The notes under the pieces are model-generated. The model was not told the origin of the DNA and searched no databases. It saw only the letters and a program-made list of their open reading frames with translations. Positions 1 through 64,000 of a stretch of 64,000 nt of DNA are shown here, piece by piece. The DNA is from a virus: positions 16,059-80,058 of IMG/VR virus record IMGVR_UViG_3300010389_003143. The stretch is one strand, 5' to 3'. How positions within the stretch are numbered: the first letter of the stretch is position 1; the number at the start of each line of letters is the position of its first letter. The translations under genes and the position numbers were made by a program.

Positions 1-204
1 TTTTGGAATAAAAATATCTTTATCTTTAGAGATTTTAAATGGCAGCTCATTGTCTTTTTGAAAAAGCCATTCTTCACCTGATATTAGGTGAACCAATCGA
101 TCCTCTTTATCCTTATGCCAGTAAAGGTCATCGGCCATAAGATCTTTTGAGAACTTTCTTATAAATAAATTTTTATTTATCTTTTCTTCTTTAAATGGTA
201 GCAT
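1..204 (-). CDS. Partial small phage protein of unknown function (3' end outside window)
   Basis: An open frame starts at the ATG at 202-204 and runs off the left edge after 68 codons. The protein begins MLPFKEEKINKNLF and contains DDLYWHKDKEDR, a tryptophan-rich stretch GEEWLFQ and DNELPFKI before the edge. The W-H-x-D and DNELP pattern resembles small cupin-like proteins of aquatic phages that end in a metal-binding strand, but the diagnostic part is missing here. It follows the 57-residue gene at 229-402 with a 24 nt gap, so it is probably the next gene of the same minus-strand operon. Cupin-type fold is inference only. Confidence 0.5.
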   Translation of the reverse strand, partial: MLPFKEEKINKNLFIRKFSKDLMADDLYWHKDKEDRLVHLISGEEWLFQKDNELPFKISKDKDIFIPK

Positions 205-228
205 GCGAAACTCGCACTATTTAGCTCT

Positions 229-402
229 TCAAGACTTTTGAGCTACTTCGGGGTCATCAGAGTCACCTTCACCCTCTAAAAGTTTCATAGCGCCCTCTGA
301 GGCTATCTTCTGCAAAAGGTGATCGATAATATCTGCGTCTTTCTGCAGACCCAAACGATCAAGCTTATCTGATAGTAAAACCAACTCTTTCTTTAAATTC
401 AT
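229..402 (-). CDS. Small acidic phage protein, 57 aa
   Basis: A 57-codon frame starts at the ATG at 400-402, one base after the TAA stop of the upstream protease gene, and ends at TGA 229-231. The protein begins MNLKKELVLLSDKLDRLGL and continues QKDADIIDHLLQKIASEG, ending in an acidic tail EGEGDSDDPEVAQKS. The amphipathic pattern (LSDKLDRLG..KDADIIDHLL) is typical of small helical proteins repeated in large-phage genomes, where they often accompany virion or membrane proteins. Function unknown. The tight spacing to its neighbour supports a real gene. Confidence 0.55.
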   Translation of the reverse strand: MNLKKELVLLSDKLDRLGLQKDADIIDHLLQKIASEGAMKLLEGEGDSDDPEVAQKS

Positions 403-403
403 T

Positions 404-1147
404 TTATTCTCCAGAATTATTTGAACTTTTTTCTATCGCCGTATCTAGCGATTCCCAGTCTATGTAATAATAAGGCGATACCCATATTAAATTATCAATT
501 AATGACATTATACCAAAAGGCGAATCAACACTTATAGCGAATAATATGCCTATAAATTCACCCTTTTCAGAAAATACAGAAGCCCCAGACGACCCCTTCC
601 AAGCAACTGAGTTAAGTATAATCAGCCCTTGCTCAAATCCTGCAATTCTTCCTTCGGATGTTAGTATGCTGTGACCCGCCGGATAGCTTGAGAAAAATAC
701 ATTTAGATCAACAAGATTATCTTCCTTGTAATTTTTCATTTTAAAAGGTACAGGCTTTATTCTCATGAAATCCCTTATCTCTAACACTGAGAAATCTAGA
801 GTCTCATCGGAATAAATAACTTTACCCTCTCTGGTTTCTCCAAATATATTTTCAATAAGATAAAGGTGGCCGTCTTCCATGGTGGTTACGTGAGCTGCAG
901 TAAATACAACAGTTTTATTTTTGTATTTAAATACAGTGCCAGTGCCATGAGCAATGCTGCCTAGGTGAATTTTTACGGTAGCTTCCCTGATCTTTTTTTC
1001 GACGCTGCTGAGCTTTGCCTTTTCGGCTTTATAGCTTACCTTATCCTGGCTCGTAGACTGACTATTGTTCGACGAATTGACTACTGCTAGCATTATAGCG
1101 CAGACAAACAATATTATCAAAATAATCCTTTCAGTCAGGTGAGGCAT
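404..1147 (-). CDS. Membrane-anchored trypsin-like serine protease
   Basis: A 247-residue chymotrypsin-fold protease. Residues 8-25 form one hydrophobic segment (signal anchor), then a polar linker to about residue 50. The catalytic triad can be read directly: His86 in VFTAAH, Asp118 in ETLDFSV, Ser187 in KGSSGAS. These are the S1-type motifs TAAH, D and GxSG. The topology implies a periplasmic protease tethered to the inner membrane, or an uncleaved export signal. A second protease with the same layout lies at 19175-19948 on the other strand. Possible roles are cleaving host envelope proteins, maturing phage surface proteins, or superinfection exclusion; the sequence does not choose between them. 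The stop lies one base before the next gene. Confidence 0.8.
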   Translation of the reverse strand: MPHLTERIILIILFVCAIMLAVVNSSNNSQSTSQDKVSYKAEKAKLSSVEKKIREATVKIHLGSIAHGTGTVFKYKNKTVVFTAAHVTTMEDGHLYLIENIFGETREGKVIYSDETLDFSVLEIRDFMRIKPVPFKMKNYKEDNLVDLNVFFSSYPAGHSILTSEGRIAGFEQGLIILNSVAWKGSSGASVFSEKGEFIGILFAISVDSPFGIMSLIDNLIWVSPYYYIDWESLDTAIEKSSNNSGE

Positions 1148-1148
1148 G

Positions 1149-1478
1149 TTACTCAGCTACCTTCATGAACCATGCTGCAAGGCCCATTAAGAACTGAACG
1201 GAGATGAAGACCCCGATTGCTTTGGTCTTAAATGCTTTTAGATCAGATACCGTATCAATAAGCTCTTTTAGCTGAGTGGGTGATGCCACCTCGTCAACTT
1301 TGCCCTTCCACTCCCTTAGTTCATTGACCCTATCTTCTTTGGCCTTAATCTCTGTTATATCAGACTTTAGCCCTTGGATCTGATTGTTTAAATTATCTAT
1401 ACTATCAGACAAAGATTCCAATTCCTTTAGGACAAGCTTGGAATATTCATTCCATCCATTTTGATTTATTCCAGCCAT
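1149..1478 (-). CDS. Coiled-coil protein with C-terminal membrane segment
   Basis: The frame is open from 1496, but the ATG at 1476-1478 (MAGINQNGWNEYS) is preferred because AAAAGGG lies just before it and it begins two bases after the upstream TAA. The 109-residue protein has a long heptad-rich coiled coil (LESLSDSIDNLNNQI ... ITEIKAKEDRVNELREW), the phrase SPTQLKELIDTVSDL, then one hydrophobic C-terminal segment (AIGVFISVQFLMGLAAWF). This layout, coiled coil followed by a C-terminal membrane anchor, is common in small proteins of large phages and could suit a spanin-like or scaffold protein, but no defining motif is present. It lies between another small coiled-coil gene and the protease gene. 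Confidence 0.6.
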   Translation of the reverse strand: MAGINQNGWNEYSKLVLKELESLSDSIDNLNNQIQGLKSDITEIKAKEDRVNELREWKGKVDEVASPTQLKELIDTVSDLKAFKTKAIGVFISVQFLMGLAAWFMKVAE

Positions 1479-1480
1479 TT

Positions 1481-1726
1481 TTAAACCCTTTTGCATCCTC
1501 TTTCGTTAATAATCCCTGCAACTTCGTTTAAAGATGAGCTTATATCTTTCAGCTTATCTCCAAGACTATCTTCAGAAGAAATAAGCTCTTTTAATGCGCT
1601 ATTGGCCTTTTCCACTTTTTCCAAAACAATCCAAAGCGTTTTTGCATTAACTTTTAGCTGAAGATCTCTATCATTTAGCTCATCACATAGTGTTTTAATT
1701 TTATCTATATTTGATTTAGAACGCAT
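1481..1726 (-). CDS. Small helical/coiled-coil protein, 81 aa
   Basis: Begins MRSKSNIDKIKTLCDELND and is almost entirely predicted helix with heptad leucines and isoleucines (LKDISSSLNEVAGIINERG at the end). No recognised family. Its stop codon sits two bases before the preferred start of the next gene, indicating translational coupling with the membrane coiled-coil protein downstream. The two may be partners, which is inference from adjacency and similar composition. Confidence 0.55.
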   Translation of the reverse strand: MRSKSNIDKIKTLCDELNDRDLQLKVNAKTLWIVLEKVEKANSALKELISSEDSLGDKLKDISSSLNEVAGIINERGCKRV

Positions 1727-1792
1727 TTTAATTCCAATTTTATATTTAATATTATTAATGAACTAACATTCTCAATCTTAATTTAAATAAAA

Positions 1793-3343
1793 CTAACATC
1801 CCCAGGTAGAATATGAAATCAATATTTCTGATCCAGAATCAGGAGGGCTGCTAAATATAACAGAATTAGTTGATTCTTCGTAATACCAGTCATTTGAAAG
1901 TATACCGTTTACATAGACAAGTATGGACTCCTCAATTGCAATTGAGGATACCTCAAATCTCCCAGGCAGCACAGACCGCCTGGCGACACGGTCTAGATCT
2001 AGCCCCCAGTTATTTGAGCAGATAGATATAAACGACCCTCCAAGATTCATAACAACATCGTAATAGCCTTCTCCAAAGTTCGCTCGACCGTTTCCGGAAC
2101 AGCCGCTAGGATAATCTCCCGCAACCGCGTGTGCGGCGATAAGATCATTTGAAGTTTTCATGCCAAGCAGGTGGTAGGAAAGCTCAAGGGGAGTAACTAA
2201 GGCTGTAAAGTCAGGCTCATCCGATATAAATATCACAACAAATCTTGCATCTGTTCTAAGGAAAGAGCTTCCAACGCCAGCATCTGCAAAAGGCTGTGTA
2301 GCGTCATAAGCCTGCTGAATGCCCTGCTCTGTAACGCTGCCGCTTGTTCCGATCGAGCTGATTAGGTTCGTAGCATATCGCGTAGGATTAGGAAAGGAGC
2401 TATCAACGTACACCTTTCCGACGAACTCTGGATCATCCGTTGTTATAAAAGCTATTCTGTAATCTGCTCCAGCGGAGGAGAATACGTTTATAAAAGAAGA
2501 AAAGTTATCAATTAGATTGTCTTGGTTAAAGCCCATTGAGCATGAGTTGTCTACAACAAATAGCATATCAACATCAAGAATATGATCTTGATAAAACATC
2601 TCTGTAATAGGAGGCCCTAGCTCGCCATCCCCCTCCTGTTTGGCCATTGCAATTGGGGTAATCGGATCATTAGAATGAAAGCTTATGAATCCAGAATCCT
2701 CAAGAAGATCGGAAGGTATATATCCAAGACTTAATTCGAAAGATTCATTCGGCTCAAGAACGATAGGGAGGCTTCTGATGTGATCCTGAAAATCTTTGAT
2801 ATCAAAGTCGGCAGGAACTGTTGACATAAATTCTATATCTGTTATTTCGAGATTTATATCACCTATATTCTCAACATTTATTATTAAATCATCTTCGCAA
2901 CCAAGCTCTACCGGATCAAAGCTAAATTTATCTGGAGTTATTTTTATTATTGGCGCACTCCCAGCCCCGACCAGATCTACCACAACCTCCGGCTCATCCT
3001 GATCGTTTGATTCGATTATTATTGAGGCACTGTTTGATTCAAAAAATCTTGGCCTGTATCTTGCCAGTATTGTCAGCTCTTCGCCAGGCTCAATGTCGGC
3101 GGAGGATGGTGCTTTAATTAAAAATGTGTTAGAAATATCACTTAAATTTATGCTATTAATATTTAATGTATCATCACCAGTATTCTTTATTAAAATATTA
3201 ACATCAGAGTGTTCATTTACAATAACTTTTCTGAAGTTGTGATCATAAGGATCTACTTCTATCTCCGGATATTTAACATTTCTAATTTCATACTCGCTAC
3301 ACCCTGCAATAACGAGAAACAAAAAATAAATATATTTTAGCAT
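1793..3343 (-). CDS. Surface lipoprotein with two anchor-type beta domains and a von Willebrand A domain
   Basis: A 516-residue exported lipoprotein. The signal peptide ends in a lipobox, LVIAGC, with Cys15 as the predicted lipidated residue. Residues about 25-130 and 130-235 are two beta-sandwich repeats with the phrases NTGDDTLNINSI and ENIGDINLEITDI, plus SNDQDEP and SNDPITP, typical of choice-of-anchor D/ASH-like domains. From about 255 a vWA-like domain starts; its MIDAS motif DNSCS is at 265-269. The C-terminus ends VYVNGILSNDWYY and then ISYSTWGC. This architecture is familiar from cell-surface proteins of myxobacteria-like deltaproteobacteria and is unexpected in a phage. It may alter the infected cell surface or act as an adhesin. 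It transcribes away from the gene at 3456. Confidence 0.8.
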   Translation of the reverse strand: MLKYIYFLFLVIAGCSEYEIRNVKYPEIEVDPYDHNFRKVIVNEHSDVNILIKNTGDDTLNINSINLSDISNTFLIKAPSSADIEPGEELTILARYRPRFFESNSASIIIESNDQDEPEVVVDLVGAGSAPIIKITPDKFSFDPVELGCEDDLIINVENIGDINLEITDIEFMSTVPADFDIKDFQDHIRSLPIVLEPNESFELSLGYIPSDLLEDSGFISFHSNDPITPIAMAKQEGDGELGPPITEMFYQDHILDVDMLFVVDNSCSMGFNQDNLIDNFSSFINVFSSAGADYRIAFITTDDPEFVGKVYVDSSFPNPTRYATNLISSIGTSGSVTEQGIQQAYDATQPFADAGVGSSFLRTDARFVVIFISDEPDFTALVTPLELSYHLLGMKTSNDLIAAHAVAGDYPSGCSGNGRANFGEGYYDVVMNLGGSFISICSNNWGLDLDRVARRSVLPGRFEVSSIAIEESILVYVNGILSNDWYYEESTNSVIFSSPPDSGSEILISYSTWGC

Positions 3344-3376
3344 AAGATAATCCTTTTATTTTATTCAAAATTAAAC

Positions 3377-3393
3377 GGCTATCATATATAGCC
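3377..3393. promoter_or_regulatory. Hairpin/palindrome in a divergent intergenic region
   Basis: Perfect 6-bp arms GGCTAT and ATAGCC separated by CATAT. It lies between the divergently transcribed lipoprotein gene (start 3343) and the gene at 3456, where an operator or promoter-proximal hairpin would be expected. AT-rich sequence around it could hold promoters for both directions, but I cannot assign a -10/-35 pair with confidence. Confidence 0.35.
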
Positions 3394-3455
3394 AAAATAT
3401 TAATTGTTTTAAGTTTAAAACTAATAATAAAGAACTATATAATGGAGAATCCAAA

Positions 3456-3869
3456 ATGGCAGTTACAATTAACAGACTCTTAGGCGACGGCGCGCAATTT
3501 GCGGCAGTTGAGTTTTGCTCAACCGGCGGAGCTGGCGGAGAAACCGGTACAATTATCGACATAGGGACTCTTTCTGGAGCAAACGGCTCTGGCGACGAGA
3601 GAGTGCGCATCAAAAGCATAGAGGCTTTGGTTACAGCTTATTCTCCCGCAGCAGGATATTGCCACCTGGCTTGGGGTGGTTCCGGAGATGTCTTCTGCAC
3701 ACTACCCGTTGGCCATTCTCAGGTTCAAATGCACCTTGAGCCAACCAGCGGGTTCACCGGAAATATAGAGTACGATCTATCCCCAGATGTTTCTGTAACG
3801 CTTAGAATAAAGATGGAGAAGCTTCACGGCTTCCCGGATACAGCCGCTAGATTCTCATCAGGGATTTAA
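3456..3869 (+). CDS. Small beta-rich phage protein, possibly structural
   Basis: A 137-residue protein starting MAVTINRLLGDGAQF, with ATGGAGAATC upstream as ribosome binding site. It is glycine-rich early (GGAGGETGTIIDIGTL), rich in beta-forming residues, has few charges, no signal peptide and no membrane segment, and contains WGGSGDVFCTLP. Composition and size suit a small virion protein such as a head decoration or appendage protein, but no family is recognised. It is one of only a few plus-strand genes and lies alone between minus-strand units. Its stop is followed 12 nt later by the convergent end of the peptidase gene. Confidence 0.55.
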   Translation: MAVTINRLLGDGAQFAAVEFCSTGGAGGETGTIIDIGTLSGANGSGDERVRIKSIEALVTAYSPAAGYCHLAWGGSGDVFCTLPVGHSQVQMHLEPTSGFTGNIEYDLSPDVSVTLRIKMEKLHGFPDTAARFSSGI

Positions 3870-3881
3870 TCAAGCGCTTTA

Positions 3882-5144
3882 CTATTGCCTAATTCCACGA
3901 ACCGTTATGTGGTAGTGATCCCCTTCCCATAGGCGGCGGAAATCAGCGTACTGCTCGGCCCTATCTAGCAGCTTATTGAAGTCAGACTTTGATGCTCTAG
4001 ATATATCAATAGATACTCCGCCCCTATGCTCAGAAGCAGGCCAGCTTTCTTCTATTATATACTCTACATCTTTTATCTTTTGATCTCTATCTTTTTCGGC
4101 AGAAGAGAATACCGCGACTATTTCATCGATCCTTGGAAATTTGCGGTAGAGCCTTGAGAGATAGTTGTTTGCCCGGTAACTTCCGATGCCTCTAGACTCG
4201 TAGTTATTGTACATAATTCTTGCCTGATTATAACTCGTCCTGAACGCGCTGCTCAAGAAAAACGCCATTCCAAGCTCTCCTGCAATTTGATCTAAAATAG
4301 ATACAAATCTTTTTACATCGTCAGTGGTCGAATCCAAATCGACGTTCGATCCTATCGTTATGTTGGATAGCTCAGATATATCCCTAGGCCCAATAGGCTT
4401 GGAGCCTTCTTCTCCCTTCCTCTTTGAGGGCGCCATCTTCTTTGCCGGCTTGGTGAAGTCAATTCCGGATAACGCGACATACGTTCTCTTGTCCAGCGTA
4501 CCGGTTGGAGGCAGAGAATTGCTGGTCTGAAAAGACTTTATTGCAGCAATAAGCTCTTCATCAGATGCGGATTTGGACTCGATATGATTATTTAAAATCA
4601 AATAGCCTACCACCATCTTCTTGCTGCCCTTAGAGAGGTCTCCTATATTTACAATGGCATTCGGATCATCGCGAAAGATATCATCTGCATCCATTCTCTT
4701 GTAGACGCCCCTTTGCATTGAATTGCTTATATTTATCAGAAGTTCTTGTACCTCAGGATCATCGCCTAGGCCTGGGCTTGCTTTGTTTATTGCCTTTACG
4801 GCCCTCTCCACATAGGTGCTTTTTCTAAAAGAGCCAAAAATCGGAAGAACGATTAGTGCAACTTTTCTCCATACATCTGGGCCAATCTTAGCCTTGAGTT
4901 TGTCTAGATCAGGATTCGTCGATGCAAATTTGTTAAAAGTTATTATCTTAGATAATCGTCCAAGAGAGCGCTTGTTCGTATCTGAATTAAGGCTGTACCC
5001 CATTTCTTTTAGCCTTTTTTTTACGGCATCCTGGGGTTCTGCGGCTCTCTCCCACCTTCTTCTTTCCTCTGGACTAAGCTCACTGACTGAAGAGAGGCCC
5101 ATGTCTGCCATTAAAGTTCTTAGATATTTTTTTCTTTCGGACAT
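3882..5144 (-). CDS. Peptidoglycan-binding M15-type peptidase (endolysin or virion-associated lysin)
   Basis: The frame is open from 5171, but the ATG at 5142-5144 (MSERKKYLRTLM) is preceded by AAGGA at good spacing and is preferred. Numbering from 5171 (429 aa): a middle region about 195-245 resembles a peptidoglycan-binding repeat (IAAIKSFQTSNSLPPTGTL), and the C-terminus is an M15/VanY-like zinc peptidase with SEHRGGVSIDI (His382, Asp389) and HYHI (His421) as metal ligands. Such enzymes cut peptide cross-links of the cell wall. The unassigned N-terminal ~190 residues are charged and helical, longer than in simple endolysins, which could mean attachment to the virion. A different hydrolase lies at 60153-60992. 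Confidence 0.75.
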   Translation of the reverse strand: MSERKKYLRTLMADMGLSSVSELSPEERRRWERAAEPQDAVKKRLKEMGYSLNSDTNKRSLGRLSKIITFNKFASTNPDLDKLKAKIGPDVWRKVALIVLPIFGSFRKSTYVERAVKAINKASPGLGDDPEVQELLINISNSMQRGVYKRMDADDIFRDDPNAIVNIGDLSKGSKKMVVGYLILNNHIESKSASDEELIAAIKSFQTSNSLPPTGTLDKRTYVALSGIDFTKPAKKMAPSKRKGEEGSKPIGPRDISELSNITIGSNVDLDSTTDDVKRFVSILDQIAGELGMAFFLSSAFRTSYNQARIMYNNYESRGIGSYRANNYLSRLYRKFPRIDEIVAVFSSAEKDRDQKIKDVEYIIEESWPASEHRGGVSIDISRASKSDFNKLLDRAEQYADFRRLWEGDHYHITVRGIRQ

Positions 5145-5157
5145 CTTGTGTTCCTTG

Positions 5158-5412
5158 TTATTTTTTGGCATATTCTTTTTCCAGACTGAGGATTAGAGCG
5201 CCCACCTTTCTTGAGAAATCTTTGAACAAAAAATTATTATCAAATTTATTTTTGTTATTCTCCTTGAGCAATAATTTTACTTCTGATCTCAATTTTAAAA
5301 GCTCTTTATTCTTTTTTCTTTTATCTTTGATTTTGCTTGTTATAGTCAGCCTTCTTTCTAATAAAGAAAATTTATTGGATAAATCTTTTTTTGCCCAATA
5401 ATCGTCGCTCAT
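5158..5412 (-). CDS. Small basic hypothetical protein, 84 aa
   Basis: Begins MSDDYWAKKDLSNKF and is very lysine-rich with predicted helices (KLRSEVKLLLKENNK). AAAGG lies upstream of the start. No family recognised. The stop is 13 nt before the preferred start of the peptidase gene, so the two are probably cotranscribed. Confidence 0.5.
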   Translation of the reverse strand: MSDDYWAKKDLSNKFSLLERRLTITSKIKDKRKKNKELLKLRSEVKLLLKENNKNKFDNNFLFKDFSRKVGALILSLEKEYAKK

Positions 5413-5483
5413 AACGGCCGCCTTTGTTTGCTCTTTAAATTTATTTATTAATATATTGTAAAATTATAAAGGGGGTCGCCACT

Positions 5484-5960
5484 GTGCTGCAAGAAAATAC
5501 AATCAGAGACATGCACCAGAAAGTCATACCTTACGAAGATTTTATAAATAAGATTAAAGACCTAAAGAAAGAAGGGTTAGACTTATATATAGGAACAGAC
5601 TCCCAAGTTTTAGGAAAAAAGATATCGGTAGTCACCTGTATTTGCTTGTATAAAAATGGCGTAGCTAAAAGCAAAATATTTTACATAAAAGAAAAGCTCA
5701 GCACTGAAAGATATGCTACACTTAGGTCCAGAATGATCCTTGAGGCTTATAGAAGCCTGGAAGTTGCCCTAGAGATGGATCAGCTTGTCGGCGGAAAGTT
5801 AACAGTGCATCTTGACATCGGATCTGATATAGCTAAAAGTCAGACTGCAAAATTTCAGAATGAATTACAATTTTTATTTAAATCTCAGGGATTCGGCTGC
5901 GAGATTAAGCCGAACAGTTGGGCTAGCAGCTCTATTGCAGATAGATTTACAAAGAGCTAA
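5484..5960 (+). CDS. YkuK-like (DUF458) RNase H-fold protein
   Basis: A 158-residue protein resembling the YkuK/DUF458 family, predicted RNase H-like fold. Recognisable parts are LYIGTDSQVLGKK (Asp38 as a likely metal-binding acidic residue), a central helix with TERYATLRSRMILEA, VHLDIGSDIAKS, and the C-terminal IKPNSWASSSIADRFTK, which matches the family's conserved tail. Start is the GTG at 5484 because AAAGGGGGT lies upstream; an ATG eight codons later has no such site. Molecular function of the family is unsettled; a nuclease or sporulation-linked role has been suggested for bacterial members. The TAA stop overlaps the convergent TAG of the fibre gene. Confidence 0.75.
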   Translation: MLQENTIRDMHQKVIPYEDFINKIKDLKKEGLDLYIGTDSQVLGKKISVVTCICLYKNGVAKSKIFYIKEKLSTERYATLRSRMILEAYRSLEVALEMDQLVGGKLTVHLDIGSDIAKSQTAKFQNELQFLFKSQGFGCEIKPNSWASSSIADRFTKS

Positions 5961-6919
5961 ATGCCCGACACTTCTCCAATGGCATCTTCAACAGAGTTAG
6001 CTTCAAGGGCAACTGTAATGCTGTGTATTCTTAGCTTAATGGGCCCGCTTCCGGCTCCACTTATCTGCCTCATAACAAGTTTTATATAATCCTGATTCCC
6101 TGGAGCAAGAGATACGGTATGAGTAGAATCTATATTAAATGTAAAAATCCTAATAGGAGTCCAAGACGGAGGGTCTGGGGATAAATCTTCTATAGTATTT
6201 GTATCTGATCCAATTGAAGAAAAGGATGAAGTTGAGATCCCCAATATTGTTGTAGCTTTTTGAATATCAATTTCGACATCTCCCTCGTAATTTGAAAAAG
6301 AATTAACCTCAACAGCAAGATAGACCTTTGAGATTTTAGAACCGCTTTTAAGCCACGGTGTTATATTTATAAAAAACTCCCATGAATCTAGAGAGTAATC
6401 GCCAACTTCGACTAGAGGCCATTTAGAAAGAGTGTCTGAGTCCGACACCCATGTTGCAGATTGATCAGATTCAGTGAGGTTTGCATCTTGATAAATGTTG
6501 TAAGTTGGTATGGAGGTTACTATATACTTCTCTTCACTGTATATGTAGCTATCTGCAGTTACTGTTGTTCCCGCTGTTATGCTGCCATCCGCAATTATGT
6601 TGCCATCGGCCGTTATGCTTCCAGAGGCAGCTATATCTTCTGCGCTTAAGTCTCCGAGTATTGATATATCGCCGCTTATATCACCGCCGCTAATACCACC
6701 AGATATTGACCCGCTTACCGTTAGGTCTCCGGATACAGTAACATTACCTCCCGTAGAAATCGAAAAGTTTGAAGAATCGATAATAAGTTCGCCGCTTGCG
6801 GAAGATAGCTCTATGTTCCCGCTTGCAGATAGCCTTAGCTTCTTGTCGGACGAGGCAATAAGCTCCGGATTAAGTCCGACAATTATCTGGTGGGATCCAT
6901 AATATCTATCATGAGACAT
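5957..6919 (-). CDS. Tail-fibre-like protein with N-terminal repeats
   Basis: A 320-residue protein with a short N-terminal segment (MSHDRYYGSHQIIVGLNP), then a run of short beta-solenoid-like repeats, for example GDLTVSGSISGG, SGDISILGDLSAED and ADGNIIADGSITAG, to about residue 130, then a compact beta-rich C-terminal domain. This organisation is typical of phage fibres and appendages, where short repeats trimerise and the C-terminus binds a receptor or carbohydrate. It is followed without gap by the peptide deformylase gene upstream in transcription. No chaperone motif or catalytic site seen. Confidence 0.65.
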   Translation of the reverse strand: MSHDRYYGSHQIIVGLNPELIASSDKKLRLSASGNIELSSASGELIIDSSNFSISTGGNVTVSGDLTVSGSISGGISGGDISGDISILGDLSAEDIAASGSITADGNIIADGSITAGTTVTADSYIYSEEKYIVTSIPTYNIYQDANLTESDQSATWVSDSDTLSKWPLVEVGDYSLDSWEFFINITPWLKSGSKISKVYLAVEVNSFSNYEGDVEIDIQKATTILGISTSSFSSIGSDTNTIEDLSPDPPSWTPIRIFTFNIDSTHTVSLAPGNQDYIKLVMRQISGAGSGPIKLRIHSITVALEANSVEDAIGEVSGI

Positions 6920-7429
6920 CTAGAGGCCTCTCTTCCTTCTTTCCTTCTTTAAAAACTTATTAATCTTTCTTGTGTATATATTTCTCTTAAGCCTAGAAAC
7001 GGTATCTAGAATGGTAACCCCATTAAGGTGGTCGATTTCATGCTGAATTATTCTTGCCGCCAAGCCCTCAAAGCTTTCCTCTCTAGAGGCACCGCTTGCA
7101 TCTCTAAATTCGACAACTAGTGACTCAGGGCGCTTTACTTTAAAGATATTTAGAGGGAAAGACAGACAGCCCTCCTCCATATCAACTTCATCGGAAGAAA
7201 GCTCTTTTATTACGGGGTTAATCATTACAATTTCCTCCCCGTTTGCATCGCCTACAAGAATTCTTTTGTGGAATCCTATCTGAACAGCGGATAGCCCGAC
7301 ACCGCCAAGGTTCCTCATAACTCTGAGCATCAGAGTGCAAAAAGCCTCCATCTCTTCGCCGAATTCGTCTTCCTCGACTATATCAGATACTTTTTTCAGT
7401 GATTTATTTGGTCCTAGAATTAAATTCAT
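6920..7429 (-). CDS. def: Peptide deformylase
   Basis: All three family motifs are present: GVGLSAVQ at 43-50 (motif GxGLAAxQ), EGCLS at 86-90 with metal-binding Cys88, and HEIDH at 130-134 with the two metal-binding histidines and catalytic Glu131. The enzyme removes the formyl group from the initiator methionine of nascent proteins. At 169 residues it is close to bacterial length and keeps a basic C-terminal tail (RKINKFLKKERRKRGL) that could help ribosome binding. Peptide deformylases are known in marine phages, where they may support synthesis of abundant phage or host proteins late in infection. The start overlaps the upstream stop as TAATG. Confidence 0.95.
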   Translation of the reverse strand: MNLILGPNKSLKKVSDIVEEDEFGEEMEAFCTLMLRVMRNLGGVGLSAVQIGFHKRILVGDANGEEIVMINPVIKELSSDEVDMEEGCLSFPLNIFKVKRPESLVVEFRDASGASREESFEGLAARIIQHEIDHLNGVTILDTVSRLKRNIYTRKINKFLKKERRKRGL

Positions 7430-7653
7430 TAGTTTTCTCCGCGTTGTTCTCTAGATTTTACGATTTTTTTGCACGTACTGGAAGCAGTTGTTTGAAATAA
7501 AAATGGAAAAAAAGCATGAACAAAGCATGCTGCGGTTGCCAGCGCTAACGAGCAGGAATAAGCGATAGCCTGCCTCATATGGCCTATATAAGTTTCTCCA
7601 TTTTTACTTGGATGTTCCAAAAATTTTAAAATAATTTTTTTATAAAGCTTCAT
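7429..7653 (-). CDS. DUF6356-like small membrane protein
   Basis: A 74-residue protein with HPSKNGETYIGHMRQA near residues 14-29 and a hydrophobic stretch YSCSLALATAACFVHAFFPFLF. The HP-x(3)-G-x-TY-x2-H arrangement followed by a membrane segment ending in HAFFPF matches the DUF6356 family of small proteins found in bacteria and phages; function unknown. It overlaps both neighbours by 1-4 bases, so it is translationally coupled to the deformylase gene. Confidence 0.65.
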   Translation of the reverse strand: MKLYKKIILKFLEHPSKNGETYIGHMRQAIAYSCSLALATAACFVHAFFPFLFQTTASSTCKKIVKSREQRGEN

Positions 7654-8198
7654 TCTGATAAACCAGTCATGTTAAAAGAAAAACCAAGAGCGATCAGCCT
7701 TCTTTTTGAGAAGTTACTCTTTGTATTTTTCCAATCTTCATAAAGAGATATAATATTATTAGTTATCGAACAATTTTTTACGCCATATAACACATCTGAA
7801 TAATCAGACATATTATTGGCCAACTCCCTATAGGTCGGATTCTGGCTCATCTGGTAGCATAGATCAAATGCTGAGGATCCCACCTCTAGATAGTAATCCC
7901 TGCTCATGACCTTTGACTGAGTTCCAATAAATAGACCCGTCTTTACAAGGCAGGCATCTCCCGCTTTTTTTAACTCTGAAAGCCTGCCGCTATTTGACAT
8001 AAGAAAAGAATTTAGATACACTTCTGCTATATAAAGATTTTTATCGACTATATTCCTGTTTCCATAAAGGGTATCTGAAACTAATTCTGCAAGATACTCT
8101 TCTATGCTGTGCGGTAAGGTAAAGCCTTGGGCGGAAGCTGATCTAACAACTTCTTCTTTTAGTAGCTGCATTAGATTATCTTCTTTAACTTCCTTCAT
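7650..8198 (-). CDS. Hypothetical phage protein, 182 aa
   Basis: Begins MKEVKEDNLMQLLKEEVV; predicted mostly helical. Notable phrases are GDACLVKTGLFIG, SRDYYLEVGSSAFDLCYQM and NNMSDYSDVL. The YYxxVGSxAY-like phrase recurs in uncharacterised phage proteins, but I cannot name a family or function. Overlaps the next gene by four bases (ATGA), indicating coupling. Confidence 0.55.
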   Translation of the reverse strand: MKEVKEDNLMQLLKEEVVRSASAQGFTLPHSIEEYLAELVSDTLYGNRNIVDKNLYIAEVYLNSFLMSNSGRLSELKKAGDACLVKTGLFIGTQSKVMSRDYYLEVGSSAFDLCYQMSQNPTYRELANNMSDYSDVLYGVKNCSITNNIISLYEDWKNTKSNFSKRRLIALGFSFNMTGLSE

Positions 8199-8231
8199 TT
8201 CTCATTATAGGAAATAATTAATATTTGTCAT

Positions 8232-10313
8232 TTATTTTTGCTCTAACGTTTTTAGAATATTCTTGCACTTTGGATAAGCAGAGCATCCGAAAAACTTTCC
8301 GTACCTTCCTTTTCTCTCAAGCATTGTTCCCTTTTTGCACTTTGGACATTTATGCCCAGTATCCTTTGCGGGAGGCTTTTTGCTTTCTACCGGAATGCCG
8401 TCCTCACCTATGGCTGCGCTAAATTTGCAAACAGGATAAGCTTTGCATCCATAAAACTCTCCATTTCTGCCCTTTCTTTTAACTAAGATGTTCGAACACT
8501 TCGGACATTTATGGCCAGTTTCAACGCTTACTTTTGTAGATGACTTTCCATCTATAGACAGGGTTCCGTCGCAATTAGGCCAATCAGAGCAGCCGAGGAA
8601 GGCTCCATGCTTTGATATTTTCTTGACCATCTTTGATGAGCATTTGGGGCACTTATGATCGACGATAAAGGTGTCTGGCAAAGAAGACTGATTTGCAGTA
8701 TTTATTTGAGAATCTAAGTCGACGTTAAATGATGATAATGTTTTTTTATAATCCTTATTGCCTGCGGCAATGTCATCAAGATTTGATTCCATTTCCGATG
8801 TAAACTTCTTATCTACAATACGGGGAAAATAAGCCGAAAGATAATCAGAAACCATTATCCCAATATCTGTAGCAGATAAGGACTTTTTGACTCTAGATAT
8901 GTACTTACGATTAATTAGAGTATCCAGAATTGAAGCGTAAGTGCTCGGTCTGCCAACCCCCTCTTTTTCCAGCAGCTTGATAATTGATGCGTCAGAGAAT
9001 CGGTTGGGCGGTTTTGTGAAATTCTGCTGCCCAACAACGTCCTCCCACGGAACAGCATCTCCAACGCTCAAGGCAGGAAGGATTACGTCATCTTTTATTT
9101 CGCCATAAACCTTTAAGAATCCGTCAAAGACGAGTGTGCTACCGTTCTTCTTGAACCCATAGTCGGCTTTTCCGTTATACTCAAGCTTTAGAGAAACTTG
9201 ATCAAACTGAGCTGATGCCATCTGGCTTGCAGTAAATCTTGCATCAATTAACTTTAATAGCTTCTTTTCATCACTTGATACCGGATCAACGGGGGAATCG
9301 TAAGTTGGCCGAATGGCTTCGTGAGCGTCCTGCGCACCTCCACTTGGGCCATAGCTGATGGTTGATGGCGATAGATAATTTTTACCATACTTCTTTTCTA
9401 TCTTTTTCCTTAAGTCAGCGACCTTGGCTGGATCAGTTCTCGTACTATCAGTACGATGATAGGTAATCATACCCTGGCTGAATAGATTTTGCGCAACTGA
9501 CATCGTCTTTTTTGCGCCCCAGCCAAATGCATTCGACGCGGCTTGCTGCAGCGTAGAGGTGATGAAGGGAGGGTAGGGTTTTCTGGTCCTGCTCTTTGTT
9601 TGGTATTCGGAAACAATAAGATCTTTCTTTCCGGAAGTCATATCCTTTAGGATTTTATCTGCATCTGCCTTCGTCTTTGGAACATAGGAGTTTCCGTTTA
9701 GCGCAAAAAAGTCTGCGCAAAAGTCCTTCTTTGTTTTTACCTCGATTGTCCAATACTCTTCCGGCTTAAATGCACTTATTTCCTTTTCGCGATCTGATAT
9801 AATCTTAAGAGCTACTGACTGAACCCTTCCGGCGCTAGTGCCGCGAAGTCCTTTTGTCCACATTATTGGACTTACCTTAAAGCCAACGAGGCGATCCGTT
9901 ATTCTGCGGGCCTGCTGCGCATTATAAAGGTTGTCATCTAGCTTTCCAGGGTTTTTTAAGGCCTTCTTGACAGCGTCTTTGGTAATTGCATTGAACTTAA
10001 TGCGATGAATGTTTGTGCAAGTTTTTGGCAGGATGCTCGCAATGTGAAAAGCAATTGCCTCGCCCTCTCTATCTGGGTCAGTCGCAATATATATGGTGTC
10101 GTGCTTTTTCGCCTCTTCCTTGATCGAGCGGACAACATCTTTTTTATCAGAGTTAACCTTATAGGTGGCCTCAAATGACTCTACATTAATCCCAAGATTC
10201 TTTTTTGACAGATCCATTATATGGCCGACCGATGCCATAATAGTGTAGTTGGACCCCAGGATCTTACGCAGTTTTGATATCTTGTTTGGCGATTCGATTA
10301 GAACCAGCGGCAT
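8232..10313 (-). CDS. topA: DNA topoisomerase I (type IA)
   Basis: A 693-residue type IA topoisomerase, which relaxes negative supercoils by cutting one strand. The frame opens at 10376, but AGGAGA sits four bases before the ATG at 10311-10313 (MPLVLIESPNK), which starts exactly at the TOPRIM domain. The TOPRIM acidic motif is TDPDREGEA and the active-site tyrosine is in GMITYHRTDSTR. The C-terminus has three Cys4 zinc-finger repeats (CPKCSSKMVKK, CPKCSNILVKR, CPKCKKGTMLER, each closed by a C-x(4-5)-C such as GCSDWPNC). This is close to the full bacterial architecture rather than a reduced phage form. A terminator-like hairpin separates it from the upstream gene, so it may have its own promoter. 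Confidence 0.95.
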   Translation of the reverse strand: MPLVLIESPNKISKLRKILGSNYTIMASVGHIMDLSKKNLGINVESFEATYKVNSDKKDVVRSIKEEAKKHDTIYIATDPDREGEAIAFHIASILPKTCTNIHRIKFNAITKDAVKKALKNPGKLDDNLYNAQQARRITDRLVGFKVSPIMWTKGLRGTSAGRVQSVALKIISDREKEISAFKPEEYWTIEVKTKKDFCADFFALNGNSYVPKTKADADKILKDMTSGKKDLIVSEYQTKSRTRKPYPPFITSTLQQAASNAFGWGAKKTMSVAQNLFSQGMITYHRTDSTRTDPAKVADLRKKIEKKYGKNYLSPSTISYGPSGGAQDAHEAIRPTYDSPVDPVSSDEKKLLKLIDARFTASQMASAQFDQVSLKLEYNGKADYGFKKNGSTLVFDGFLKVYGEIKDDVILPALSVGDAVPWEDVVGQQNFTKPPNRFSDASIIKLLEKEGVGRPSTYASILDTLINRKYISRVKKSLSATDIGIMVSDYLSAYFPRIVDKKFTSEMESNLDDIAAGNKDYKKTLSSFNVDLDSQINTANQSSLPDTFIVDHKCPKCSSKMVKKISKHGAFLGCSDWPNCDGTLSIDGKSSTKVSVETGHKCPKCSNILVKRKGRNGEFYGCKAYPVCKFSAAIGEDGIPVESKKPPAKDTGHKCPKCKKGTMLERKGRYGKFFGCSAYPKCKNILKTLEQK

Positions 10314-10327
10314 GTTGTCTCCTATCG

Positions 10328-10381
10328 AAAAAAATAATAGCCATGGCCCTTGGCTTTGACAACCTTTTTTGACCATGGCTA
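10328..10381 (-). terminator. Rho-independent terminator-like hairpin before topA
   Basis: On the minus strand 9-bp perfect arms TAGCCATGG and CCATGGCTA (plus-strand 10373-10381 and 10338-10346) enclose 26 bases, followed by TTA and seven T residues. It would stop transcription coming from the gene at 10408-10602 shortly before topA. The arms are unusually far apart for a terminator, so an attenuator or protein-binding site is also possible. Confidence 0.5.
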
Positions 10382-10407
10382 AATTTTATTGCGCTTAAAT
10401 AAGCCCG

Positions 10408-10602
10408 TTAATCATCATCCTCTATGATCGATAAGAGTGTATCTCGATCCTTTGGATCGACAAATGGAATGGCCTCCCTCATCGTCATAAAGAAATTGCT
10501 ATTATTAAAATATTTTAACAAGATATATTCGACGAACATTTTTGACTCTATATCTTGTTGCTTTTGGCATTGTGCTATAACATCTATAAAAGTAAGGTTC
10601 AT
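10408..10602 (-). CDS. Small hypothetical protein, 64 aa
   Basis: Begins MNLTFIDVIAQCQKQQ and ends SIIEDDD. AGGAGGG lies five bases before the ATG, one of the strongest ribosome binding sites in the window. The protein is predicted helical with EYILLKYFNNSNFF and AIPFVDPKDRDTLL. No family recognised. It has its own upstream hairpin and a promoter-like motif, and a terminator-like hairpin after it, so it looks like a single-gene unit. Confidence 0.6.
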   Translation of the reverse strand: MNLTFIDVIAQCQKQQDIESKMFVEYILLKYFNNSNFFMTMREAIPFVDPKDRDTLLSIIEDDD

Positions 10603-10611
10603 ATAGCCCTC

Positions 10612-10630
10612 CTATGAGGTTTACCCCTCA
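10612..10630 (-). promoter_or_regulatory. Hairpin directly before the ribosome binding site of the 64-aa gene
   Basis: On the minus strand the arms TGAGG and CCTCA enclose GGTAAA and overlap the start of the AGGAGGG ribosome binding site. A hairpin at this position can protect the leader or modulate initiation. Short, so it could be chance. Confidence 0.3.
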
Positions 10631-10641
10631 ATGTAATGCAC

Positions 10642-10650
10642 AAATATTAG
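10642..10650 (-). promoter_or_regulatory. Promoter-like motif CTAATATTT, copy 1
   Basis: Minus-strand GCTAATATTTG, 40 bases before the start of the 64-aa gene. The same 9-mer occurs at 19033, 22356, 25070 and 62019, in each case shortly upstream of a gene and in its reading direction. Inferred phage promoter element. Confidence 0.4.
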
Positions 10651-10672
10651 CCGCACTCTTTAATGTGCCGTT

Positions 10673-11185
10673 TTAATCAGTGCTTCCAAAGCCGCCATCT
10701 CCCCGATCTGTGTCGGAAGTTTCTTCTAGTACAAAGTCGCAATTATTTCTTTTTCTCAAGATAGCCTGGAACATCTTTGGTTTTTCTCTGAGAATGAGAT
10801 TGGCAACGGCCGTCATTGTTTGGGGTCGAGAACCAAAAATGCTGACCAAGCCTCCAGCATAGCTGTCTGAAGGAGAGCCAAAGCCTTCATGCTTGTGATG
10901 AACTCTTACAGGAACCAAGATTTCTCCTCGGTAATGCTCATCGATTACCCCGATTGAATTAGCCATAGATAAGGGGAGCTTTGATATAGAGCTTCTTGGA
11001 ACTACTTCAAAATAATAACCCTTAGGCGGCTCAAGGGATAGCCCGGTTCTAAAGAATATTACATCGCCACTCATCTTGTGGACATCGATGAATGTTAAGT
11101 CGTAGCCCGTATCTGACTCATGAGCCCTGGCGGGCACTTGGGCTCTTTCATCTAGCAGCTCTACCTTAGTCTTTAGTTTTGGCAT
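10673..11185 (-). CDS. dut: dUTPase (deoxyuridine triphosphatase)
   Basis: A 170-residue trimeric-type dUTPase, which converts dUTP to dUMP, keeping uracil out of DNA and feeding thymidylate synthesis by ThyX at 49735. Motifs in order: HESDTGYDL at 22-30 (motif 1), VPRSSISK at 62-69 (motif 2, catalytic serine region), GVIDEHYRGE at 79-88 (motif 3), and the glycine-rich C-terminal arm DRGDGGFGSTD at 160-170 (motif 5). The middle (about 95-115) carries a small insertion, PSDSYAGGLVSIF. AGAAAGGAAA precedes the ATG. Confidence 0.92.
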   Translation of the reverse strand: MPKLKTKVELLDERAQVPARAHESDTGYDLTFIDVHKMSGDVIFFRTGLSLEPPKGYYFEVVPRSSISKLPLSMANSIGVIDEHYRGEILVPVRVHHKHEGFGSPSDSYAGGLVSIFGSRPQTMTAVANLILREKPKMFQAILRKRNNCDFVLEETSDTDRGDGGFGSTD

Positions 11186-11233
11186 TTATTTTCCTTTCTA
11201 CGAATAATTATGGTTTAAACAGAGGTTGGCAAA

Positions 11234-11452
11234 TTGAGTAATCAAAAACATTTTATAGACCTATCACTAAATATAATCTTTGAAAGCTCGGGCGCAAGAA
11301 AAGATGCACTAATCGCTAAAATTAACGAGTGTATCGAAATGATGCTAGAAGAAGAAGTTTCGATATCTTTCAGCTCATCTGTTAGCTCATTCTCAGAAGA
11401 TCAAGTTTATTCGATGTACTCTTCTGCCGTACCAGAAGAAGGCTATAATTAA
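11234..11452 (+). CDS. Small acidic hypothetical protein, 72 aa
   Basis: Predicted start is the TTG at 11234, eight bases after AGAGG. The protein begins MSNQKHFIDLSLNIIF, then a helix (DALIAKINECIEMMLEEE) and a serine-rich acidic tail. No family recognised. Its stop overlaps the convergent stop of the metallopeptidase gene. A TTG start and short length make this less certain than its neighbours. Confidence 0.4.
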   Translation: MSNQKHFIDLSLNIIFESSGARKDALIAKINECIEMMLEEEVSISFSSSVSSFSEDQVYSMYSSAVPEEGYN

Positions 11453-11856
11453 CCTTCCGTAGCCCATACCATATACTTGTGGATAGCTCTGGCAACATCT
11501 TTGTTCCATTTCTCTTTGTTAATTTCTATCCCGAGTCTTTTGGCAAGACTTAGTCCGCGCTTCCAGGCTTCGACTTCCTCTATTACAGTAAAAGTCTTAT
11601 GTATTTTTGATTTCTCGGAATAACGGTCAAGAACTTCGTCTACATTCACGACAGAATCTGATTCGCCAATCAACAGGTGCCCCGCCTCATGAAGCATGAT
11701 GTGTACTTGCGTTTCTTTTGTTCTAGTTGAATTTATTGAAACAAATTTTGAAACTCTATCTATTGCATCTAATCCTTGGCGATCAATTTCTACGCAATAG
11801 CCTCTTTTTTGAAACCAATAAGCCAAAGAATTTATTGAGTCTTCGTGGCTTGACAA
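11449..11856 (-). CDS. HExxH zinc metallopeptidase
   Basis: A short metallopeptidase with LHEAGHLL: His56, Glu57 and His60 form the zinc-binding, catalytic HEAGH motif; a later EEVEAW could supply the third ligand. The annotated start is a TTG. The frame stays open upstream through about 15 more codons that read as a hydrophobic signal-like segment (ILNLVLILCGVTLSS), with no ATG and only ATT or TTG as candidate starts. If a non-AUG start is used, the protein would be exported. Similar small HEAGH proteins occur in aquatic phages; the substrate is unknown. Confidence 0.65.
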   Translation of the reverse strand: MSSHEDSINSLAYWFQKRGYCVEIDRQGLDAIDRVSKFVSINSTRTKETQVHIMLHEAGHLLIGESDSVVNVDEVLDRYSEKSKIHKTFTVIEEVEAWKRGLSLAKRLGIEINKEKWNKDVARAIHKYMVWATEG

Positions 11857-11904
11857 AGTGACCCCGCATAATATAAGTACTAAATTTAAAATATTTTTAA
11901 ATTT

Positions 11905-14900
11905 TTATTCTATGGGCCTGCCGTCAGAGAAGGCTGTACCCTCAATATCAACGCCAAGAATAATAACGGCCTGAGATGGAGCCCCCTGATTTGTTATGAT
12001 TCCCCTAAAGTAAACTACATCACCTTCGTAGTAATTATCAATAGGAATCGGCCCGAATGTAAGCTTTCTCGTTCGGTTATCATTGCCGCCACCCTGGGCT
12101 ATTATATCCCCGATATTGCTTGCATTTTGAGTTTGCGAAAATGGAGTTCCCGTATTTATAAGCTCCGTACTTGCGTAGGTACGCGCAATAGGCGCTATTC
12201 CTCCTGCTGGGTCTGCGACCAAAATACCGGTAACTTCCTTTGCGATGGCGTCGACCATAAATTCGCATGGTGCCGTCACCGCAGATGTTCCGCCGCCACC
12301 TCCTGATGCTTCTTTTGTGTAATAATATATGCTAACAAATAGGGGATATGCCGTACAGATTCCATTAGGGATAATGATCTGTGTATCGACGAATTTGGTT
12401 GTATTATCTAGGTCTGAGTTTTGAATTACATGCGTCCACGAGCCTGCGCCGGTACCAACTAAGGTTGTTGAGTTTGTTACAGATCCGCTCTCACTGAAAA
12501 CATTCCCAACGGCTGATACGCTTCTCGTCCACTGTGCAAGCCCAAAAACGCTCCGGTACCCATTATCATTTAGGTTGGTCGAGGTACTTATAAGTTTTAT
12601 CTGCTCAAACGTGGGCAAAGTAGTAACTGCAGTTACAATCCTTACTCTAGCCCATCTTCCGACGACGCCGTTAATCGTTGTTGAGGGCCATGCGGTGCCG
12701 TCGATCCCCATGATTATATTTTCTTCGCTCGATCCTCTTATAAAAACAGAGCTACTGTATCTGTAATTTTCCATCTTACTCAAAGCTTCAACAGAAACTT
12801 CAGTCCAGGTATTTGCTGCCGTCTGTATTTCAAATACATATTCTCCGCCCACCCCCGCAACATCTTGAGCTATTTCATATCCAAAGTACTTTAGATAATT
12901 GCCGGAAACATCCTGCCTTGACACGGTCCAAAGAATTGAGTGTCCTGCCGTGGACCCCTGGAATGTTGCGGTACTGCCCGATGTGCTAGATAGGGCTATG
13001 GTTTCGTCCACGAAATTCGCACCATTGCTAACAGGGCTTGCTGTATTATCCGTAGTAAGGAAGGTGGCCCCAAGGTTATACGGTCTTCCCGTACCGCTCC
13101 AGAAGTTTGATCCAAGCTCCGGGAAGCCTGCAACCAAATCTCCGCCGAGCAGGATAGACGCAGCTCTATTTGTTGCGGTTTCTTCTTGAAGATAATTTAA
13201 AGCAAAGTCAGAGGCAAGCGCTGCAAATGGAAAGTTGAATTTAGATTGCAAAGCAGCAGTAGACTGGACCGCAGTTCTTGTGCCAGCTGCGTTGAATCCG
13301 TCACAGCCTGGATTAATTACGAAATCAAAGAATTGGTCCTGCACCTTTCCTGCGTACAGCCCAATAAAAGCGCCATCGCAATTTATTCTTACTGCGTTTT
13401 CTAAGTTGAAAAAGTTGACTCCATACACAAGTATCGTTGGAGCCAAAGTATTGAGGGTCGGAGAGTTCGTTGCATCCGCGTCTAAACCGTAAACAACGTT
13501 TGAATTTCCAACGTTCATGTCGGCAAGCTGAAGTCTTCCCGAGTCGAAACCTCTCGCCGCCGCATTAATAGAGCCGGCCGATGGTGGAAAATGCAAGCTT
13601 TCCAAAGCTATGGTTCCACCGTCTGATTGCATCCCCGCATCAAAGCCGCCCAAGTCCCATCGTATTTCTGCTCCGATTATCTTTCCTGGACCGTCCTTGT
13701 AAATGCCTCTTGCAGCCCCTGATACGCCATCTCCAAGGAATCTTAGATTGTAAATTCCTCCGGTATCTGTTGCGGCAACTCCAGTAAAGCTTATTCCATC
13801 ATGGGCGGCAGTTGCAAGCTGAATAGTTAAATCTGTTATTGTAACATCAGTGGCGATAGTAAATACATCAGATGTTGCCGCAGTGCTTCCGACCGTAACC
13901 GTCTGCCAAGAGCCCTCCCCTCTAACGGTACGGTTTGCCGGAACTGTAATTCCCCATTCTGCATAAGTTCCGGGGCGGATCATGATTGTATCGCCAGCTG
14001 CTGAGGCAGAAATTGCAGCCGCAATGGTTAAGAACGGCTTGTCAGTTCTGTAGGCAGCGCCTGTTCCGTCATCTCCTTCAACTGCGTCGACATAAACCAC
14101 TCCGTTAACTTGGTTAATAGCAACGAAGCCATCGTCAACAAACCTTTTTGTGACTAGAGACTCGTCTATAAAAGTTGAGCTGTAGTCTGCCGCATATTTC
14201 AGACCCTCTCCGACGGCGGAGTCTGTTATTATGGCGCTAGTTGTAAAATCTAGTCCAAAAGTATCTGATGATACACTTATGCCGTCAGCTGATATGGCTA
14301 TATTTCCGGAGCCAGCGCCAGCATTTGATGCAGAGATTGTCAAAGTTTTGTTTGCAGCGTCATTAGCCTGCATATCGATAAGGAAGGTATCTCTTCCTTG
14401 TGCCGTAACTGTGCCTGAGCTGAAGACGGAAAAAGAGCTTACTTCTGTTGTGCTCCCTATTGTTACAAAATCACTTCCCTGAATATTTAGTCCGCCACTG
14501 TTTAGTGCAAAGCCGATATTTGTAGAGCCTGCAGTTACAATTATATTTCCAAGGTCATAGGCGGTCTGAAGACTTCTGGCTACGGTGGTAGCGTTTGCCA
14601 ATGAAGCTGGAACTACGGCCAGGCTGGTGCTAACTCCCGCATTAACCTCAGCCTGAGTAGCTATCTCAATAAGCCCCTGACCAGATGTGCTTGCAGAATT
14701 TATATCTAGCCTTAAATCTTCATCAGCTCCATCATTAATCTCGGTAAATGCAACTCCGGCTGTGGCCGTAATAATCTTGTCGAATAAATATCCTGCCGTA
14801 GTATCATTTGCAGATACTTTTACTTGCTCACCAGATGAGGCAGCCCACTGCGGGTCAGCTCCTGCGCCCTGCGTTTGGAGAAATTGTCCAGAAGTTCCGG

Positions 14901-15255
14901 CAGGAAGGCGATTCCAATTAGAACCATCGAAATAAATGACATCGCCCTGTACACCTGTTATTTCTGCTGCAGCACCAAGGTTGTCGAATATAGCAATGCT
15001 GCCAGCTGTGCCAGTATGAGCGCTAACCGTCCAGCCCAAATTGGTCAGAGAGGCGTGATTTAGAGTGCCTCCAGCAGCAGCAAGAGCCCATACGGTCCCT
15101 CCTTGACCTATATAAAGGTTGCCAAGTGCATCTAAAAACAAGCTTCCAGCATTTGCGGAGATGATCCCATTCGGATTGCCGCTGCCAGTTAATATTTCGG
15201 TTGAATTGCTATTGTTATCTAGCGTTACTTTGTTTATGCTGAAGTTTGTTGCCAT
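11905..15255 (-). CDS. Large tail-fibre/tailspike-like protein with a beta-helix region
   Basis: At 1116 residues this is the largest fibre protein here. The N-terminal part has a module with NPNGIISANAGSLFLD and NLYIGQGGTVW, also found in the 17825-18850 protein. Around residues 380-480 there is a YVDAVEGDDGTG, RTDKPFLTIAAAI and DTIMIRPGTYAEW sequence, the hallmark of right-handed beta-helix (pectate-lyase-like) proteins, followed by VTITDLTIQL coils. Such regions often bind or cut polysaccharides. The C-terminus is beta-rich with no obvious catalytic residues. Composition is rich in Thr, Ala, Gly and Ser. Probably a host-recognition fibre or spike. Confidence 0.75.
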   Translation of the reverse strand: MATNFSINKVTLDNNSNSTEILTGSGNPNGIISANAGSLFLDALGNLYIGQGGTVWALAAAGGTLNHASLTNLGWTVSAHTGTAGSIAIFDNLGAAAEITGVQGDVIYFDGSNWNRLPAGTSGQFLQTQGAGADPQWAASSGEQVKVSANDTTAGYLFDKIITATAGVAFTEINDGADEDLRLDINSASTSGQGLIEIATQAEVNAGVSTSLAVVPASLANATTVARSLQTAYDLGNIIVTAGSTNIGFALNSGGLNIQGSDFVTIGSTTEVSSFSVFSSGTVTAQGRDTFLIDMQANDAANKTLTISASNAGAGSGNIAISADGISVSSDTFGLDFTTSAIITDSAVGEGLKYAADYSSTFIDESLVTKRFVDDGFVAINQVNGVVYVDAVEGDDGTGAAYRTDKPFLTIAAAISASAAGDTIMIRPGTYAEWGITVPANRTVRGEGSWQTVTVGSTAATSDVFTIATDVTITDLTIQLATAAHDGISFTGVAATDTGGIYNLRFLGDGVSGAARGIYKDGPGKIIGAEIRWDLGGFDAGMQSDGGTIALESLHFPPSAGSINAAARGFDSGRLQLADMNVGNSNVVYGLDADATNSPTLNTLAPTILVYGVNFFNLENAVRINCDGAFIGLYAGKVQDQFFDFVINPGCDGFNAAGTRTAVQSTAALQSKFNFPFAALASDFALNYLQEETATNRAASILLGGDLVAGFPELGSNFWSGTGRPYNLGATFLTTDNTASPVSNGANFVDETIALSSTSGSTATFQGSTAGHSILWTVSRQDVSGNYLKYFGYEIAQDVAGVGGEYVFEIQTAANTWTEVSVEALSKMENYRYSSSVFIRGSSEENIIMGIDGTAWPSTTINGVVGRWARVRIVTAVTTLPTFEQIKLISTSTNLNDNGYRSVFGLAQWTRSVSAVGNVFSESGSVTNSTTLVGTGAGSWTHVIQNSDLDNTTKFVDTQIIIPNGICTAYPLFVSIYYYTKEASGGGGGTSAVTAPCEFMVDAIAKEVTGILVADPAGGIAPIARTYASTELINTGTPFSQTQNASNIGDIIAQGGGNDNRTRKLTFGPIPIDNYYEGDVVYFRGIITNQGAPSQAVIILGVDIEGTAFSDGRPIE

Positions 15256-15344
15256 AATCTAAACTTAAAAAATAATAGTTTTATTTTTCTCCAAAAAGAT
15301 GATTGGGCAAAAAACAAATTGCTTTTTGCATCATGCAAATAAAC

Positions 15345-16214
15345 CTAAATTCTTCTTAGAGCACGACCGGCAAATACAGAGCTTGTAGGAGTACCGGTCT
15401 CAGCCCAAATCAAAACAAGCATGTGCTGGCCAGAAACCGGAGCCCTTATCGCAAAGGAAGCTGGAAGCGATGCGAGATAAGTTGATGCATCCAAACTTAC
15501 GGTATAATTATCGACCGTAGCAACCCCGCCAGTTATGCTTTCTGCAAGAAGAAAATTCCAGTCCTGTGGGCTGGCCGCATAAGTTCCGGGGCTGGCTAAC
15601 AGGGAATAAAGAACTTGGGCCCTAATCTCCGTTATCGGTCCTGTCCCAAGGTTTGATACAGTAAAAGAAAAATCTATCTCTCTAAAATCTGAAACGGATA
15701 TAGAGTCTGTCTCCACCTTTGACCCGCTAGTGCCAAAAGCTGTTGGCGTTTGAATGGTGGTCGGAGATGTATCTGAAGTCATTGGTGTTAGCTCCTCTAA
15801 ATTAAGTGGAAAAGTTAAAACTAATAATGATGTGGCCGAAAGAGCGACCCCAACAAAGTAAGCATCCGTGCTAGGCTGGGTTGAGGCCAGTGTGTTCCCG
15901 GTTGTTCCAACATCTGATAGCCAGTACTTTGCGCCACGAGTCAAGCCGGATAGTCCGGTTACGATACCTCCAGAATGACATACAATGCAGTTTGTGGTAT
16001 CTACAACTTCGGATACCACACCAATCGGGGGATTAGAGGATGCGGTGCTCGACGCCGAAATAACAACCTTATCATCTACTGAGCCGTCCTGATAAACAAC
16101 ATCCCCAACCCCAACTGCGCTAGCATCATTGGTGTAAGAGTGGAGGTTATCCTCTAATGATTTTACGGTTGTTACCCCAGCGGTTAAGCCAAGTACTTTA
16201 TCCTCTCCTGACAT
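15345..16214 (-). CDS. Tail-fibre/appendage protein, 289 aa
   Basis: Begins MSGEDKVLGLTAGVTTVKS. The N-terminal domain (to about 145) has YQDGSVDDKVVISAS and a YWLSDVGTTGNTL, then YFVGVALSATSLLV pattern that resembles the C-terminal domains of the two following fibre proteins. The second half is a separate beta-sandwich-like domain (VETDSISVSDFREIDFSF). Placed third in a run of four fibre-type genes; probably a component of the same appendage. ACTCCTAA before the start reads AGGAGT on the coding strand. Confidence 0.65.
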   Translation of the reverse strand: MSGEDKVLGLTAGVTTVKSLEDNLHSYTNDASAVGVGDVVYQDGSVDDKVVISASSTASSNPPIGVVSEVVDTTNCIVCHSGGIVTGLSGLTRGAKYWLSDVGTTGNTLASTQPSTDAYFVGVALSATSLLVLTFPLNLEELTPMTSDTSPTTIQTPTAFGTSGSKVETDSISVSDFREIDFSFTVSNLGTGPITEIRAQVLYSLLASPGTYAASPQDWNFLLAESITGGVATVDNYTVSLDASTYLASLPASFAIRAPVSGQHMLVLIWAETGTPTSSVFAGRALRRI

Positions 16215-16233
16215 TTTTAGGACTCCTAAATAA

Positions 16234-17814
16234 TTACGGGTTCAGAGCAATAAACTGTGGCTGGAAAAGAATCGTTGTGGAAGTTATTGCATAACCAACT
16301 CTAAAGATTGTTGTTCCAGTTCCGCTTGGGGCAGTGGTAGTTAGCTCGCCGGCCGTCTCCGAAAGATAAACGACATCTCCTGCGGCGCTAAAGCCAGTGA
16401 TAGTCGCCGTTGTTATTGTTGCGCCAGGGGTAGCATTCATATTGACCGTATTGGTTGCAGCTGCAGTATTTGCGGCGAATCCAACAACAAAATCTTTGCC
16501 GTCAGCAGTCGTTGCATCTGCCAGGCCGACCTCTGTTCCGGAAGCTAGATATAGTGCGTCACCTGCGGTTACGCCGCCTGTCTCCGCGACGAACTGGCTG
16601 TTGACCACCTCGCCGTGGGTGTGAAGTGAGTCTGCATTACTTCCGTCCAGAAGAGTGTCTACATTTGCAGCAGTAAAGTTAGCCGTAGTTAGCGCCGTTG
16701 TACCAATCTTAAAGCTAGTGCCAGCAGGAACATCGAGCGTTCCTGATGAAGCCACTATATCGACGGTCGCTGAGCCGACGGTGACCGTTCTGGTTCCGCC
16801 GGTACCTATGTTTATGGCTCCGTTACTAGCGAGATTGCCTATATTGATATCACCGTTAGAGCTGTTAATAGACACATTGCCGCTGGCTCCGGTTGCTCCA
16901 ATGAGCAGGTTGCTTGCAGAGCCTAAGCTTAAGTTTCCAGAGGAAGTTGAAAAGTTTGAGGCACCTGCCGCATCAAGGCTGATGCCAGCACCAGTGCTGT
17001 CTATTGTGACAGCGCCCGTTGCATCAACATTGAATGTACCGGTACCAACTCCGAAGGCGGTTAAATCGGTGCCGCTTATTCCAAAGTCAGCTTGTCCGCC
17101 GCCATTTACAACAAAATTTCCAGAAGATAGCGTAAAAGCTATATCCGTAGTACTCGCCGTGGTTATGGTGGCGCCGACATCATATGCAGACTGTAGGGTT
17201 GAGCCGGCAGAGGTGGCCAAATCAGTGAAAGAAATTGTTCCAGTGTTATCCCCAGTTGCTGTCTCCAGACCTCCAGTTGACTTTGCCCTAAGATAAGTAA
17301 CTGATACTTTAACGACAGTACCCTGTACAGTGCTATCGACAACAAATGTGTTTTGAAGTCCGAGGTCGGTGTCGCTAAGGATAGCCCTGGTTGTAATCGT
17401 ATAGACAGTAGGACCGCCACCAGTTCCATTAACCTCAAATAGCCCATTGTTCGCCGGATCCGCAGCGCCCTGAACCAAGATTATATCTCCGGCAGACAGC
17501 GAGCTGGGATCGACACTTACTCCAACTATATTTGCGTTAGAAAAAGCTCCAGTTGTTACTGGAAAGGTCGTTGCACCAGGGTCAATATTCCAGATTATGC
17601 CGCCGACCTTCGCCGTATCAGCAGTATACTCGGAGTTTAAGAATATAAAGTCATCAGCAGTCTGAATTTCTGAGTTTATAGTTGTGGTGGTTCCATTTAC
17701 AGTTAAGTTTCCGCCTACCGTAAAATCACCACCTATTTCGATTATATCGCTAGCAGCTATTTTCGTGACGACGCCACTATTTAGAACTACCAGCTGATCT
17801 GTATAGGTTGCCAT
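16234..17814 (-). CDS. Tail-fibre/appendage protein, 526 aa
   Basis: Begins MATYTDQLVVLNSGVVTKI. Residues about 25-60 (GGDFTVGGNLTVNGTTTT, INSEIQTADDFIFLNSEY) match a fibre N-terminal motif widely seen in aquatic phages. The middle is a series of short beta repeats (SNFSTSSGNLSLGSASN, NISIG-type turns) and the C-terminus has DVVYLSETAGELTTTAPSG and TTIFRVGYAI, a small domain shared with the 17825-18850 protein. A likely trimeric fibre. Antisense open frames here result from low-complexity codon use. Confidence 0.7.
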   Translation of the reverse strand: MATYTDQLVVLNSGVVTKIAASDIIEIGGDFTVGGNLTVNGTTTTINSEIQTADDFIFLNSEYTADTAKVGGIIWNIDPGATTFPVTTGAFSNANIVGVSVDPSSLSAGDIILVQGAADPANNGLFEVNGTGGGPTVYTITTRAILSDTDLGLQNTFVVDSTVQGTVVKVSVTYLRAKSTGGLETATGDNTGTISFTDLATSAGSTLQSAYDVGATITTASTTDIAFTLSSGNFVVNGGGQADFGISGTDLTAFGVGTGTFNVDATGAVTIDSTGAGISLDAAGASNFSTSSGNLSLGSASNLLIGATGASGNVSINSSNGDINIGNLASNGAINIGTGGTRTVTVGSATVDIVASSGTLDVPAGTSFKIGTTALTTANFTAANVDTLLDGSNADSLHTHGEVVNSQFVAETGGVTAGDALYLASGTEVGLADATTADGKDFVVGFAANTAAATNTVNMNATPGATITTATITGFSAAGDVVYLSETAGELTTTAPSGTGTTIFRVGYAITSTTILFQPQFIALNP

Positions 17815-17824
17815 TTAATTATTC

Positions 17825-18850
17825 CTAAGAGTTGTAGCCAACTAGATTCGGCTGAAATATAACTTCAGGTACAGACGTAACTCCATCAGCTCCCTGCAGT
17901 ATTCCTACCACAAATATTGCTGTTCCTGAAGCGCCAGGTGGAGTCAGGGTGCCGAGCCCAGGGCTTGTAGATAGATATACCGCGCCACCGTTACTTGAAG
18001 CTAGAGGTGGTGAGGAAAACTTAACTGGAATTAACCTTCCGGGTATAGAGTTTATATCGGAAGTGTTACCAACTGAATAACTGGAAAAAGAAGAACCGAT
18101 TATTCTTGGTTCATTACCTGGAGTCGAAGTAGCAGATCCAAGCTCAACATTGCCAGAAGAATTTATAATCAGAAGGTCCCCTTCTGAAAGATTATCATCA
18201 GTAGTTAAGGATAGAGAGCTTAAGGACCCAGACCCCTTTGCTACCACATCCCATGACGTACCGCCCTGTCCAATATAAAGATCTCCGCCAGAGTCAAGAT
18301 AGAGACTGCCAGAAACAGCAGAAACAACGCCATTTGGATCGCCGGAATCTACGGTTATATCAGCATTAATTGACCCAGTATTTAAGTTTACTTTGGAGGC
18401 AATAACATTTAAACTTCCTGATTCAGATATCAGCTCTATACTTGAAGATACCGCCGATCTAATGGTTGCGCTAGATTCGGCTAGAATTTCGTCTCCAGAG
18501 GAAATAAAAATGTTGCTTCCACCAGTCTCATTCCCAGCAACCAGTACCGTTTGGAGGTCTGAAGGGAAGTCTGCAAGAATTGCCTCGATAGCCGCAACAT
18601 CCGACTCGACCACCTCTAATCTTTCTGTTATTTCTTTTAGGCCGTTTGATGATATATTTATATTATCTAATCTTTCGGCAACCGTATCAAAATCTCCCTG
18701 CGGAAAAATCCCCAGAGCTGTTTCGATATTTATTATAGCACTACGTATCCTGTTCAGCCCCTCTGCGCTGACGGGAGTTATATTGTCCACAAACAGCGGG
18801 AGCTGGGCAAAGCCATCAATTGCCTTGGGGTATATGCTATAATCTGACAT
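17825..18850 (-). CDS. Tail-fibre/appendage protein, 341 aa
   Basis: Begins MSDYSIYPKAIDGFAQLPL; residues 25-70 (VSAEGLNRIRSAIINIETALG) form a helical N-terminal domain that recurs in phage baseplate and fibre proteins. A coiled coil follows (KEITERLEVVESDVAAIEAI), then a module DPNGVVSAVSGSLYLD with DLYIGQGGTSW shared with the 1116-residue fibre, and a C-terminal domain GGAVYLSTSPGLGTL with TAIFVVGILQ shared with the 526-residue fibre. Module sharing indicates duplication and exchange among these genes. It is the first fibre in the transcription order. Confidence 0.7.
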   Translation of the reverse strand: MSDYSIYPKAIDGFAQLPLFVDNITPVSAEGLNRIRSAIINIETALGIFPQGDFDTVAERLDNINISSNGLKEITERLEVVESDVAAIEAILADFPSDLQTVLVAGNETGGSNIFISSGDEILAESSATIRSAVSSSIELISESGSLNVIASKVNLNTGSINADITVDSGDPNGVVSAVSGSLYLDSGGDLYIGQGGTSWDVVAKGSGSLSSLSLTTDDNLSEGDLLIINSSGNVELGSATSTPGNEPRIIGSSFSSYSVGNTSDINSIPGRLIPVKFSSPPLASSNGGAVYLSTSPGLGTLTPPGASGTAIFVVGILQGADGVTSVPEVIFQPNLVGYNS

Positions 18851-18853
18851 TTA

Positions 18854-19012
18854 TTAACCTTTCGTTTTTTTGCTAATTCTATTAGATCTAGTCTTTCCCG
18901 GGATAGATATTAGCTTTGACACTCGGTTCTTTCTTACAACCTTCCCTTTAGTCGCAGAGTTAGTTCTTCTAGACGCAGTTCTTGTTCTTTTTTTATTACA
19001 GCCGCAACCCAT
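18854..19012 (-). CDS. Small, very basic protein with an N-terminal Cys motif, 52 aa
   Basis: A 52-codon frame with AGGAGA four bases before the ATG at 19010-19012 and a stop just before the fibre gene. The protein starts MGCGCNKKRTRTASRR and is about one third Arg/Lys, ending ISIPGKTRSNRISKKTKG. The GCGC start could bind metal; the rest suggests nucleic-acid binding or a disordered virion protein. Similar short GCGC-starting proteins accompany structural genes in other aquatic phages, from memory. Strong ribosome binding site and position make it a credible gene. Confidence 0.6.
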   Translation of the reverse strand: MGCGCNKKRTRTASRRTNSATKGKVVRKNRVSKLISIPGKTRSNRISKKTKG

Positions 19013-19032
19013 AACATCTCCTATTTGCCTGC

Positions 19033-19041
19033 AAATATTAG
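19033..19041 (-). promoter_or_regulatory. Promoter-like motif CTAATATTT, copy 2
   Basis: Minus-strand GCTAATATTTG, 20 bases upstream of the 52-aa gene that opens the fibre gene cluster. If it is a promoter, it would drive the whole fibre operon. Confidence 0.4.
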
Positions 19042-19174
19042 CAGATTAAATTATTCCATAATAATCAAAAATTTGAACTACTTTCCGCCGCAGACGCTTT
19101 TATTGAAAAAATAAGTTTAGTAATATATTTTATATTATATTAATTTAACCCAATAAAATAGGGGCATTGTAAAT

Positions 19175-19948
19175 ATGAGAAAATTAATAAATTATTTATT
19201 TTATCTAGCAACGGTCATAGCGGTTGTCTTTATTGTAAAGAATATTATTAATTTCTCTAAAAAAATAATCACTTTAAATGAAAGCCAGTACACTGCCGAG
19301 TTCAGAAAAGAGATAATGCTAGAGCCAGTTGTTAAGCTTACTCAAATATCATATGAAACAATCGAAGAAGATGGAGAAGCTCAGTCTGCTGAAAGTGTTA
19401 CTTTTGCAACCGGATTTTCAGTAAAGTATGATCCAGAAGAGCACAAAACAGTCATACTTACAAACGATCATTTTTGTAACACGATGCATGACGAAACACT
19501 GCTGATGGTTGAGCAGTATGATTTGCAAATTATTTTCTTATCTGACTCAGAGTCTAACAAGCTCATCCTATCATCAGAAGAAGGCCTCGATTTGTGCGCT
19601 ATCGAGATATCTGCATACGTTAAGCCAGCAGAGCTTGCCGGAAGAGATTATTATACTGTGCCATTTCAGGAAATATTTATAATCGGCGGACCATCTGGAT
19701 ACTTCCCTATAATTGTTGATACTTATGCTTCCAGGATGATTGAAAGAAGCATAATCGCTATGGACGGAATGTATGATTTCGGTAATCCATTCCTGCTGAT
19801 ATCAGAGCAGGTTTTCCCGGGTCATAGCGGTAGCCCAATTTACACAAAAGACGGAAAAGTAATTGGAATACTCTTTGGGGCCCTAAGAACTTACGGCGGA
19901 CTAGCTGCAAGCAATAAAGATATTTATCTTTTCTTAGATTCTTTATGA
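19175..19948 (+). CDS. Membrane-anchored trypsin-like serine protease (second copy)
   Basis: A 257-residue protein with an N-terminal membrane segment (about 5-22, YLFYLATVIAVVFIVKN) and a chymotrypsin fold. Likely catalytic residues are His99 in ILTNDHF, Asp139 in EGLDLCA and Ser218 in FPGHSGSP. It has the same layout as the protease at 404-1147 but limited sequence similarity, so the two may be diverged paralogues. AGGGG lies upstream of the ATG and the ~160-bp leader is very AT-rich, suggesting its own promoter. The last 25 bp overlap the convergent gene at 19924. Confidence 0.78.
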   Translation: MRKLINYLFYLATVIAVVFIVKNIINFSKKIITLNESQYTAEFRKEIMLEPVVKLTQISYETIEEDGEAQSAESVTFATGFSVKYDPEEHKTVILTNDHFCNTMHDETLLMVEQYDLQIIFLSDSESNKLILSSEEGLDLCAIEISAYVKPAELAGRDYYTVPFQEIFIIGGPSGYFPIIVDTYASRMIERSIIAMDGMYDFGNPFLLISEQVFPGHSGSPIYTKDGKVIGILFGALRTYGGLAASNKDIYLFLDSL

Positions 19949-20484
19949 TTTCTTAGCTTATTTCTTAACTTCTTTATTTTCCCGGACTTTTTCCGTGCGT
20001 ATAAAGAAAAGAATGCAACGTCTATCATTTTTCCGCTAAGAGCAGCCTTTAGTGTGTCATTTGCAAAGTTTGCGGCCTCTATAGCCTCAACCCCCATCTG
20101 ATTTCTCTTTCCATCGGCGTTCTTTTGTGTGTATTTCTTGCTTATCTGCTCTACCTGCTCTGAGGAGACTCCGTACAAGATCATATTTGGCCTCAGCTTC
20201 TCAATAACATCGTCTAACTTTTTCTTTTCGTTCAAGGCATCTTGTATTTGAGAATTTTGATTGTTTGTGCAATCAAGCAGGCAGGTTTGACAGCTTTCCT
20301 TTAGCCCCAAGTTCCATAAATCACAAAGAAGAAATTGCCTCACCTCTTTCGGCTCGCCCTTAAGCTCTTCTTTGCAGGAATAAAAAATATTATTATCAAC
20401 GACAGTTGCAAATCCCTTGCAGTAACGGCTTTCTCGCAACTCTTTCGTCATTTTGCATGTTTTGGTGCAATCTATTTTTTTCAT
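19924..20484 (-). CDS. Cysteine-rich N-terminus hypothetical protein, 186 aa
   Basis: The first 70 residues carry nine or so cysteines (IDCTKTCKMT, RYCKGFA, FYSCKEE, CQTCLLDC), which could form one or more metal-binding sites. The rest is helical and charged, with VSSEQVEQISKKYTQ and AANFANDTLKAAL, ending in a strongly basic tail (KIKKLRNKLRNHKESKKR). No family recognised. A metal-binding, nucleic-acid-associated protein is a reasonable guess. No membrane segment. Confidence 0.5.
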   Translation of the reverse strand: MKKIDCTKTCKMTKELRESRYCKGFATVVDNNIFYSCKEELKGEPKEVRQFLLCDLWNLGLKESCQTCLLDCTNNQNSQIQDALNEKKKLDDVIEKLRPNMILYGVSSEQVEQISKKYTQKNADGKRNQMGVEAIEAANFANDTLKAALSGKMIDVAFFSLYARKKSGKIKKLRNKLRNHKESKKR

Positions 20485-20515
20485 GAAAATTACCAGATAT
20501 TAAATCTATCTTTTT

Positions 20516-20704
20516 TTAATCATCAGAGTTGCCCTTGTCTATATTATGATCAATTATAGCGACCCCTCTTTTCGGCCCCTCATCTTTCTCCGGTCGCTCA
20601 TCAGCCTGTGAAGGCAAAGGAGGCTCTCTATAAAGAGGAAGGCGAATTCTTTCGGATTCGCGCCTTATTTTTCTTATTATTGGAATGATATATTTCTTCA
20701 TCAA
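20516..20704 (-). CDS. Small hypothetical protein, 62 aa
   Basis: Begins MMKKYIIPIIRKIRRESER, basic at the N-terminus and proline-rich in the middle (PLYREPPLPSQADERPEKD), acidic at the end. Overlaps the phoH stop by four bases, so it is read by translational coupling. No family recognised; probably disordered. Confidence 0.45.
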   Translation of the reverse strand: MMKKYIIPIIRKIRRESERIRLPLYREPPLPSQADERPEKDEGPKRGVAIIDHNIDKGNSDD

Positions 20705-21996
20705 AGGATCCTGGCCGCATAATCTGCTAGAGGACTTCTCTCTCCCTTTAGAAGGGTTATATGTGAAGAAAGATCAAAATCCTTAAACTTTTCAACAATT
20801 GCTCCGAGCCCAGAGGTCGTTGAGTCAAGATGGGGCGCATCAATTTGCTCAAGATCGCCCAGCATTATGAGCTTTGAATCTTCGCCCATTCTAGTTATAA
20901 CGGCCTTCGCTTCGTTATAAGTAATATTCTGAGCCTCATCCAGTATCATGACGATATTTGGCAAGCTTCTTCCTCTAATATAAGATAGGGCCTCTATTTC
21001 TATGATTCCCTTTTCCATCATTATATCGAAATAATGAGAGCCATTTTTAAATAAAAGCTTGAAATTATCAACCATTGGCTGAATCCACGGAGCCATCTTT
21101 TCATTCTTATCTCCCGGCAAGAAGCCAATGTCTGCGCTTAGACTCTGGACGGGTCTCGATATAATAATTTTGTCATACCAGCCTTCATTTAGCATGTGGA
21201 TTGCTGCGCATGTAGCCATAAGGGTCTTTCCGGACCCAGCCTTCCCGCTGATTGTTGTCATATGAACATCGCGATCTAGCAGAGTTTCTAGGGCAAACAT
21301 TTGCTCCTTATTTCTTGGAACAATGCCCTGAACCTCAAAGCCTCTCTTGCTAGCATGGTTTAGCTTTTTTGCAAAACCATCCTTAAAACATGCAAGAGCA
21401 CTTTTTTGACCGCCCTTTAGAACTAGGAATTCATTTGGCTGATATAGGCCTTCGAGGGCAACCTTGCCATCGCAATAAAATTCATCAACCTTGTCTGGAG
21501 GCAGGTCAATAACGGAAACTCCAGTATAAGCACCCTTCCTATTTACTACGGCCTTATTTTTGCTGTAGTTCTCTGCCGGTATGCCTAGCGAATCACATTT
21601 AACCCTTACATTAATATCTCTTGATATTAGAACTACTTCTTCTTCTGAAAATTCAGGTAATCTTGATAACTTTAGGGCTGTGGCAATAATTCTATTGTCA
21701 GCGTTATCATCAAGCATTGGGTCTAGGTCGCTTTTTTGCAGTTGAGTGTAAACTTGAATTTCTTGACCATTATCAAGAGTTACTCCGTCTGCAAGCGACC
21801 CTCTTTCCCTTAATTCATCCAAGAATCTATTGACATACCGAGCAGAGTTGCCGACAGAATCCGATCTTGTTTTCAGGTTATCTATTTCTTCCAGAACGAC
21901 CATCGGTATAATGACCTTTTGATCAGCAAAAGCGTGTATTGAATCTTCATGATGCACTAACACTGATGTATCTAAAACAAATGTTTTCTTTTTCAC
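20701..21996 (-). CDS. phoH: PhoH-family ATPase with N-terminal PIN domain
   Basis: A 431-residue two-domain protein. Residues 1-145 form a PIN nuclease domain (KTFVLDTSVLVH with Asp9; VVLEEIDNLK; DNADNRIIATA as acidic sites). Residues 225-431 form the PhoH helicase-like ATPase domain with Walker A GKAGSGKT at 251-258 and Walker B ILDEAQN. Bacterial proteins with this order (PhoH2/YlaK type) are proposed RNA-unwinding ribonucleases. PhoH is one of the commonest auxiliary genes of marine phages. Here it is followed by a small coupled gene and preceded by an unknown 110-residue gene. Confidence 0.92.
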   Translation of the reverse strand: MKKKTFVLDTSVLVHHEDSIHAFADQKVIIPMVVLEEIDNLKTRSDSVGNSARYVNRFLDELRERGSLADGVTLDNGQEIQVYTQLQKSDLDPMLDDNADNRIIATALKLSRLPEFSEEEVVLISRDINVRVKCDSLGIPAENYSKNKAVVNRKGAYTGVSVIDLPPDKVDEFYCDGKVALEGLYQPNEFLVLKGGQKSALACFKDGFAKKLNHASKRGFEVQGIVPRNKEQMFALETLLDRDVHMTTISGKAGSGKTLMATCAAIHMLNEGWYDKIIISRPVQSLSADIGFLPGDKNEKMAPWIQPMVDNFKLLFKNGSHYFDIMMEKGIIEIEALSYIRGRSLPNIVMILDEAQNITYNEAKAVITRMGEDSKLIMLGDLEQIDAPHLDSTTSGLGAIVEKFKDFDLSSHITLLKGERSPLADYAARIL

Positions 21997-22008
21997 TTTC
22001 TCTCCGAT

Positions 22009-22341
22009 TTATTCGATCTGGTCTTCTTCAATTGTCCAATGCTCTATTTCGACCTCATAATAGAGCGAGCCGTCCTTATCTTTTTTGAGCGTAAGAATGG
22101 GCCCTGCCCATTCTCCAATTAGCTCGCCGTTAAACTTAACCTCTAGAGCCTCAATGCTCTTATGCTCTATAACTTCAATGTCGTTATCTAACATATAATC
22201 CAAGATTTCATCTCTCTCCATTTCATCCATAGCCTCGACATCCAGGCCAATAAACCAAAACAGATCGCGCAGCCATTCTTGTCGTATTTCTTTTACGTCC
22301 CTTGAGTAGCCTACGCGATCTGTTAAAATTTTTGTTATCAT
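22009..22341 (-). CDS. Hypothetical protein, 110 aa
   Basis: Begins MITKILTDRVGYSRDVKEI. Contains an acidic helix (EAMDEMERDEILDYML) and a C-terminal beta stretch with GEWAGPILTLKKDKDGSLYYEVEIEHW. No family recognised. It is 12 nt upstream of phoH and has the CTAATATTT motif 15 bases before its start, so it may head the phoH transcription unit. Confidence 0.55.
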   Translation of the reverse strand: MITKILTDRVGYSRDVKEIRQEWLRDLFWFIGLDVEAMDEMERDEILDYMLDNDIEVIEHKSIEALEVKFNGELIGEWAGPILTLKKDKDGSLYYEVEIEHWTIEEDQIE

Positions 22342-22355
22342 TCTATATGATACCT

Positions 22356-22364
22356 AAATATTAG
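22356..22364 (-). promoter_or_regulatory. Promoter-like motif CTAATATTT, copy 3
   Basis: Minus-strand ACTAATATTTA, 15 bases before the start of the 110-aa gene that leads the phoH unit. Confidence 0.4.
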
Positions 22365-22403
22365 TCTCTATTTGCTTTTGTTTGCAATTTAAAAGATAAA
22401 TTA

Positions 22404-25046
22404 TTAATCCTCACTATATTCAACTACCTCGCCTGCTGTCTCTAGCTCTTCTGTGGGCTCATTTGGCTTTTCGCTCGGTGTTTTGTTAATCTGAATATCT
22501 TTCATTGATATTCCGCTCCAGTCACTTCTCTTGGGAGCCCAGGACTCCCACCACTTTGGAAAATCAAATCTTTCATCATGAATATAGTCACCGTCTCTTT
22601 CCGTGGGAATTAAATATTGATTATAAGCAACCGCCTTCTCTTCTTCTGTAAAATTATTCCAATTTGCCTCAATCCATAGGGCCAACCGCCTAACATCTTC
22701 CTTATATCCCTTGAGCTTTTCAATTATTGGTCTGGCCAGATTGCCGTTATAAAAATCTTTTGTTTTATTATCTATAACTTCATTTAACTTTGCAATTTTA
22801 GCTTCTAAGCTGTCCCCTATAATATTTTTAATACGTTCAAACTGTCTGTCTACTTCTTTTATAAAGCTTTCTGCTAAATCTAATTTAGCATCAGATTCAT
22901 TTGAATAAACATAAATAGAAAGCTTTAAATCTACGGTTCCAAATAATGAGCTATATGAATTAAGATTTACTTTTGCACTAAGATTTATATTGTTGAACAT
23001 TTTTCTATAATCAATGAGATCATCTGGCTTATAGAATGGAAAATTAAGTTGTTTTTTTGCATCTTCAAATTTTTGCTTTTCAATGCTATTCAGCAAGCTA
23101 AATATCTTCTTTTTTTCCTCATCTAAGTTTATTTTAAATAAAGTATCTTTTATTTCGCCATCAAGAGGGTTTATATAAGCAACATCTGTTAGGTTTATCC
23201 CAGCTTTTTCTAATTTGTCAACATTTAATTTTTCTAAATTATACTCTAGTACACCTGGCTTTGGAGAAATTAAGATTTCTCCGTCATAATCATCTTTGTC
23301 CCCAAACACATCAAGATTTGAAAGCAAAGCAGAATCCATCCTTTCTTCAAATAAATCAAAAGCTTTTGGCTTTATATATCCACCATCTACAAGTCCGCGT
23401 CTGATTTTTTCAATATACTGATCATATTTTGAATCTATGTCTCTTTCTGCCCATTCAAAAAAGTTAGATATATCATCCGGATTCATGCAGTCATCGCATC
23501 TAAAATCCAGATCAATAATTAGAGAGCCCGAAACAATATCTATGTTGTTAATTTCACCATACTCGTCATGCTCAAGAATATTTGTAAAGCCACGATCCTT
23601 TTGCTGAGCCCTATATGTTGTTGGAATACTTTTTAGCCCTCCCGGGTGTACAAATGCCCCCTCCTCCCATTTTGAACCCGAATCTTCCCAGCCATCAAGG
23701 TAGACTTCTGCTCTTAAGCTTACGCTTGCAGTAACCATTACTTCGTCGCCCCAATCAGCATGAACTTCTGCATCGGGGTATATATTTTCAAAGCTTGTTC
23801 TGTATTGATCCAGTATATCCTCAACCTCTTCGGCCCAAAGGTCGGCTACATCCTGTTCCCCCTCCTCAAGGTCTGTTTCAACGTTCCCGTAATACTCTGG
23901 TTCAACTCCTCCTTTTGAAAAAAAGCTATTAAGAATCTCTCCATCGGATGTGTCCCTATAACTTCCTCCATACATCTTTATTTCATCTTCTGGAGGGGGA
24001 ATCACCTCCCCCTCATTTTCAAATAGATGCTTTTGAGACTTCCATGCCCAATCCCTAACAACGTCTATAAAGCCAGGCGGAGTTCTTCCATAAGTTCTAT
24101 CTTCTGGAACGGCAAACTCGTATCCATCGTATTCATTTACATACTTTCTAAGCCTAACTCTAGAAGCAGGGGCGATTCCTTCTATATTTCTATTTATATC
24201 TCTAAATATCTCTTGCCCGTCTAGATCACCTATATTAATTCCATCAGCGTCTTCTGCGGTTGATCCGGGCGGCCTAAGGAGGTCGTTTAAATCAGAGTTT
24301 TCAACAAGATATGCAATAGGCCCATGCCCTCTTGATTCCTTTATTGCACAGTGAAAATAAGAATTACCCTCAGAATGGCAGGACCTTATATTTTCATGAT
24401 CGCTCATTCTCAGCACATCAATTGGATCTCTTGATATAAGAACTGAATATTTTTCTTCAAGATTACCATGGACAAATAATGATTCTATTTGCTTCCAGTT
24501 ATAATCCTTTGCATATTCGGCTTGCTTTTCCTGCCACCATTTAGACATCCACTCTGGAGCGCCCTCGTGGGGATTGGCCAAAACCTTTGATATAGAGGTT
24601 ATTTTATTTCGAGTTATTACTTCACCCGCCCTTGGACCGGATGGAATCTCCCTCTCTTCTTTTCTAAAAACCTTTAGATCTGGAACTTGCACTTTTACTG
24701 TATAAACTGAGCCCATAGCATTTTGCATCTTTTGATCTACTGTCTTTAGCTCAAAACGATTGCTTCCACCAGCTGGGGACCACCCTTTATCTCTTAAAAA
24801 ATCTACAACCTCGCTTAATTTTCCTGCATCTTCTGTTTCATAGGGAATTATAACTCTAAGTTTACCATCAAATAATTCGTCAAAGCTCAGCTTAGAATAA
24901 TCTTCATTTAGCCAATCTTTTAGCCTTTTTATTTCAACTTTAGAGACAGCATATTTATGTAACCTATTTATCTTTGAGGTTGATAAGGCTTCTTTTTTTA
25001 AATTATTTTCATAAAGCCATTTTTTTAATAAAGATAGTTTTTTCAT
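22404..25046 (-). CDS. Large hypothetical phage protein, about 880 aa
   Basis: Start taken at the ATG at 25044-25046 (MKKLSLLKKWLYENNL); an in-frame codon four residues earlier is also open. The N-terminal region has SILVSRD-like VLISRDPIDVLRMSDHENI, then RSCHSEGNSYFHCAIKES and GHGPIAYLVEN around residues 205-255, a Cys/His-containing patch that recurs in orphan proteins of very large phages. The middle is acidic; the C-terminus (from ~600) has long helices. No enzyme motif that I can assign. Upstream is a homing endonuclease gene whose stop overlaps the promoter-like motif of this gene. Confidence 0.55.
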   Translation of the reverse strand: MKKLSLLKKWLYENNLKKEALSTSKINRLHKYAVSKVEIKRLKDWLNEDYSKLSFDELFDGKLRVIIPYETEDAGKLSEVVDFLRDKGWSPAGGSNRFELKTVDQKMQNAMGSVYTVKVQVPDLKVFRKEEREIPSGPRAGEVITRNKITSISKVLANPHEGAPEWMSKWWQEKQAEYAKDYNWKQIESLFVHGNLEEKYSVLISRDPIDVLRMSDHENIRSCHSEGNSYFHCAIKESRGHGPIAYLVENSDLNDLLRPPGSTAEDADGINIGDLDGQEIFRDINRNIEGIAPASRVRLRKYVNEYDGYEFAVPEDRTYGRTPPGFIDVVRDWAWKSQKHLFENEGEVIPPPEDEIKMYGGSYRDTSDGEILNSFFSKGGVEPEYYGNVETDLEEGEQDVADLWAEEVEDILDQYRTSFENIYPDAEVHADWGDEVMVTASVSLRAEVYLDGWEDSGSKWEEGAFVHPGGLKSIPTTYRAQQKDRGFTNILEHDEYGEINNIDIVSGSLIIDLDFRCDDCMNPDDISNFFEWAERDIDSKYDQYIEKIRRGLVDGGYIKPKAFDLFEERMDSALLSNLDVFGDKDDYDGEILISPKPGVLEYNLEKLNVDKLEKAGINLTDVAYINPLDGEIKDTLFKINLDEEKKKIFSLLNSIEKQKFEDAKKQLNFPFYKPDDLIDYRKMFNNINLSAKVNLNSYSSLFGTVDLKLSIYVYSNESDAKLDLAESFIKEVDRQFERIKNIIGDSLEAKIAKLNEVIDNKTKDFYNGNLARPIIEKLKGYKEDVRRLALWIEANWNNFTEEEKAVAYNQYLIPTERDGDYIHDERFDFPKWWESWAPKRSDWSGISMKDIQINKTPSEKPNEPTEELETAGEVVEYSED

Positions 25047-25069
25047 CAATAAACCCACAATATGCTATT

Positions 25070-25078
25070 AAATATTAG
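25070..25078 (-). promoter_or_regulatory. Promoter-like motif CTAATATTT, copy 4
   Basis: Minus-strand GCTAATATTTA, 24 bases before the large orphan gene. It overlaps the stop codon (25075-25077) of the homing endonuclease upstream, so the endonuclease appears inserted just before an existing promoter. Confidence 0.4.
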
Positions 25079-26583
25079 CTGAAAATCCAAAGCCTTTGAC
25101 CAGCATCATAAATCTTTGACCAACCCCATTCTTTAGCCTGCTCAGCTTGACTTAAGCCTCTCTTGTCCATATTGGCTCGACATCTAAGTCTATTATAGGT
25201 TTTTCTCTTATCGGTCCATCTAAAGCCAAGTGTTTCTCTTTCCATCTGAAAGCCTAGCTGCTGCAAATAATTACCCGTGCCATACCTTAGATCCGCCCAA
25301 TAATGAATCGGAAGCTTTTTTGAGTTATCTCTTATCTTAGATATAAGCCTTGAGGCTCCTCCGACAACAACCGTTTCAACTTTTGAGCATAGCCTTTCTA
25401 TCTTTAGATATTCTGAGTAAACCTTATAAGAAGCAGCCATAATAATTTCATCATTATGGATAAGACCAAAAGCAGGGGCGTTAAAGCTGCCCATTAGGTG
25501 ATTCTTTGAGAAAAACTCTCTTGCCTCTTCTGCGGTTAGTTTTCTAATCTTTGTTTTTCTGGCATAAAAAATCCTGCTTCTTCCTTCTGCATTATTTATC
25601 ATTGATTTTATTATTTCAATCTTATCGTAGACCTCATCTTCTCTAAACTGAAATATTCTCAAGCCAGAATCTTCAAAATCCTTCCTAAGGTTAAAGTGAT
25701 AATTTTTATCGACCCCATTAAAGTCGGAGTGCCAATAAAGTCCATCAACATTGATGGCAGTCAAGCTATTTAATTTAAAGTCCGGCTTATATCTTAATCC
25801 AGGGTATCTTTCAAGGTCAAAAGTCTTGTTATAAAATTCTAGCCCAAGCTCTCTTGATAAAAGTGTTTCTAAATGATTGTTTTTGTCACCATGACCACTT
25901 ATATATTCGGCCACATCCCCTGTAGTTATAATTCCCTCTCTTATTAGCCTGTAGGCATTCACAGGAGGTACAGAAGCTTCCAAGCAGGCCTGATTGACGG
26001 TTCTCCCGTCCTCTAGCGTGCTAATCAGACCCCTATCAATCTTTGTGGATATTATCTTTCTTACAACATCTTCGGATTGAGCCGGGTGTCTTACTCCAAG
26101 TTTTTTTAAGTTTGTTTCCTCCGCCTTATTCCTTACTTCAGAGTTCTGCATCGGATTTTCTACGCCATATTTTTCTTTTACAGATTTTTTTATCTTTTTC
26201 TTTATAACATCCGACTGAAATGAGTGCTCTACACCATATCTTTCCCTATTTGTCTGAACAACTTTTCTCATTCTAGCTTTCTGCTTTAAATTATTATCTT
26301 TTTTAATATTATTCTTTCTAAGAGCAGAAGCAATAGTCGGATCTGTGACGCCGGCCATTTTTGCCATGTCCACGGTTGACATATTTTTAACAATATAATT
26401 ATCGTAAAGCCACTCCTTATCTAGATGGTATTTTGGCCTAGATAAAGAGTACTTTCGAATTCGATCTTTAACATATTTGTATGATCGATTAATTTTCTTG
26501 GCTATTTGATTAATTGATAGCCCTTGATTTATGTAAAGATTTGTAAGCAGATCTTTAGTTAAATCTTCTTTTACCACCCCCAC
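25075..26583 (-). CDS. Free-standing homing endonuclease with HTH repeats and Vsr-like nuclease domain
   Basis: A 502-residue protein of the HEG type. The N-terminus has helix-turn-helix modules (GLSINQIAKKINRSYKYV; STVDMAKMAGVTDPTIASAL). Next come three repeats of the form RYGVEHSFQS, KYGVENPMQN and KLGVRHPAQS, a DNA-binding repeat common in phage homing endonucleases. A Vsr/EDxHD-like nuclease domain follows (AINVDGLYWHSDF, then HFNLRKDFEDSGLRIFQF). The C-terminal part resembles an acetyltransferase-like fold (LTAEEAREFFSKNHLMG). It overlaps the nrdB end and lies next to nrdA/nrdB, genes often flanked by mobile endonucleases in T4-like phages. Confidence 0.75.
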   Translation of the reverse strand: MGVVKEDLTKDLLTNLYINQGLSINQIAKKINRSYKYVKDRIRKYSLSRPKYHLDKEWLYDNYIVKNMSTVDMAKMAGVTDPTIASALRKNNIKKDNNLKQKARMRKVVQTNRERYGVEHSFQSDVIKKKIKKSVKEKYGVENPMQNSEVRNKAEETNLKKLGVRHPAQSEDVVRKIISTKIDRGLISTLEDGRTVNQACLEASVPPVNAYRLIREGIITTGDVAEYISGHGDKNNHLETLLSRELGLEFYNKTFDLERYPGLRYKPDFKLNSLTAINVDGLYWHSDFNGVDKNYHFNLRKDFEDSGLRIFQFREDEVYDKIEIIKSMINNAEGRSRIFYARKTKIRKLTAEEAREFFSKNHLMGSFNAPAFGLIHNDEIIMAASYKVYSEYLKIERLCSKVETVVVGGASRLISKIRDNSKKLPIHYWADLRYGTGNYLQQLGFQMERETLGFRWTDKRKTYNRLRCRANMDKRGLSQAEQAKEWGWSKIYDAGQRLWIFS

Positions 26584-27548
26584 TCTCCGTCCATTCCTGA
26601 GGCATTATAGTCGGTTACACGTTTCTCGAAGAAGTTGCTCATAGTGTCTCCATTGAGAACCCAGTCTAGCCAAGGTAGGGGATTTTCTTTAACACCATAA
26701 TTTGGCTTTAGACCAAGCTGAATAAGCCTACGATCAGCAATATATCTGATGTACTGCTTCATTTCATCCGCAGTTAGGCCTTCGACCGGCCCTACAGCGT
26801 AAGCTAAATCGATAACTTTGTCCTCAAGCTTAACGGCAGTCTTGTACATCTCATAAATAGACTTTTTAAACTCATCATTAACAACTCTTGGGTGTTCTTC
26901 ACAGAATGTGCGGAAAAGCTTTGACATATATTGGACGTGAATGGTCTCGTCTCTTACTGACCACTCAACGATAGTACACATGCCCTTCATTTTTCCAAAT
27001 CTTTGGTAATTTAGAAGCATAACAAAAGCAGAAAAAAGAGACATACCCTCATTGCAAACAGATTGAGCCAGAGATAGCCCGATTCCTCTTTTTGAGGAAA
27101 CATTTGTGCTCTGCATGAACTCAAGCTTTTCAGCCATCTGCTCATATTCGAGAAAAGCCCAATATTCTTTTTCCTCAAGGCCCAGGGTATCATTCAAAAG
27201 AGCATAAGCACGCTGGTGAGTGCCCTCTCTATTTGCAAAGCTAAGCAGCATATTTCTTATTTCGTTATTTTTGAAAACAGGAATAAATAAGTCACAATAA
27301 TTTCCTCCGACCTGTACGTCAGTCTGAGTAAATAACCTTAAGATTTGGGTAATATGCTCTTTTTCGTGATGAGTAAGGGCCTTGCTCTTCCATTGGTTTA
27401 CATCCTCCTGTAATTCGGCCTCCCAGGTGCCCCAGTGAACCTTTTCATGGGCCTCCGCAGCCTCCATAGCCCATGGGTACTGAAATGGCTTGTAGGCCTC
27501 AGATGAATTTAGTAATCCGCCCCTATTTATCCCTGACATGATAGACAT
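26571..27548 (-). CDS. nrdB: Ribonucleotide reductase, class Ia small (radical) subunit
   Basis: A 325-residue NrdB that carries the diiron-tyrosyl radical used by NrdA to make dNDPs. Visible ligands are E-x2-H in REGTHQRAY, with the radical tyrosine four residues after the histidine; a Glu in VCNEGMSLF; and E-x2-H in RDETIHVQ. The C-terminal tail SGMDGEWGW is acidic and aromatic as expected for docking to NrdA. The start overlaps the 3' end of nrdA by 22 bases; a second ATG three codons in lies at better spacing from AAGGAG and may be the true start. It overlaps the homing endonuclease gene by 13 bases. Confidence 0.93.
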   Translation of the reverse strand: MSIMSGINRGGLLNSSEAYKPFQYPWAMEAAEAHEKVHWGTWEAELQEDVNQWKSKALTHHEKEHITQILRLFTQTDVQVGGNYCDLFIPVFKNNEIRNMLLSFANREGTHQRAYALLNDTLGLEEKEYWAFLEYEQMAEKLEFMQSTNVSSKRGIGLSLAQSVCNEGMSLFSAFVMLLNYQRFGKMKGMCTIVEWSVRDETIHVQYMSKLFRTFCEEHPRVVNDEFKKSIYEMYKTAVKLEDKVIDLAYAVGPVEGLTADEMKQYIRYIADRRLIQLGLKPNYGVKENPLPWLDWVLNGDTMSNFFEKRVTDYNASGMDGEWGW

Positions 27549-30244
27549 TCTCCTTCTTCTTCTGCATAATCCGCTAACGCAACTCTCTCTACTTTTGCCG
27601 AAACCTTCTCTGGATCAACTCCGGCATTTGTTCTTAGATAATAAAGCGCTTTCAGACCCATTTTCCAAGCTTTAATATGGGTCATTAGAACGTAGTTCTT
27701 ATTGGACCCAGCTGGGAAGAATAGATTTACGCTCTGCCCCTGGCATATAAATTCCTGTCTTCCACCAGCATGCTCAACAACCCATCTCTGGTCTAGCTCA
27801 AAAGCCGTCTTGAAAACAGATCTTTCCCAGTCGCTAAGAAAGTCAAGATGTTGAACAGACCCTTGATTGAGGATTACGGAATTCCAAGCTTCTTCCTTTT
27901 CTTTTTCGTCTAGATAGTTATCAAAGACCTTATCTAGCTCGGGGTTCTTTACCAAAAATGATCCAGCCCTTGTTCTGTGAGTATAGGCGTTTGACTTCCA
28001 AGGCTCAATTGACGGACTTGTGGCTAATATAATAGAGCTATTTGCATTAGGGGCTATAGCAAGAAGATGTGCGTTTCTTACTCCGCTTTCGGGGCCGTCT
28101 GGATAAGCTCCCTTTTCATCGGCAAGCCTTCTGGTCTCTTCTGTCGCTCTTTCTTTAATATCGCTAAATATAGAAGAATTCATAGCTGTAGCCATAGCGC
28201 TTTCCCACGGTATTCCGTTTCTCTGAAGAAGATCGTGGAAGCCCATTGCTCCAAGGCCGATGCTCCTCTCTCCTCTGGCTCCATTTACAGCCCTCCAAAG
28301 CTCCTTTGGAGCATTCTCGATAAATACGTCCAAAACGTTATCGAGCATTCTTACTAGGTCCTGAACAATCTTGGTGTCTTTCCACTCATCCCATTTTGCA
28401 AGATTTAGACTGCTCAGGCAGCATACGGCAGTCCTATCAGCCGCCGTAGGCAAAAATATTTCAGAGCACAAGTTTGAGCCATTTATTCTTAGATCCAAAT
28501 CTTTAAGCTCTTTTGGAAGATGCTTATTTGAGGTGTCTATAAAATGAAGATAAGGTTCGCCGGTTCGGTATCTTGTTTCGATAATCCTCTGAAGAAGCTC
28601 TCTTGCACCTAGGGTATCTCTAACTGTTCCATCCGCAGGGTCTACGAGGTTCCAGTCTTCATTTGCTATAGCTGCCTTCATGAAATCGTCAGTTATATTT
28701 ACAGCATTATGCAAATTAAAACACTTTCTATTTGGATCACCGCCAGTTGGAATTCTCATTTGTAAAAATTCAACAATATCAGGGTGTGAGATATCTAGGT
28801 AAGCAGCATATGAGCCCTTCCTGGTATTTCCACAGACTAGAGATCTACCGTTACTTCTTACTAGCAGTTTGCCTTCTGGAACTAATGCACAGTAAACATA
28901 TCCATCATAAGGGACCTCTTCCTTCCTAACCCTTTGAGTTGTGAAATGGTTTTTGTTTGAGACTACAACATAAAAAGAATTTTTTCTTGGATATTCTCTC
29001 TGCTGCTCTTTAATTCTAGCTCTTTTGCCAGCTAAAGTAGCTGCAGTAAAGACAGTATCAGCGCATGCTTTGCTTACTGATGAATATGTAAAGTTTGTTG
29101 CCCTCTTACTTGAGTCCCAATTAGATACTTCATCCAAGAAGCTCGTAAGCCATTCATAACTTCTTGTTTCTGGCCTTACCCAAGAGAGGTCTTTTGACTC
29201 CCAAGCATAGTTGGGGACATCGGGGATATTTCTTACATCGCTGACTTTCACCCTGATTGTGCAAGTTCCATCATTTCTATAAATAAGATTATAGCTATAG
29301 TTAGACTCTCTAACTATTCTGAGCAACCTATCGATCTTTCTCTGCTTCTTAAAATGAAACTCAATAGACTTACCGTTATAATTAGTTCCATCAGCCTGAA
29401 AGGCGACAAGAAGTCTGTCTGAATTTGAAAAACTTTCTTTATTATTATTTTTAATTTTTCCAGAAAAAGCCATTCTCACTTCAGAGTGTGATGGAAGCAT
29501 ATCAGCCCTTACTTTTTGAAGATCGTCATTCCAGCCACCCTTGGTCTTTCTGTCTATAACCATTGAGTGATTTGGAGTTACCATAATATCAACATTTTTT
29601 TCATCCACTACACGGATAAGGTTGCCATTATGATATTCTCTTACAAGCTCTATCGGCTTGACAAACGACACTTCGCCCCTGGAGGTTACCTGCGCGACCT
29701 TATCATGGTCGGTTAGTTCGGAAAACTTAATGTAGCCTTTGTCCGTCAATACCTCAACATCAGGGTGGTAACACTTGCCCTGGCGATAAGCATTCATATC
29801 TGCGTCAACTGTTTTTAGGAATGGAATTGGTCCGGGTGACTTTTCCGAAACAGAGCGAACTGATGACCAGTGGCCACCGACCCCGCCTCCCTTGACAGAT
29901 AGCCATCTAAGCTCTGAGGAATGCTCTATAAGGCCCTCAAGGGTGTCGTCGACCCAGGTAAGGAAGCAGCTTATCGGAAGCGCCCTCCAGGCCTCTCCGG
30001 GCTTTGGAGCATTGCTCAGAACGGGGGAGGCAAACATGAACCAGCCCTTGCTTGCGTAATCATAAATTCTTTGGGCAAAACGAAGGTCGCCGTCGCAATA
30101 AGCGAGAGCTGCTCTACCAAACGCCTCCTGGGGCGAGGTTTCTTCGTTCAGCATGTAGTACTGTTTTAACAGGGTTTTTGAAAAATCATTTAAATTATCA
30201 TCTCTGTCGAAATCCAGCAGGATTCCGCCGTACTCAGTGCTCAT
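27527..30244 (-). CDS. nrdA: Ribonucleotide reductase, class Ia large subunit, interrupted by an intein
   Basis: A 905-residue precursor. Without the intein (residues 158-473) the mature subunit is 589 residues, shorter than the ~750-residue bacterial form because the N-terminal ATP-cone is missing. NrdA reduces ribonucleotides to deoxyribonucleotides using a radical received from NrdB. Diagnostic parts include SSELRWLSVKGGGVGG, NLCSEIFLP (active-site region with Cys and Glu), TAVCCLSSLNL and the C-terminal redox pair CLSCQG. The intein interrupts the conserved AYRQGK / TRKGSYAAYLD strand. Upstream lies a ~370-bp non-coding leader, then the terminator of the stress-kinase operon. Confidence 0.93.
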   Translation of the reverse strand: MSTEYGGILLDFDRDDNLNDFSKTLLKQYYMLNEETSPQEAFGRAALAYCDGDLRFAQRIYDYASKGWFMFASPVLSNAPKPGEAWRALPISCFLTWVDDTLEGLIEHSSELRWLSVKGGGVGGHWSSVRSVSEKSPGPIPFLKTVDADMNAYRQGKCYHPDVEVLTDKGYIKFSELTDHDKVAQVTSRGEVSFVKPIELVREYHNGNLIRVVDEKNVDIMVTPNHSMVIDRKTKGGWNDDLQKVRADMLPSHSEVRMAFSGKIKNNNKESFSNSDRLLVAFQADGTNYNGKSIEFHFKKQRKIDRLLRIVRESNYSYNLIYRNDGTCTIRVKVSDVRNIPDVPNYAWESKDLSWVRPETRSYEWLTSFLDEVSNWDSSKRATNFTYSSVSKACADTVFTAATLAGKRARIKEQQREYPRKNSFYVVVSNKNHFTTQRVRKEEVPYDGYVYCALVPEGKLLVRSNGRSLVCGNTRKGSYAAYLDISHPDIVEFLQMRIPTGGDPNRKCFNLHNAVNITDDFMKAAIANEDWNLVDPADGTVRDTLGARELLQRIIETRYRTGEPYLHFIDTSNKHLPKELKDLDLRINGSNLCSEIFLPTAADRTAVCCLSSLNLAKWDEWKDTKIVQDLVRMLDNVLDVFIENAPKELWRAVNGARGERSIGLGAMGFHDLLQRNGIPWESAMATAMNSSIFSDIKERATEETRRLADEKGAYPDGPESGVRNAHLLAIAPNANSSIILATSPSIEPWKSNAYTHRTRAGSFLVKNPELDKVFDNYLDEKEKEEAWNSVILNQGSVQHLDFLSDWERSVFKTAFELDQRWVVEHAGGRQEFICQGQSVNLFFPAGSNKNYVLMTHIKAWKMGLKALYYLRTNAGVDPEKVSAKVERVALADYAEEEGECLSCQG
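28826..29773 (-). mobile_element. Intein in NrdA with degenerate LAGLIDADG endonuclease
   Basis: A 316-residue intein (residues 158-473). It starts at Cys158 (CYHPDVEVLTDKGYIKF, block A), has block B TPNHSMV, and a weak LAGLIDADG-type region (RLLVAFQADGTNYNG; WLTSFLDEVSNW). It ends LVCGN before Thr474. The penultimate residue is Gly rather than the usual His, so splicing may rely on a variant mechanism or be slow. Excision would leave GK-TRKGS, matching uninterrupted NrdA. Confidence 0.88.
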
Positions 30245-30610
30245 TTATTTCCCCAATTTTCATCTTTAAATTTTTCGTTTTAGCTGAAGCGATCGTGGCT
30301 AAAGATTTATGCATGAAAATTGTTTCGACAATAATTTTTAAGTCTCTTCTACACAACTTCTTACTTACCTTTAACCACTTAAACTTGCAAAAAAATTGTT
30401 ACGAATTTATTCGTTCCAAAGAAATCTGCGTACTTAAGCCTTCCATTTTAATAGATTTTCAGACCTTACATTAGAGGGCTTGCTTTAGAATCTTATTGTT
30501 TTTCTTTTGTTTTATATATTCTTTTGAGCATCTAAAAAAAAAATAATTTTTTATTAAATTTACAAAATCTCATAGATCCATTCGATGCTTAAAAGCCTGA
30601 TTTGAACTGA
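30245..30610. other. Non-coding leader of nrdA
   Basis: About 366 bases without a credible gene; the longest frames on either strand are short and lack ribosome binding sites. It contains an ACGAAT-TT-ATTCGT palindrome at 30401-30414 and a run of ten A at about 30534-30543. This is where the nrdA promoter and any regulator site should lie, but I cannot identify a confident promoter. Confidence 0.4.
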
Positions 30611-30643
30611 CAAAAACGGCCCGAGCATTTTGTAGCCCGAGCC
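30611..30643 (-). terminator. Rho-independent terminator of the prkA-yeaH-spoVR-dac operon
   Basis: On the minus strand GGCTCGGGC and GCTCGGGCC pair over nine positions including two G-U pairs, with loop TACAAAAT, followed by GTTTTTG. It lies 30 bases after the stop of the diadenylate-cyclase-like gene. The arms look like direct repeats at first sight, but the wobble pairing makes a strong stem. Confidence 0.7.
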
Positions 30644-30672
30644 ATCTCAAATTATGAAAGTTAGCTGATCAG

Positions 30673-31239
30673 CTATTCATCTGACGGATCAAACTGCTCT
30701 ACGAATGTGCCATTCTTCCAGGTTCTCACTACTGCAGTTTCTTCAGATAGCGTGAATACCGCTATAATATCTTCTCGCGTAGAAAAAGATGCAGCACTAA
30801 TATGCCTTGTGCCGCAGCCATCGGGTACATCAAGAGATGAGTCATCAACTACCAGGTAAATCTTTGATCCAATTATTTGACCGTTTCTATTAACGATTAT
30901 AGCGCCGTCAGCACCTTCGTTCAACATAGAGAAGACATCTTTCGTAAAAGCATCCTCACATATGTTTATGTACTTCTGTATAGGATTTACCCCTATCTGC
31001 CTCATGCCAGGAACCATGTGATCGTCAGATTTGTCGAAAACTCCAAGAACAATTATAAGTCCAATATTTCTATTTTCATTAAAGTTATTTCTAGATATTT
31101 GGGACAATAGCGTGAATATACTTTTTTCTACTTTTTGGAAATCTCTTGCAGCATTAAACTGATATGAGAAATCTATGCTAGAGATTTTTCTAGAAAATTC
31201 TGGCTTGCTGACTTTTGCGGTCTCCAAGTCATTACTCAT
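30673..31239 (-). CDS. DisA_N/DAC-domain protein, predicted diadenylate cyclase (c-di-AMP synthase)
   Basis: A 188-residue protein made almost only of a DAC domain. The two catalytic signatures are present: DGA at 111-113 (ADGAIIVNRNG; the Asp binds metal) and GTRH at 143-146 (CGTRHISAA), where Arg and His contact the ATP phosphates, followed by SEET at 165-168, the acidic metal-binding motif. The usual RHR-A triplet is RHI-S here, a notable change. No HhH or CBS domain and no membrane segment, so it differs from DisA, CdaA and CdaS. It is the last gene of the PrkA-YeaH-SpoVR operon, 19 bases after spoVR, and its stop codon lies in the palindrome TAGCTGATCAGCTA (30662-30675). Enzymatic activity is inferred. 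Confidence 0.78.
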   Translation of the reverse strand: MSNDLETAKVSKPEFSRKISSIDFSYQFNAARDFQKVEKSIFTLLSQISRNNFNENRNIGLIIVLGVFDKSDDHMVPGMRQIGVNPIQKYINICEDAFTKDVFSMLNEGADGAIIVNRNGQIIGSKIYLVVDDSSLDVPDGCGTRHISAASFSTREDIIAVFTLSEETAVVRTWKNGTFVEQFDPSDE

Positions 31240-31258
31240 GACCTTCCCCTGGTTTATT

Positions 31259-33745
31259 TTAGTTGCTAAAACCTAATTCATCATAGGTGTAATTTATAAT
31301 AAAACCAGAATCATCTATTGTCTCTAGATTTAGCGGAGATCTCCAGGCCTCATATATGTATTCCATAACTTTCTCTGCATGGGTTACATCTAAGGTTCCT
31401 ATATTTTTTGAAACATGGTCAAGTTGCAAAAAGCCATCTTCAATACCCGTTATAGCTATAAGCGGTGCCCTATAATTATAAAGATCCTTCGTAAGCGATT
31501 CAACAACGCTATTTAGGTCTGTTCCGGTTATGTGAATGCCCCGATCTCCGCCAGGAGTCTGGATATCCTTATAACTAAACAGCTTAAGCTCTTGTGCCAA
31601 CTCTTTTGTTAAATAATTTCTAATAAAGGATATATCGTCTTCCGTTTCTACAACTTTATAGACTTTCTCTAGCCCAGTCAGGCTTGAGGTGCCCTCCTCA
31701 TGGAATCGGTCCCACCTTTCCTTTATATCTGTAAATATCTTAAAGCCTAAGAAATACGGGTTTATATTTAAGCTATTTCTTCCTGGCTGCACGACCTTTT
31801 CGTGAAGTCCACAGAAATCTAGATGCTCTCCATGATTTATACATTCCAAATCAGACATTAAGTAAGCGTGAACAAAGCTTGCAAATCCTTCGTTCATTAT
31901 CTTTGTCATGTACTGCGGATAGAAGTAATAAGTTTCTTCCCTTATGATTTCAAGAATGTCTACCTGCCATGACTCAAGGCTATTTGAATAATTAATCAAG
32001 AACCATAGTATATCCTTTTCCGGATTGGGAGGAAATCTATTCTTTGGCACAACCATTTTTTTCGACATGGACTTTTCGTCCAGCAGGTCCGAGAACTCAT
32101 CTTTTGCCACAGTCTTAAAGTACTTTTTCTTTCTTGGGTATTTGCTGCGCCTTAGACCTTTGTGCCAGTCTATATGCTTATCCAGAGCAAAGCCAATATC
32201 CATAATTCTTTCGACAGCGTCTATTCCGTATTTCTGAATATATTCCTCTATTCTTTGCGCTCTTTCTGCGGCATGGTAGACCATCTTATTATCAGTTTTC
32301 TTAAATAAATAATTATTTTTAAAGAAATGACAGTTGTGAGCTATCATTCCATTGTCAATAACAAAACTGTGATCTTCTTCAACTTCTATATCATAGACTG
32401 GGACCTCTTCGAGTAACTCGACTCTTCTTGCCATAGTCACTTTTGAAAATAGATGCTCATCGGTCTGCTCTGAAAAAGACCAAGTGCGATTTATCTCTTT
32501 CTCAAAATTGATATCGCAAATTTCAAGAAGCTTTCTGTGAGCCTTCCCATGTACACTTAAATCATAACAGGTTTTTCTGCCCTTCCGACTCCTGGACTTT
32601 ATGCTTGCTTTAATTCCAAAATCTTTAAGAATGGACTTTGTCTTATAAGCCAGCTCACTACTTGTTGTGGTAAAGCTTGACTGGTATTTATCGCCCTTAA
32701 TATGGCCATCACCCTCGAATAGGCCTCTAATCATGCCTATCATAAAATCTCTTGGAGTATCCGGGTCTGCTGCAAAATTTGGAATAAATTTATTATTGGA
32801 GTGCCGACCACACTCTTTCTCAAGGAACATTCCAAATGACTTGTCATACACCATAACTCTCCTTGAAGAGTCAGACTCTCTTATGGTGACTCCGGTGTTT
32901 ATGCCCAACTTTTCAAACCAGTTCTGAATAAAGTCCGAATATGAGGCTTCATCTTTATGTAGCGAAAATGCAAAAGATGTATTGTTACGACTTCCTTCTG
33001 CTATATATAATCCAATTATTCTGCCAAAATCGCAGTCTAAATCAACCTGATATCCGCCAAACTTATTGGCCAACTCCTTCTTCCATCTAGGTGTTGGTCT
33101 TGATACTTCTATGGGAATAAGTATGCTCTTTTTATTTTTGCTATATGATATCTTTGGAGTTATCACCAAATCGTTTTCGGTAACGTCTTTTGCTTCGCAC
33201 CAGAACATCATATTGTCACGCTTAATCAAAAGTCTATGCTCGGGGGTGCATCGCGATGGGCTTTCCTCTCCCTTTACTCGAATCTCAACCAGATCCTTTG
33301 TTTTTTTGGTTTCCCTTGACTCGATAACTTGGCGGTATCGACCTTTGTGAGTTAAAACCATATCTCCTGGAACTATACTCTTTATGTCTACGAACCCCCT
33401 CGTTGTCTCGACCCTTGTGTCTCCGACAAAGCAGTGCCCAATTACGTGAGCTATGACCATAGTATTTGCTATATCAGAGTTTGTATCCAGCAAGAATGCA
33501 TAGGACGGGTTGTTATTCAAAACAACCTCATAAACCTTGGAAAAGCCCATTTCTCCTTGCATCTTCTGATAATCATAGGATTGGCCGTAACTCCAGTGCC
33601 TAGCCCTTGTTGGTAGTCCATAGCTGATAACCTCAAGCATTGTATCTTGAGATACAACCTCGTAATTTATCGGATAAGGGTCGAGATTCATATCTTCGGC
33701 CATCTTTTCCAAGATTTTTATTCTTTCAGTTAGGACCTTGTTCAT
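31259..33745 (-). CDS. spoVR: SpoVR/YcgB-family protein, interrupted by an intein
   Basis: An 828-residue precursor; the mature protein after removing the intein (residues 105-471) is 461 residues, close to bacterial SpoVR/YcgB. The N-terminus has MAEDMNLDPYPINYEVV, SYGLPTRARHWSYGQSY and VLNNNPSYAFLLDTN; after the intein CHFFKNNYLFKKTD, the family's H-x-FFKNN signature; later YFYPQYMTKIMNEGFASF and NPYFLGFKIF. In Bacillus it is a cortex-formation protein; in enterobacteria ycgB is coexpressed with prkA/yeaH in stationary phase and nitrogen starvation. Its start overlaps the upstream yeaH-like stop by four bases. Biochemical role unknown. Confidence 0.93.
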   Translation of the reverse strand: MNKVLTERIKILEKMAEDMNLDPYPINYEVVSQDTMLEVISYGLPTRARHWSYGQSYDYQKMQGEMGFSKVYEVVLNNNPSYAFLLDTNSDIANTMVIAHVIGHCFVGDTRVETTRGFVDIKSIVPGDMVLTHKGRYRQVIESRETKKTKDLVEIRVKGEESPSRCTPEHRLLIKRDNMMFWCEAKDVTENDLVITPKISYSKNKKSILIPIEVSRPTPRWKKELANKFGGYQVDLDCDFGRIIGLYIAEGSRNNTSFAFSLHKDEASYSDFIQNWFEKLGINTGVTIRESDSSRRVMVYDKSFGMFLEKECGRHSNNKFIPNFAADPDTPRDFMIGMIRGLFEGDGHIKGDKYQSSFTTTSSELAYKTKSILKDFGIKASIKSRSRKGRKTCYDLSVHGKAHRKLLEICDINFEKEINRTWSFSEQTDEHLFSKVTMARRVELLEEVPVYDIEVEEDHSFVIDNGMIAHNCHFFKNNYLFKKTDNKMVYHAAERAQRIEEYIQKYGIDAVERIMDIGFALDKHIDWHKGLRRSKYPRKKKYFKTVAKDEFSDLLDEKSMSKKMVVPKNRFPPNPEKDILWFLINYSNSLESWQVDILEIIREETYYFYPQYMTKIMNEGFASFVHAYLMSDLECINHGEHLDFCGLHEKVVQPGRNSLNINPYFLGFKIFTDIKERWDRFHEEGTSSLTGLEKVYKVVETEDDISFIRNYLTKELAQELKLFSYKDIQTPGGDRGIHITGTDLNSVVESLTKDLYNYRAPLIAITGIEDGFLQLDHVSKNIGTLDVTHAEKVMEYIYEAWRSPLNLETIDDSGFIINYTYDELGFSN
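32333..33433 (-). mobile_element. Intein in SpoVR with LAGLIDADG endonuclease
   Basis: A 367-residue intein, residues 105-471 of SpoVR. Cys105 starts block A (CFVGDTRVETTRGFVDI); block B is CTPEHRLL; the two LAGLIDADG motifs are IIGLYIAEGSRNN and MIRGLFEGDGHIKG; blocks F/G are VYDIEVEEDHSFV and NGMIAHN before Cys472. All canonical splicing residues are present, so it should be active. It sits at the highly conserved H-x-FFKNN site. Confidence 0.92.
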
Positions 33746-34932
33746 TTTTTAACCTCTTTGTATGCTCTTCCATCTATGTTAAAGAATAACTTTAACGCAT
33801 CAAAAACTTCATCCTTAGATGATATCCTCATTGAAACGAATCTTGTTCTCTTTATTTCACCCTCTAGCATATAAGAGAGTTTCTTATCATCCGTCCCCCA
33901 AGAATATGAATCGCCAAGGTCTATTTCTCCATACCCTATTGCTCTGACCATCGGCAGCATTTTTTTAACGTAATCAATGACGAGCATGTTGTCATTAAAC
34001 CAGTTGTCGCCGTCGCTGAACTCAAAAACATAATTATTCCACTGATCAGCAGGGTGATGCTCACTCATATGCTCGTAGGCAAGCTTAAAGGCCGAAGAAC
34101 ACTTTGTGCCCCCAGAGCCGCTCATACTAAAGAATTCTTTTTCAGTTGTAGTAAATGCACTTACATCATGGGCGATAAAAACAAGTGATATATTTTTATA
34201 TCGCCTCTTAAGAAACTGAACCATCCAGAAATAAAAGCTCTTTGCAATAAAGACTTTATCTTGTGTCATGGAGCCACTGATGTCCATCATAAGATAAACC
34301 GCAGCGTTTGATAAATACTCTTTATTTACCTCATAATGGCGATACCTTAAATCGTCTTCATTGATTCCGCCGATTTTCGCCTCACCTTTTGCAGCGTTTC
34401 TCTTTAGGTTTTGAATTAAAGTCTTTTTTAGATCTAGATTTGGATAAATACCCTTTTTATTTATAGAGGAAAGCTCCTCTGTCTCTATCTCTATAAAAGA
34501 AGACTTCTCCGGCTCCATCCATGGGAGATTTAGCTCATCCATAAGGATCTCAACAAGCTCATCTATGGTGACTTCTGCATCATAGAAGACCTCGCCCTCT
34601 TTGTCGCCTGCCTTATCTCCTTTTCCCTTTCCTTTCTTCTTTTTATTTATCCTAAATTTATCACCGCCCTTGACATCGAGGCCTTGGCCTGTGCCTGAGC
34701 TGTTATTTAGCTTTCCGTACTTAAACTTATACCTATCGAGAAATCTAATCGGCACCTTTATCTTTTTATCGCCATCGGACGTAATGATATTGTGCTCAGT
34801 GATTAAGTCCTTTCCGTTTTTGCGTATAGCATCGTTTACAAGCTTTTTGTGCCTCTCAGAGTCTCTCTTGCCCCTTTGCTTTAGCTTCCAAATATCGGAA
34901 AGATTTTCACGCGATTTCGGAGAGCCAGACAT
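33742..34932 (-). CDS. yeaH: DUF444/YeaH-family vWA protein
   Basis: A 396-residue DUF444 protein. The N-terminal third is basic and charged, including DRYKFKYGKLNN and a lysine/glycine-rich linker (NKKKKGKGKGDKAGDKEG). Residues about 205-390 form a vWA domain: MIDAS motif DISGSM beginning at Asp217, then SGSGGTKCSSAF and EFSDGDNWF. In bacteria YeaH is encoded next to the PrkA kinase and is a proposed substrate or partner of it, in stress and stationary-phase responses. Here it lies between prkA (2 bases upstream) and spoVR (4-base overlap), the same gene set as in bacterial genomes. No intein. Confidence 0.92.
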   Translation of the reverse strand: MSGSPKSRENLSDIWKLKQRGKRDSERHKKLVNDAIRKNGKDLITEHNIITSDGDKKIKVPIRFLDRYKFKYGKLNNSSGTGQGLDVKGGDKFRINKKKKGKGKGDKAGDKEGEVFYDAEVTIDELVEILMDELNLPWMEPEKSSFIEIETEELSSINKKGIYPNLDLKKTLIQNLKRNAAKGEAKIGGINEDDLRYRHYEVNKEYLSNAAVYLMMDISGSMTQDKVFIAKSFYFWMVQFLKRRYKNISLVFIAHDVSAFTTTEKEFFSMSGSGGTKCSSAFKLAYEHMSEHHPADQWNNYVFEFSDGDNWFNDNMLVIDYVKKMLPMVRAIGYGEIDLGDSYSWGTDDKKLSYMLEGEIKRTRFVSMRISSKDEVFDALKLFFNIDGRAYKEVKK

Positions 34933-34934
34933 TA

Positions 34935-37900
34935 TTAATTCCTTGCCATTAAGGAGCTTACGTATCTGAGAAGCTTGTTTGCGCTTTCTGCGTTGTATCC
35001 ATGCTTATCGCATAGAGTCTGCACAACTACGTTTACTCTCTTTAGCTCTTCTTCGTCGGGGTTTCTGGCAGATACGGTTAGTCGAATGACATCCTGCCTC
35101 TCATCGAATAGCTGCTTCTGAAGGGCCTCTCTGAGCTTTGCGTGCTCTCTGTAGTCATAAGCGCCACCATTTGTTCTGGCGGACTTAAGCATCTTTCTGT
35201 AGATCTCCTGGCGGAATGAGTTTTTGCCAGACTCAGTAATCCCAACCTTCTCTTCGATTGAGCGCATCAGCCTCTCATTCGGAGGAGAATACTCGCCCCA
35301 TTCGTCCTCAATCTTTGCTCCATCGAGGTAAGCGCCGACATGATCCATGTAGTTGGACAGAAGGTTCTGAATCTCAGACTCGAAGTTTACGAAGAATGCC
35401 TTCTGGACCTCATTTCTGGCAATCTTAGAATACTCCTCGATAACTGTCGTAAGGATATTGTCCAGGCGGTCAATCTCCTCCTTATCGAGCTTCGGATTTG
35501 AACTAAAGCCATCTCTAATTGCTCTGATTGCATCGATAGGAGTGAGGCAGCTGGTTCCGTCTTGAGCTAGAGCTGATGAAAGCCTATTTATAATGTATCT
35601 CGGAGAAACACCGCCCATGCCCTCTGCCTCAAATTCTTTCTTGAGAGTTGGTACATCGGATTGAGAGAATCCGTCGACCTCCTCTCCATCATAAAGCTTC
35701 ATCTTGTTTAGCTGAGTTAGGCCATTATTCTTAGAATCCTTAAGTCTAGATAGAATTGCGAACATTGCTGCGCAATGCAGCGTGTAAGGCGCTATATGTA
35801 CGTTCTTGAACATAGCCTGGCCGATAAGCTTCTCGTAGATCCTTACTTCCTCTGATACCTCAAGGTTATAGGGAACCTTTACGACAATAATTCTGTCATG
35901 AAGGGCTTCCATTTCGTCCTTTGCTAGGAAACGCTTATACTCGGTCTCGTTAGTGTTATGGCAAAGAACCTGCCCTATACCTGCGACGAATGAGTGATTT
36001 CCTTCACATGCAATGTCGAATACTTCTAGTGACTCTACATATAGAGATTCTATTTTATTTACACCAGCATTTGTATTCTTTAGCCTAAAACGGATACCGT
36101 AGGCATCTTTTCCAGTTGTCGTGTAACCATGATAAATCGAGTAATCCTTACCCAGAATAGAGGATATAAATCCAACTTGGGAGGCAAGCATCTTTGAAGT
36201 AGTTTTGTATCTAAAGAAGTTTTCCTCATACTCTTCACTTGCATTATCAAAGTAGAAGTTTGTGGAGCCATCACCTTTTACTAATTCGTCTAAGAAAAAT
36301 GTTAGCATCTCATTGCTTAGATTGAATACAAAGTTCGGAACCTTCTTGCCATCGGAGTATTTGCCGCAGTTTAGCTCCAAGAGGTCTTTCCATATCTTGG
36401 TTGACAAATGAAGTCTGCTTGTTCTATCTTTTTTATCGCTTCTGTCCTGAAGAGAAGATGTGGAGGTGCTAATTCTTTCGGACGCAGACTTTATGAGGCT
36501 AAGCTCGTTTAATGACTGCTGACTAATAATGGCATGAGCGCTATTTACATGTCCCTCAGTAATATACCATGCCATAGTTTTTAGCAAATCTTTTACATCT
36601 TGAGTGTCCTTAAGATTGTATCTAACTTTAACTTTATTTTTTCTAAATTGGCCATTACCCTTATATCCTTCGATATCCTTTATTCTGGCATAGCCATCAT
36701 CATCAACTTCCATATCTTCTGATAGCTCCAAGGTAAAGCTCTCTGCAACTTCAATTAGCGGAGCTTCTCTTAGGGCGCAAACATCTAGTTTATCCTCGGG
36801 ATAGAATGGCTCAAGATCATCAGAGTAAATAGAGTGATTATACGTAGTTTCTACAACTCCATTTTTTTGAATAGTTTTAATTAGATTTCCAGTAAATGGA
36901 TGGCTATAAAAATTCTTTACCTTTGTCCATTCAAATTCTTTTGTATTTAAATTCATGGCAATAACTTCAATGTTAGTATCGCCCGCCCTAGCTAGATCTG
37001 CGATTGTATCAAACTTTACTAGTCCATCTTTTCTATAGGGAACAGGCTCATCGCCAACAATACTATGAGCTAGCAAAAACTCGTCAGCATAAATGAACGG
37101 AAATCTGCCAGTTTTAATATTTTTCTCTTGAGCAAGGGTCAGGAGAACATAAAGGAACTTCTGATCGACTTTGAGCATCTCAACGAACTCCATGATGCCT
37201 CTATTCGCTACGTTCAGCTCTCCATCAAAGCGGTAGGCTCTGGGGTCTGACTCAGAACCGAATTCGCCAATCTTGCTCAAGTCCATTGAGCCTACAAGCT
37301 CGGATACATCCTGACTCTTCTTGTCTGATGGAACAAACGTTCCCACTCCTATTCTGGACTGCTCTGAGAAGAACATTCTTTCTACAGGCAGCTTAAGAAA
37401 GTCTCCATCATACTTTTCCTTTAGGATAAGGTCCATGTAAGGAGAAAGCTTTCCATCAATCTTTATGCCATAATCGTCAAAGAACTTCTGCCTTAGTGAT
37501 TCGGGGATAGCAGTAAGCGGATCCTCATACATTGGAGACTCTGATAAGCAGTAGGTCTGGCCCTCATCCGTCTTGGCGAACTTCTCAAGACCTCTCTTCA
37601 GGGAGACGGCTAGCTGGGACTTTCCGGAAGAAGTGGGTCCGTATAGCAGAAGGATTCTTCTGGAAACCTCAGACCCGGCGGAAGCAGCCTTTAGGTAGGA
37701 CATAATCTCTGTAAGCGATTCATCTATTCCGAAAAGATCCTGGTCAAAGAAGTTGTATTTCGTGATATTGCCATCCTCATCGCGCTCGATGCCTTGGGAC
37801 TCAATCATTCTCAGAACTCTGGTGTGAGAACTCATATGAATTTCTGGATTTTCCGTAACCATGCCAATATAGTCAGCAAGAGTCCCGCTCCAGTTTAGTG

Positions 37901-37964
37901 AACTTTCTTCGTCAACATGATTTTCTAATAGCTTTAGAAGATTTGTTTTCTTAGATTGAGGCAT
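34935..37964 (-). CDS. prkA: PrkA-family AAA+ serine protein kinase, interrupted by an intein
   Basis: A 1009-residue precursor; minus the intein (301-670) the mature protein is 639 residues, nearly identical in length to bacterial PrkA/YeaG. The AAA domain has Walker A GPTSSGKS at 109-116. Further recognisable parts are SCPMHEDPL-like SESPMYEDPLTAIP, GVGTFVPSDKKSQDVSEL, NRGIMEFVEMLK, and after the intein TNETEYKRF and DRIIVVKVPYNLEVSEE; the C-terminal kinase-related domain has SPRYIINRLSSAL and DEWGEYSPPNERLMRSIE. PrkA phosphorylates serine/threonine in stress regulation. It opens the four-gene module with yeaH, spoVR and the DAC gene. Confidence 0.94.
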   Translation of the reverse strand: MPQSKKTNLLKLLENHVDEESSLNWSGTLADYIGMVTENPEIHMSSHTRVLRMIESQGIERDEDGNITKYNFFDQDLFGIDESLTEIMSYLKAASAGSEVSRRILLLYGPTSSGKSQLAVSLKRGLEKFAKTDEGQTYCLSESPMYEDPLTAIPESLRQKFFDDYGIKIDGKLSPYMDLILKEKYDGDFLKLPVERMFFSEQSRIGVGTFVPSDKKSQDVSELVGSMDLSKIGEFGSESDPRAYRFDGELNVANRGIMEFVEMLKVDQKFLYVLLTLAQEKNIKTGRFPFIYADEFLLAHSIVGDEPVPYRKDGLVKFDTIADLARAGDTNIEVIAMNLNTKEFEWTKVKNFYSHPFTGNLIKTIQKNGVVETTYNHSIYSDDLEPFYPEDKLDVCALREAPLIEVAESFTLELSEDMEVDDDGYARIKDIEGYKGNGQFRKNKVKVRYNLKDTQDVKDLLKTMAWYITEGHVNSAHAIISQQSLNELSLIKSASERISTSTSSLQDRSDKKDRTSRLHLSTKIWKDLLELNCGKYSDGKKVPNFVFNLSNEMLTFFLDELVKGDGSTNFYFDNASEEYEENFFRYKTTSKMLASQVGFISSILGKDYSIYHGYTTTGKDAYGIRFRLKNTNAGVNKIESLYVESLEVFDIACEGNHSFVAGIGQVLCHNTNETEYKRFLAKDEMEALHDRIIVVKVPYNLEVSEEVRIYEKLIGQAMFKNVHIAPYTLHCAAMFAILSRLKDSKNNGLTQLNKMKLYDGEEVDGFSQSDVPTLKKEFEAEGMGGVSPRYIINRLSSALAQDGTSCLTPIDAIRAIRDGFSSNPKLDKEEIDRLDNILTTVIEEYSKIARNEVQKAFFVNFESEIQNLLSNYMDHVGAYLDGAKIEDEWGEYSPPNERLMRSIEEKVGITESGKNSFRQEIYRKMLKSARTNGGAYDYREHAKLREALQKQLFDERQDVIRLTVSARNPDEEELKRVNVVVQTLCDKHGYNAESANKLLRYVSSLMARN
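35955..37064 (-). mobile_element. Intein in PrkA with LAGLIDADG endonuclease
   Basis: A 370-residue intein, residues 301-670. It starts with Ser301 (SIVGDEPVPYRKDGLVKF), block B is TTYNHSIYSDD, LAGLIDADG motifs are MAWYITEGHVNS and FFLDELVKGDGSTNF, and it ends VFDIACEGNHSFV and GQVLCHN before Thr671. A Ser1 intein with Thr +1. Excision restores the conserved LLAH-TNETEYKRF of PrkA. Confidence 0.9.
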
Positions 37965-37967
37965 GAT

Positions 37968-38255
37968 TTAGTTTTCTCCATATATATTTCTAATTGTTCT
38001 CGAATCACCGGACCTAACTTTATTAGCAATTTTTTTGGCTTCTTCTTTTATCTCGCTAATAATTGTTTCTTTATCCTTTTTTATCTTACTAGATAAAGTG
38101 CCAAATGTTTGAGTGAATTCGCAAATATCGTTGCATTTATTACACTCTATTTTTTTAAAATGACCAGAATTTTTCAGCTCTAAATAGAGGGCTATAGAAA
38201 AGCTGTATTCCACCTCTTCTGAGCAATTAGTGCAAGAATATCTGTATTTAGCCAC
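37968..38255 (-). CDS. Zinc-ribbon protein, 95 aa
   Basis: Two CxxC pairs, SCTNCSEE at residues 8-11 and ECNKCNDI at about 38-41, form a Cys4 zinc ribbon similar to FmdB-like regulators. The C-terminal half is helical and basic (EAKKIANKVRSGDSRTIRNIYGEN). Zinc-ribbon proteins with such tails are frequent in large phages near replication genes. It ends four bases before prkA, so it may be cotranscribed with the kinase operon. Confidence 0.65.
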   Translation of the reverse strand: MAKYRYSCTNCSEEVEYSFSIALYLELKNSGHFKKIECNKCNDICEFTQTFGTLSSKIKKDKETIISEIKEEAKKIANKVRSGDSRTIRNIYGEN

Positions 38256-38441
38256 CTACTCTTCCTCTTCTGAATTATATATTACGATATCTTTTTCTAC
38301 TTTTAGCTTGCCAGCTAAAGAAAAATCTCTTAATATTTTCTTTTTAAATTTCGCGTCGGTAACCCTAATTGTTATCTCTAGGTCATTAGACTTTGGGTTG
38401 TATAGAAAGTTTTTTATCTTACCTATTTCTTTTTCCGTCAT
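38256..38441 (-). CDS. Small hypothetical protein, 61 aa
   Basis: Begins MTEKEIGKIKNFLYNPKSND; alternating beta-forming residues (LEITIRVTDAKFKKKI, KLKVEKDIVIYN) and an acidic end. No family recognised. It abuts the zinc-ribbon gene directly and overlaps the gene before it, so it belongs to the same operon. Confidence 0.5.
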   Translation of the reverse strand: MTEKEIGKIKNFLYNPKSNDLEITIRVTDAKFKKKILRDFSLAGKLKVEKDIVIYNSEEEE

Positions 38442-38736
38442 AAAGCGACTCTATTGCTGTTTTGATATGAGGGTTGTCTATTTCATTCAAAAGAAATAGC
38501 AGATCTGTTTGAGGCAGTTTTTCTATTTTAGCAATTGATGACAGTGGCACATGCAATATAAAGCTAGGCTTTTCACCTGCAGATAATCCTTCAAAATCAT
38601 CGCTAATCGGCACAACTGCAAGTGAGTCATCTTTCATGCTAATGCTATTTACTATATATTTTTTAGAAATATCTGCATATATTGTTTTTAAAATAATTAA
38701 GTCATTTTTGCGAATAGATTCGATGTTATATTTCAT
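38419..38736 (-). CDS. Hypothetical protein, about 105 aa
   Basis: The frame opens at 38766, but ATG codons at 38742 or 38736 (MKYNIESIRKNDLIILK) are more likely because they overlap the helicase stop in the usual coupled way. Predicted mixed fold with IVNSISMKDDSLAVVPISDD and FILHVPLSSIAKIEKL. No family recognised. Confidence 0.5.
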   Translation of the reverse strand: MKYNIESIRKNDLIILKTIYADISKKYIVNSISMKDDSLAVVPISDDFEGLSAGEKPSFILHVPLSSIAKIEKLPQTDLLFLLNEIDNPHIKTAIESLYDGKRNR

Positions 38737-40093
38737 TTTCATCACCAAAATCTTCCGCCCAGTCATCCGGCATATCTTCTATTCTAGAGTTTGGAAATAC
38801 CTTTCTTAGCGATACTTTGCCCTTCGCACCGTCTCGGTTTTTAACTATATGGATCTCCATATCTTCGCGAAGGCGCTCGTCTTCCCTGTTGGCTATTATA
38901 AACACGACCGCAGCGTTATCTCCAATCATTTTTGAGCGTCCAAGATCTTCGAGAGAGACATCGTCAAGCTTTTTGCCGCCGGTCTTTTTCTGCTGAGCCT
39001 TTCTTTGCGCCGCAGTTACAACTGGAATATTCTTTTTCCTGCAAAACTCATGAAGCTCCTCTGACACTCGGCCTACATCTAGCCAATCTGATCCAACCTG
39101 ACCTATCGTGGGCTTCATTAGCTGCAGGTAATCCACGAATACAGCATCTGGCTTGAAAACTCCAAGAAGATTTTCATACTTAGCCTCGATCTCCCCCATT
39201 GTTGTTCCGCGAGGCATGTCCAGAACGTAAAATACTTTATCATAATCTTTTTGAAAATCTAAATTAGCAAGCCATCTCTTTTCTTCTACGTCGGTAAGCT
39301 GCGCTCTTGCGATGCCTCTGTGTCTTACATTTGCCACATTTGCATCCACCCTTTGCTCTAGCTGCTTTTTGCTCATCTCAAGAGATATATAAAGAACATT
39401 TTTTCCATCGTTGAATCCGGTAACGCCCTCAGACGGGACGTTGCTTCCAAGCCATGCATTAATTGCCATGTTCATCATCAACATTGACTTACCAGAAGAG
39501 CTTGCGCCGCCAATTACAAGCATCTCAGAGTTTTTAATGCCCCAGGTGTAATCATCCAGCTCTTTGTAACCAGATAGAAAACCTCTAATTTCATCCGGGT
39601 TCTCCATCGTATATTTATAGTCGTCCACTCTTGAGTCAACGGACTGAGTTACGTTGCCCTCGGTAAAAACGTCAGATTTATAGAGCCTTTCTGTTTTGGA
39701 TATTATCCTTTTTAGCTCATCGTTGTAGTCGACCAACGATTCATAATCCGAATCCAGCTCTTCTGCTTTTTCTGCAAGACGATCGATTAGATATTTGTTA
39801 TATCTTTCTTTTATTCGATCAATATAGAAGCCTATTTCATTAGCGCTACAACTTTCACCTCTGATAAAGTCTATTATTTCGGTCTCTTCCTCTTCTGCAT
39901 CAAGAAGCTTTTCCAGAACCTCATACGATGGAGGACTCTTGTGTCTGGAGTAATAAGAGTGAATTTGAAGTGTAGCAGGCTTAAAGCTTGGGAGGACAAC
40001 CAGCTTCAAGAGATCAAACTCTATCTGCATATAAACATCATTTACATTGGATGATCCCTTGAGCATCCAATTTAAAATTTTGGCATCATGCAT
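38726..40093 (-). CDS. dnaB: Replicative DNA helicase (DnaB/gp41-type)
   Basis: A 455-residue RecA-fold hexameric helicase. Walker A is GGASSSGKS at 195-203; the Walker B region reads AVFVDYLQLMKP; an arginine-finger region and VSLEDLGRSKMIGDNA follow, close to the DnaB family motif DLRESGxIEQDAD in position. The N-terminal domain (to ~150) is helical and lacks clear DnaB N-domain motifs, as in phage gp41-like proteins. The start overlaps the stop of the loader gene by one base (TAATG), typical of helicase/loader pairs. Central to phage DNA replication. I saw no primase in the window. Confidence 0.92.
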   Translation of the reverse strand: MHDAKILNWMLKGSSNVNDVYMQIEFDLLKLVVLPSFKPATLQIHSYYSRHKSPPSYEVLEKLLDAEEEETEIIDFIRGESCSANEIGFYIDRIKERYNKYLIDRLAEKAEELDSDYESLVDYNDELKRIISKTERLYKSDVFTEGNVTQSVDSRVDDYKYTMENPDEIRGFLSGYKELDDYTWGIKNSEMLVIGGASSSGKSMLMMNMAINAWLGSNVPSEGVTGFNDGKNVLYISLEMSKKQLEQRVDANVANVRHRGIARAQLTDVEEKRWLANLDFQKDYDKVFYVLDMPRGTTMGEIEAKYENLLGVFKPDAVFVDYLQLMKPTIGQVGSDWLDVGRVSEELHEFCRKKNIPVVTAAQRKAQQKKTGGKKLDDVSLEDLGRSKMIGDNAAVVFIIANREDERLREDMEIHIVKNRDGAKGKVSLRKVFPNSRIEDMPDDWAEDFGDENEI

Positions 40094-40764
40094 TATTTTC
40101 TCCGATAATCTTTGCCGCCAACGATAAACACGTCGACATGTCGTGACCTAAGTGATTTGAAAGATTTTGCGAAGAACCCCCCAAATATAGAATCTAAGTC
40201 ATTATCATTTGAGCATAATATGGTCGGCAATTGGTTCTGGAACCTTGTTCGCAAAACATACTCAAGAGAAGTACCAAATAGCTGCTCGGCCTTCTCGGAT
40301 GGAAAAATCCAATGAGATGAAAATTCATCTATAACGAGAAAGTCCTTGCCGATGAGTTCCTCATAGTATTTCGAGGTATCCATCTGGCTGGATAGCATGT
40401 TTGCAACAACATCCGCCATAGTTGTGTATAGTGCCGAATACCTATTTGCTATCGCAAGTTTTAATATGCAACATGCGGTATAGGTCTTCCCGGTACCAAG
40501 ATTTCCTGCAAAGATTAGCGACTTACCTGCATCATATAGGGCGTCTATATCTTCTATTCTTTGCTTTATCGTTCTCTTAAAGTTTGGGTCACCCTCAAAG
40601 TCCTTGAAAGACTTCGACCAATACTCTACCGGAATATTCGCGGAACAATATTTGTCTAGTCTTGCGGATTTTGCCTCGCACCTTATGCAACCATCTCCTG
40701 AACAGGCGGTACAAGACTCCTTAACCTGCTCTTTTTTTCTCTCAATCTTTTTCCTCGGAATCAC
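40093..40764 (-). CDS. dnaC: DnaC-like AAA+ helicase loader
   Basis: A 223-residue protein with N-terminal cysteines (SCTACSGDGCIRCEAK, a possible zinc site) and an AAA+ domain: Walker A GNLGTGKT at 87-94, Walker B FLVIDEFSS, sensor-like LPTILCSNDN. This is the DnaC/DnaI/IstB-type helicase loader, which places the DnaB-type helicase from the next gene onto DNA. The upstream gene overlaps by 23 bases. Confidence 0.9.
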   Translation of the reverse strand: MIPRKKIERKKEQVKESCTACSGDGCIRCEAKSARLDKYCSANIPVEYWSKSFKDFEGDPNFKRTIKQRIEDIDALYDAGKSLIFAGNLGTGKTYTACCILKLAIANRYSALYTTMADVVANMLSSQMDTSKYYEELIGKDFLVIDEFSSHWIFPSEKAEQLFGTSLEYVLRTRFQNQLPTILCSNDNDLDSIFGGFFAKSFKSLRSRHVDVFIVGGKDYRRK

Positions 40765-41143
40765 TCTCTACCTCGAATAATAGATTTGATTTTATATCCT
40801 TATCTCCAAAGAATACAGAAAATTCATCCTCATCTTTTGAGCCAACTAAAGATGATGGAATCGAAAGGGTAGAATCTGCATACGATATTCCGTTCATTGG
40901 GAAGTCATTGGCAGGCCCACTTGGGCGACCCTCCGGAACAGGATAGTCGTAGCCTGCTTTTTCGTCAACAGGTTTTTGCAAAACAGACATACAAGCTACC
41001 TTATCCCTCATTATAATCGATAGAATATCATTATTTTCTATAATAATTTTTTGATCTTTAAAAATCTTTACCCGACCTGATATTTGCCAGCCACCGTCTA
41101 AATAGAATACGACGTTCTTTCCTATTATAACTGAATTATCCAT
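40742..41143 (-). CDS. Hypothetical protein with a small beta-barrel-like N-terminus
   Basis: The frame opens at 41236, but the ATG at 41141-41143 (MDNSVIIGKNVVFYLDGGW) overlaps the upstream stop by eight bases and is preferred, giving about 133 residues. Residues 6-45 (NVVFYLDGGWQISGRVKIF, KIIIENNDILSI) look like a five-strand Sm/SH3-type barrel. The rest is acidic and poorly ordered (DEDEFSVFFGDKDIKS). Located between a zinc-ribbon protein and the helicase loader; a role in replication or nucleic-acid binding is possible but unproven. Confidence 0.5.
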   Translation of the reverse strand: MDNSVIIGKNVVFYLDGGWQISGRVKIFKDQKIIIENNDILSIIMRDKVACMSVLQKPVDEKAGYDYPVPEGRPSGPANDFPMNGISYADSTLSIPSSLVGSKDEDEFSVFFGDKDIKSNLLFEVESDSEEKD

Positions 41144-41360
41144 CTTTTGAATTATCTTCCTTTTTATCACAGCCCATATTGCGAGCCACCTTTGCTGCTC
41201 TGGCTCTTCCGGCAGATTTGTGAACGTAGCTGCCATCTATTGAGTCTATTTCCAGCTGACAGTAAACGGAGCAAAACGGGCTTGGCGATGTGTCGTAGTA
41301 ATTATATCTTTTTCCACAGACTGAGCAGCTTACGTTATCTCTCAACAATTCATCCTCCAA
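41136..41360 (-). CDS. YacG-like zinc-ribbon protein
   Basis: A 74-residue protein with SCSVCGKRYNYYD and PFCSVYCQLEIDSIDGSY. The CxxCGK...PFCSxxC-x-x-ID pattern matches the YacG/DUF329 family, small zinc proteins that inhibit DNA gyrase in E. coli. The C-terminal half is basic and unlike YacG, so gyrase inhibition is only a possibility. It overlaps the next gene by eight bases. Confidence 0.6.
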   Translation of the reverse strand: MEDELLRDNVSCSVCGKRYNYYDTSPSPFCSVYCQLEIDSIDGSYVHKSAGRARAAKVARNMGCDKKEDNSKDG

Positions 41361-41562
41361 GGATGTACATAGTTGTGTACTCTCGCTTTATCCACAGCCC
41401 TTTATTGTACTCAAATTTATTTGAATAAGGCATGCACAGTCCTCTCATGGCATTTCTAATGCCCTGAGGCGTTACTGATAGTTTTTTAGCTAATTCTTCC
41501 GCAGAATAACTTACTTCATATCTTGTTCTTTTTATTATCTTTTTTTGTAGATCTGTAAACAT
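41350..41562 (-). CDS. Small helix-turn-helix protein
   Basis: The frame opens at 41616, but the ATG at 41560-41562 (MFTDLQKKIIKRTRYEV), two bases after the upstream stop, is preferred (about 70 residues). Residues 21-39 of this form (SAEELAKKLSVTPQGIRNAM) form a helix-turn-helix like those of winged-helix DNA-binding proteins; VTPQGIRNAM fits the recognition helix. A small transcription regulator or DNA-binding partner of replication proteins is likely. It ends YTTMYILGG. Confidence 0.55.
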   Translation of the reverse strand: MFTDLQKKIIKRTRYEVSYSAEELAKKLSVTPQGIRNAMRGLCMPYSNKFEYNKGLWIKREYTTMYILGG

Positions 41563-41564
41563 AT

Positions 41565-42467
41565 TTAAAATCCAATAAATTTTTTGGCCGTGCCAACGTA
41601 AGATTGCCCAAACCACGCCATATCCAAGTAGCTTTCAAGAAATTTCTCCATCGCCTCCACGATTGGTAGATTCCAGTCTAATTCATTAGACATTTCTAAA
41701 GCAGCTTCTTTTTGCCTTTTTTCCGCAGACCTAAGCACAGCAAGCGGATTAACTCCCAGTGAATTAAAGCTATAAGCAATTTCTCTTAGTCCGTCAATCT
41801 CATATTTTAACATTTTGCACTGCCAAGCGAACAAGCTTATAATCTGGAATGTTGAGAATTCGCCCAGAACCTTCGGGAGATGCTTTACTCCTAGCGCAAT
41901 GTGCCTTGCCTCATCTTTCTCATAATATATAAGCAAATCTGAAAGAATTGGCTCTACGTTATTTTTTCTTAATTGAGAAAATATAGATATTGCTACAGGC
42001 TCAACCATAAGCTGCATCCCAAGTAATCTTCTAGCCATATCTGACGCTGCTAAAACTTCATTCAATCCAACTTCTGAGTGCTCTGTCAAAAAGCCTCTTC
42101 CATCTGGCTCATAATCTAAAACTTTTCTCATGTAATCAAGCATAACATAAAAATGTCTTGCTTCATCGTGTGCCTGTGAAGTCGCGGCTAATTTAGCACC
42201 CATATCGTCTATTTCTGCCGCCAAAAAAGCTGAGGCTTTCCACGCTACTAGCTCTCCCCAAAGGATAAGAGTTAATATCCTTATTAAAGACCCTCTTTTT
42301 TCCTCACTCAGCGTTGGTTTTCCGTGCTTTTCGATAAGTTCTGAAAGAATCTTCCTTCCATCCCAAATATTATTTTGTCCCTTGTGATAAATATTGCTAA
42401 GAACCTTAGTCGAAGAGGCGAGGTGATCGTTATTTTCTTTTGCAATTTCAAAATTTATTCCAGACAT
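41565..42467 (-). CDS. Ferritin-like diiron protein
   Basis: The start is taken at the ATG at 42465-42467 (MSGINFEIAKENNDHL), where AGGTGA lies upstream, not at the longer open frame to 42551; about 300 residues. A four-helix diiron site is visible: Glu in WGELVAWKAS, E-x2-H in SQAHDEARHFYVM, Glu in MVEPVAI and E-x2-H in YEKDEARHIALG. Two ExxH motifs on paired helices match ferritin-like oxygenases and R2-like proteins, but there is no radical tyrosine at the NrdB position. Substrate unknown; candidates include a fatty-acid-desaturase-like or N-oxygenase-type enzyme. It is separate from nrdB at 26571. Confidence 0.72.
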   Translation of the reverse strand: MSGINFEIAKENNDHLASSTKVLSNIYHKGQNNIWDGRKILSELIEKHGKPTLSEEKRGSLIRILTLILWGELVAWKASAFLAAEIDDMGAKLAATSQAHDEARHFYVMLDYMRKVLDYEPDGRGFLTEHSEVGLNEVLAASDMARRLLGMQLMVEPVAISIFSQLRKNNVEPILSDLLIYYEKDEARHIALGVKHLPKVLGEFSTFQIISLFAWQCKMLKYEIDGLREIAYSFNSLGVNPLAVLRSAEKRQKEAALEMSNELDWNLPIVEAMEKFLESYLDMAWFGQSYVGTAKKFIGF

Positions 42468-42475
42468 TATTTCAC

Positions 42476-42679
42476 CTAAAGAATGAGCCCTCTTCTCCTC
42501 TGCTTTTCGTAATGGGGAGACGTAACCTCGCCTTCCCATTCGTGCTTGCAATCTTCATTACAGCAGCGCAAAGTTGCCTTCATATTCATATCCAAGGTTT
42601 TTGGATTGTGTGCCATCACTATAATATCAGTATATTGATAGTTTCCGCATTTTGGACATTTATTCAGTCTTTCGGCCAT
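42476..42679 (-). CDS. Zinc-ribbon protein, 67 aa
   Basis: Begins MAERLNKCPKCGNYQYTDI; a second pair in LRCCNEDCKHEWEGEV gives C-x2-C ... C-x4-C, as in TFIIS-type zinc ribbons. The basic tail YEKQRRRGLIL suggests nucleic-acid binding. It overlaps the upstream membrane-protein gene by 16 bases and ends nine bases before the preferred start of the diiron gene. No more specific role can be seen. Confidence 0.55.
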   Translation of the reverse strand: MAERLNKCPKCGNYQYTDIIVMAHNPKTLDMNMKATLRCCNEDCKHEWEGEVTSPHYEKQRRRGLIL

Positions 42680-42897
42680 AGTTGCTTATCCTCTAAGCTC
42701 TTAGGGTTTAATGAGTTTTTGTCGCAATAACATTGTCCAACCTGCATAACTGGAGCATAGTTTTTGCATAGCCTAGCGCACTGCTCGTACTTATTGGACT
42801 TCAAGGCCATTCCGAAGCAATAAAGCGTTATGCATATTAAGGCAAAAGTACTCCAGTTTAAAGAAGTCCATCTTTCAATTCGGTGAAATATGCTCAT
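42664..42897 (-). CDS. Small membrane protein with cysteine-rich tail, 77 aa
   Basis: Begins MSIFHRIERWTSLNWSTF; one hydrophobic segment (FALICITLYCFGMAL) and a C-terminal Cys-rich region (CARLCKNYAPVMQVGQCYC). AT-rich coding, unlike the GC-rich gene before it, whose stop it overlaps by four bases. Function unknown. Confidence 0.45.
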   Translation of the reverse strand: MSIFHRIERWTSLNWSTFALICITLYCFGMALKSNKYEQCARLCKNYAPVMQVGQCYCDKNSLNPKSLEDKQLWPKD

Positions 42898-43286
42898 GGC
42901 GCCACCTCCCGCCCTTCGGCGTCGAGTAGGACGAGGGTGCAGCTACACAGGTCAGCCAGTGCAGGCCCGACCCATTTTGCGATCTCGTGTCTAGGCCAAC
43001 TACGGTCGCTCAGGGCAGGGTAGTCCACCCACCACTGTGGGGTCGTTGTCGCCGCCGCAGTCGCACGATCCAGCCCCTCCGCCACCGGCTTCCCATCCCA
43101 CGCGAGGACGAGGGCATCGTGCTCCTCGATGCCCGCCGCTTTGCATCCTGCACGCCACCACGAGTTGCCTTTGCCGTCGTGGTCTAACCAAGCTGTCGGA
43201 GGACGGGCACCGCACGGCCCCTCCTTCAGCAGCCCGTGAGGGTCGCCCTTCTCGGGCACTAGCAAGACGGCGTGTACTTTACTCAT
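42894..43286 (-). CDS. Hypothetical protein in GC-rich island, 130 aa
   Basis: Begins MSKVHAVLLVPEKGDPHGLL. Rich in Trp, Ala and Asp, with WLDHDGKGNSWWRAG, WDGKPVAEGLDRATAAA and a C-terminal ADLCSCTLVLLDAEG. No family recognised. Base composition marks it as foreign to the surrounding genome. ATGA overlaps on both sides show that the island is organised as an operon. Confidence 0.5.
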   Translation of the reverse strand: MSKVHAVLLVPEKGDPHGLLKEGPCGARPPTAWLDHDGKGNSWWRAGCKAAGIEEHDALVLAWDGKPVAEGLDRATAAATTTPQWWVDYPALSDRSWPRHEIAKWVGPALADLCSCTLVLLDAEGREVAP

Positions 43287-43555
43287 GGCGCATCCTCCAG
43301 CGCGCGAAGCCTCACCGGACCATCCCAGCGGTCACACCTCTGGCATCCGGTCCTCGCGAGAAACACACCATCAGCGGCCGAGACGATCTCCTGTCGGTCT
43401 GGCCCGCATTGACAGGCGTCACCGACCAGCACCACTACACACACGTCAGCGTGCGAGTTGTATCCATCAGCCCAGCCCCGGCAGTAGTCCTCGGACCCCT
43501 CCCTATAAGCAACGAACCCGGTATTCGTGAAGTGTCCGACTTTGGCTCTGCTCAT
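43283..43555 (-). CDS. Hypothetical Cys-rich protein in GC-rich island, 90 aa
   Basis: Begins MSRAKVGHFTNTGFVAYRE. Contains EDYCRGWADGYNSH, CVVVLVGDACQCG and TGCQRCDRW, so six cysteines that could form a metal site. No family recognised. Linked by ATGA overlaps to both neighbours. Confidence 0.45.
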   Translation of the reverse strand: MSRAKVGHFTNTGFVAYREGSEDYCRGWADGYNSHADVCVVVLVGDACQCGPDRQEIVSAADGVFLARTGCQRCDRWDGPVRLRALEDAP

Positions 43556-43941
43556 GGCGCAGCCTCCAGTGCGGCCACAAGGGCCTCGGCAGTGGGGAGC
43601 CAGCCGTCCGTGATGTTGCCAGCCTCACCGCCAGAGCGGATCACGCGGGCCATGTCGAGGCACAGGTCAATGCGGCACTCGGGGTGTGCCTCCTGCACCA
43701 ACGTGATCAAGCCCAGCCGGGTCAGGTCGTCGGTGAGGTCTGGGACCATCGTAGGGTGAATGGTGTGCGGCACTCGACAAGCACGTACCGCTCCCCATGC
43801 CATAGGTAGGTCTTCTGGTACAAATGCCCGCATCCCCGGCAGCCAGCGAAAATGCCTACAGTTCACCAGCCTTTTCGCAAGGCTCGGCGGTGTTGTCTCG
43901 GTGCCACTCGTCGTGGTGTTTTCTACAGAAGCATCGGACAT
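43552..43941 (-). CDS. Hypothetical phage protein of a W-rich family, 129 aa
   Basis: The core from residue 21 reads SLAKRLVNCRHFRWLPGM, later PDLTDDLTRLGLITLVQ and the C-terminal TAEALVAALEAAP. This LA-x-R-x-V-x-C-x2-x-RW-x-P phrase with an EALVAALEAAP end is one I associate with short orphan proteins in phages of GC-rich hosts. Its first 20 residues overlap the end of the HNH gene. A fragment of a second copy of the same N-terminal phrase starts at 44439. Confidence 0.55.
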   Translation of the reverse strand: MSDASVENTTTSGTETTPPSLAKRLVNCRHFRWLPGMRAFVPEDLPMAWGAVRACRVPHTIHPTMVPDLTDDLTRLGLITLVQEAHPECRIDLCLDMARVIRSGGEAGNITDGWLPTAEALVAALEAAP

Positions 43942-44365
43942 CTAGCCACCTCTCTGTGTGGTACGAGTCGTGGTGCCACGCGTGCGGGCCGGAACACTCG
44001 CCGCCGTTGCCGCCGCAACACTCCACGTCCTGTGCTCGCGGCAGCCTGCCCGACTGCACGGCGTTGTTGACTGCTGCCTTGCACAGCATGTACCAACGTC
44101 GCTTTTGGTAGTAGGCACGATCTGTGGCTCGGCCTTTCTCACTCGCCCGGTACTTCTTCTTAGCCCTAGCCTGTGCTTCGCGACCCTTACGGCTCTGCCT
44201 GTACCGCTTGTAGGTTGCGGCACGCTCGGGCGATCCCTCTTTTGCTCGGCGGCGCTTCGCTTCGCACTCCTTGCACTTAGAGTAGCGCCCGTGCTTCCCC
44301 ATAGGGTTGCTCCGAAAGGCGTCAAGAGAGAGGTTCCGCTGGCATCCTGTGCATGTTTTGTCCAT
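43856..44365 (-). CDS. HNH-type homing endonuclease with zinc finger
   Basis: A 169-residue protein. The N-terminal zinc finger CTGCQRNLSLDAFRSN ... KCKECEAKRRR is a common DNA-recognition module; it is followed by a long basic helix (YKRYRQSRKGREAQARAKKK) and a C-terminal His/Cys nuclease core HAWHHDSYHTERW and FCRKHHDEWH. It overlaps the 43552 gene by 86 bases and begins inside the 5' part of another gene (44366-44439), which points to insertion by this endonuclease. Confidence 0.7.
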   Translation of the reverse strand: MDKTCTGCQRNLSLDAFRSNPMGKHGRYSKCKECEAKRRRAKEGSPERAATYKRYRQSRKGREAQARAKKKYRASEKGRATDRAYYQKRRWYMLCKAAVNNAVQSGRLPRAQDVECCGGNGGECSGPHAWHHDSYHTERWLDVRCFCRKHHDEWHRDNTAEPCEKAGEL

Positions 44366-44439
44366 ACACCGCCACTAACCAGCTTCGGCATCCACCGCCA
44401 GCCGGGACAGGCGACGGCGCGTTGTGCTAAGTCATTCAT
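44366..44439 (-). pseudogene. Broken 5' end of a W-rich family gene cut by the HNH gene
   Basis: A start codon at 44437-44439 reads MNDLAQRAVACPGWRWMP and then KLVSGG before the HNH start at 44365. It matches the core phrase of the 43552-43941 protein (LA-x-R-x-V-x-C-x3-RW-x-P). Beyond this point the frame continues through the HNH gene out of register and is not meaningful. I read it as the remnant of a paralogue interrupted by the endonuclease. Confidence 0.5.
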
Positions 44440-44441
44440 CG

Positions 44442-44912
44442 TTAAACCCCGATTCCATCAAGTGTTTTTTGTAGTCTAGCGATCTCTGCCTCTAGGGTCT
44501 TTTTCTTTTTCTCTAAAGATTTCTTTATCTTTGGCTCTTGCGCTTTCTTCCACAAAGAAAAGTTAGCCTCATAGGCTGCAAGCTTTTTAGAATAATCTTG
44601 CATTCTTTTTTCGTAAGTCTTTAATTTCTTTTTATAAGAGGCCATCTCTTGATTATATCTAAGATTTTTGCATGGCACAAGAGCTTTGAACTCCATCGAT
44701 TCATAACGCCATTCATGCTTAATCTCTATATCAGACCAATCTTTTACTACAGGTTTATGATAATCAAATTTTTCGCAATATTCTTTGACAATATCTCCGA
44801 TAGCCGATATCTTAAATATGCCCTCGGGAAAGTCTATTGAAATTTTCTCAATCTTTATTTTTTCCGGAGGAGTCGGCTTTGTCGGCGCTCTTGGTTTCGT
44901 CGGCTTTCTCAT
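44442..44912 (-). CDS. Coiled-coil hypothetical protein, 156 aa
   Basis: AT-rich again. A proline-threonine start (MRKPTKPRAPTKPTPPEK) leads into a beta-containing region and a long coiled coil (YKKKLKTYEKRMQDYSKKL; LEKKKKTLEAEIARLQ). No family recognised. It overlaps the upstream gene by 65 bases, which is unusually long for this genome and might mean a later start. Confidence 0.5.
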   Translation of the reverse strand: MRKPTKPRAPTKPTPPEKIKIEKISIDFPEGIFKISAIGDIVKEYCEKFDYHKPVVKDWSDIEIKHEWRYESMEFKALVPCKNLRYNQEMASYKKKLKTYEKRMQDYSKKLAAYEANFSLWKKAQEPKIKKSLEKKKKTLEAEIARLQKTLDGIGV

Positions 44913-45123
44913 TTTGAATCCATTTATTATAAAAGTAAAGTGCGGCTGTAGATACTCCGCTACCCCGATAGGGTGTGCTTGAAATTATAATCAGCCTTTT
45001 ATCGCCTGTCAATAGTTTTCGCTGCTCTTCGGTAATTTCCTCAAAGCCCCTCGACCACTCTTTAAACTCCGGATCATCTGGAGAGTACAAAGGCAGGGGC
45101 AAATCCCACTTAATCCCCCTCAA
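44848..45123 (-). CDS. Hypothetical protein, 91 aa
   Basis: Begins MRGIKWDLPLPLYSPDDPE and contains LTGDKRLIIISSTPYRG, with a lysine/aspartate-rich tail (ADETKSADKADSSGKNKD). No family recognised. It overlaps its upstream neighbour by 14 bases and the downstream gene by 65. Confidence 0.45.
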   Translation of the reverse strand: MRGIKWDLPLPLYSPDDPEFKEWSRGFEEITEEQRKLLTGDKRLIIISSTPYRGSGVSTAALYFYNKWIQNEKADETKSADKADSSGKNKD

Positions 45124-45310
45124 CTACTTTCTCCTCTGGAACAATGCCGTAATCACGACTGTAGCGATAGGCAATCATCTTTGCTTTATTCATTTTAAGC
45201 AAAATTTCCAAAATCTCACCAAGACAATCTTCTACATCATCTTTATCTAGGTTATCTGATTCTCTTATTCTATCTATAGACCAGGAGAGCCTTCTCAATT
45301 CACTAATCAT
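45110..45310 (-). CDS. Small helical hypothetical protein, 66 aa
   Basis: Begins MISELRRLSWSIDRIRESD; predicted two-helix protein with EDCLGEILEILLKMNKAK and a C-terminal AYRYSRDYGIVPEE. No family recognised. Overlaps the SET-domain gene by eight bases. Confidence 0.45.
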   Translation of the reverse strand: MISELRRLSWSIDRIRESDNLDKDDVEDCLGEILEILLKMNKAKMIAYRYSRDYGIVPEEKVVEGD

Positions 45311-45611
45311 CTTTATCCTCCAGTGAGTATAGCCAATAAAAAGCGGTTAACTCTTCTTCGGGCTTTATATCCTTTATTGTTTTGAACATAATAAAGTCGC
45401 CCTGGATATAGGCCTCGCAGTTTGGATCTTCCGAATGATTAAAGAAAGCTCCAAGCGGAGTTCTTATATATCCATTTTCAAATCTATCATCTTTAACGTG
45501 AGCAATACCTAACTCTGTGTCTTTGGCTATGTGACTTTTGGAAAACAAACCATTGCCATCTATATCTGAAAATCCAATATATAAAAATTCTGGAAGAGGT
45601 CTGTAAGTCAT
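45303..45611 (-). CDS. SET-domain protein, putative lysine methyltransferase
   Basis: A 102-residue minimal SET domain. Motifs: GNGLFSKSHIAKDTELG at 19-35 (N-terminal SET motif), NHSEDPNC at 58-65 (the NHS-x2-PNC cofactor/knot motif), and EELTAFY at 86-92 (the catalytic EEL-T-x2-Y motif, Tyr92). These residues are all present, so the fold and SAM binding are plausible despite the lack of pre-SET and post-SET parts. Stand-alone short SET proteins occur in some bacteria and phages; the target here is unknown and could be a host or virion protein. Coupled by a four-base overlap to the gene upstream. Confidence 0.75.
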   Translation of the reverse strand: MTYRPLPEFLYIGFSDIDGNGLFSKSHIAKDTELGIAHVKDDRFENGYIRTPLGAFFNHSEDPNCEAYIQGDFIMFKTIKDIKPEEELTAFYWLYSLEDKDD

Positions 45612-46066
45612 TTTGTATCCTTTTTAGATTCTTTTAATAATCTAATGGCTTCTTTTTCTTTTTCAATAAGATTGTAATTTTCAGGATTTAGAGTAATTAA
45701 AGCACATACAATACACTCTTTCATGGGTGCGCCGTGTCCACATAAGTTACATGTACATTCTTGCTCTAAAGGTCCGGAATCATAACCTGCATCACAACGA
45801 GCACAATCGTACCATTTTGAAGTATCTCTTGATAAAGATTTGCTCCAGTAGTTGGGGTCTGGAAAATCTGGATCTCTCAAAATCAAACCAACCGCTTCAC
45901 TTGTTGATCCGCACTCAATCCCAACGATTCTTTTTTGAACCAACTTTCCATCGAATTCTACCCATATTATTTCGTGAATCTTTGGTTCATCGCCCTTCTT
46001 TACAGTTAAAATTCTGCCTCTACCCGGTATGAAAGGGGTAATGTCAGGATTTCTATAGCACCTCAT
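45608..46066 (-). CDS. Hypothetical protein with zinc-binding cysteines, 152 aa
   Basis: Begins MRCYRNPDITPFIPGRGRI. A beta-rich N-terminal half (IHEIIWVEFDGKLVQKRIVGI) is followed by CARCDAGYDSG, CTCNLCGHG and CIVCALITL, six to eight cysteines suggesting one or two zinc sites, then an amphipathic helix. No family recognised. AT-rich; its start overlaps the stop of the GC-rich gene at 46063. Confidence 0.5.
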   Translation of the reverse strand: MRCYRNPDITPFIPGRGRILTVKKGDEPKIHEIIWVEFDGKLVQKRIVGIECGSTSEAVGLILRDPDFPDPNYWSKSLSRDTSKWYDCARCDAGYDSGPLEQECTCNLCGHGAPMKECIVCALITLNPENYNLIEKEKEAIRLLKESKKDTK

Positions 46067-46488
46067 TCCTCACCCCCGGTCACCACATCAGCGATGTCGA
46101 TGCCACTGTCGTAGATTTCGATGCCCGAAGGCATGGGCAGCGGATCAACCACAACCAGCTTACGGGCGATCTCCGCGTAGTTGACCCTCCGTGAAGCGAG
46201 CAAGCGACCCATCTGCATGAAGCCCCACTGCATCCGAAGGACACGCTTCGCCTTCTTCTTGCGGAGTCGCTTCTTGCCCCGATGCTTCCGCATTTCGTCA
46301 GCGAGGTTCGCCTTGATGTACTCATCGCGGGCCACCTGTCCCGTGATCATCTTGGACGCCTCGACCATCCTCGCGCTGATGCTCGACGTGGCGTAGGTCG
46401 TTGGGCCGCTCATCATCTCCTCACTGACTCCGAGCCCTGTCATGATCTTCTGCCGGAACAGATCCACCTCTGCCTTCGTGTCCATCAC
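46063..46488 (-). CDS. Hypothetical basic protein in GC-rich island, 141 aa
   Basis: Begins MMDTKAEVDLFRQKIMTGL. Helical with a strongly basic segment (MRKHRGKKRLRKKKAKRVL) in the middle, which suggests nucleic-acid binding, and a C-terminal VDPLPMPSGIEIYDSG. No family recognised. Coupled by four bases to both neighbours. Confidence 0.5.
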   Translation of the reverse strand: MMDTKAEVDLFRQKIMTGLGVSEEMMSGPTTYATSSISARMVEASKMITGQVARDEYIKANLADEMRKHRGKKRLRKKKAKRVLRMQWGFMQMGRLLASRRVNYAEIARKLVVVDPLPMPSGIEIYDSGIDIADVVTGGEE

Positions 46489-46793
46489 GGCTTCTCAGTC
46501 TGCCACAGGGCATCCGTCACCGCAGACTGGATCGCCTGCTTCACCGTGGGCGACTCGCGGGTCCACGACGAGATCGCGTGCTTCACGGCGTCACTGATAG
46601 CCGCGTCGAGGTGGCGGCGTACCGACTCCTTGATTCTGTGCTCCAGATGGCCGTTGGTCACGAGGTCCGTGATTTCTGCCTCGACCTGCTTTTGAATATC
46701 GCCCTGACGGGCAACAATAGAGTTGACGACCGAGTGTCGCATCGACTCAACGTCGAGCTGTAGTCGAATCATATGCAGAGGTTGACTGCTCAT
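46485..46793 (-). CDS. Hypothetical helical protein in GC-rich island, 102 aa
   Basis: The ATG at 46791-46793 (MSSQPLHMIRLQLDVESM) is preceded by AAAGGAG at ideal spacing and preferred over the longer frame. Almost entirely helical, with VARQGDIQKQVEAEITDLV, RRHLDAAISDAVKHAI and TVKQAIQSAVTDALW. No family recognised; may bind the basic partner encoded next. Confidence 0.5.
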   Translation of the reverse strand: MSSQPLHMIRLQLDVESMRHSVVNSIVARQGDIQKQVEAEITDLVTNGHLEHRIKESVRRHLDAAISDAVKHAISSWTRESPTVKQAIQSAVTDALWQTEKP

Positions 46794-46815
46794 TTTCACT
46801 CCTTTGGAATAAAAG

Positions 46816-47343
46816 CTATATAACAAAATAAAACAATAAAAACAAGATACCAAATGATAGCTGCCAACTTACAGTGTGTATTAAGAGTGCTGTATGGCTA
46901 AAGCCTGAAGCTTCCCAAAACTTCCAGCCATCCGTTGACATTTTTGGTACCCCTCTGTAAAAAGTAGACAGGTTATAAGCTCCGTCAACATAATTATTTA
47001 TTGCCCATGCAGCCAAAAAAGAATTCAAAACTACAGAGCTGGCTAGAAGCGGAGATAAGAACGCTAGGTAGGTAAAGTAAAAAATTAGGGATACAGTATT
47101 GGTCATTACAGGTGCAGCAGAAACAAGGGCTTCTTGCACGCTCGTAAATCTAACAACTTGAACGTATTGGACATAAGCCCAAACCCACCTACCGCTTATC
47201 ATGCCTGGGAATGGCCATATTTTTGTAATTGTAGCTCCAAAATACTGCGCGGTAAGGGCATGTGCCCCTTCGTGTTGCAGATTTTGCGGAATCCACCAAA
47301 AAGCGCAAAACAAAAGCATTAATGGCAAAGAAACTGCGTCCAT
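46816..47343 (-). CDS. Polytopic membrane protein with HExxH motif (M50-like)
   Basis: A 175-residue protein with about five hydrophobic segments. His24-Glu25-x2-His28 in NLQHEGAHALTA lies at the edge of the first membrane helix, as in site-2-type (M50) intramembrane metalloproteases, and a later NNYVDGAYNL could provide the acidic third ligand. It is smaller than most M50 enzymes and lacks a PDZ domain. If active, it would cleave membrane-spanning proteins of the host. AT-rich, between two GC-rich islands. Confidence 0.6.
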   Translation of the reverse strand: MDAVSLPLMLLFCAFWWIPQNLQHEGAHALTAQYFGATITKIWPFPGMISGRWVWAYVQYVQVVRFTSVQEALVSAAPVMTNTVSLIFYFTYLAFLSPLLASSVVLNSFLAAWAINNYVDGAYNLSTFYRGVPKMSTDGWKFWEASGFSHTALLIHTVSWQLSFGILFLLFYFVI

Positions 47344-47344
47344 T

Positions 47345-47593
47345 TTATTCCCTCAAAATTTTGGCCTCAAGTATTTCGTATGGCCCCTTTTTATGGTACC
47401 CAATTTGATCATATCCACCAACGTGTATAAAGTCCTCTCCATCTATAAGACCTATAACGGAGCATAAATGACCTTTTGCAATATCTGCGGCATCGTGATT
47501 ATTTGTAGCTATCTCATAGCCAATTATTCTATGCCTTGTCTCAAGCTGAACTTGATATATTGGCATTTTTTCTGGATTATTCCAACTCATCAC
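47345..47593 (-). CDS. Hypothetical protein, 82 aa
   Basis: Begins MMSWNNPEKMPIYQVQLET and contains TNNHDAADIAKGHLCSV and GGYDQIGYHKKGPYEILEAK. No family recognised. It overlaps the GC-rich gene at 47577 by 17 bases, an AT-rich/GC-rich junction. Confidence 0.45.
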   Translation of the reverse strand: MMSWNNPEKMPIYQVQLETRHRIIGYEIATNNHDAADIAKGHLCSVIGLIDGEDFIHVGGYDQIGYHKKGPYEILEAKILRE

Positions 47594-48044
47594 TCATCTC
47601 CTCAACCGCTCTTTGTATTGCGGCTATGAACTCGGGGTCGTCAATCTCCTTGATCTGGGACAACGACTGACAGTGGAACAGACCCGTGTAGATCGCCCCG
47701 CAGTGCTCACAGACCTCCTCTTTTGGCCCCCGACGTGGAAGGTCTGCCAAGGATACCCCGACGTGCTTCTTGCCGGTAGGCTTCCCATCAGGGTCGATGC
47801 ACTTGGGACACGGCGGCAGAGCGGGATGCCCGTGCGCTTTCCCTCCGGTGTAGGTGACACCGGGCACCATCTTGTCGAGGTCAACGAGCTTACCAAAGCA
47901 GTTGTCGCACTCATCGACTACACCGGTTGGCATGAGAACAGTGTTGCCGTCCTCCGTCTTGCGAACCCTCTCGGGGTTGTCGATGCCAATGCCGACGATC
48001 TCGGTAGCAGACCACTGGATGCGGGGCTTGTCTTTCTCACTCAT
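47577..48044 (-). CDS. Hypothetical zinc-finger-like protein, 155 aa
   Basis: Begins MSEKDKPRIQWSATEIVGI after GGAGG. Three Cys pairs: ECDNCFGKL, PCPKCIDPD and VCEHCGAIY, with nearby histidines, suggest two zinc sites. The C-terminus is helical (EFIAAIQRAVEEMSDELE). No family recognised; it may bind nucleic acid. Part of GC-rich island III. Confidence 0.5.
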   Translation of the reverse strand: MSEKDKPRIQWSATEIVGIGIDNPERVRKTEDGNTVLMPTGVVDECDNCFGKLVDLDKMVPGVTYTGGKAHGHPALPPCPKCIDPDGKPTGKKHVGVSLADLPRRGPKEEVCEHCGAIYTGLFHCQSLSQIKEIDDPEFIAAIQRAVEEMSDELE

Positions 48045-48249
48045 CGGCCACCTCCTCCAAGTCCTCCCTACTGAACCAGTGGTACGGGAACGCCAGCTTC
48101 ACCATCCCGGCATAAGGCCCCCAAGGCGGACCCTCCTGCACGATGGGTTGTGGGCGACGGGTGGCCTCTTGGAGAGAGGGCGGAGAGTCCCAGATGACTT
48201 GCTTGACGAGATACCGCTTCTCGCTTGGCTTGGTTTTGATCTCACCCAT
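48037..48249 (-). CDS. Small hypothetical protein, 70 aa
   Basis: Begins MGEIKTKPSEKRYLVKQVI and has PSLQEATRRPQPIVQEG, then LAFPYHWFSREDLEEV. GC-rich; overlaps both neighbours by eight bases. No family recognised. Confidence 0.4.
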   Translation of the reverse strand: MGEIKTKPSEKRYLVKQVIWDSPPSLQEATRRPQPIVQEGPPWGPYAGMVKLAFPYHWFSREDLEEVADE

Positions 48250-48574
48250 CAGCCTTTCCTCCGATGCTGCGATAAGACGGGAAGGTCGGCGGCCACACCG
48301 GAGCGTCGGGATCCCACTGGCGCAGGAAGGTGTCGATGTTGGGCCAGTGCCGAACCCAAGCGTACTTGTCCTCGCCTCGGATCAACCCTGCGAGGGCACG
48401 GCAGGACTCGCCCGGATTTCCCGCGTCCACAGTGACGAGAATTGCCACCCCCGGCTTGGTGTTGTAGGCCATGTTGGAGCCGACGTTGACCTCGACAACC
48501 GGTGGACGGACATCGAGGGGGTCGGACACATCAAGCACCAAGAACAGGCTCATTTCAGTCGGGTGTTTTGCCAT
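48242..48574 (-). CDS. Hypothetical protein, 110 aa
   Basis: Begins MAKHPTEMSLFLVLDVSDP. Contains VAILVTVDAGNPGESCRAL, GEDKYAWVRHWPNIDTF and LRQWDPDAPVWPPTFPS. GC-rich, last upstream gene of island III. No family recognised. Confidence 0.45.
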   Translation of the reverse strand: MAKHPTEMSLFLVLDVSDPLDVRPPVVEVNVGSNMAYNTKPGVAILVTVDAGNPGESCRALAGLIRGEDKYAWVRHWPNIDTFLRQWDPDAPVWPPTFPSYRSIGGKADG

Positions 48575-48771
48575 CAGATGTGCTCCTTTTTTGGGTCCGA
48601 AGCAAAAGCGTGCGGATCCCCATCTAGCGAGAATTCTTCTATGATTTTGTCCAAAGAGTTATTCAAAGCATCTGCGATAGGAGTCACCCTAGTCTTATCG
48701 AGGAACTTCAATCGATATTTTATTTCATCGATAGCCCGAATCGCTTCAGAATCATTTGTTATAAATTCCAT
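48574..48771 (-). CDS. Small hypothetical protein, 65 aa
   Basis: Begins MEFITNDSEAIRAIDEIKY; helical and acidic, with DALNNSLDKIIEEFSLDG. AT-rich. Its stop overlaps the island III start by one base. No family recognised. Confidence 0.45.
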   Translation of the reverse strand: MEFITNDSEAIRAIDEIKYRLKFLDKTRVTPIADALNNSLDKIIEEFSLDGDPHAFASDPKKEHI

Positions 48772-48792
48772 GATTTATCCCTACCGCCAGCC

Positions 48793-49005
48793 TTATTTAA
48801 TCCAGTCAATAGACCAATAATCTTGTCTAGGCTCAGAGTCTACGCCTTTGAACGGATTATGAGCCTTAAAATAAGTTCCGCCGACCCGACATTCATTATT
48901 GACGCACCACCAGTGCTCGGAACTGTCAGAAGATGCCGAATCTTCTCGCGAATCAGCATTTTTCACAAGAGCGCTTCCACACGCAGGACAAAATAGCTTT
49001 GTCAT
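48793..49005 (-). CDS. Zinc-ribbon protein, 70 aa
   Basis: Begins MTKLFCPACGSALVKNADS; CxxC at 6-9 and a second pair in WWCVNNECRVGG form a zinc ribbon. The C-terminus is aromatic and acidic (PRQDYWSIDWIK). Unknown function. AT-rich. Confidence 0.5.
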   Translation of the reverse strand: MTKLFCPACGSALVKNADSREDSASSDSSEHWWCVNNECRVGGTYFKAHNPFKGVDSEPRQDYWSIDWIK

Positions 49006-49068
49006 TATCTTTATCTCCTAATTTTGCGATATAGTTTATATATGCAGCGTCCTGTTCTCTGGCAATTT

Positions 49069-49386
49069 TTATGGTCTAGAATTTGGGTCCGAATCAGCTT
49101 TCCGCCTTTTGCTTATCTTTATCCAGATTGCCCAAAGAATCGGAACAGCCAACCAATGGAAGCATAAGACCAGAGAAGCTGGAATGGCTGCATAAAATAT
49201 CGGATGCACATAAGCTCCAATAAAGCCAAATATGATTGGGAAAAGAATATCTTCCGTAATTTCCCAGCCAATAAATATCACCGTAAATGCCAGGCCATTT
49301 TCTTTTAGAAAAGATTTTATTTTTTCCAAAGAAAAATGTTCAATCTTATGTAATAGCCTATGCTTTACCCAGTTATAAAGCTTCAT
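49069..49386 (-). CDS. Small membrane protein with about three hydrophobic segments, 105 aa
   Basis: Begins MKLYNWVKHRLLHKIEHFS; three hydrophobic segments (LAFTVIFIGWEITEDI, LFPIIFGFIGAYV, ASLVLCFHWLAVPILWA) and a basic tail. Resembles small phage membrane proteins but has no defining motif. Overlaps the nuclease gene by four bases. Confidence 0.5.
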   Translation of the reverse strand: MKLYNWVKHRLLHKIEHFSLEKIKSFLKENGLAFTVIFIGWEITEDILFPIIFGFIGAYVHPIFYAAIPASLVLCFHWLAVPILWAIWIKISKRRKADSDPNSRP

Positions 49387-49721
49387 TTTATCAAGTACTC
49401 TTTTGCGTGACCTTCTTTTACAAGCCAGTCATTTAATGACTCGTCGCTTCCATCTTCGCAGACGATGGCTAGCCATCTGCCATATTTTCCTTTTTTATCT
49501 TTTACAGTTTTTATCGTAATCCATTTGTTCAAGATTCTGGATCTAACTATATCTCTGACTTTTATCCCCTCTTCTTTTGAGGAACCTCTTACTTCGGGCG
49601 TGTTTATGCCGTAAAGTCTAAGCTTTTGCTTTTTTAACAAGATTCCAAAGCCTAAATCTATATCGCAAGTTATTGTGTCTCCATCGTAAACTTTAACTAC
49701 ATAAGATTTATATTCAAACAT
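49383..49721 (-). CDS. Staphylococcal-nuclease-like (thermonuclease) protein
   Basis: A 112-residue SNase domain. Motifs: DGDT at 13-16 (calcium site), LRLYGINTPE at 34-43 with Arg35 and Glu43 as catalytic pair, and KYGRWLA near 79-85 with Arg82. Folded as a small OB-type nuclease that cuts DNA and RNA with calcium. No signal peptide, so it would act in the cytoplasm, perhaps degrading host DNA. Coupled to the downstream membrane gene by ATGA. Confidence 0.85.
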   Translation of the reverse strand: MFEYKSYVVKVYDGDTITCDIDLGFGILLKKQKLRLYGINTPEVRGSSKEEGIKVRDIVRSRILNKWITIKTVKDKKGKYGRWLAIVCEDGSDESLNDWLVKEGHAKEYLIK

Positions 49722-49734
49722 CTCTGCCTCAGGA

Positions 49735-51501
49735 TTAGTGCGGAAGCATTCCGCACTCTCTCATAGCATGAATAGTCATAGGGAAATCTCCCTGTTCCTC
49801 TACAAGTCTTAGCATCTCTGCTGCAACCTGACGAACTTCAAGCTGAGCATGCTCATCGTTTCTTAGTTTTTGAAAATGAGCAAAAGATCGCCAATTAAAC
49901 ATAATATCACAGGTAATTTGAATGCCATAAGGAAGATAAAACCTTGCGCTTTCCTTTGCCCGCTTTCTACTATAGCCAGCTTCTTCAAGCCTGGCAATAC
50001 AACTGTGATAATTTTCATAAGCCTGCCTTATAAAGGCTTCTAAGTTTTCTCGCTCAGATTCAGGCCAATCAACAGGGAGGTAATATTTATCTATCTTAAA
50101 CTCCTTATATCTCGCTGATTCTGCATTACAATTGTGTATTAGAAAGCCATTTGCAACATAGTTATGGGTCCCATCTACCTCTAGATCATAAACATCCTGC
50201 ACTCCGAGATACTCTACGCTAACTATCTGCTCATAGTCAAATGCCAGACGCCGCCCTTTTCTTGGCTTTCTTTTTTTAAAGACCTCTTTAACGTCCTCCT
50301 TCAAAAAACTTTGGGCAAAGGCTTCCTCTGAGGCGCGAGAGGAATGAATTTTTTTGTGGCAACCCGAACATACAGGGGCAAGATTATTATAATCTGTCGC
50401 CCTAGTCTTATCGACTGATACTGGAATAACATGGTGGCACACAAAATCCCTAGAACACCCTTCTGGGTCAATCTGAGCTTGACAAACATAATTAAATTTA
50501 CTCAAAAGGGCCGGCATCTGCTCTCTTGTCCAGTTTCCAACGGTAGCCCTCCAGATTTTATAATCTAAATCTGGATTTATATTTGGATTTACACCATTCT
50601 TTTGGCGATTCAACTTGTATCCATACTTTCCTTTGTTCCACGGAATATTTCCAGGCTTAAAATCCTTATTCATATCTTTTAGAAAGATTATATCATGTAT
50701 ATATCCCCATTTTTTAATAAGCTCGTATTTATATCCACTTATTTTGGCAACTTCTTTCCTGGTATATTTACCCTCATATTTACCCTCATATTTAGCCCAC
50801 CAATCTCTAAAGGTATATGGCTTTCCAGATACATTTATATTTATCCCGTTTACGGCGACCATATTATCTACATTAGATATGGTCGCCTTAGAACCAAAAA
50901 CTTCTACGCCAAGATACTCTCCAATTTCTACAAAGCCGTCGTCCCGAGAGTAAAACTTGTGATCTAATGTAGTTGATATTGTTCTTCCGGACTTTGTAGT
51001 AAACTTATAAACATCACTCTTACCGTTATAAAAAACCTTTGATATATAGCCTTTTTTTACAAGATTTGAATCATCTTGCTTAGTCCTGCATCGAACCGGC
51101 CTACCATACTGCCTTCTATACTCCTTTCCATTTTTAGACTTCGATAAGATTCCATTCTCATATTGATCATAGAGATCCTTTATCATCACCTTTCTTACTC
51201 CGCCACTGGGCTTTGGAATGTAAATCTCGGTATCACCAGTAACGCAATTCACCCCGGCTCGATGCTTCAAAAGATGAATATGGGTGGCGATATCAGTTGT
51301 AATAAGGAAGTGCAAGGATGATTTCTCAAAGGGTGTGTGATGACCTTCGCGAGCCAGCATATTTAAAAGCTTGCCCATTCTAGCTCGCTTTTTAGGATTT
51401 AAATCACGGCTGGTGCTTGTCCATGCAGAGAGGGCGTGCGTTTCGTCGCTCCCATAAGTTCCCATTAATTCTACGGTATTTTTTGTATTTACTTTGCTCA
51501 T
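49735..51501 (-). CDS. thyX: Flavin-dependent thymidylate synthase, interrupted by an intein
   Basis: A 588-residue precursor; the mature enzyme after removal of residues 86-457 is 216 residues, normal for ThyX. It makes dTMP from dUMP using FAD and methylene-tetrahydrofolate. The ThyX motif is read across the intein as LLKHRAGVN-CNAESARYKEF, a K-H-R-x(8)-S variant of RHR-x(7)-S. Other parts: LVELMGTYGSDE-like N-terminus, GHHTPFEKSSLHFLI, FNWRSFAHFQKLRND and AQLEVRQVAAEML, which are ThyX signatures. It works with dUTPase, NrdA/B and probably the dCMP deaminase at the right end. Confidence 0.93.
   Translation of the reverse strand: MSKVNTKNTVELMGTYGSDETHALSAWTSTSRDLNPKKRARMGKLLNMLAREGHHTPFEKSSLHFLITTDIATHIHLLKHRAGVNCVTGDTEIYIPKPSGGVRKVMIKDLYDQYENGILSKSKNGKEYRRQYGRPVRCRTKQDDSNLVKKGYISKVFYNGKSDVYKFTTKSGRTISTTLDHKFYSRDDGFVEIGEYLGVEVFGSKATISNVDNMVAVNGININVSGKPYTFRDWWAKYEGKYEGKYTRKEVAKISGYKYELIKKWGYIHDIIFLKDMNKDFKPGNIPWNKGKYGYKLNRQKNGVNPNINPDLDYKIWRATVGNWTREQMPALLSKFNYVCQAQIDPEGCSRDFVCHHVIPVSVDKTRATDYNNLAPVCSGCHKKIHSSRASEEAFAQSFLKEDVKEVFKKRKPRKGRRLAFDYEQIVSVEYLGVQDVYDLEVDGTHNYVANGFLIHNCNAESARYKEFKIDKYYLPVDWPESERENLEAFIRQAYENYHSCIARLEEAGYSRKRAKESARFYLPYGIQITCDIMFNWRSFAHFQKLRNDEHAQLEVRQVAAEMLRLVEEQGDFPMTIHAMRECGMLPH
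50131..51246 (-). mobile_element. Intein in ThyX carrying an HNH endonuclease
   Basis: A 372-residue intein, residues 86-457. It starts CVTGDTEIYIPKPSGG, has TTLDHKFYS (block B), ends YDLEVDGTHNYVANG and FLIHN before Cys458. Unlike the other inteins here its endonuclease is HNH-type: CQAQIDPEGCSRDFVCHH, VIPVSVDK and CSGCHKKIHSS. It sits inside the ThyX substrate-binding motif. Confidence 0.92.
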
Positions 51502-51507
51502 TTCACC

Positions 51508-51711
51508 TTACTTTTTAAGCTCTTCAGTTTCGAGATCTAAAGGCAAGCTTATTTCTGAGTAATAAAGATCAGAATAATGCTTAATCTCTTTTCTTAGCCT
51601 AGAGATTTCTTCTACTGCTTTTTCCAAATCATTTCTAATCAGCATTATATTCCACCTGTCCAGTGAATCGTCTAGGTGGGACTTTATCTCATCCAAATCA
51701 TCTTGAGTCAT
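51508..51711 (-). CDS. Small coiled-coil hypothetical protein
   Basis: The ATG at 51709-51711 (MTQDDLDEIKSHLDDSL) is preferred because GGGGAGGG lies upstream; the frame is open from 51750. Helical with a heptad stretch (LEKAVEEISRLRKEIKHY). No family recognised. Lies seven bases before thyX. Confidence 0.45.
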   Translation of the reverse strand: MTQDDLDEIKSHLDDSLDRWNIMLIRNDLEKAVEEISRLRKEIKHYSDLYYSEISLPLDLETEELKK

Positions 51712-52081
51712 TTTCATCCCTCCCCATCGATAAGGCCTTAGATTTTCCATCTTCGCCTATCCCGACAAATACTACCCGGTTGAACTCCGCAATTTCTTCC
51801 CCAGAAGATGCGTTAACCACTTTTGCATAGAAAGTTATGCTAGTCTTTCCTTTCTTTAAAAAAGAAACCTCTATCTGAACAATATCTCCTCGTGATGCTG
51901 AAGATATAAAGTTTATCTCAGATATATTTCTTGTAGCGCAGATGCTTCCCGTAAGTAGCCTTGCTTGCATTCCGCAAGCTTCATCAACCCATTTCATTAA
52001 ATTGCCGCCATGCAAGGTGCCATGAGCATTTAAATCTGGTTGCGTTACAAGGTATCTATAACTCCAATTTATATTTTTCAT
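51698..52081 (-). CDS. Acyl-CoA thioesterase (YciA-like hotdog fold)
   Basis: A 127-residue hotdog-fold protein. Catalytic region LNAHGTLHGGNLMKWVDEA, with the conserved G-x-LHGG and Asp in MKWVDEA, matches the YciA/acyl-CoA thioesterase family that hydrolyses short and medium acyl-CoA. Further strands: QIEVSFLKKGKTSITFYA and AEFNRVVFVGI. A single domain, so it would act as a multimer. An unusual gene for a phage; it could influence lipid or membrane metabolism during infection. Coupled to the gene downstream. Confidence 0.75.
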   Translation of the reverse strand: MKNINWSYRYLVTQPDLNAHGTLHGGNLMKWVDEACGMQARLLTGSICATRNISEINFISSASRGDIVQIEVSFLKKGKTSITFYAKVVNASSGEEIAEFNRVVFVGIGEDGKSKALSMGRDENDSR

Positions 52082-52096
52082 AATTAATATTTTAAA

Positions 52097-52657
52097 TTAA
52101 ATAATCTCATCAATTACGCCTAGTTTTAGGGCTTCATCGGCGCCCATATACCAGTCAACCTTCTTCTTCAGAATTTTCTTTAGCTCTTGCTCTGTGATTC
52201 TAGTCCTCTGAAGGGTGATGTCTTCAATTCTCTTCTGAAGCCTCTTCGTCTCCTTTAGCTTCTCCTCCATATCCTGAACCTTTCCGAAGAAACCGGTAGA
52301 TACTTGGTGATAAAGAGGGGTAGAAAGAGAGTAGCCAAAGCGCTTATGGCCGGAAATTAGAATCATAAATCCACAAGACATTGCTGCGCCAGTCACAATT
52401 GTATGAATTGGCGTTTGACTCTTCTCCATAACCCCAAGAAGGCCAAAGCACTGATAAACCTGCCCGCCATACGAATCAATGTATATCTTAATTGGAGAAG
52501 GCGAATAGCTTATTCCGTGAATAGAGTAAAGCTTCTCAAGATAGCTGTCATGCTCGTTGATATCAACGATGGCCTTCGTTAGGGCATTCATCGTTTTCTG
52601 CGTTACTTGGTCGGGCAGATATAGGTTTCTCCCCTTTGGGGTCGGTAGCGTGTCCAT
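52097..52657 (-). CDS. clpP: ClpP-like serine protease
   Basis: A 186-residue ClpP-fold protein. The catalytic serine is Ser94 in GAAMSCGFMIL (ClpP motif GxASMA), the histidine is His117 in TPLYHQVS; an acidic residue near VDWYMGADEALKLGVID completes the core. YIDSYGGQV (60-66) matches the ClpP helix-turn after strand 2. A phage ClpP may be a virion maturation protease (as in T4-related prohead proteases) or degrade host proteins; no ClpX partner is seen. AAAGGAG lies before the ATG. Confidence 0.85.
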   Translation of the reverse strand: MDTLPTPKGRNLYLPDQVTQKTMNALTKAIVDINEHDSYLEKLYSIHGISYSPSPIKIYIDSYGGQVYQCFGLLGVMEKSQTPIHTIVTGAAMSCGFMILISGHKRFGYSLSTPLYHQVSTGFFGKVQDMEEKLKETKRLQKRIEDITLQRTRITEQELKKILKKKVDWYMGADEALKLGVIDEII

Positions 52658-52738
52658 TTAAACTCCTTTTGTCTTTTTTGTGAAAATCACCATAATCAAA
52701 TGTGAGGGATATGTCCATAAAGAATTTTGAAGAGAAAC

Positions 52739-52939
52739 CTACTCCCTGTTCTGCTCGTATTTATCCCACAGAATTTCAAAAATATAATTTGCAATTGTTA
52801 ATAGCAAATGTAAAAAAAGAGTAAACCAAGTTGCGGACTTCACGTCTCCAGTAAATAAAAATATAGCCAAGTAAGTTAAGACAATTGATATAATTCTCCA
52901 TAAGATTATCTTCTTGACGAGAAGGCTTGCATCGCTCAT
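52739..52939 (-). CDS. DUF2061-like small membrane protein, 66 aa
   Basis: Begins MSDASLLVKKIILWRIISI with two hydrophobic helices (SIVLTYLAIFLFTGDV; TWFTLFLHLLLTIANYIF). The W-R at the start of helix 1, TGD-x-K-x-A between the helices and the E-x-x-WDKYEQ end fit the DUF2061 family of two-helix membrane proteins. Function unknown. Overlaps the upstream gene by four bases. Confidence 0.6.
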   Translation of the reverse strand: MSDASLLVKKIILWRIISIVLTYLAIFLFTGDVKSATWFTLFLHLLLTIANYIFEILWDKYEQNRE

Positions 52940-53535
52940 AGCAGCCCCATATCTTTGGCTTTATTTATAACGCATACCTCCAGGGAATCATTGCCTAAAG
53001 AGTAGGAGAGCGCATACTCCTGCAGCATTTTTAAATCTTTTAAATCTTCTATTTCGTGGAACTCAAATATGCTGGGAGCTGCTGCCTGCACCCATCGGAG
53101 TAGTTCCTCAATTGAACTTTCAGCCTTCTTTTTGGCAAGGAAGGCAGAATACATTCTTTCAAACTCATTGATCATGGAAGGAAGAAGGAAAAGTTGCGTG
53201 CCAGTAACTGACTTTTCACCGCGCCTAAACTTATAGTCAAACATCCAATTTATATAATTGTAAATCTTGACCGTTACCTCTTCTTTTATTTTGCTTTTTT
53301 CTTCTTTTGGAAGAAAGCTATAATTTTCTGGCGCTATAGTTTTAAAAAGCTTTGCGAAGTCACGACTCTCTTTTCCCTTACCGGGATCACCCTTCCATCT
53401 GACTAATCTAAAGCGCACACCATTTTTTTTCTCATATTTATGACAGAAGTAAGCCATAAGGGTTATGTGATTCCAGGTACTTTTAGGCTTAGAAATCCAT
53501 TCAGGTATATTTGAGTAAAATTCTTCTTGATTCAT
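52936..53535 (-). CDS. Hypothetical phage protein, 199 aa
   Basis: Begins MNQEEFYSNIPEWISKPKS and contains TWNHITLMAYFCHKYEK and RLVRWKGDPGKGKESRDFA. Mostly helical with many aromatic and charged residues; GKGKESRDF could bind DNA or phosphate. A C-terminal AKDMGLL. No family recognised. Cotranscribed with the UvsW-like helicase gene is unlikely because a promoter-like pair and a hairpin lie between them. Confidence 0.5.
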   Translation of the reverse strand: MNQEEFYSNIPEWISKPKSTWNHITLMAYFCHKYEKKNGVRFRLVRWKGDPGKGKESRDFAKLFKTIAPENYSFLPKEEKSKIKEEVTVKIYNYINWMFDYKFRRGEKSVTGTQLFLLPSMINEFERMYSAFLAKKKAESSIEELLRWVQAAAPSIFEFHEIEDLKDLKMLQEYALSYSLGNDSLEVCVINKAKDMGLL

Positions 53536-53544
53536 TCTTTCCCC

Positions 53545-53558
53545 GCCGATAGTTCGGC
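53545..53558 (-). promoter_or_regulatory. Hairpin next to the ribosome binding site of the 199-aa gene
   Basis: Minus-strand GCCGA-ACTA-TCGGC forms a 5-bp stem directly before GGGGAAAG and the ATG at 53535. It could expose or hide the ribosome binding site. Short stem; low confidence. Confidence 0.3.
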
Positions 53559-53567
53559 ATCAAGAAC

Positions 53568-53595
53568 GATATAATCAAAATATAGGCCCAGTCAA
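53568..53595 (-). promoter_or_regulatory. Candidate sigma70-type promoter
   Basis: Minus-strand TTGACT (53590-53595) and TATATC (53568-53573) are 16 bases apart, 33 bases before the 199-aa gene. This resembles a host-type -35/-10 pair in a short intergenic space. Not verified; AT-rich DNA produces such matches often. Confidence 0.35.
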
Positions 53596-53612
53596 CAAAT
53601 AAGCCAGGACGT

Positions 53613-56150
53613 TTATGCCCACTTTACGGGTCCTCGCTTGGGATATGACCTTAGGGCTTTGTTTTTCTGGATCTTTATATCAAACCCTGGCTCACTTTCG
53701 TAAACCTTGATTCTTGCCTCAGAATGATCTCTTAAATACTTACAATTATCAAAAAACTCAACGACAATAGCCTGGGTTTTCCCCTCGCTCTTTCTTATGA
53801 CTCGACCAATTCTCTGTAAGGCACGTCCAGATGACTTTCCAGATCCAGCAAGGATTAGGGCATCCAGCTCAGGTATGTCAACTCCCTGGTCGAATATCTT
53901 TGATGCTATCAGAATGTCCAGCTTACCATCTTTCATCTCCTGTATGGATTCCATGCGTATTTTTGATGTCTTTGCTCCATCTAGGAATTTTACCCTGAAA
54001 TCATCTGATAACCGGTCCATCAGAGCATCTCCGTGTCCTACTCTGACCACCAGGATGAGGACTTTTTTACCTTTGCTTACGAGCTTTTTGGCCGCCTTTA
54101 CTATTAGATCATTTCTATCATCATTTTCGACAATATAGTTCTTATATACGTCATGATAATTTTTGCCAACAGCCCTCATGACCGGTACATCTAAAAAGTA
54201 GATCTTTGGCTTTACTAGATAGTTGTTTTTTATCAAATAAGTAGCATTTATATCTACAATTTTTGGCCCAGATACAGCTTCAATTAAAATGTCATCGCCA
54301 GTATCTCTCCATGGCGTTCCTGAGAAAAGAAAACGATGTTTTGCCGAAACGCTTGCTCTATGAAGAAACTGAAGAGTTTCTGAAGCTGCATATTGGCACT
54401 CATCAAATATGAATAGTTGCGCCTCTTGAACCTTCTTTCTTACCATCGCCTTATTTAGAGCATTTATATGCTTTTTTGAATCTAAAGTGGTATCGTTATC
54501 TGTAATTTTGACCTTTTTATTGAAGGCCGATGCGGCAGACCAGATCGTCATTATGGTTACTTGCTTTGAAACATCGCATTCCCCGCCGCCGACTATGCCG
54601 CATTCTATACCGTAAGCAGATTCAATTGTTTTCTTCATCTGATAAAGAAGTTCAATACCAATAACATACACAATTGTTGGTATATTATATTTTGCAACAA
54701 CGGAAGATATAACGAAACTTTTACCAGAGTTATGAGTTACGGTAAAGTCAGATAACAAATATCTATTATCCCCATCAACTTTAAAGCCAAAATAATCGTC
54801 ATATCCAGCTTCTTCATAGGAAAATCCAGTTACTAGAACATCCTTTTTTTGCAATCTTTTTGTCGCCTTTTTTCTAGGAAGCTTACACGGAATTTCGCTT
54901 AAATCTCCAGATAGGCTGACTCTAAAGTAGTAGCCTTCTGCACCATTATTTGTGCAAATCTTTTTTTGTCTCGAAACATAAGCTGCAAAACCAAGGCTTC
55001 GTGCAACAAAAGCAAGATCCCTAGAAAGCCTCTCAGACTTAGAGATAAAATCATAACTCCTTCCATCGCAAGAACCATCCGCATCTAAGAGGCCAGCCAA
55101 AAGACTTAGTCTATCACTTCTATTTGAAGTTTTATAGTCTTGAGGAATAAATTTTGTTCCAGATCTAGTTTGGTGTAGCCCTTCTTTTCTTATTATATTT
55201 ATGAGCTTATTTTTGCCCTTATTTTTAAACCCAGTAGTGAAAAAATAAGTTAAACCATTTTTTCTTAGATTTAAGTCCAGCCTTTCCGCCTCATCTTTAC
55301 AGTAAGATATAATTTCTTCATCTACAGATGTTATTCCAATTGAATCGTGAAAGCTGCCATCACCAAGCAGTAGGCCCATAAAATATGGATCCATAGATAA
55401 TTGCTTTTTGGGAAAATCTACACCAACTCTAAATAGCTTTCTTATATGTTTACCATAATCGCTTAGCTTTTCCCATTCAGAAAATTTTATATCCTCAATA
55501 TTTCCGGCTAATTTATCACAAGCTCTACGACGAGTTCTTTTTAGGGAAAGTATATGCTCCTGGTTTATTACAAATGACTCACCCTTGGTAGGTATTATTC
55601 TTACCATCCTATCTTTTCCGCGACAGAGCTGCAGGACCCTTCTTGGCTTAGAGTCTGGACCCATAATACGATCACCAACGACTACTTCTTCCACCCTTTT
55701 TGTAGATCCATCATACATGAGCACTTCAGTGCCCCTTGCATGACAGCCCGTGGCCATCTTAATAATTCCGCTACCATTGCTATAGGCTGTTTTTACAGCG
55801 TTTAGCTGATATGCTCTGGGTTCAAAGTCACTATTTTTTTGAGGAACAGGGCTTCCATACTCTAGAGTCGGCCTTTTATCTACAATTGAATATTCAATAT
55901 TCTTGCTATTGAGAAATTCCTTGACCATAGCCAGCAGACCTATGGGGAATTTTCCGTTCTTTTGAAGAAGACGAACCTTTCCGTCCCACCCGCCATATTT
56001 CCCCTGACTTCCAAACCCACCTCGACCGCCGGCCATAAAGCTGTATCCAGGATGATCATAACTTAGCTTATTTGAAAGCTCTTTTACGTTCTCCTCGCTA
56101 ATTTGACCAATAAGCTGGCAGTTGACATTTTCTATTTTTATCTCTAGCAT
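53613..56150 (-). CDS. uvsW: UvsW-like SF2 helicase, interrupted by an intein in the Walker A motif
   Basis: An 845-residue precursor; without the intein (136-474) it is 506 residues, the size of T4 UvsW, a helicase that processes branched DNA and R-loops and shifts replication to recombination-dependent mode. N-terminal UvsW-type domain (LSNKLSYDHPGYSFMAGGR), then FEPRAYQLNAV (Q-motif region), IIKMATG-SGKSFVISS (Walker A split by the intein), LFIFDECQYA (DExx box), FLFSGTPWR (motif III) and QRIGRVIRKSEGK (motif VI). Basic C-terminal tail. The Walker A can only work after splicing. Confidence 0.92.
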   Translation of the reverse strand: MLEIKIENVNCQLIGQISEENVKELSNKLSYDHPGYSFMAGGRGGFGSQGKYGGWDGKVRLLQKNGKFPIGLLAMVKEFLNSKNIEYSIVDKRPTLEYGSPVPQKNSDFEPRAYQLNAVKTAYSNGSGIIKMATGCHARGTEVLMYDGSTKRVEEVVVGDRIMGPDSKPRRVLQLCRGKDRMVRIIPTKGESFVINQEHILSLKRTRRRACDKLAGNIEDIKFSEWEKLSDYGKHIRKLFRVGVDFPKKQLSMDPYFMGLLLGDGSFHDSIGITSVDEEIISYCKDEAERLDLNLRKNGLTYFFTTGFKNKGKNKLINIIRKEGLHQTRSGTKFIPQDYKTSNRSDRLSLLAGLLDADGSCDGRSYDFISKSERLSRDLAFVARSLGFAAYVSRQKKICTNNGAEGYYFRVSLSGDLSEIPCKLPRKKATKRLQKKDVLVTGFSYEEAGYDDYFGFKVDGDNRYLLSDFTVTHNSGKSFVISSVVAKYNIPTIVYVIGIELLYQMKKTIESAYGIECGIVGGGECDVSKQVTIMTIWSAASAFNKKVKITDNDTTLDSKKHINALNKAMVRKKVQEAQLFIFDECQYAASETLQFLHRASVSAKHRFLFSGTPWRDTGDDILIEAVSGPKIVDINATYLIKNNYLVKPKIYFLDVPVMRAVGKNYHDVYKNYIVENDDRNDLIVKAAKKLVSKGKKVLILVVRVGHGDALMDRLSDDFRVKFLDGAKTSKIRMESIQEMKDGKLDILIASKIFDQGVDIPELDALILAGSGKSSGRALQRIGRVIRKSEGKTQAIVVEFFDNCKYLRDHSEARIKVYESEPGFDIKIQKNKALRSYPKRGPVKWA
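54729..55745 (-). mobile_element. Intein in the helicase P-loop with LAGLIDADG endonuclease
   Basis: A 339-residue intein, residues 136-474. It begins CHARGTEVLMYDGSTKRVEE, block B is NQEHILSLK, the LAGLIDADG motifs are YFMGLLLGDGSFHD and LLAGLLDADGSCDG, and it ends SDFTVTHN before Ser475. Canonical ends. The insertion site GTG|SGKS is a known preference of inteins for ATP-binding loops. Confidence 0.92.
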
Positions 56151-56213
56151 TTTATTAATTTAAGAATGGCAACAAAACATGTCAACTATTACAGCAGGAA
56201 ATATTGCAGAACG

Positions 56214-57614
56214 CTACTTCTTATTCTTTCTCCTATCTATGAGGGAAGTTCTTCCGCTTGACCTCTGCATTCTGCTGAAAGCAGAATTTTTCTTCTTAAT
56301 CTTCCTATTAAGCTCTCTGCTCGTTGCGTTTACTTTGTCTTCCTCAAAATCAAGCGTCATAGTTGCTGCACTATTCTTTTCTTTTGACTCAGCAAGAAGT
56401 GCCTGCTCTTCGCTTTCTCTTTTCAGATTTTCAACTCGGTCCTTTGGAAGCCCAAGACCTGCAAACCAGCTGTAAATCTTAATTGAATCACCATCTGATG
56501 GCGTTGAATAAACGCCCTGGAAGATAGAGGCCCCATTAGTCTGCTGAGAAATCATGTGGAAGCAGTAATTGATGTTCAGAGCAGGAAGCCTCTCTAGCGC
56601 AGACTCTGGTCCTGTAATTATAACGCCGCCTGCCCTGGTCTGGCTTAAATCAAAGCCAGATGCAAGCATATTTCCGTCTAAGCTATTCATTACAGCTTCT
56701 GCTAGAGCAGTCTCCTCCATGTAATCATCAACCTCTATAACGCCGTAAGTTGAGCAGTTTCCTGCTGCAATAATCTTTGCAAAATCGCTGGGATCTAGCG
56801 AAGTAAACTTTGACGGACTACAAGTTAGCGTATTAAATACATGTAGTGGCTCGATAATGGCTTCATTTGAAACTTCCCAGAACTTTGACTGACTGAGGTC
56901 AGCATAAATCTGCTCAATTCTGGCATTATCAACAACAATAAGGTTTACAACCATCTTGTTAACTGCCATCCTTGCTAGTCGGGATAGCGTCTCTATTGAA
57001 TTCTTCTTGGACTGAGCATCTTCAGTCGCCTTAGGAAGAACATAGATAACTCCAACCTGTATTCCTGACTCAAATAGCATTGAAACCATTGTTTCAACAG
57101 AGCTTGAGCCGGTTCCACCGCCGCCCGATACCGCGACATAGACCATGTTGTTGCCGTCTACAATAGGATCGAGGAATTCGGCAAGCTGATCCTGAGATTC
57201 TTCGAAAATCTCTCTTCCGAGATCTAAGTCTTTGCCAGTTCCGCCCAGGCTCCCCTCTAGCAGCAGCTTCTGGTGCCCCGGAACTTCTATGAACTCAAGA
57301 TCTTGAGCGGAAGTATTTACGACGCCTACATCGTAACCTTTCTTGTGGAATACCTCCGCCAATCTTGAGCCAGCTTGGCCCACGCCAACTACTGCAAACT
57401 CTATACTTACGGATCTTTTAGATATAACCTGCACTTCCTCCTCCCAATCTGTTTTTTCGGTCTTCTTTGAGGCGAGCATATTGTTAAGCTTATTCAGAAC
57501 GTCCGGATCCATGCCGTCAGAGCTGCTATCCGCTTCTTCCTCTTCGCCTTCTCCAAAGGCTTCCATTAGACTTTTGTTCTCGGCTTCAATCTGCTCTTTT
57601 GTTTTTTTAGCCAT
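56214..57614 (-). CDS. Tubulin/FtsZ-like GTPase
   Basis: Read from the internal ATG at 57612-57614 (MAKKTKEQIEAENKSLMEA), which follows GAGGAAA at good spacing, this is a 466-residue tubulin-superfamily GTPase. After a ~70-residue acidic N-terminal extension come FAVVGVGQAGSRLAEVF (T1 loop) and the signature GGGGTGSSS (164-172 of this form), then VGVIYVLPKATEDAQ and a GTPase-like C-terminus, ending in a basic tail (KKKNSAFSRMQRSSGRTSL). FtsZ/tubulin homologues in large phages form filaments that position phage DNA or replication centres. Which subfamily it belongs to (FtsZ, TubZ or PhuZ) needs a tree. Confidence 0.75.
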   Translation of the reverse strand: MAKKTKEQIEAENKSLMEAFGEGEEEEADSSSDGMDPDVLNKLNNMLASKKTEKTDWEEEVQVISKRSVSIEFAVVGVGQAGSRLAEVFHKKGYDVGVVNTSAQDLEFIEVPGHQKLLLEGSLGGTGKDLDLGREIFEESQDQLAEFLDPIVDGNNMVYVAVSGGGGTGSSSVETMVSMLFESGIQVGVIYVLPKATEDAQSKKNSIETLSRLARMAVNKMVVNLIVVDNARIEQIYADLSQSKFWEVSNEAIIEPLHVFNTLTCSPSKFTSLDPSDFAKIIAAGNCSTYGVIEVDDYMEETALAEAVMNSLDGNMLASGFDLSQTRAGGVIITGPESALERLPALNINYCFHMISQQTNGASIFQGVYSTPSDGDSIKIYSWFAGLGLPKDRVENLKRESEEQALLAESKEKNSAATMTLDFEEDKVNATSRELNRKIKKKNSAFSRMQRSSGRTSLIDRRKNKK

Positions 57615-58619
57615 TACATTTTCCTCATAATATATGTTCAGTTGTTTAAGAATTTCTTCCGAAGAAGTTACTGCGTGTGGCACGACTCCTGTTCCATTAT
57701 ACGAAATTACTCTGCAAAGATAATCCGTATGGATGTTCATGGGATCTACGTCTGTAGTTATTATATCGCACCCGAATTTTTTCGCCTCATAAAATGCCAA
57801 ACCAAGCCCTTCCCTTGTAGAGGGGGCTATTAAGCAATCTGACTTTCTATATATATTATATATCTCACTTTTGCTTAAAATATCATTTATTATCATAATA
57901 TTATTAGATTTTTCAGCAATAGTCCGCTCTTTATCTGACAATCTTCCGGTTATTATTAATTTTGAATTTTCGACCTTATCTGAGAACGCAGAAAAAGCCC
58001 TTAAGACGTTCTCCGTATTCTTTTGAGAGAATGATGGATTTAATGATGCCTGATGATAGAATGTAAACTCTCCCTCTGACTTTTTAAACTCATCCAGATG
58101 ATCATCTGCATCATTCGCATAATCCCAAGCTGTCTCATATACAGTTTCTTCTGGGAATAATCTAGACGCCGTCTTTGTTAGGGATATTATACCATCGAAT
58201 TTTGAATAAGAACCTCTTTTTAGATGGCTTAAGTCAACCCACTCTGGCATGGGTATGTCGTAAATCTTGGTCCCGCCAGACCTCTTTATTCGATCAACCC
58301 AGTCTGCCGTTGGCATAAAAGTTTCAAGAGAAAATATAATATCTATTTTATTCCTTGCAGCGAAAGTTACTATATTATTCCTGTTGTATCTGTTAACCTC
58401 AACTATATTGAGGTTATTTAAAAGATTTTTATCGCTACGATCGGGGTAAAATGGAGCAAATCTCTGGTTTACCTTTCTATACTTTTCCTTAGGGAAAAGG
58501 TAGACTTCGTTGTTCTTGGAAAGCTCCTTGTAAAGAGATTTGCCCAAATAAAACAACCCTGATTCAAATAAATATGTCTTTATTAAGATTCTCTTATTTT
58601 TCAAATTTACTAAATTCAT
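56214..58619 (-). CDS. Glycosyltransferase frame fused without a stop to the tubulin/FtsZ-like gene
   Basis: One open frame of 801 codons. Residues 1-335 form a GT4-like glycosyltransferase: MNLVNLKNKRILIKTYLFE, DWVDRIKRSGGTKIYDIPM, QASLNPSFSQKNTENVLRAF and the nucleotide-sugar motif REGLGLAFYEA with Glu270 and Glu278, then DIITTDVDP. The usual C-terminal ~30 residues are replaced by ENVMAKK, the start of the tubulin gene. Either the protein is a real fusion, or the glycosyltransferase lost its stop codon and two products are made. The start overlaps the GT2 gene by 26 bases. See the finding on this. Confidence 0.6.
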   Translation of the reverse strand: MNLVNLKNKRILIKTYLFESGLFYLGKSLYKELSKNNEVYLFPKEKYRKVNQRFAPFYPDRSDKNLLNNLNIVEVNRYNRNNIVTFAARNKIDIIFSLETFMPTADWVDRIKRSGGTKIYDIPMPEWVDLSHLKRGSYSKFDGIISLTKTASRLFPEETVYETAWDYANDADDHLDEFKKSEGEFTFYHQASLNPSFSQKNTENVLRAFSAFSDKVENSKLIITGRLSDKERTIAEKSNNIMIINDILSKSEIYNIYRKSDCLIAPSTREGLGLAFYEAKKFGCDIITTDVDPMNIHTDYLCRVISYNGTGVVPHAVTSSEEILKQLNIYYEENVMAKKTKEQIEAENKSLMEAFGEGEEEEADSSSDGMDPDVLNKLNNMLASKKTEKTDWEEEVQVISKRSVSIEFAVVGVGQAGSRLAEVFHKKGYDVGVVNTSAQDLEFIEVPGHQKLLLEGSLGGTGKDLDLGREIFEESQDQLAEFLDPIVDGNNMVYVAVSGGGGTGSSSVETMVSMLFESGIQVGVIYVLPKATEDAQSKKNSIETLSRLARMAVNKMVVNLIVVDNARIEQIYADLSQSKFWEVSNEAIIEPLHVFNTLTCSPSKFTSLDPSDFAKIIAAGNCSTYGVIEVDDYMEETALAEAVMNSLDGNMLASGFDLSQTRAGGVIITGPESALERLPALNINYCFHMISQQTNGASIFQGVYSTPSDGDSIKIYSWFAGLGLPKDRVENLKRESEEQALLAESKEKNSAATMTLDFEEDKVNATSRELNRKIKKKNSAFSRMQRSSGRTSLIDRRKNKK

Positions 58620-59316
58620 GCTTTAAAACTCGTACTTTAGACGCCATTCTGATTATCTCATTATTGACCCTTCCTGCATGAACTGAGTTTTCGCTATTCG
58701 TAAGCGATCCGCCATTTTTTATAACAGAGTAATAATAAAGAACTTTGTGGATATATTTTATTGGATACTTCTCCACCACACGCAACCACATATCATAATC
58801 TTCCGATATCCATAAAGATTCATCAAAGAATCCTACGTCATCAAAAACCTCCCTCTTTATCGTTGTCGATCCCGATGCAACTAAATTCTGCCTATACATT
58901 AGAGGATAGTTTATTTTAATTGGACGACTGTAGAACGGCCTCATCACCTTTGTTCTGTTGTATATTATTTTATAATTTCCACAGGTCATTGCTATGTCGC
59001 CATCTTTTCTAAACTCTTCGACGCTATAATAGAGCTTTTCCTTTGCCATTATATCGTCTGCATCTAATAGCGAGATGAGATCCGCATCGGTCGATTTAAT
59101 GCCAAGATTTCTTGCCGCCGATGGTCCAGAATTTTTATCTGTTTTCAAAAGTTTTACCTTAGGATAAAGCTTTGTTATAGCGCTAATATTTTCTGTAGAA
59201 CAATCGTCAATCACAGTTATCGAGAAATTCTTGTATGACTGCTGCAAACAGCTTTCTATTGCCTGCTTTAGATAAGGACCTGGATTGTAAGCCGGAATGA
59301 TTATTTCTACTTTCAT
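58594..59316 (-). CDS. Family 2 glycosyltransferase
   Basis: A 240-residue GT-A fold enzyme. IIIPAYNPGPYLKQAIESCL (nucleotide-binding start), VIDDCSTENI, NSGPSAARNLGIKS, and LLDADDIM (the DxD metal site) are the family 2 hallmarks. The C-terminal ISEDYDMWLRVVEKYPI supplies the acceptor-side region (ED-x-W). It transfers a sugar from a nucleotide donor, probably to a surface glycan or virion protein. It sits in a sugar-related block with a second glycosyltransferase, a mannose-phosphate-isomerase cupin and GDP-mannose dehydratase. Confidence 0.88.
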   Translation of the reverse strand: MKVEIIIPAYNPGPYLKQAIESCLQQSYKNFSITVIDDCSTENISAITKLYPKVKLLKTDKNSGPSAARNLGIKSTDADLISLLDADDIMAKEKLYYSVEEFRKDGDIAMTCGNYKIIYNRTKVMRPFYSRPIKINYPLMYRQNLVASGSTTIKREVFDDVGFFDESLWISEDYDMWLRVVEKYPIKYIHKVLYYYSVIKNGGSLTNSENSVHAGRVNNEIIRMASKVRVLKHEFSKFEK

Positions 59317-59717
59317 TTTTGTTGCAACTCTTGATCGCCCTGCTTTATTTTACCCGATTGCTTTTGGCCAGGGCAAAGAGTTTGAATCAAAATAATGCAT
59401 ACAGAAAGAAATAAGCATAAAATTGTTTTTCGATCTATTGTTTCGCCCTTCATGAGATAAGAGAGGATCGCAAAAATTATAACGCCGATTCCAAAGCTTA
59501 CCAGCTTTGGCGGCCACAGATTTCCATCAAAATACTCCACAAGATACTTCCAGCCATAATAAAACAATGCACTGCATGGGATCGAGAAAGTCATTATTGT
59601 AAATAAGGGGCGCTTATCCCACCAATCATATATAAATTGTAGATTCACCTGCATCCAAGCAACTATATTTGCTATGATCAGAAGGACGAGTGAATATAAT
59701 AGAGTGTTTCCGCTCAT
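59313..59717 (-). CDS. Polytopic membrane protein, 134 aa
   Basis: Begins MSGNTLLYSLVLLIIANIV; about four hydrophobic segments (for example FGIGVIIFAILSYLMKG and TILCLFLSVCIILIQTL), tail KQGDQELQQK. Lies between the glycosyltransferase and sugar genes (four-base overlap with GT2), so it could be a membrane partner for glycan export or anchoring. No family recognised. Confidence 0.5.
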   Translation of the reverse strand: MSGNTLLYSLVLLIIANIVAWMQVNLQFIYDWWDKRPLFTIMTFSIPCSALFYYGWKYLVEYFDGNLWPPKLVSFGIGVIIFAILSYLMKGETIDRKTILCLFLSVCIILIQTLCPGQKQSGKIKQGDQELQQK

Positions 59718-59786
59718 CTTAATAAATCCATCGGAAACTGCTAATGAAAAAGGCAGCTAGCGGATAAATGCTCACGATCTCCACAG

Positions 59787-60128
59787 CTACCTCCCATAGT
59801 CATCTTGTATTCTAACTACATCATCCAGCTCAGTTGTCGAAACTTCCATTAGCTTTACATCGCCATCCGGAGCGCAGAATCTATGAATCAGCCCCGGACT
59901 AATATGCATTGATTCGCCCGGATTTAACATAATTTCTTGCAGCGAATCCTCCGAATCACCGCAAACCAGCAAAAGCCTTCCCTCTAGAACTCGGATAGTC
60001 TCTTCCTTTTCCCTGTGAAGCTGAAGAGAAAGTCTTTTTCCGCTGTTTATATGGATGATTTTCCCGGCATATCTATCTGTTTTTGCCCAAAGCTCCTCAT
60101 ATCCCCACGGCTTTTTCGTTATGCTCAT
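59787..60128 (-). CDS. Mannose-6-phosphate isomerase-type cupin
   Basis: A 113-residue cupin. PWGYEELWAKTDRYAGK at the N-terminus, SLQLHREKEETIRVLEG with metal-binding His/Glu, HISPGLIHRFCAP, and EVSTTELDDVVRIQDDYGR at the C-terminus match type II mannose-6-phosphate isomerase / GDP-mannose pyrophosphorylase C-domains. It interconverts fructose-6-phosphate and mannose-6-phosphate and supplies precursors for GDP-mannose. It stands alone, without the pyrophosphorylase domain, so it may work with host enzymes. Probably in a glycan pathway with GDP-mannose dehydratase at 61-64 kb. Confidence 0.85.
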   Translation of the reverse strand: MSITKKPWGYEELWAKTDRYAGKIIHINSGKRLSLQLHREKEETIRVLEGRLLLVCGDSEDSLQEIMLNPGESMHISPGLIHRFCAPDGDVKLMEVSTTELDDVVRIQDDYGR

Positions 60129-60152
60129 AAAATCATCTCGCTTTTAATATAA

Positions 60153-60992
60153 TCACTTCTCCAACCATGCCAGCACACTTGCATGATCTATTGAAAGCTT
60201 CGCCATAAATATCTGCGAGTAAGTCCTAGTCCTACTCTTCCAAGTTGTCTTTACTTTGCTCTTCCAATCTTTAGTATCAGCAGTGCGCAAAGGCCCGAGG
60301 CCAGCAAAGCCAACGCCATCTAATCCGAAACCTGCAGTATTTGATTCAAGAGTCAAAACCTGATCGGTTGCCTGATCATAATCGATTACGAGCCAGCTAT
60401 GGCCTCTTGGCCATCTTGAGAAGCTCTGTATTAGATAAACTCCGTCTATCGGGAGGGCTCCTTGAGGCATTATTTGGCCAACACCCCATTCGGACGTGAC
60501 AGCAGGCCCATAGCCTCTGTAGATCGATTCTGTAGCCCCCTTTGCGACCTGCCACTCCTTCCACTGGTCTACCGAGAATGGTATGCCAAAACCATTGCCT
60601 ATTAAATATGAAGTAAACATTGTGCAGTTTGTTTTATCTTCGCCCAAGAATCTCGACGGCAAAAAGTCTACGCCCGGAGGAAACGTCGGAACCTGCGCAT
60701 CGGTTAGGTCGTAAGTTGCACTTTGAGCTGAGGTTAAAAGCGGATAAAATTTATCCCAATCATATAAAGCGCCAGCTGCATTTTGTGATGAAGCCAGCAG
60801 TTTTGCCCAAGTTGCAGCTCCAACTACCCCATCATCCAAAAGACCCTCAGTCGCTTGAAAATGTTTTACCAGCCCTTTTGTTTTTGGGCCGAAATCTCCA
60901 TCTACCAAGCATGAAAGGCCATGCTTATTAAGCGATTCTTGGCATAACTTCACATCAGCACCTGATGATCCAAGCTTAATTGTGCCAGGCAT
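60153..60992 (-). CDS. Peptidoglycan-binding CHAP/NlpC-like hydrolase
   Basis: Start is the ATG at 60990-60992 (MPGTIKLGSSGADVKLC), with GGAG six bases upstream; a TTG four codons earlier is also open. Residues 5-65 form a peptidoglycan-binding domain (SLNKHGLSCLVDGDFGPKT, LVKHFQATEGLLDDG). The C-terminal half contains NCTMFTSYLIG and RGHSWLVIDYDQ, with Cys and His suitable for an NlpC/P60 or CHAP-type cysteine peptidase, and TLESNTAGFG. A likely endolysin or virion-associated hydrolase, differing from the M15-type enzyme at 3882. No export signal, so release would need a holin. Confidence 0.7.
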   Translation of the reverse strand: MPGTIKLGSSGADVKLCQESLNKHGLSCLVDGDFGPKTKGLVKHFQATEGLLDDGVVGAATWAKLLASSQNAAGALYDWDKFYPLLTSAQSATYDLTDAQVPTFPPGVDFLPSRFLGEDKTNCTMFTSYLIGNGFGIPFSVDQWKEWQVAKGATESIYRGYGPAVTSEWGVGQIMPQGALPIDGVYLIQSFSRWPRGHSWLVIDYDQATDQVLTLESNTAGFGLDGVGFAGLGPLRTADTKDWKSKVKTTWKSRTRTYSQIFMAKLSIDHASVLAWLEK

Positions 60993-61062
60993 TTCATCTC
61001 CCAAGGTAAATTAACTATCTATATTTAGACTAAATAATAGATTGCTGTTTAGCAGCGCTCTA

Positions 61063-62002
61063 TCATCTAAATAGGTCATCAAGATCTGCCCTATACATCT
61101 CTTCGAGCAATGCTCTCCAGGAATACTGCGGCTCCCAGCCTAATTCGTCCCTTATTTTAGATGGATTACCCAGCAAAAAGGGCACTTCTGATGGGCGCAT
61201 AAATCTCTGATCTGCTTCATAAACTTCATCTGGGTCCAACTCTGCCAGGCCGCATACAAATTCCAACATTTCACGAATAGTCGCTCCGCTTCCAGTGGCA
61301 ACAAGATAGTCTTCTGGCCTATCGGCCTGAAGCATCATCCACATTGCTCGCACATAATCCTTAGAGTGACCCTCATCCCTAAATGCTTCAAGATTTCCCA
61401 TCTTAAGAGTCTCTTGAAGCCCAAGCTTAACCGAGGCGACACCTCTGGTTATTTTTCTTGTGGCAAAATCAAACCCCCTTCTTGGAGAAGAGTGGTTATG
61501 CAGAATGCCGTTGCAGGCAAATAGGCCATAAGCTTCTCTGTAATTCTTCACCGCCCAAAAGGCGGCCAACTTTGCGACTCCATATGGAGATCTTGGATGA
61601 AAAGCAGAAGACTCATCGTAGCCTTTTTCGGGGCAAGCCAGGCCTCCAAACAGCTCTGAGGTACTAGCCTGATAATAACGAGTATACGGAGAGATTTGAC
61701 GTATCATTTCTAGCTGCCCAATAACCGCCCTTGCATCCACATCAAAAGTAGATAAGGGCTCTCTAAAAGACTGCCAGACATGGCTCATTGCGGCTAGGTT
61801 GTAAAATTCGTGCGGCTTATGATCATAAAGAACTCTTGAGATAAGAGTCTGATCTGTTATGTCGCCTTCAAATAATTTAAAATTTTTGTTGCCAAGCAAA
61901 TGATCAATGTTCATATACTTAACAAGGGTTCCATCCCTCAAGGCAAGTCCTACAACCTTATAGCCTTTCTCTAGGAGAAGTTCGCTGTATGATGCATCAC
62001 TA
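61063..62002 (-). pseudogene. gmd: GDP-mannose 4,6-dehydratase homologue lacking its 5' end
   Basis: The frame keeps most of a short-chain dehydratase: LFEGDITDQTLISRVLYD, NLAAMSHVWQSF, TSELFGG, the catalytic Y-x3-K in SPYGVAKLAAF, NHSSPRRGFDFATRK and RFMRPSEVPFLLGNP. Upstream the reading stays open to about 62002 (DASYSELLLEKGYKVVGLAL), but no start codon of AUG type exists and the N-terminal nucleotide-binding GxxGxxG (normally TGITGQDGSY) is missing. The similarity breaks at the edge of the inverted repeat 62000-62059. Initiation from TTG at 61939-61941 would give a protein without its cofactor site. Probably inactive; a start elsewhere or a rearrangement cannot be excluded. Confidence 0.7.
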
Positions 62003-62059
62003 ATGACATTTATATATGCTAATATTTAATATAGTAATAGCAAAAGTAAATGTCATTAG
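62000..62059. repeat. 13-bp perfect inverted repeat with 34-bp spacer
   Basis: CTAATGACATTTA at 62000-62012 and TAAATGTCATTAG at 62047-62059. The left arm ends where GDP-mannose-dehydratase similarity of the minus-strand gene begins; the right arm overlaps the ribosome binding site of the HNH gene. Could be a recombination footprint, an endonuclease or recombinase site, or a fold-back junction. Confidence 0.65.
62019..62027 (+). promoter_or_regulatory. Promoter-like motif CTAATATTT, copy 5
   Basis: Plus-strand GCTAATATTTA, inside the spacer of the inverted repeat, 41 bases upstream of the HNH gene start at 62068. Same extended motif as copy 4. Confidence 0.4.
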
Positions 62060-62067
62060 GAGGTTTT

Positions 62068-62796
62068 ATGGACTCTAGAATAATTAAAAAAATTCTTAAA
62101 AAAGAGTGCGAACAATGTGGTAAATTATTTGAGGTTAGAGATACGGCAAGATTAAGAGTAAAAAGGTTTTGTAGCAGAAGTTGTACCTCAAGGTTTATTA
62201 ATACTGGAAGAAAAAGATCTGAAGAGTTTAAGAAAAATTTATCAGAAAAATTAAGTGGAAAAAAAAATCCATTTTATGGGAGAAAGCACTCTGAAGAGAC
62301 TAAAAAAAAGTTATCTGAATCAAACAAGGGTTCTTATATAGATAAATATGGAGAGGAAAGGGCTCAGCTAATAAAAGCTAAATTATCTGACGCTCAAACT
62401 GGAACCAGAAATGGGTTTTATGGAAAGAAGCATTCTGAGGAATCTAAAGAATTAATATCTAGAAATCACGCAGATGTATCGGGCTCAAATAATCCCATGT
62501 ATAGAAATGGTCAAAAAATTACTGGAGAAAAAAATGGATCTTGGAAGGGTGGAGTATCATATATAGAAAGGCCAAAAGAATGGAATGATGAGCTTAAAAC
62601 TACAATTAGAAAAAGAGATGGCTTTTCATGTGCATTATGTCAAAAAAACGGATATGATGTTCATCATATTGATTATAATAAATTTAATAATTGTAAAGCA
62701 AACTTAATAACATTATGTAGAAGCTGTCATGCAAAAACAAATTTTAATCGAGAGATATGGAAAAAGATATTATTAGAGGTGATGAATGAAAAATAA
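62068..62796 (+). CDS. HNH homing endonuclease with NUMOD-type DNA-binding repeats
   Basis: The ATG at 62068 (MDSRIIKKILKKECEQCGK) has AGGAGG four bases upstream and is preferred to the ATG at 62050. Residues 11-42 form a zinc-finger-like start (ECEQCGKLF, FCSRSCTSRF). Three repeats follow: KNPFYGRKHSEETKKKL, RNGFYGKKHSEESKEL and NNPMYRNGQK, the NUMOD3-type DNA-binding module. The C-terminal HNH nuclease is RKRDGFSCALCQ, VHHIDYNK and CRSCHAKTN. The gene overlaps the downstream dehydratase by 11 bases and probably moves with it. Typical of free-standing phage homing endonucleases. Confidence 0.85.
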   Translation: MDSRIIKKILKKECEQCGKLFEVRDTARLRVKRFCSRSCTSRFINTGRKRSEEFKKNLSEKLSGKKNPFYGRKHSEETKKKLSESNKGSYIDKYGEERAQLIKAKLSDAQTGTRNGFYGKKHSEESKELISRNHADVSGSNNPMYRNGQKITGEKNGSWKGGVSYIERPKEWNDELKTTIRKRDGFSCALCQKNGYDVHHIDYNKFNNCKANLITLCRSCHAKTNFNREIWKKILLEVMNEK

Positions 62797-63784
62797 TAGA
62801 CAGCTTAGAGTCATATTGACCGGTGTGGCAGGCCAAGATGGGTCATACCTGGCAGAATATTTAATTAAGCGAGGGTACTTCGTCTACGGTGTATCTCGTC
62901 GTAAGTCCGTTAACCAGGGTCATGAAAACATTGAACACCTTATTGATAATGACTCATTTCAATTATTAGAGGGTGACATTACCGATTCCACTTTTATCAG
63001 TCGCATTATTCATGACATCAAACCTCATGAATATTACAGCTTAGCTTCTCAGAGCCATGTAGGATACAGCTTTAAAAATCCACTTGATACTTTTAGAGTT
63101 ACTGGCGAAGCAGTTATTATGCAACTTGAGATGATTCGACATTACTCACCTGCAACACGCTTTTATCAAGCCAGTACCTCTGAGCTATTTGGAGGCTTGG
63201 ACTGTCCTAAGTCTGGTTATAGCGAAAACACGCCATTTCATCCACGCTCTCCATATGCTGTAGCCAAAGCTGCTGCCTTCTATGCAGTTCAGAATTATAG
63301 AGAAGCATATGGGCTTCACGCTTCAAATGGAATCTTATTTAATCACAGCAGCCCTCGTCGTGGTCATGATTTCGCTACTAGAAAGATGACCAGGGGCGTT
63401 GCCAGGATTAAGCTTGGCCTGCAAGATGCTTTAAAGATGGGCAACTTAGAAGCTGTCAGAGACGAGGGTCACGCTTACGATTACGTCAGGGCGATGCACC
63501 TAATATTGCTTCAGGATAAGCCTGATGATTATGTTATTGCTACAGGCAAGAGTGCTAGCATCCGTCAAATGTTAGAGCATATTTGCAATATAGCTGGGCT
63601 TAAGATTGAAGACGTATATGAAATGGATCAAAGGTTTATGCGCCCGTCAGATGTTCCATTCTTGCTTGGTGACGCCACTAAAGCACGAGAAATTTTAGGT
63701 TGGACTCCTGAGTATGACTGGAAAAAACTTCTAACTGAAATGTACCAAAATGATTATGCTGAAATATCATCGGATGAAGAATGA
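62786..63784 (+). CDS. gmd: GDP-mannose 4,6-dehydratase
   Basis: A 332-residue short-chain dehydratase with an intact cofactor site TGVAGQDG at 12-19, which is missing in the copy at 61063. Further motifs: LLEGDITDSTFIS, SQSHVGYSFKNP, TSELFGG, catalytic Y-x3-K in SPYAVAKAAAF, NHSSPRRGHDFATRK and RFMRPSDVPFLLGDA. It makes GDP-4-keto-6-deoxymannose for fucose- or rhamnose-type sugars. The ATG overlaps the HNH stop, with AGAGGTG as ribosome binding site. It reads on the opposite strand to its homologue, and its codon usage appears slightly different. The next gene overlaps its stop by four bases (ATGA). Confidence 0.92.
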   Translation: MKNNRQLRVILTGVAGQDGSYLAEYLIKRGYFVYGVSRRKSVNQGHENIEHLIDNDSFQLLEGDITDSTFISRIIHDIKPHEYYSLASQSHVGYSFKNPLDTFRVTGEAVIMQLEMIRHYSPATRFYQASTSELFGGLDCPKSGYSENTPFHPRSPYAVAKAAAFYAVQNYREAYGLHASNGILFNHSSPRRGHDFATRKMTRGVARIKLGLQDALKMGNLEAVRDEGHAYDYVRAMHLILLQDKPDDYVIATGKSASIRQMLEHICNIAGLKIEDVYEMDQRFMRPSDVPFLLGDATKAREILGWTPEYDWKKLLTEMYQNDYAEISSDEE

Positions 63785-63882
63785 AAGAAAAACATATTCA
63801 AATTAGAATCGAGCAATGCCTATCTTTAGCCAAAGCATCAAACTGCCCTAGAAGAAAATTCGGGGCACTTCTGAATTTATAG
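63781..63882 (+). CDS. 5' fragment of a dCMP deaminase-like gene, interrupted
   Basis: Starts by ATGA overlap with the dehydratase stop. Residues 1-31 (MKEKHIQIRIEQCLSLAKAS, then NCPRRKFGALL) match the N-terminus of dCMP/cytidylate deaminases, whose next residues would be VDP. Instead the frame reads NL and stops at 63882. An intron, homing endonuclease insertion, frameshift or assembly join could explain this. Only ~75 real bases follow before the adapter; they contain a possible ATG at 63929 after GAGG. Confidence 0.6.
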   Translation: MKEKHIQIRIEQCLSLAKASNCPRRKFGALLNL

Positions 63883-63957
63883 TCAAAAAATATATCAATA
63901 TTTTGAATAAGATTGAATGAGGTTAATATGTTATATTCTTTAGTAAATACATTATAT

Positions 63958-64000
63958 CTGTCTCTTATACACATCTGACGCTGCCGACGACTCCTTACGT
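63958..64000 (+). other. Illumina Nextera adapter contamination
   Basis: From 63958 the sequence is CTGTCTCTTATACACATCT (reverse complement of the Tn5 mosaic end) then GACGCTGCCGACGA (rest of the Nextera Read 1 adapter) then CTCCTTAC, the reverse complement of the i5 index GTAAGGAG (S505/N505), then GT, the beginning of the P5 side. This is untrimmed sequencing adapter; genomic sequence ends near 63957. Confidence 0.97.

Follow-up and report, generated by a model that had tools for sequence, protein, structure and literature searches.

A PrkA–YeaH–SpoVR gene module with an adjacent predicted diadenylate cyclase in a jumbo-phage lineage

The window analysed here, a stretch of 64,000 nucleotides of viral DNA, carries on its minus strand the genes of a PrkA-family AAA+ ATPase, a YeaH (DUF444) protein and a SpoVR protein, followed directly by the gene of a small protein with a diadenylate cyclase (DAC) domain (Table 1). 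This arrangement is conserved within one lineage of large bacterial viruses, which carries the trio together with an always adjacent, archaeal-like c-di-AMP-type cyclase gene; this suggests that a signalling molecule is made in the infected cells. The reading that we favour, tentatively and with somewhat less than even confidence, is that of a conserved jumbo-phage module, in which the predicted cyclase would act together with the PrkA–YeaH–SpoVR remodelling machine or on host stress targets shared with it.

Organization of the gene run and its protein components

The preliminary description of this region had proposed an operon of four genes in the order prkA, yeaH, spoVR and DAC, ending at a strong terminator. 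Coordinates and spacings proved exact on re-check: prkA and yeaH are separated by 2 bp, yeaH and spoVR overlap by 4 bp, and 19 bp lie between spoVR and the DAC gene. The terminator is indeed present after the DAC stop codon, as an unbroken 14-pair stem (G-U pairs included) running into a U-rich tail; its fold has an energy of -22.3 kcal/mol (z -5.3) and none of 200 shuffles was equally stable. The co-directional run starts upstream of prkA, however: the zinc-ribbon gene lies 3 bp from it and is preceded, without gaps, by the genes for p61, p115, a DnaB-type helicase and a DnaC-type loader, so that the four genes rather form the 3′ part of a run of replication genes. The zinc-ribbon gene adjoins prkA in every locus covering that region, and the DnaB-type helicase gene is found upstream of the module in relatives too. 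A promoter scan gave 31 sites, with no excess over the 28.9 obtained in shuffles.

Table 1. Features of the module and of the upstream gene run (positions refer to the window).
Feature	Position	Strand	Evidence
Intrinsic terminator 3′ of the DAC gene	30605..30650	-	RNA fold, U-rich tail
Stand-alone DAC-domain protein, 188 aa (DGA, GTRH-I, LSEE)	30673..31239	-	PF02457 7e-13
SpoVR family protein, 828 aa, with intein	31259..33745	-	Pfam SpoVR 3e-106
SpoVR intein, residues 105-471, LAGLIDADG endonuclease domain	32333..33433	-	Pfam Intein_splicing 5e-13, LAGLIDADG_3 2e-17; absent in relative L001
YeaH / DUF444 protein, von Willebrand A-like	33742..34932	-	Pfam DUF444 3e-81
PrkA-family AAA+ ATPase, 1009 aa, with intein	34935..37964	-	Pfam AAA_PrkA 2.4e-112, PrkA C-terminal 2.5e-71
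PrkA intein, residues 301-670	35955..37064	-	Absent from L001; Pfam Intein_splicing 2e-4, under curated cut-off
Zinc-ribbon (FmdB-like) protein, 95 aa, upstream neighbour of prkA	37968..38255	-	PHROG FmdB-like 3e-4
Conserved protein p61, 61 aa, same run	38256..38441	-	49-73% identity in DAC-bearing relatives
DnaB-type replicative helicase, same run	38726..40093	-	ATPase motifs in sequence; tblastn matches to phage DnaB genes
DnaC-type helicase loader, same run	40093..40764	-	PHROG DnaC-like helicase loader 1.2e-25

Pfam profiles agree with the assignment of the first three genes to the families of the bacterial stress module. PrkA has both the AAA_PrkA and the PrkA C-terminal domain, with intact Walker A (GPTSSGKS) and Walker B (IYADE) motifs, and its nearest cellular relatives, mostly Firmicutes, are about 50% identical. 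Its previous labelling as a Ser/Thr kinase is weak: the residue mutated as the kinase lysine in Escherichia coli YeaG (K426) aligns with asparagine in phage and Bacillus PrkA, and the protein is first of all an AAA+ ATPase. The kinase activity of PrkA is in dispute, as is its protease activity, and Bacillus anthracis devoid of PrkA is impaired in growth under osmotic stress (PMC13001217); E. coli yeaGH is induced by hyperosmotic stress (PMC4664914), and spoVR is the most abundant sporulation-type gene in viromes from marine oxygen-minimum zones (PMC8940887). YeaH, a clear DUF444 member, contains the DxSxS motif of the MIDAS site as DISGS, and its L001 homologue matches the NCBIfam YhbH model at 1.4e-106.

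PrkA and SpoVR each contain an intein of about 370 aa, overlooked in the preliminary description. The PrkA intein starts with Ser1, ends with His-Asn, is followed by a +1 Thr and sits between Walker B and the sensor-1 region. Relative L001 is devoid of both inteins: its PrkA site is the uninterrupted DEFLLAHTNETEY (ADEFLLAH/TNETEY, the slash marking the site), and its SpoVR site is HVIGH/VHFFKNN. The SpoVR profile is matched across the extein; in the L001 homologue, which has no intein, the model spans 446 residues.

The DAC-domain protein

The DAC protein scores 48.6 bits against PF02457, with a curated cut-off of 27, and those of 14 relatives score 44-51 bits. The structural model is of modest quality (pLDDT 65, pTM 0.66); the best 50 PDB matches listed are all DAC-domain structures (Foldseek E 3e-6, TM about 0.55/0.65). 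The DG[A/S] motif is found in all 12 phage sequences compared, and the pocket residues D-G, G-T-R-H and S-E are invariant among phage DACs with identity down to about 50%. Close pairs reveal strong purifying selection, with pN of 0.10-0.19 vs pS of 0.77-0.81.

The canonical RHR motif is replaced by RHI in 12/12 phage DACs. The position of the missing arginine is basic in all of the about 50 bacterial DACs compared, and replacement of the whole RHR by AAA abolished the activity of the Mycobacterium tuberculosis enzyme (PMC3328451). A reading of RHI as proof of a dead enzyme was rejected in view of haloarchaeal DacZ-family proteins with RHH: those of Haladaptatus have GTRHH, the second arginine being also absent, so that RHR is not defining for all DACs. 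Since DacZ from Haloferax has cyclase activity (PMC6741144), such activity of the phage protein is plausible by analogy. L225 is no RHL exception, as its correct reading frame gives GTRHRAA.

Archaeal DacZ (NF041371) is the best NCBIfam match, with which the phage protein shares a similar C-terminal part and a non-arginine third motif residue. The match is partial (1.6e-13; 43-58 bits vs a family cut-off of 430), starting from about position 112-121 of 270, and thus places the protein outside the family; the N-terminal 110 or so residues of DacZ, PK_C-like there, are missing. CdaA, CdaS, CdaM and DisA have in common with it the DAC fold and the DGA and TRH motifs; however, the phage protein lacks their transmembrane, helical-bundle or HhH domains, has RHI for RHR, and remains, as a 188-aa single-domain protein, below cut-off (21 and 16 bits for CdaA and DisA, vs 189 and 201). 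Stand-alone DACs from haloarchaeal plasmids (about 185 aa) share its size class and single-domain form, and their GTRHMSA motif and xLSEE count as a further likeness; in the tree the phage clade groups with them with 99/92 support, on long branches. Identity is about 30%, however, and their neighbours are cation-transport or unrelated genes, with no SpoVR nearby; in Haloarcula and Haloplanus plasmids they adjoin Trk and cation antiporter genes.

Conservation and spread of the SpoVR–DAC linkage

The inclusion of the DAC gene in the cassette is supported by the other viral contigs: spoVR lies directly upstream in 16/16 of those holding upstream sequence, with DAC identity down to about 50%, and the adjacency is therefore not peculiar to this genome. 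A second, broader scan recovered the same 17 contigs, none without SpoVR. The expectation of repeated adjacency across unrelated genomes did not hold, as the linkage is found in a single jumbo-phage lineage only; shared descent thus explains part of the association. The DnaB, PhoH and terminase proteins show only weak similarity to cultured phages. Within the lineage, the SpoVR–DAC junction (-1 to 93 bp) is intact throughout, while genes, several of them homing-endonuclease-like, are inserted in the PrkA–YeaH or YeaH–SpoVR junctions of five relatives (L005, L006, L010, L012 and L046), and synteny downstream of DAC is broken repeatedly.

Over 20 further phage lineages have the trio without a linked DAC; it is also present in L048, a DAC-less member of the same clade, and thus does not require DAC. 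Thermus phages YS40 and MN1, megaphages of 527-642 kb and others carry the trio in differing gene orders, and a DAC domain is absent from all 26 records tested. The bacterial PrkA/YeaG–YhbH/YeaH–SpoVR/YcgB stress and sporulation module comprises the same three families, adjacent as in the phage; the phage copy differs by its inteins in this record, its location behind replication genes and the additional DAC, which is not found nearby in any sampled bacterium. Indeed, 80 bacterial PrkA loci (23 with SpoVR) had no DAC nearby, in 13/13 sampled bacterial genomes having both genes these were located on separate contigs or at least about 1 Mb from each other, and a DAC profile scan of GTDB genomes, limited to two peptide patterns, found no relative. 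On the basis of these searches, a bacterial origin of the linkage was rejected.

As for other phage DACs, most CdaA-type matches in the phage collection come from short records without annotation (Listeria, Staphylococcus, Enterococcus or faecal), which carry whole CdaA genes and are most likely host DNA; no DisA-type match was found there. Our literature search retrieved no paper joining SpoVR and a diadenylate cyclase, although DAC surveys may already mention this phage group; a survey of jumbo phages contains no SpoVR, PrkA or DisA (PMC7824862).

Possible roles of the module

In the proposed mechanism, the gene run behind the phage replicative-helicase genes would provide the AAA+ ATPase PrkA, its VWA/MIDAS partner YeaH and SpoVR, the trio being extended by a small soluble cyclase encoded directly 3′ of spoVR. 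During the replication phase, DAC protomers in head-to-head pairs would condense two ATP molecules to c-di-AMP or a closely related 3′,3′-cyclic dinucleotide. We infer that the nucleotide and the trio may be functionally tied in a joint signalling role: the product could be a ligand of the SpoVR-YeaH-PrkA machine, or act on targets of osmotic, potassium and starvation stress that it shares with the trio in the host, and the host would be kept in a stress-tolerant state favouring phage replication. The osmotic-stress findings on PrkA and yeaGH and the cation transporters beside haloarchaeal DAC relatives speak in favour of this mechanism; the changed RHR motif, the restriction to a single lineage and DAC-less L048 speak against it. 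Neither a c-di-AMP receptor nor a dedicated phosphodiesterase was identified. No phosphodiesterase gene is next to DAC; DHH-DHHA1 genes are present in three large relatives only, elsewhere in the genome, where they adjoin a PurA-like gene.

The c-di-AMP could instead act on host receptors only, controlling potassium and osmolyte transport and turgor, and share with the trio its expression timing and no common pathway. This reading, which we judge unlikely but deserving of attention, fits the co-directionality of the module with replication genes, the archaeal DAC relatives beside Trk and cation antiporter genes, and the many phage lineages having the trio alone; against it, SpoVR–DAC is the only junction without interruptions, and viruses carrying this DAC apart from SpoVR were not found. 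That the linkage is functionally meaningless, an ancestral insertion after spoVR having simply been retained, seems very improbable: the single lineage, DAC-less L048 and the frequency of the trio alone in phages would agree with it, but this junction has persisted while downstream synteny was repeatedly broken and other junctions were invaded, and the DAC protein is under strong purifying selection.

A DAC that only binds nucleotides, serving the trio as a sensor subunit or acting as a sponge for the cyclic dinucleotides of host defences such as CBASS, is in our view a distinctly unlikely explanation. The RHI of all phage copies would suit it, as would two precedents: phage Acb2 sequesters 3′,3′-cGAMP (PMC10286901), and host CBASS can employ a DAC, as in DS-2 (PMC13092281). 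The latter likewise places a DAC in a phage–host conflict; however, DS-2 belongs to the host, as a defence system that includes cGAS and a phospholipase, whereas the DAC of the present module is encoded by the phage, together with PrkA, YeaH and SpoVR. A defence-library search (PADLOC) gave no match, even distant copies retain the catalytic D of DGA as well as GTRH, and archaeal DacZ-family enzymes likewise lack the second arginine, all of which argue against mere binding.

The PrkA–YeaH–SpoVR module is spread across bacteria and many large phages, and its biochemical role is unsettled; a cyclase encoded directly after spoVR makes c-di-AMP binding or switching of the trio a concrete and cheaply testable question. 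A phage-encoded diadenylate cyclase, if real, would be a new means of adjusting the levels of second messengers in the host, with a bearing on potassium balance and on those CBASS systems of hosts that employ a DAC. It is possible, though we lean against it, that the phage proteins form a specific class of diadenylate cyclases signalling through, or gating, the PrkA-YeaH-SpoVR AAA+ machine; if true, this would represent a second-messenger system encoded by the phage and provide the first known ligand for a widespread and unexplained stress module.

Gene layout and mobile elements

The four genes lie on the minus strand, and their order, positions and spacing agree exactly with the preliminary description (table): PrkA and YeaH (DUF444) are separated by a 2-bp gap, YeaH and SpoVR overlap by 4 bp, and a 19-bp gap precedes the gene for the diadenylate cyclase domain protein (DAC). 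RNA folding bore out the strong terminator placed after this gene, with a 14-pair hairpin (G-U pairs counted) and a U-rich tail 3′ of the DAC stop (−22.3 kcal/mol, z −5.3 vs. shuffles). Thus, the packing and the end of the proposed four-gene operon stand, whereas its start at prkA does not: a zinc-ribbon gene lies 3 bp upstream, preceded virtually without gaps by p61, p115 and the genes of a DnaB-type helicase and a DnaC-type loader, so that the module forms the 3′ portion of a run of replication genes. Promoter-like sites found in a scan were no commoner than in shuffled sequence. The whole IMG/VR virus record that includes the window comprises 80,058 bases.

Inteins interrupt both PrkA (370 aa) and SpoVR (367 aa), and they are also found in the ribonucleotide reductase, ThyX and an UvsW-like helicase, making five intein-bearing genes in the 64-kb window. 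In the viral relative L001, PrkA, SpoVR and the reductase are devoid of inteins, the extein sequences of the first two being uninterrupted. Free-standing DUF7487/HTH genes, located behind the reductase genes in the window and inside the module of relatives, are probably homing endonucleases. Stretches at 42000-44000 and 46000-50000, with short uncharacterised ORFs, reach a G+C of 46-53% vs. about 39% in the rest of the window, which points to a recent acquisition of this DNA. A single 801-aa ORF combining glycosyltransferase group 1 and tubulin/FtsZ GTPase domains reflects either an uncommon fusion or a gene boundary that was missed. In three large relatives (L245, L246 and L247; 317-395 kb) a DHH-DHHA1 phosphoesterase adjoins a short PurA-like gene, a pair possibly involved in purine or cyclic-nucleotide metabolism.

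Features of the window and of related loci
Feature	Location	Positions	Strand	Profile match
PrkA	window	34935-37964	minus	strong
YeaH	window	33742-34932	minus	strong
SpoVR	window	31259-33745	minus	strong
DAC	window	30673-31239	minus	PF02457, 7e-13, 48.6 bits vs. cut-off 27
Ribonucleotide reductase ORF with intein domain	window	27527-30244		
ThyX ORF with intein domain	window	49735-51501		
UvsW-like helicase ORF with intein domain	window	53613-56150		
DUF7487/HTH gene	window	25075-26583		
DUF7487/HTH gene	L005	9192-10772		
DUF7487/HTH gene	L006	9218-10990		
DUF7487/HTH gene	L046			
801-aa ORF	window	56214-58619		
Two similar sugar-nucleotide dehydratase/epimerase-like ORFs around a NUMOD3 homing-endonuclease-like gene	window	61063-61941, 62050-62796, 62786-63784	ORFs on opposite strands	
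Cupin (mannose-6-phosphate isomerase-like) gene, 3′ of spoVR	L048	10587-10955		
Small stand-alone plasmid DAC beside TrkA/TrkH or cation antiporter genes	L265	5707-6264		
As above	L267	4722-5273		
As above	L268	4722-5273		

Conservation and extent of the SpoVR-DAC adjacency

The PrkA-YeaH-SpoVR trio is already known, also in phages, as are DAC domains, and a DAC was recently validated in CBASS-like host defence (PMC13092281); their combination was not found in the literature searched, outside of which lay a main review of DAC architectures. A YeaH-only scan of 2.9 million viral contigs gave 12 loci, all 12 with the DAC directly 3′ of SpoVR, while a DAC-profile scan and a broader one, archaeal DACs included, retrieved the same 17 contigs, of up to 395 kb. 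In 16 of them SpoVR, either whole or truncated at the contig edge, is the gene directly before the DAC, and the remaining one ends at the DAC; about 12 loci are distinct, the others being near-duplicates. DAC genes beside spoVR thus occur in 16 other viral contigs.

This linkage could be synteny without function. However, the SpoVR-DAC junction spans only −1 to 93 bp among distinct loci, whereas other members carry inserts of 838 and 3887 bp between PrkA and YeaH and of 498 to 2008 bp between YeaH and SpoVR, several of them homing-endonuclease-like DUF7487 genes; gene order 3′ of the DAC is disrupted in many members, and pN is 0.10-0.19 vs. a pS of 0.77-0.81 in close pairs. These sequence features argue for a selected protein retained beside SpoVR.

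The expected recurrence across unrelated genomes did not emerge. With a wider YeaH profile, over 20 further phage lineages, Thermus phages and megaphages of 527-642 kb among them, proved to have the trio but no DAC beside it, and whole-record searches of 26 records detected no DAC in trio-bearing phages of other lineages. L048, the one relative lacking a DAC, falls within the same clade, with 69% identity in PrkA, and carries a cupin gene at the DAC position. No DAC was near any of 80 bacterial PrkA loci (23 with SpoVR), and the two genes were unlinked in 13/13 sampled bacterial genomes having both. Thus, in the sequences compared, the adjacency characterises a single phage lineage and does not extend to bacteria in general.

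The DAC protein and its archaeal relatives

The phage DAC is a soluble, single-domain protein of 188 aa. Its AlphaFold2 model, built with ten homologues, is modest (pLDDT 65, pTM 0.66); DAC domains made up all of the best 50 PDB matches listed. D-G of the DGA motif, G-T-R-H and S-E are invariant across ten sequences, while every phage copy has isoleucine in place of the second arginine of the RHR motif found in bacteria; about 50 bacterial DACs have arginine there, once lysine. This looked like a warning, since RHR to AAA abolishes activity in Mycobacterium tuberculosis (PMC3328451). Archaeal DacZ, however, is the best NCBIfam match, albeit with a score under the family cut-off; the motif reads GTRHH in two annotated Haladaptatus DacZ proteins (one scored, 450 bits vs. 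cut-off 430), and Haloferax volcanii DacZ is an active, manganese-dependent cyclase (PMC6741144). Stand-alone haloarchaeal plasmid DACs with a GTRHMSA motif cluster with the phage clade (support 99/92), although their exact placement is uncertain owing to long branches; some adjoin Trk-type or cation:proton antiporter genes. Those of L265, L267 and L268 form an uncharacterised group with GTRHM or GTKHL motifs. From these comparisons we conclude that the phage DACs form a distinct clade whose closest known relatives are archaeal; cyclase activity is plausible.

A possible role with the trio

The Walker motifs of PrkA and the MIDAS motif of YeaH are intact, so the simplest reading, from family knowledge, is an AAA+ ATPase and its VWA partner working on or with SpoVR. 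There is reason to doubt the Ser/Thr kinase role first assigned to PrkA: neither the phage nor the Bacillus protein retains the kinase lysine of E. coli, and B. anthracis PrkA displayed no kinase or protease activity (PMC13001217), although kinase activity had earlier been reported for YeaG (PMC4664914).

The DAC might act independently of the trio, on host receptors, and the trio does occur alone in other phages; it might also be a binding-only sensor or an anti-CBASS sponge, a role to be set beside both the altered RHR motif and the active archaeal relative. c-di-AMP generally governs potassium and osmolytes. Loss of PrkA impairs high-salt growth (PMC13001217), and yeaGH responds to hyperosmotic stress (PMC4664914). 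Ion and starvation stress being the common denominator of PrkA, yeaGH and c-di-AMP, a joint action is favoured, in which the DAC would make c-di-AMP during replication and the nucleotide would work together with the trio, keeping the host tolerant and productive.

Follow-up and report, generated by a model that had tools for sequence, protein, structure and literature searches.

An in-frame fusion of a glycosyltransferase and a TubZ-like GTPase, with a conserved internal start, in a group of large environmental phages

Does a reading frame that runs from a glycosyltransferase straight into a tubulin/FtsZ-like GTPase encode one protein or two, and how did it come about? The question is raised by a locus in the 64,000-nucleotide stretch of viral DNA analysed here (the window), whose source record is an 80-kb metagenomic virus fragment. 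A first-pass annotation had described an 801-codon stop-free frame joining a glycosyltransferase to a GTPase with the motif GGGGTGSSS, and both the open reading frame and its Pfam domains bear this out. The annotation gave no strand; the frame lies on the minus strand, running from 58619 to 56214. According to Pfam, a GT4-type glycosyltransferase is followed by a TubZ/FtsZ-like GTPase that occupies residues 336-801, and the DNA at the junction reads TAT TAT GAG GAA AAT GTA ATG GCT (Table 1). Judged by sequence, the locus is a fusion of a glycosyltransferase and a tubulin-like GTPase, shared by related large phages from the environment.

Table 1. Features of the fusion locus in the window. Numbers beginning with L denote loci of relatives.
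Feature	Position	Strand	Basis or remarks
Glycosyltransferase-TubZ fusion ORF, 801 codons	56214..58619	-	Same architecture in L011, L002, L003, L004, L006, L008
GT4-type glycosyltransferase domain, residues 1-335, EX7E at E270/E278	57615..58619	-	Pfam PF00534, PDB profile matches
TubZ N-terminal extension, ~67 residues, the inter-domain linker	57414..57614	-	Model mc545b1dd09f5, residues ~338-405
TubZ/FtsZ-like GTPase, 466 aa from internal ATG	56214..57614	-	PF00091, PF22453, TubZ fold match
Internal Shine-Dalgarno GAGG, 8-nt spacer and GTPase ATG, within the fused frame	57612..57629	-	Duplex energy
Upstream family-2 glycosyltransferase	58594..59316	-	Pfam PF00535, E 3.7e-30; overlaps fusion start by 26 nt

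The enzyme half of the frame appears to be a complete GT4 protein. Its Glycos_transf_1 domain spans residues 198-294 (E 6e-14, 52.4 bits, cut-off 26.4), a PDB profile search returned GT4 enzymes such as 2jjm, and the two acidic residues of the EX7E motif are invariant in 14 sequences; domain and motif together place it in GT4. The first-pass annotation had suspected that the glycosyltransferase ends short. A truncated enzyme is ruled out, because the separate glycosyltransferases of unfused orthologues finish at most a few residues before or after this position and the modelled domain is whole. In this model, the glycosyltransferase is well ordered (pLDDT mostly 80-96) and its last helix, at residues 320-337, reaches the join.

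The second half (P0003) matches both Tubulin (1.6e-12, 48.5 bits, cut-off 33) and TubZ-like_C (6.4e-08, 33.1 bits, cut-off 26). A glycine-rich G-box and a TubZ-like C-terminal domain thus assign it to the Tubulin/FtsZ superfamily as a TubZ-like member, and its closest solved fold is that of Bacillus cereus TubZ (4ei7, E 8e-23, TM 0.79 on target length). The glycine-rich nucleotide-binding core is mostly invariant in 15 sequences. In the same set, D274 and P275 of the DPSD motif are invariant and D277 nearly so; the acidic residues of the catalytic T7 loop are present if, by analogy with FtsZ, DPSD is taken as T7. A comparison of the window with L011 gives dN/dS values of 0.13 (glycosyltransferase) and 0.03 (TubZ), at a saturated dS of ~2. 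These values and the conserved active sites indicate that purifying selection acts on both parts.

The structure prediction for the fusion shows two folded domains joined by a linker of mostly low confidence, which holds two predicted helices and extends to about residue 405, where the GTPase fold starts. The linker corresponds to TubZ's own N-terminal extension and is found in unfused orthologues too. A prohead-protease-like site (LxE|A) was seen in it by eye, but it occurs only in the window, L002, and L003 and was dropped because it is not conserved. Among viral structures, the closest is that of a stand-alone FtsZ-like protein of 452 aa from an uncultured phage (37% identity), and none of the top matches listed for the fusion model in the viral structure library is a tubulin-glycosyltransferase protein.

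To place the join among related phages, a comparison that the first-pass annotation had proposed as a check, relatives were collected from IMG/VR, scanned with the GTPase and with alignments built on it, and from one scan of GTDB genomes. They comprise 18 loci, four of them 100% duplicates that were not counted as separate evidence; single-sequence scans with L008 and L006 added nothing new. Six distinct relatives are fused in frame, without a stop and with an internal Shine-Dalgarno sequence, at 55-81% identity over the whole ORF. Separate genes were found in seven more distant relatives (L010, L012, L013, L014, L015, L017, and L018). In six of these, the end of the glycosyltransferase gene and the start of the GTPase gene share 8-23 nt in different frames, the glycosyltransferase stop lying beyond the GTPase ATG, and in L012 a 91-bp gap and a true intervening stop lie between the genes. 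The frame offset is +1 in five of the overlapping loci and +2 in L014, and L012 is nominally +1 across its gap. The most distant locus, L019 (44% in its best segment), has no GT4 gene and carries a sugar-nucleotide-epimerase-like gene directly upstream.

The annotation had named two outcomes that would count against its reading, namely an assembly error and close relatives with a stop. The window's nearest relatives are the fused members and the separate state appears only in more distant ones, so the second outcome is not what we found. As to the first, the window comes from a metagenomic fragment, in which two genes could be joined by a sequencing or assembly error, but the join is common to seven distinct, non-identical genomes. 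We therefore reject an error as exceedingly improbable. A single instance of the join would be unsurprising, since about one in three such junctions would be in frame and a few stop-free codons are highly likely. The in-frame join exceeds chance because seven distinct genomes share it even though synonymous sites are saturated in the closest pairs.

Most simply, the ancestral state would be two overlapping, translationally coupled genes, an arrangement that relatives still show. A net one- or two-base change at the overlap would bring both genes into one frame. The spacer of L010 has one T more than that of the fused L006. The annotation had offered either a fusion or a lost junction giving a fusion plus a free GTPase. 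The comparison supports a combination of these readings, in which small changes at the overlap take the place of the loss of an intervening stop. Programmed +1 slippage at the run of Ts in L010 and L013 could possibly give some fusion in these unfused relatives. The fused members form a weakly supported group in the GTPase tree (53/82) and no group in the glycosyltransferase tree (p-AU 0.126; concatenation p-AU 0.058), and one origin, two origins, or a loss in L010 and L013 are all compatible with these trees.

Whether selection maintains the join bears on a rival explanation, in which translational coupling yields the fusion as a tolerated by-product: the locus would supply free TubZ and an active glycosyltransferase to which TubZ is incidentally attached, and the join itself would have no function. 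The unfused overlapping versions in six relatives agree with this, as do the single-base change that could switch between states and the compatibility of the trees with a reversion of L010 and L013 to separate genes. In addition, another junction of the operon, between the family-2 and GT4 glycosyltransferases, was compared in five fused genomes. It overlaps by 26, 20, 11, and 11 nt in four of them and is a 212-nt gap in the other; its offset is +1 in four of the five although no fusion occurs there. This junction holds its offset without fusion, and hence a frame can persist by descent alone. On the other side, the join is free of stops and frame changes in all seven fused genomes although their synonymous divergence is saturated, and a polymerising domain on every glycosyltransferase molecule is unlikely to be neutral. 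A rough neutral estimate for the absence of any frame-changing indel ranges from 0.45 to <0.001, depending on the assumed rates. Altogether, these data are suggestive only of selection, rather than coupling plus shared ancestry, as the force that keeps the join, and we consider a functionless by-product unlikely but a serious contender.

The internal start is the second conserved feature of the locus. The annotation had pointed to an in-frame internal ATG with a well-placed Shine-Dalgarno sequence, and this proved correct: the ATG is at 57614, preceded by TATGAGGAAAATGTA, and the Shine-Dalgarno sequence sits within the final glycosyltransferase codons. In the window, the duplex energy of this start is -6.3 kcal/mol versus -2.5 for the start of the glycosyltransferase. 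An internal ATG with a Shine-Dalgarno sequence (-6.0 to -8.1 kcal/mol) is found in 14 of 14 loci, fused or unfused, and good upstream signals are also present in L003, L008, L014, L015, L017, and L018. Among the fused genomes, the spacer measures either 5 or 8 nt, a difference of 3 nt that keeps the frame. In L003, AAGGA replaces GAGGA, so that a different residue is encoded and the signal is kept. The locus thus has the hallmark of a nested in-frame pair, a conserved same-frame internal start with its own Shine-Dalgarno sequence. A second in-frame ATG with GAGG lies ~30 codons into TubZ in L004 (6043) and L006 (6028), at ENEALM, and represents a possible third start.

We saw no sigma-70-like excess in the region in a search that recognises promoters of this type, and TATAAATA, which is enriched in the phage, is absent from the glycosyltransferase gene; both results are consistent with a single message. 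A GC3 step at the internal start, considered as a sign of separate expression, is clear in the window and L011 and small or absent elsewhere, and was not used. The Shine-Dalgarno sequence in 14 loci and the lack of a recognised internal promoter make it likely that both the fusion and free TubZ are produced, of which the free 466-aa GTPase is probably the more abundant, although initiation at the internal ATG may prove weak in the natural host. The 801-aa fusion might instead be the only product made in quantity, with the internal ATG a relic of the separate genes. The open frame means that any translated glycosyltransferase yields fusion. However, the Shine-Dalgarno sequence is retained in all seven fused genomes, even where its residue has changed, and in the window it is the stronger of the two start signals; we regard a fusion-only locus as improbable.

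Of the 13 relatives with a GT4 gene, 12 have a homologue of the family-2 glycosyltransferase upstream of it; the exception, L006, either lacks one or has one that was not recognised. A UvsW-type helicase follows downstream in every contig that is long enough, and sugar-nucleotide genes (GDP-mannose-dehydratase-like, cupin) are near the locus in most relatives. Furthermore, a glycosyltransferase-profile scan found this GT4 subfamily in viral contigs solely at these TubZ loci (16/16), which is the main reason to think that the two proteins work together. Glycosyltransferases and the helicase are the conserved immediate neighbours; no TubR was recognised among the identified neighbours. No substantial centromere-like repeat array (tubC) was found beside the gene; only short repeats of 2-3 copies occur in 50000-64000. 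Two GDP-mannose-4,6-dehydratase-like paralogues lie on opposite strands (61063-61941 and 62786-63784); an HNH-like ORF (62050-62796) separates the two.

Several features elsewhere in the window deserve mention. An operon at 31259-37964 encodes phage SpoVR, DUF444 (YeaH-like), and PrkA kinase proteins; SpoVR and PrkA are each split by an intein-like insert, that of SpoVR also with a LAGLIDADG domain. By eye, similar inserts were noted in genes resembling ribonucleotide reductase, ThyX, and UvsW-type helicase (27527-30244, 49735-51501, and 53613-56150), for a total of about five. The helicase of L011 has 506 aa versus 845 in the window, consistent with L011 being without the insert. Two patches (43000-44500 and 46000-48500) reach 57-66% GC in surroundings of ~36-40% and hold ORFs unlike the rest, possibly a recent acquisition or a chimera. 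The T4-late-promoter-like TATAAATA occurs at 14 sites in the window versus 5.5 expected, and 0 of 100 shuffles were as high.

Taken as a whole, we favour, with moderate confidence, a nested in-frame pair that makes a fusion and a free TubZ and derives from overlapping, coupled genes. The upstream start would give the 801-aa glycosyltransferase-linker-TubZ protein, and ribosomes initiating within the frame, at ATG 57614, would give the free GTPase from this one message. Free TubZ may then polymerise and occasional fusion subunits co-assemble, carrying glycosyltransferases along the filament or holding the filament where the glycosyltransferase is; the product ratio and the co-assembly are inferred from sequence. 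That the fusion tethers the filament is a tentative proposal. It is rather doubtful that the filament carries its own glycosyltransferase, with minority fusion subunits anchoring or distributing sugar transfer in a ratio set by internal initiation. The fused state could be inherited without selection and seven relatives manage without it, which counts against the nested-pair reading.

A phage tubulin physically linked to glycan synthesis was unreported in the open-access literature that we searched, which held no glycosyltransferase-tubulin fusion, and this domain pairing was absent from the databases searched. The GT4 partner, present at every locus found except L019, provides a first functional lead for the TubZ-like proteins of this group. 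In addition, a conserved operon with fused and unfused relatives offers a natural experiment on how coupled overlapping genes become fusions, and on the effect of a fused subunit upon the filament.

Among known systems, Bacillus TubZ (4ei7, 2xka) is the best match in both solved fold and profile and shares the TubZ-like C-terminal domain. Identity is ~20-23%, however, and the phage protein has an extra N-terminal region of ~65 residues and the glycosyltransferase fusion. Unlike in type III partition (TubZ-TubR-tubC), there is no centromere-like repeat array alongside. As in the nucleus-forming jumbo phages with PhuZ, a large phage encodes a tubulin-like GTPase, and there is a weak PHROG match (phrog_4733); PhuZ-type structural matches are weaker than those to Bacillus TubZ, one PhuZ record showing 11% identity. 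The sole match in the GenBank phage collection is the FtsZ-like gp138 of Bacillus phage G (24% identity), itself a stand-alone gene of 376 codons with no annotated glycosyltransferase adjoining. In terms of gene arrangement, the closest likeness is to the nested C/Nu3 genes of phage lambda, in which a capsid protease contains an in-frame internal scaffold. There, as predicted here, one frame encodes an enzyme that continues into a self-assembling protein, and an internal start supplies the latter on its own; because the shorter product self-assembles, it can draw in the longer one by way of the region they have in common. The proteins are unrelated, those of the phage locus being a glycosyltransferase and a tubulin-like GTPase. 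The domain pairing appears to be new, in a gene arrangement of a known kind.
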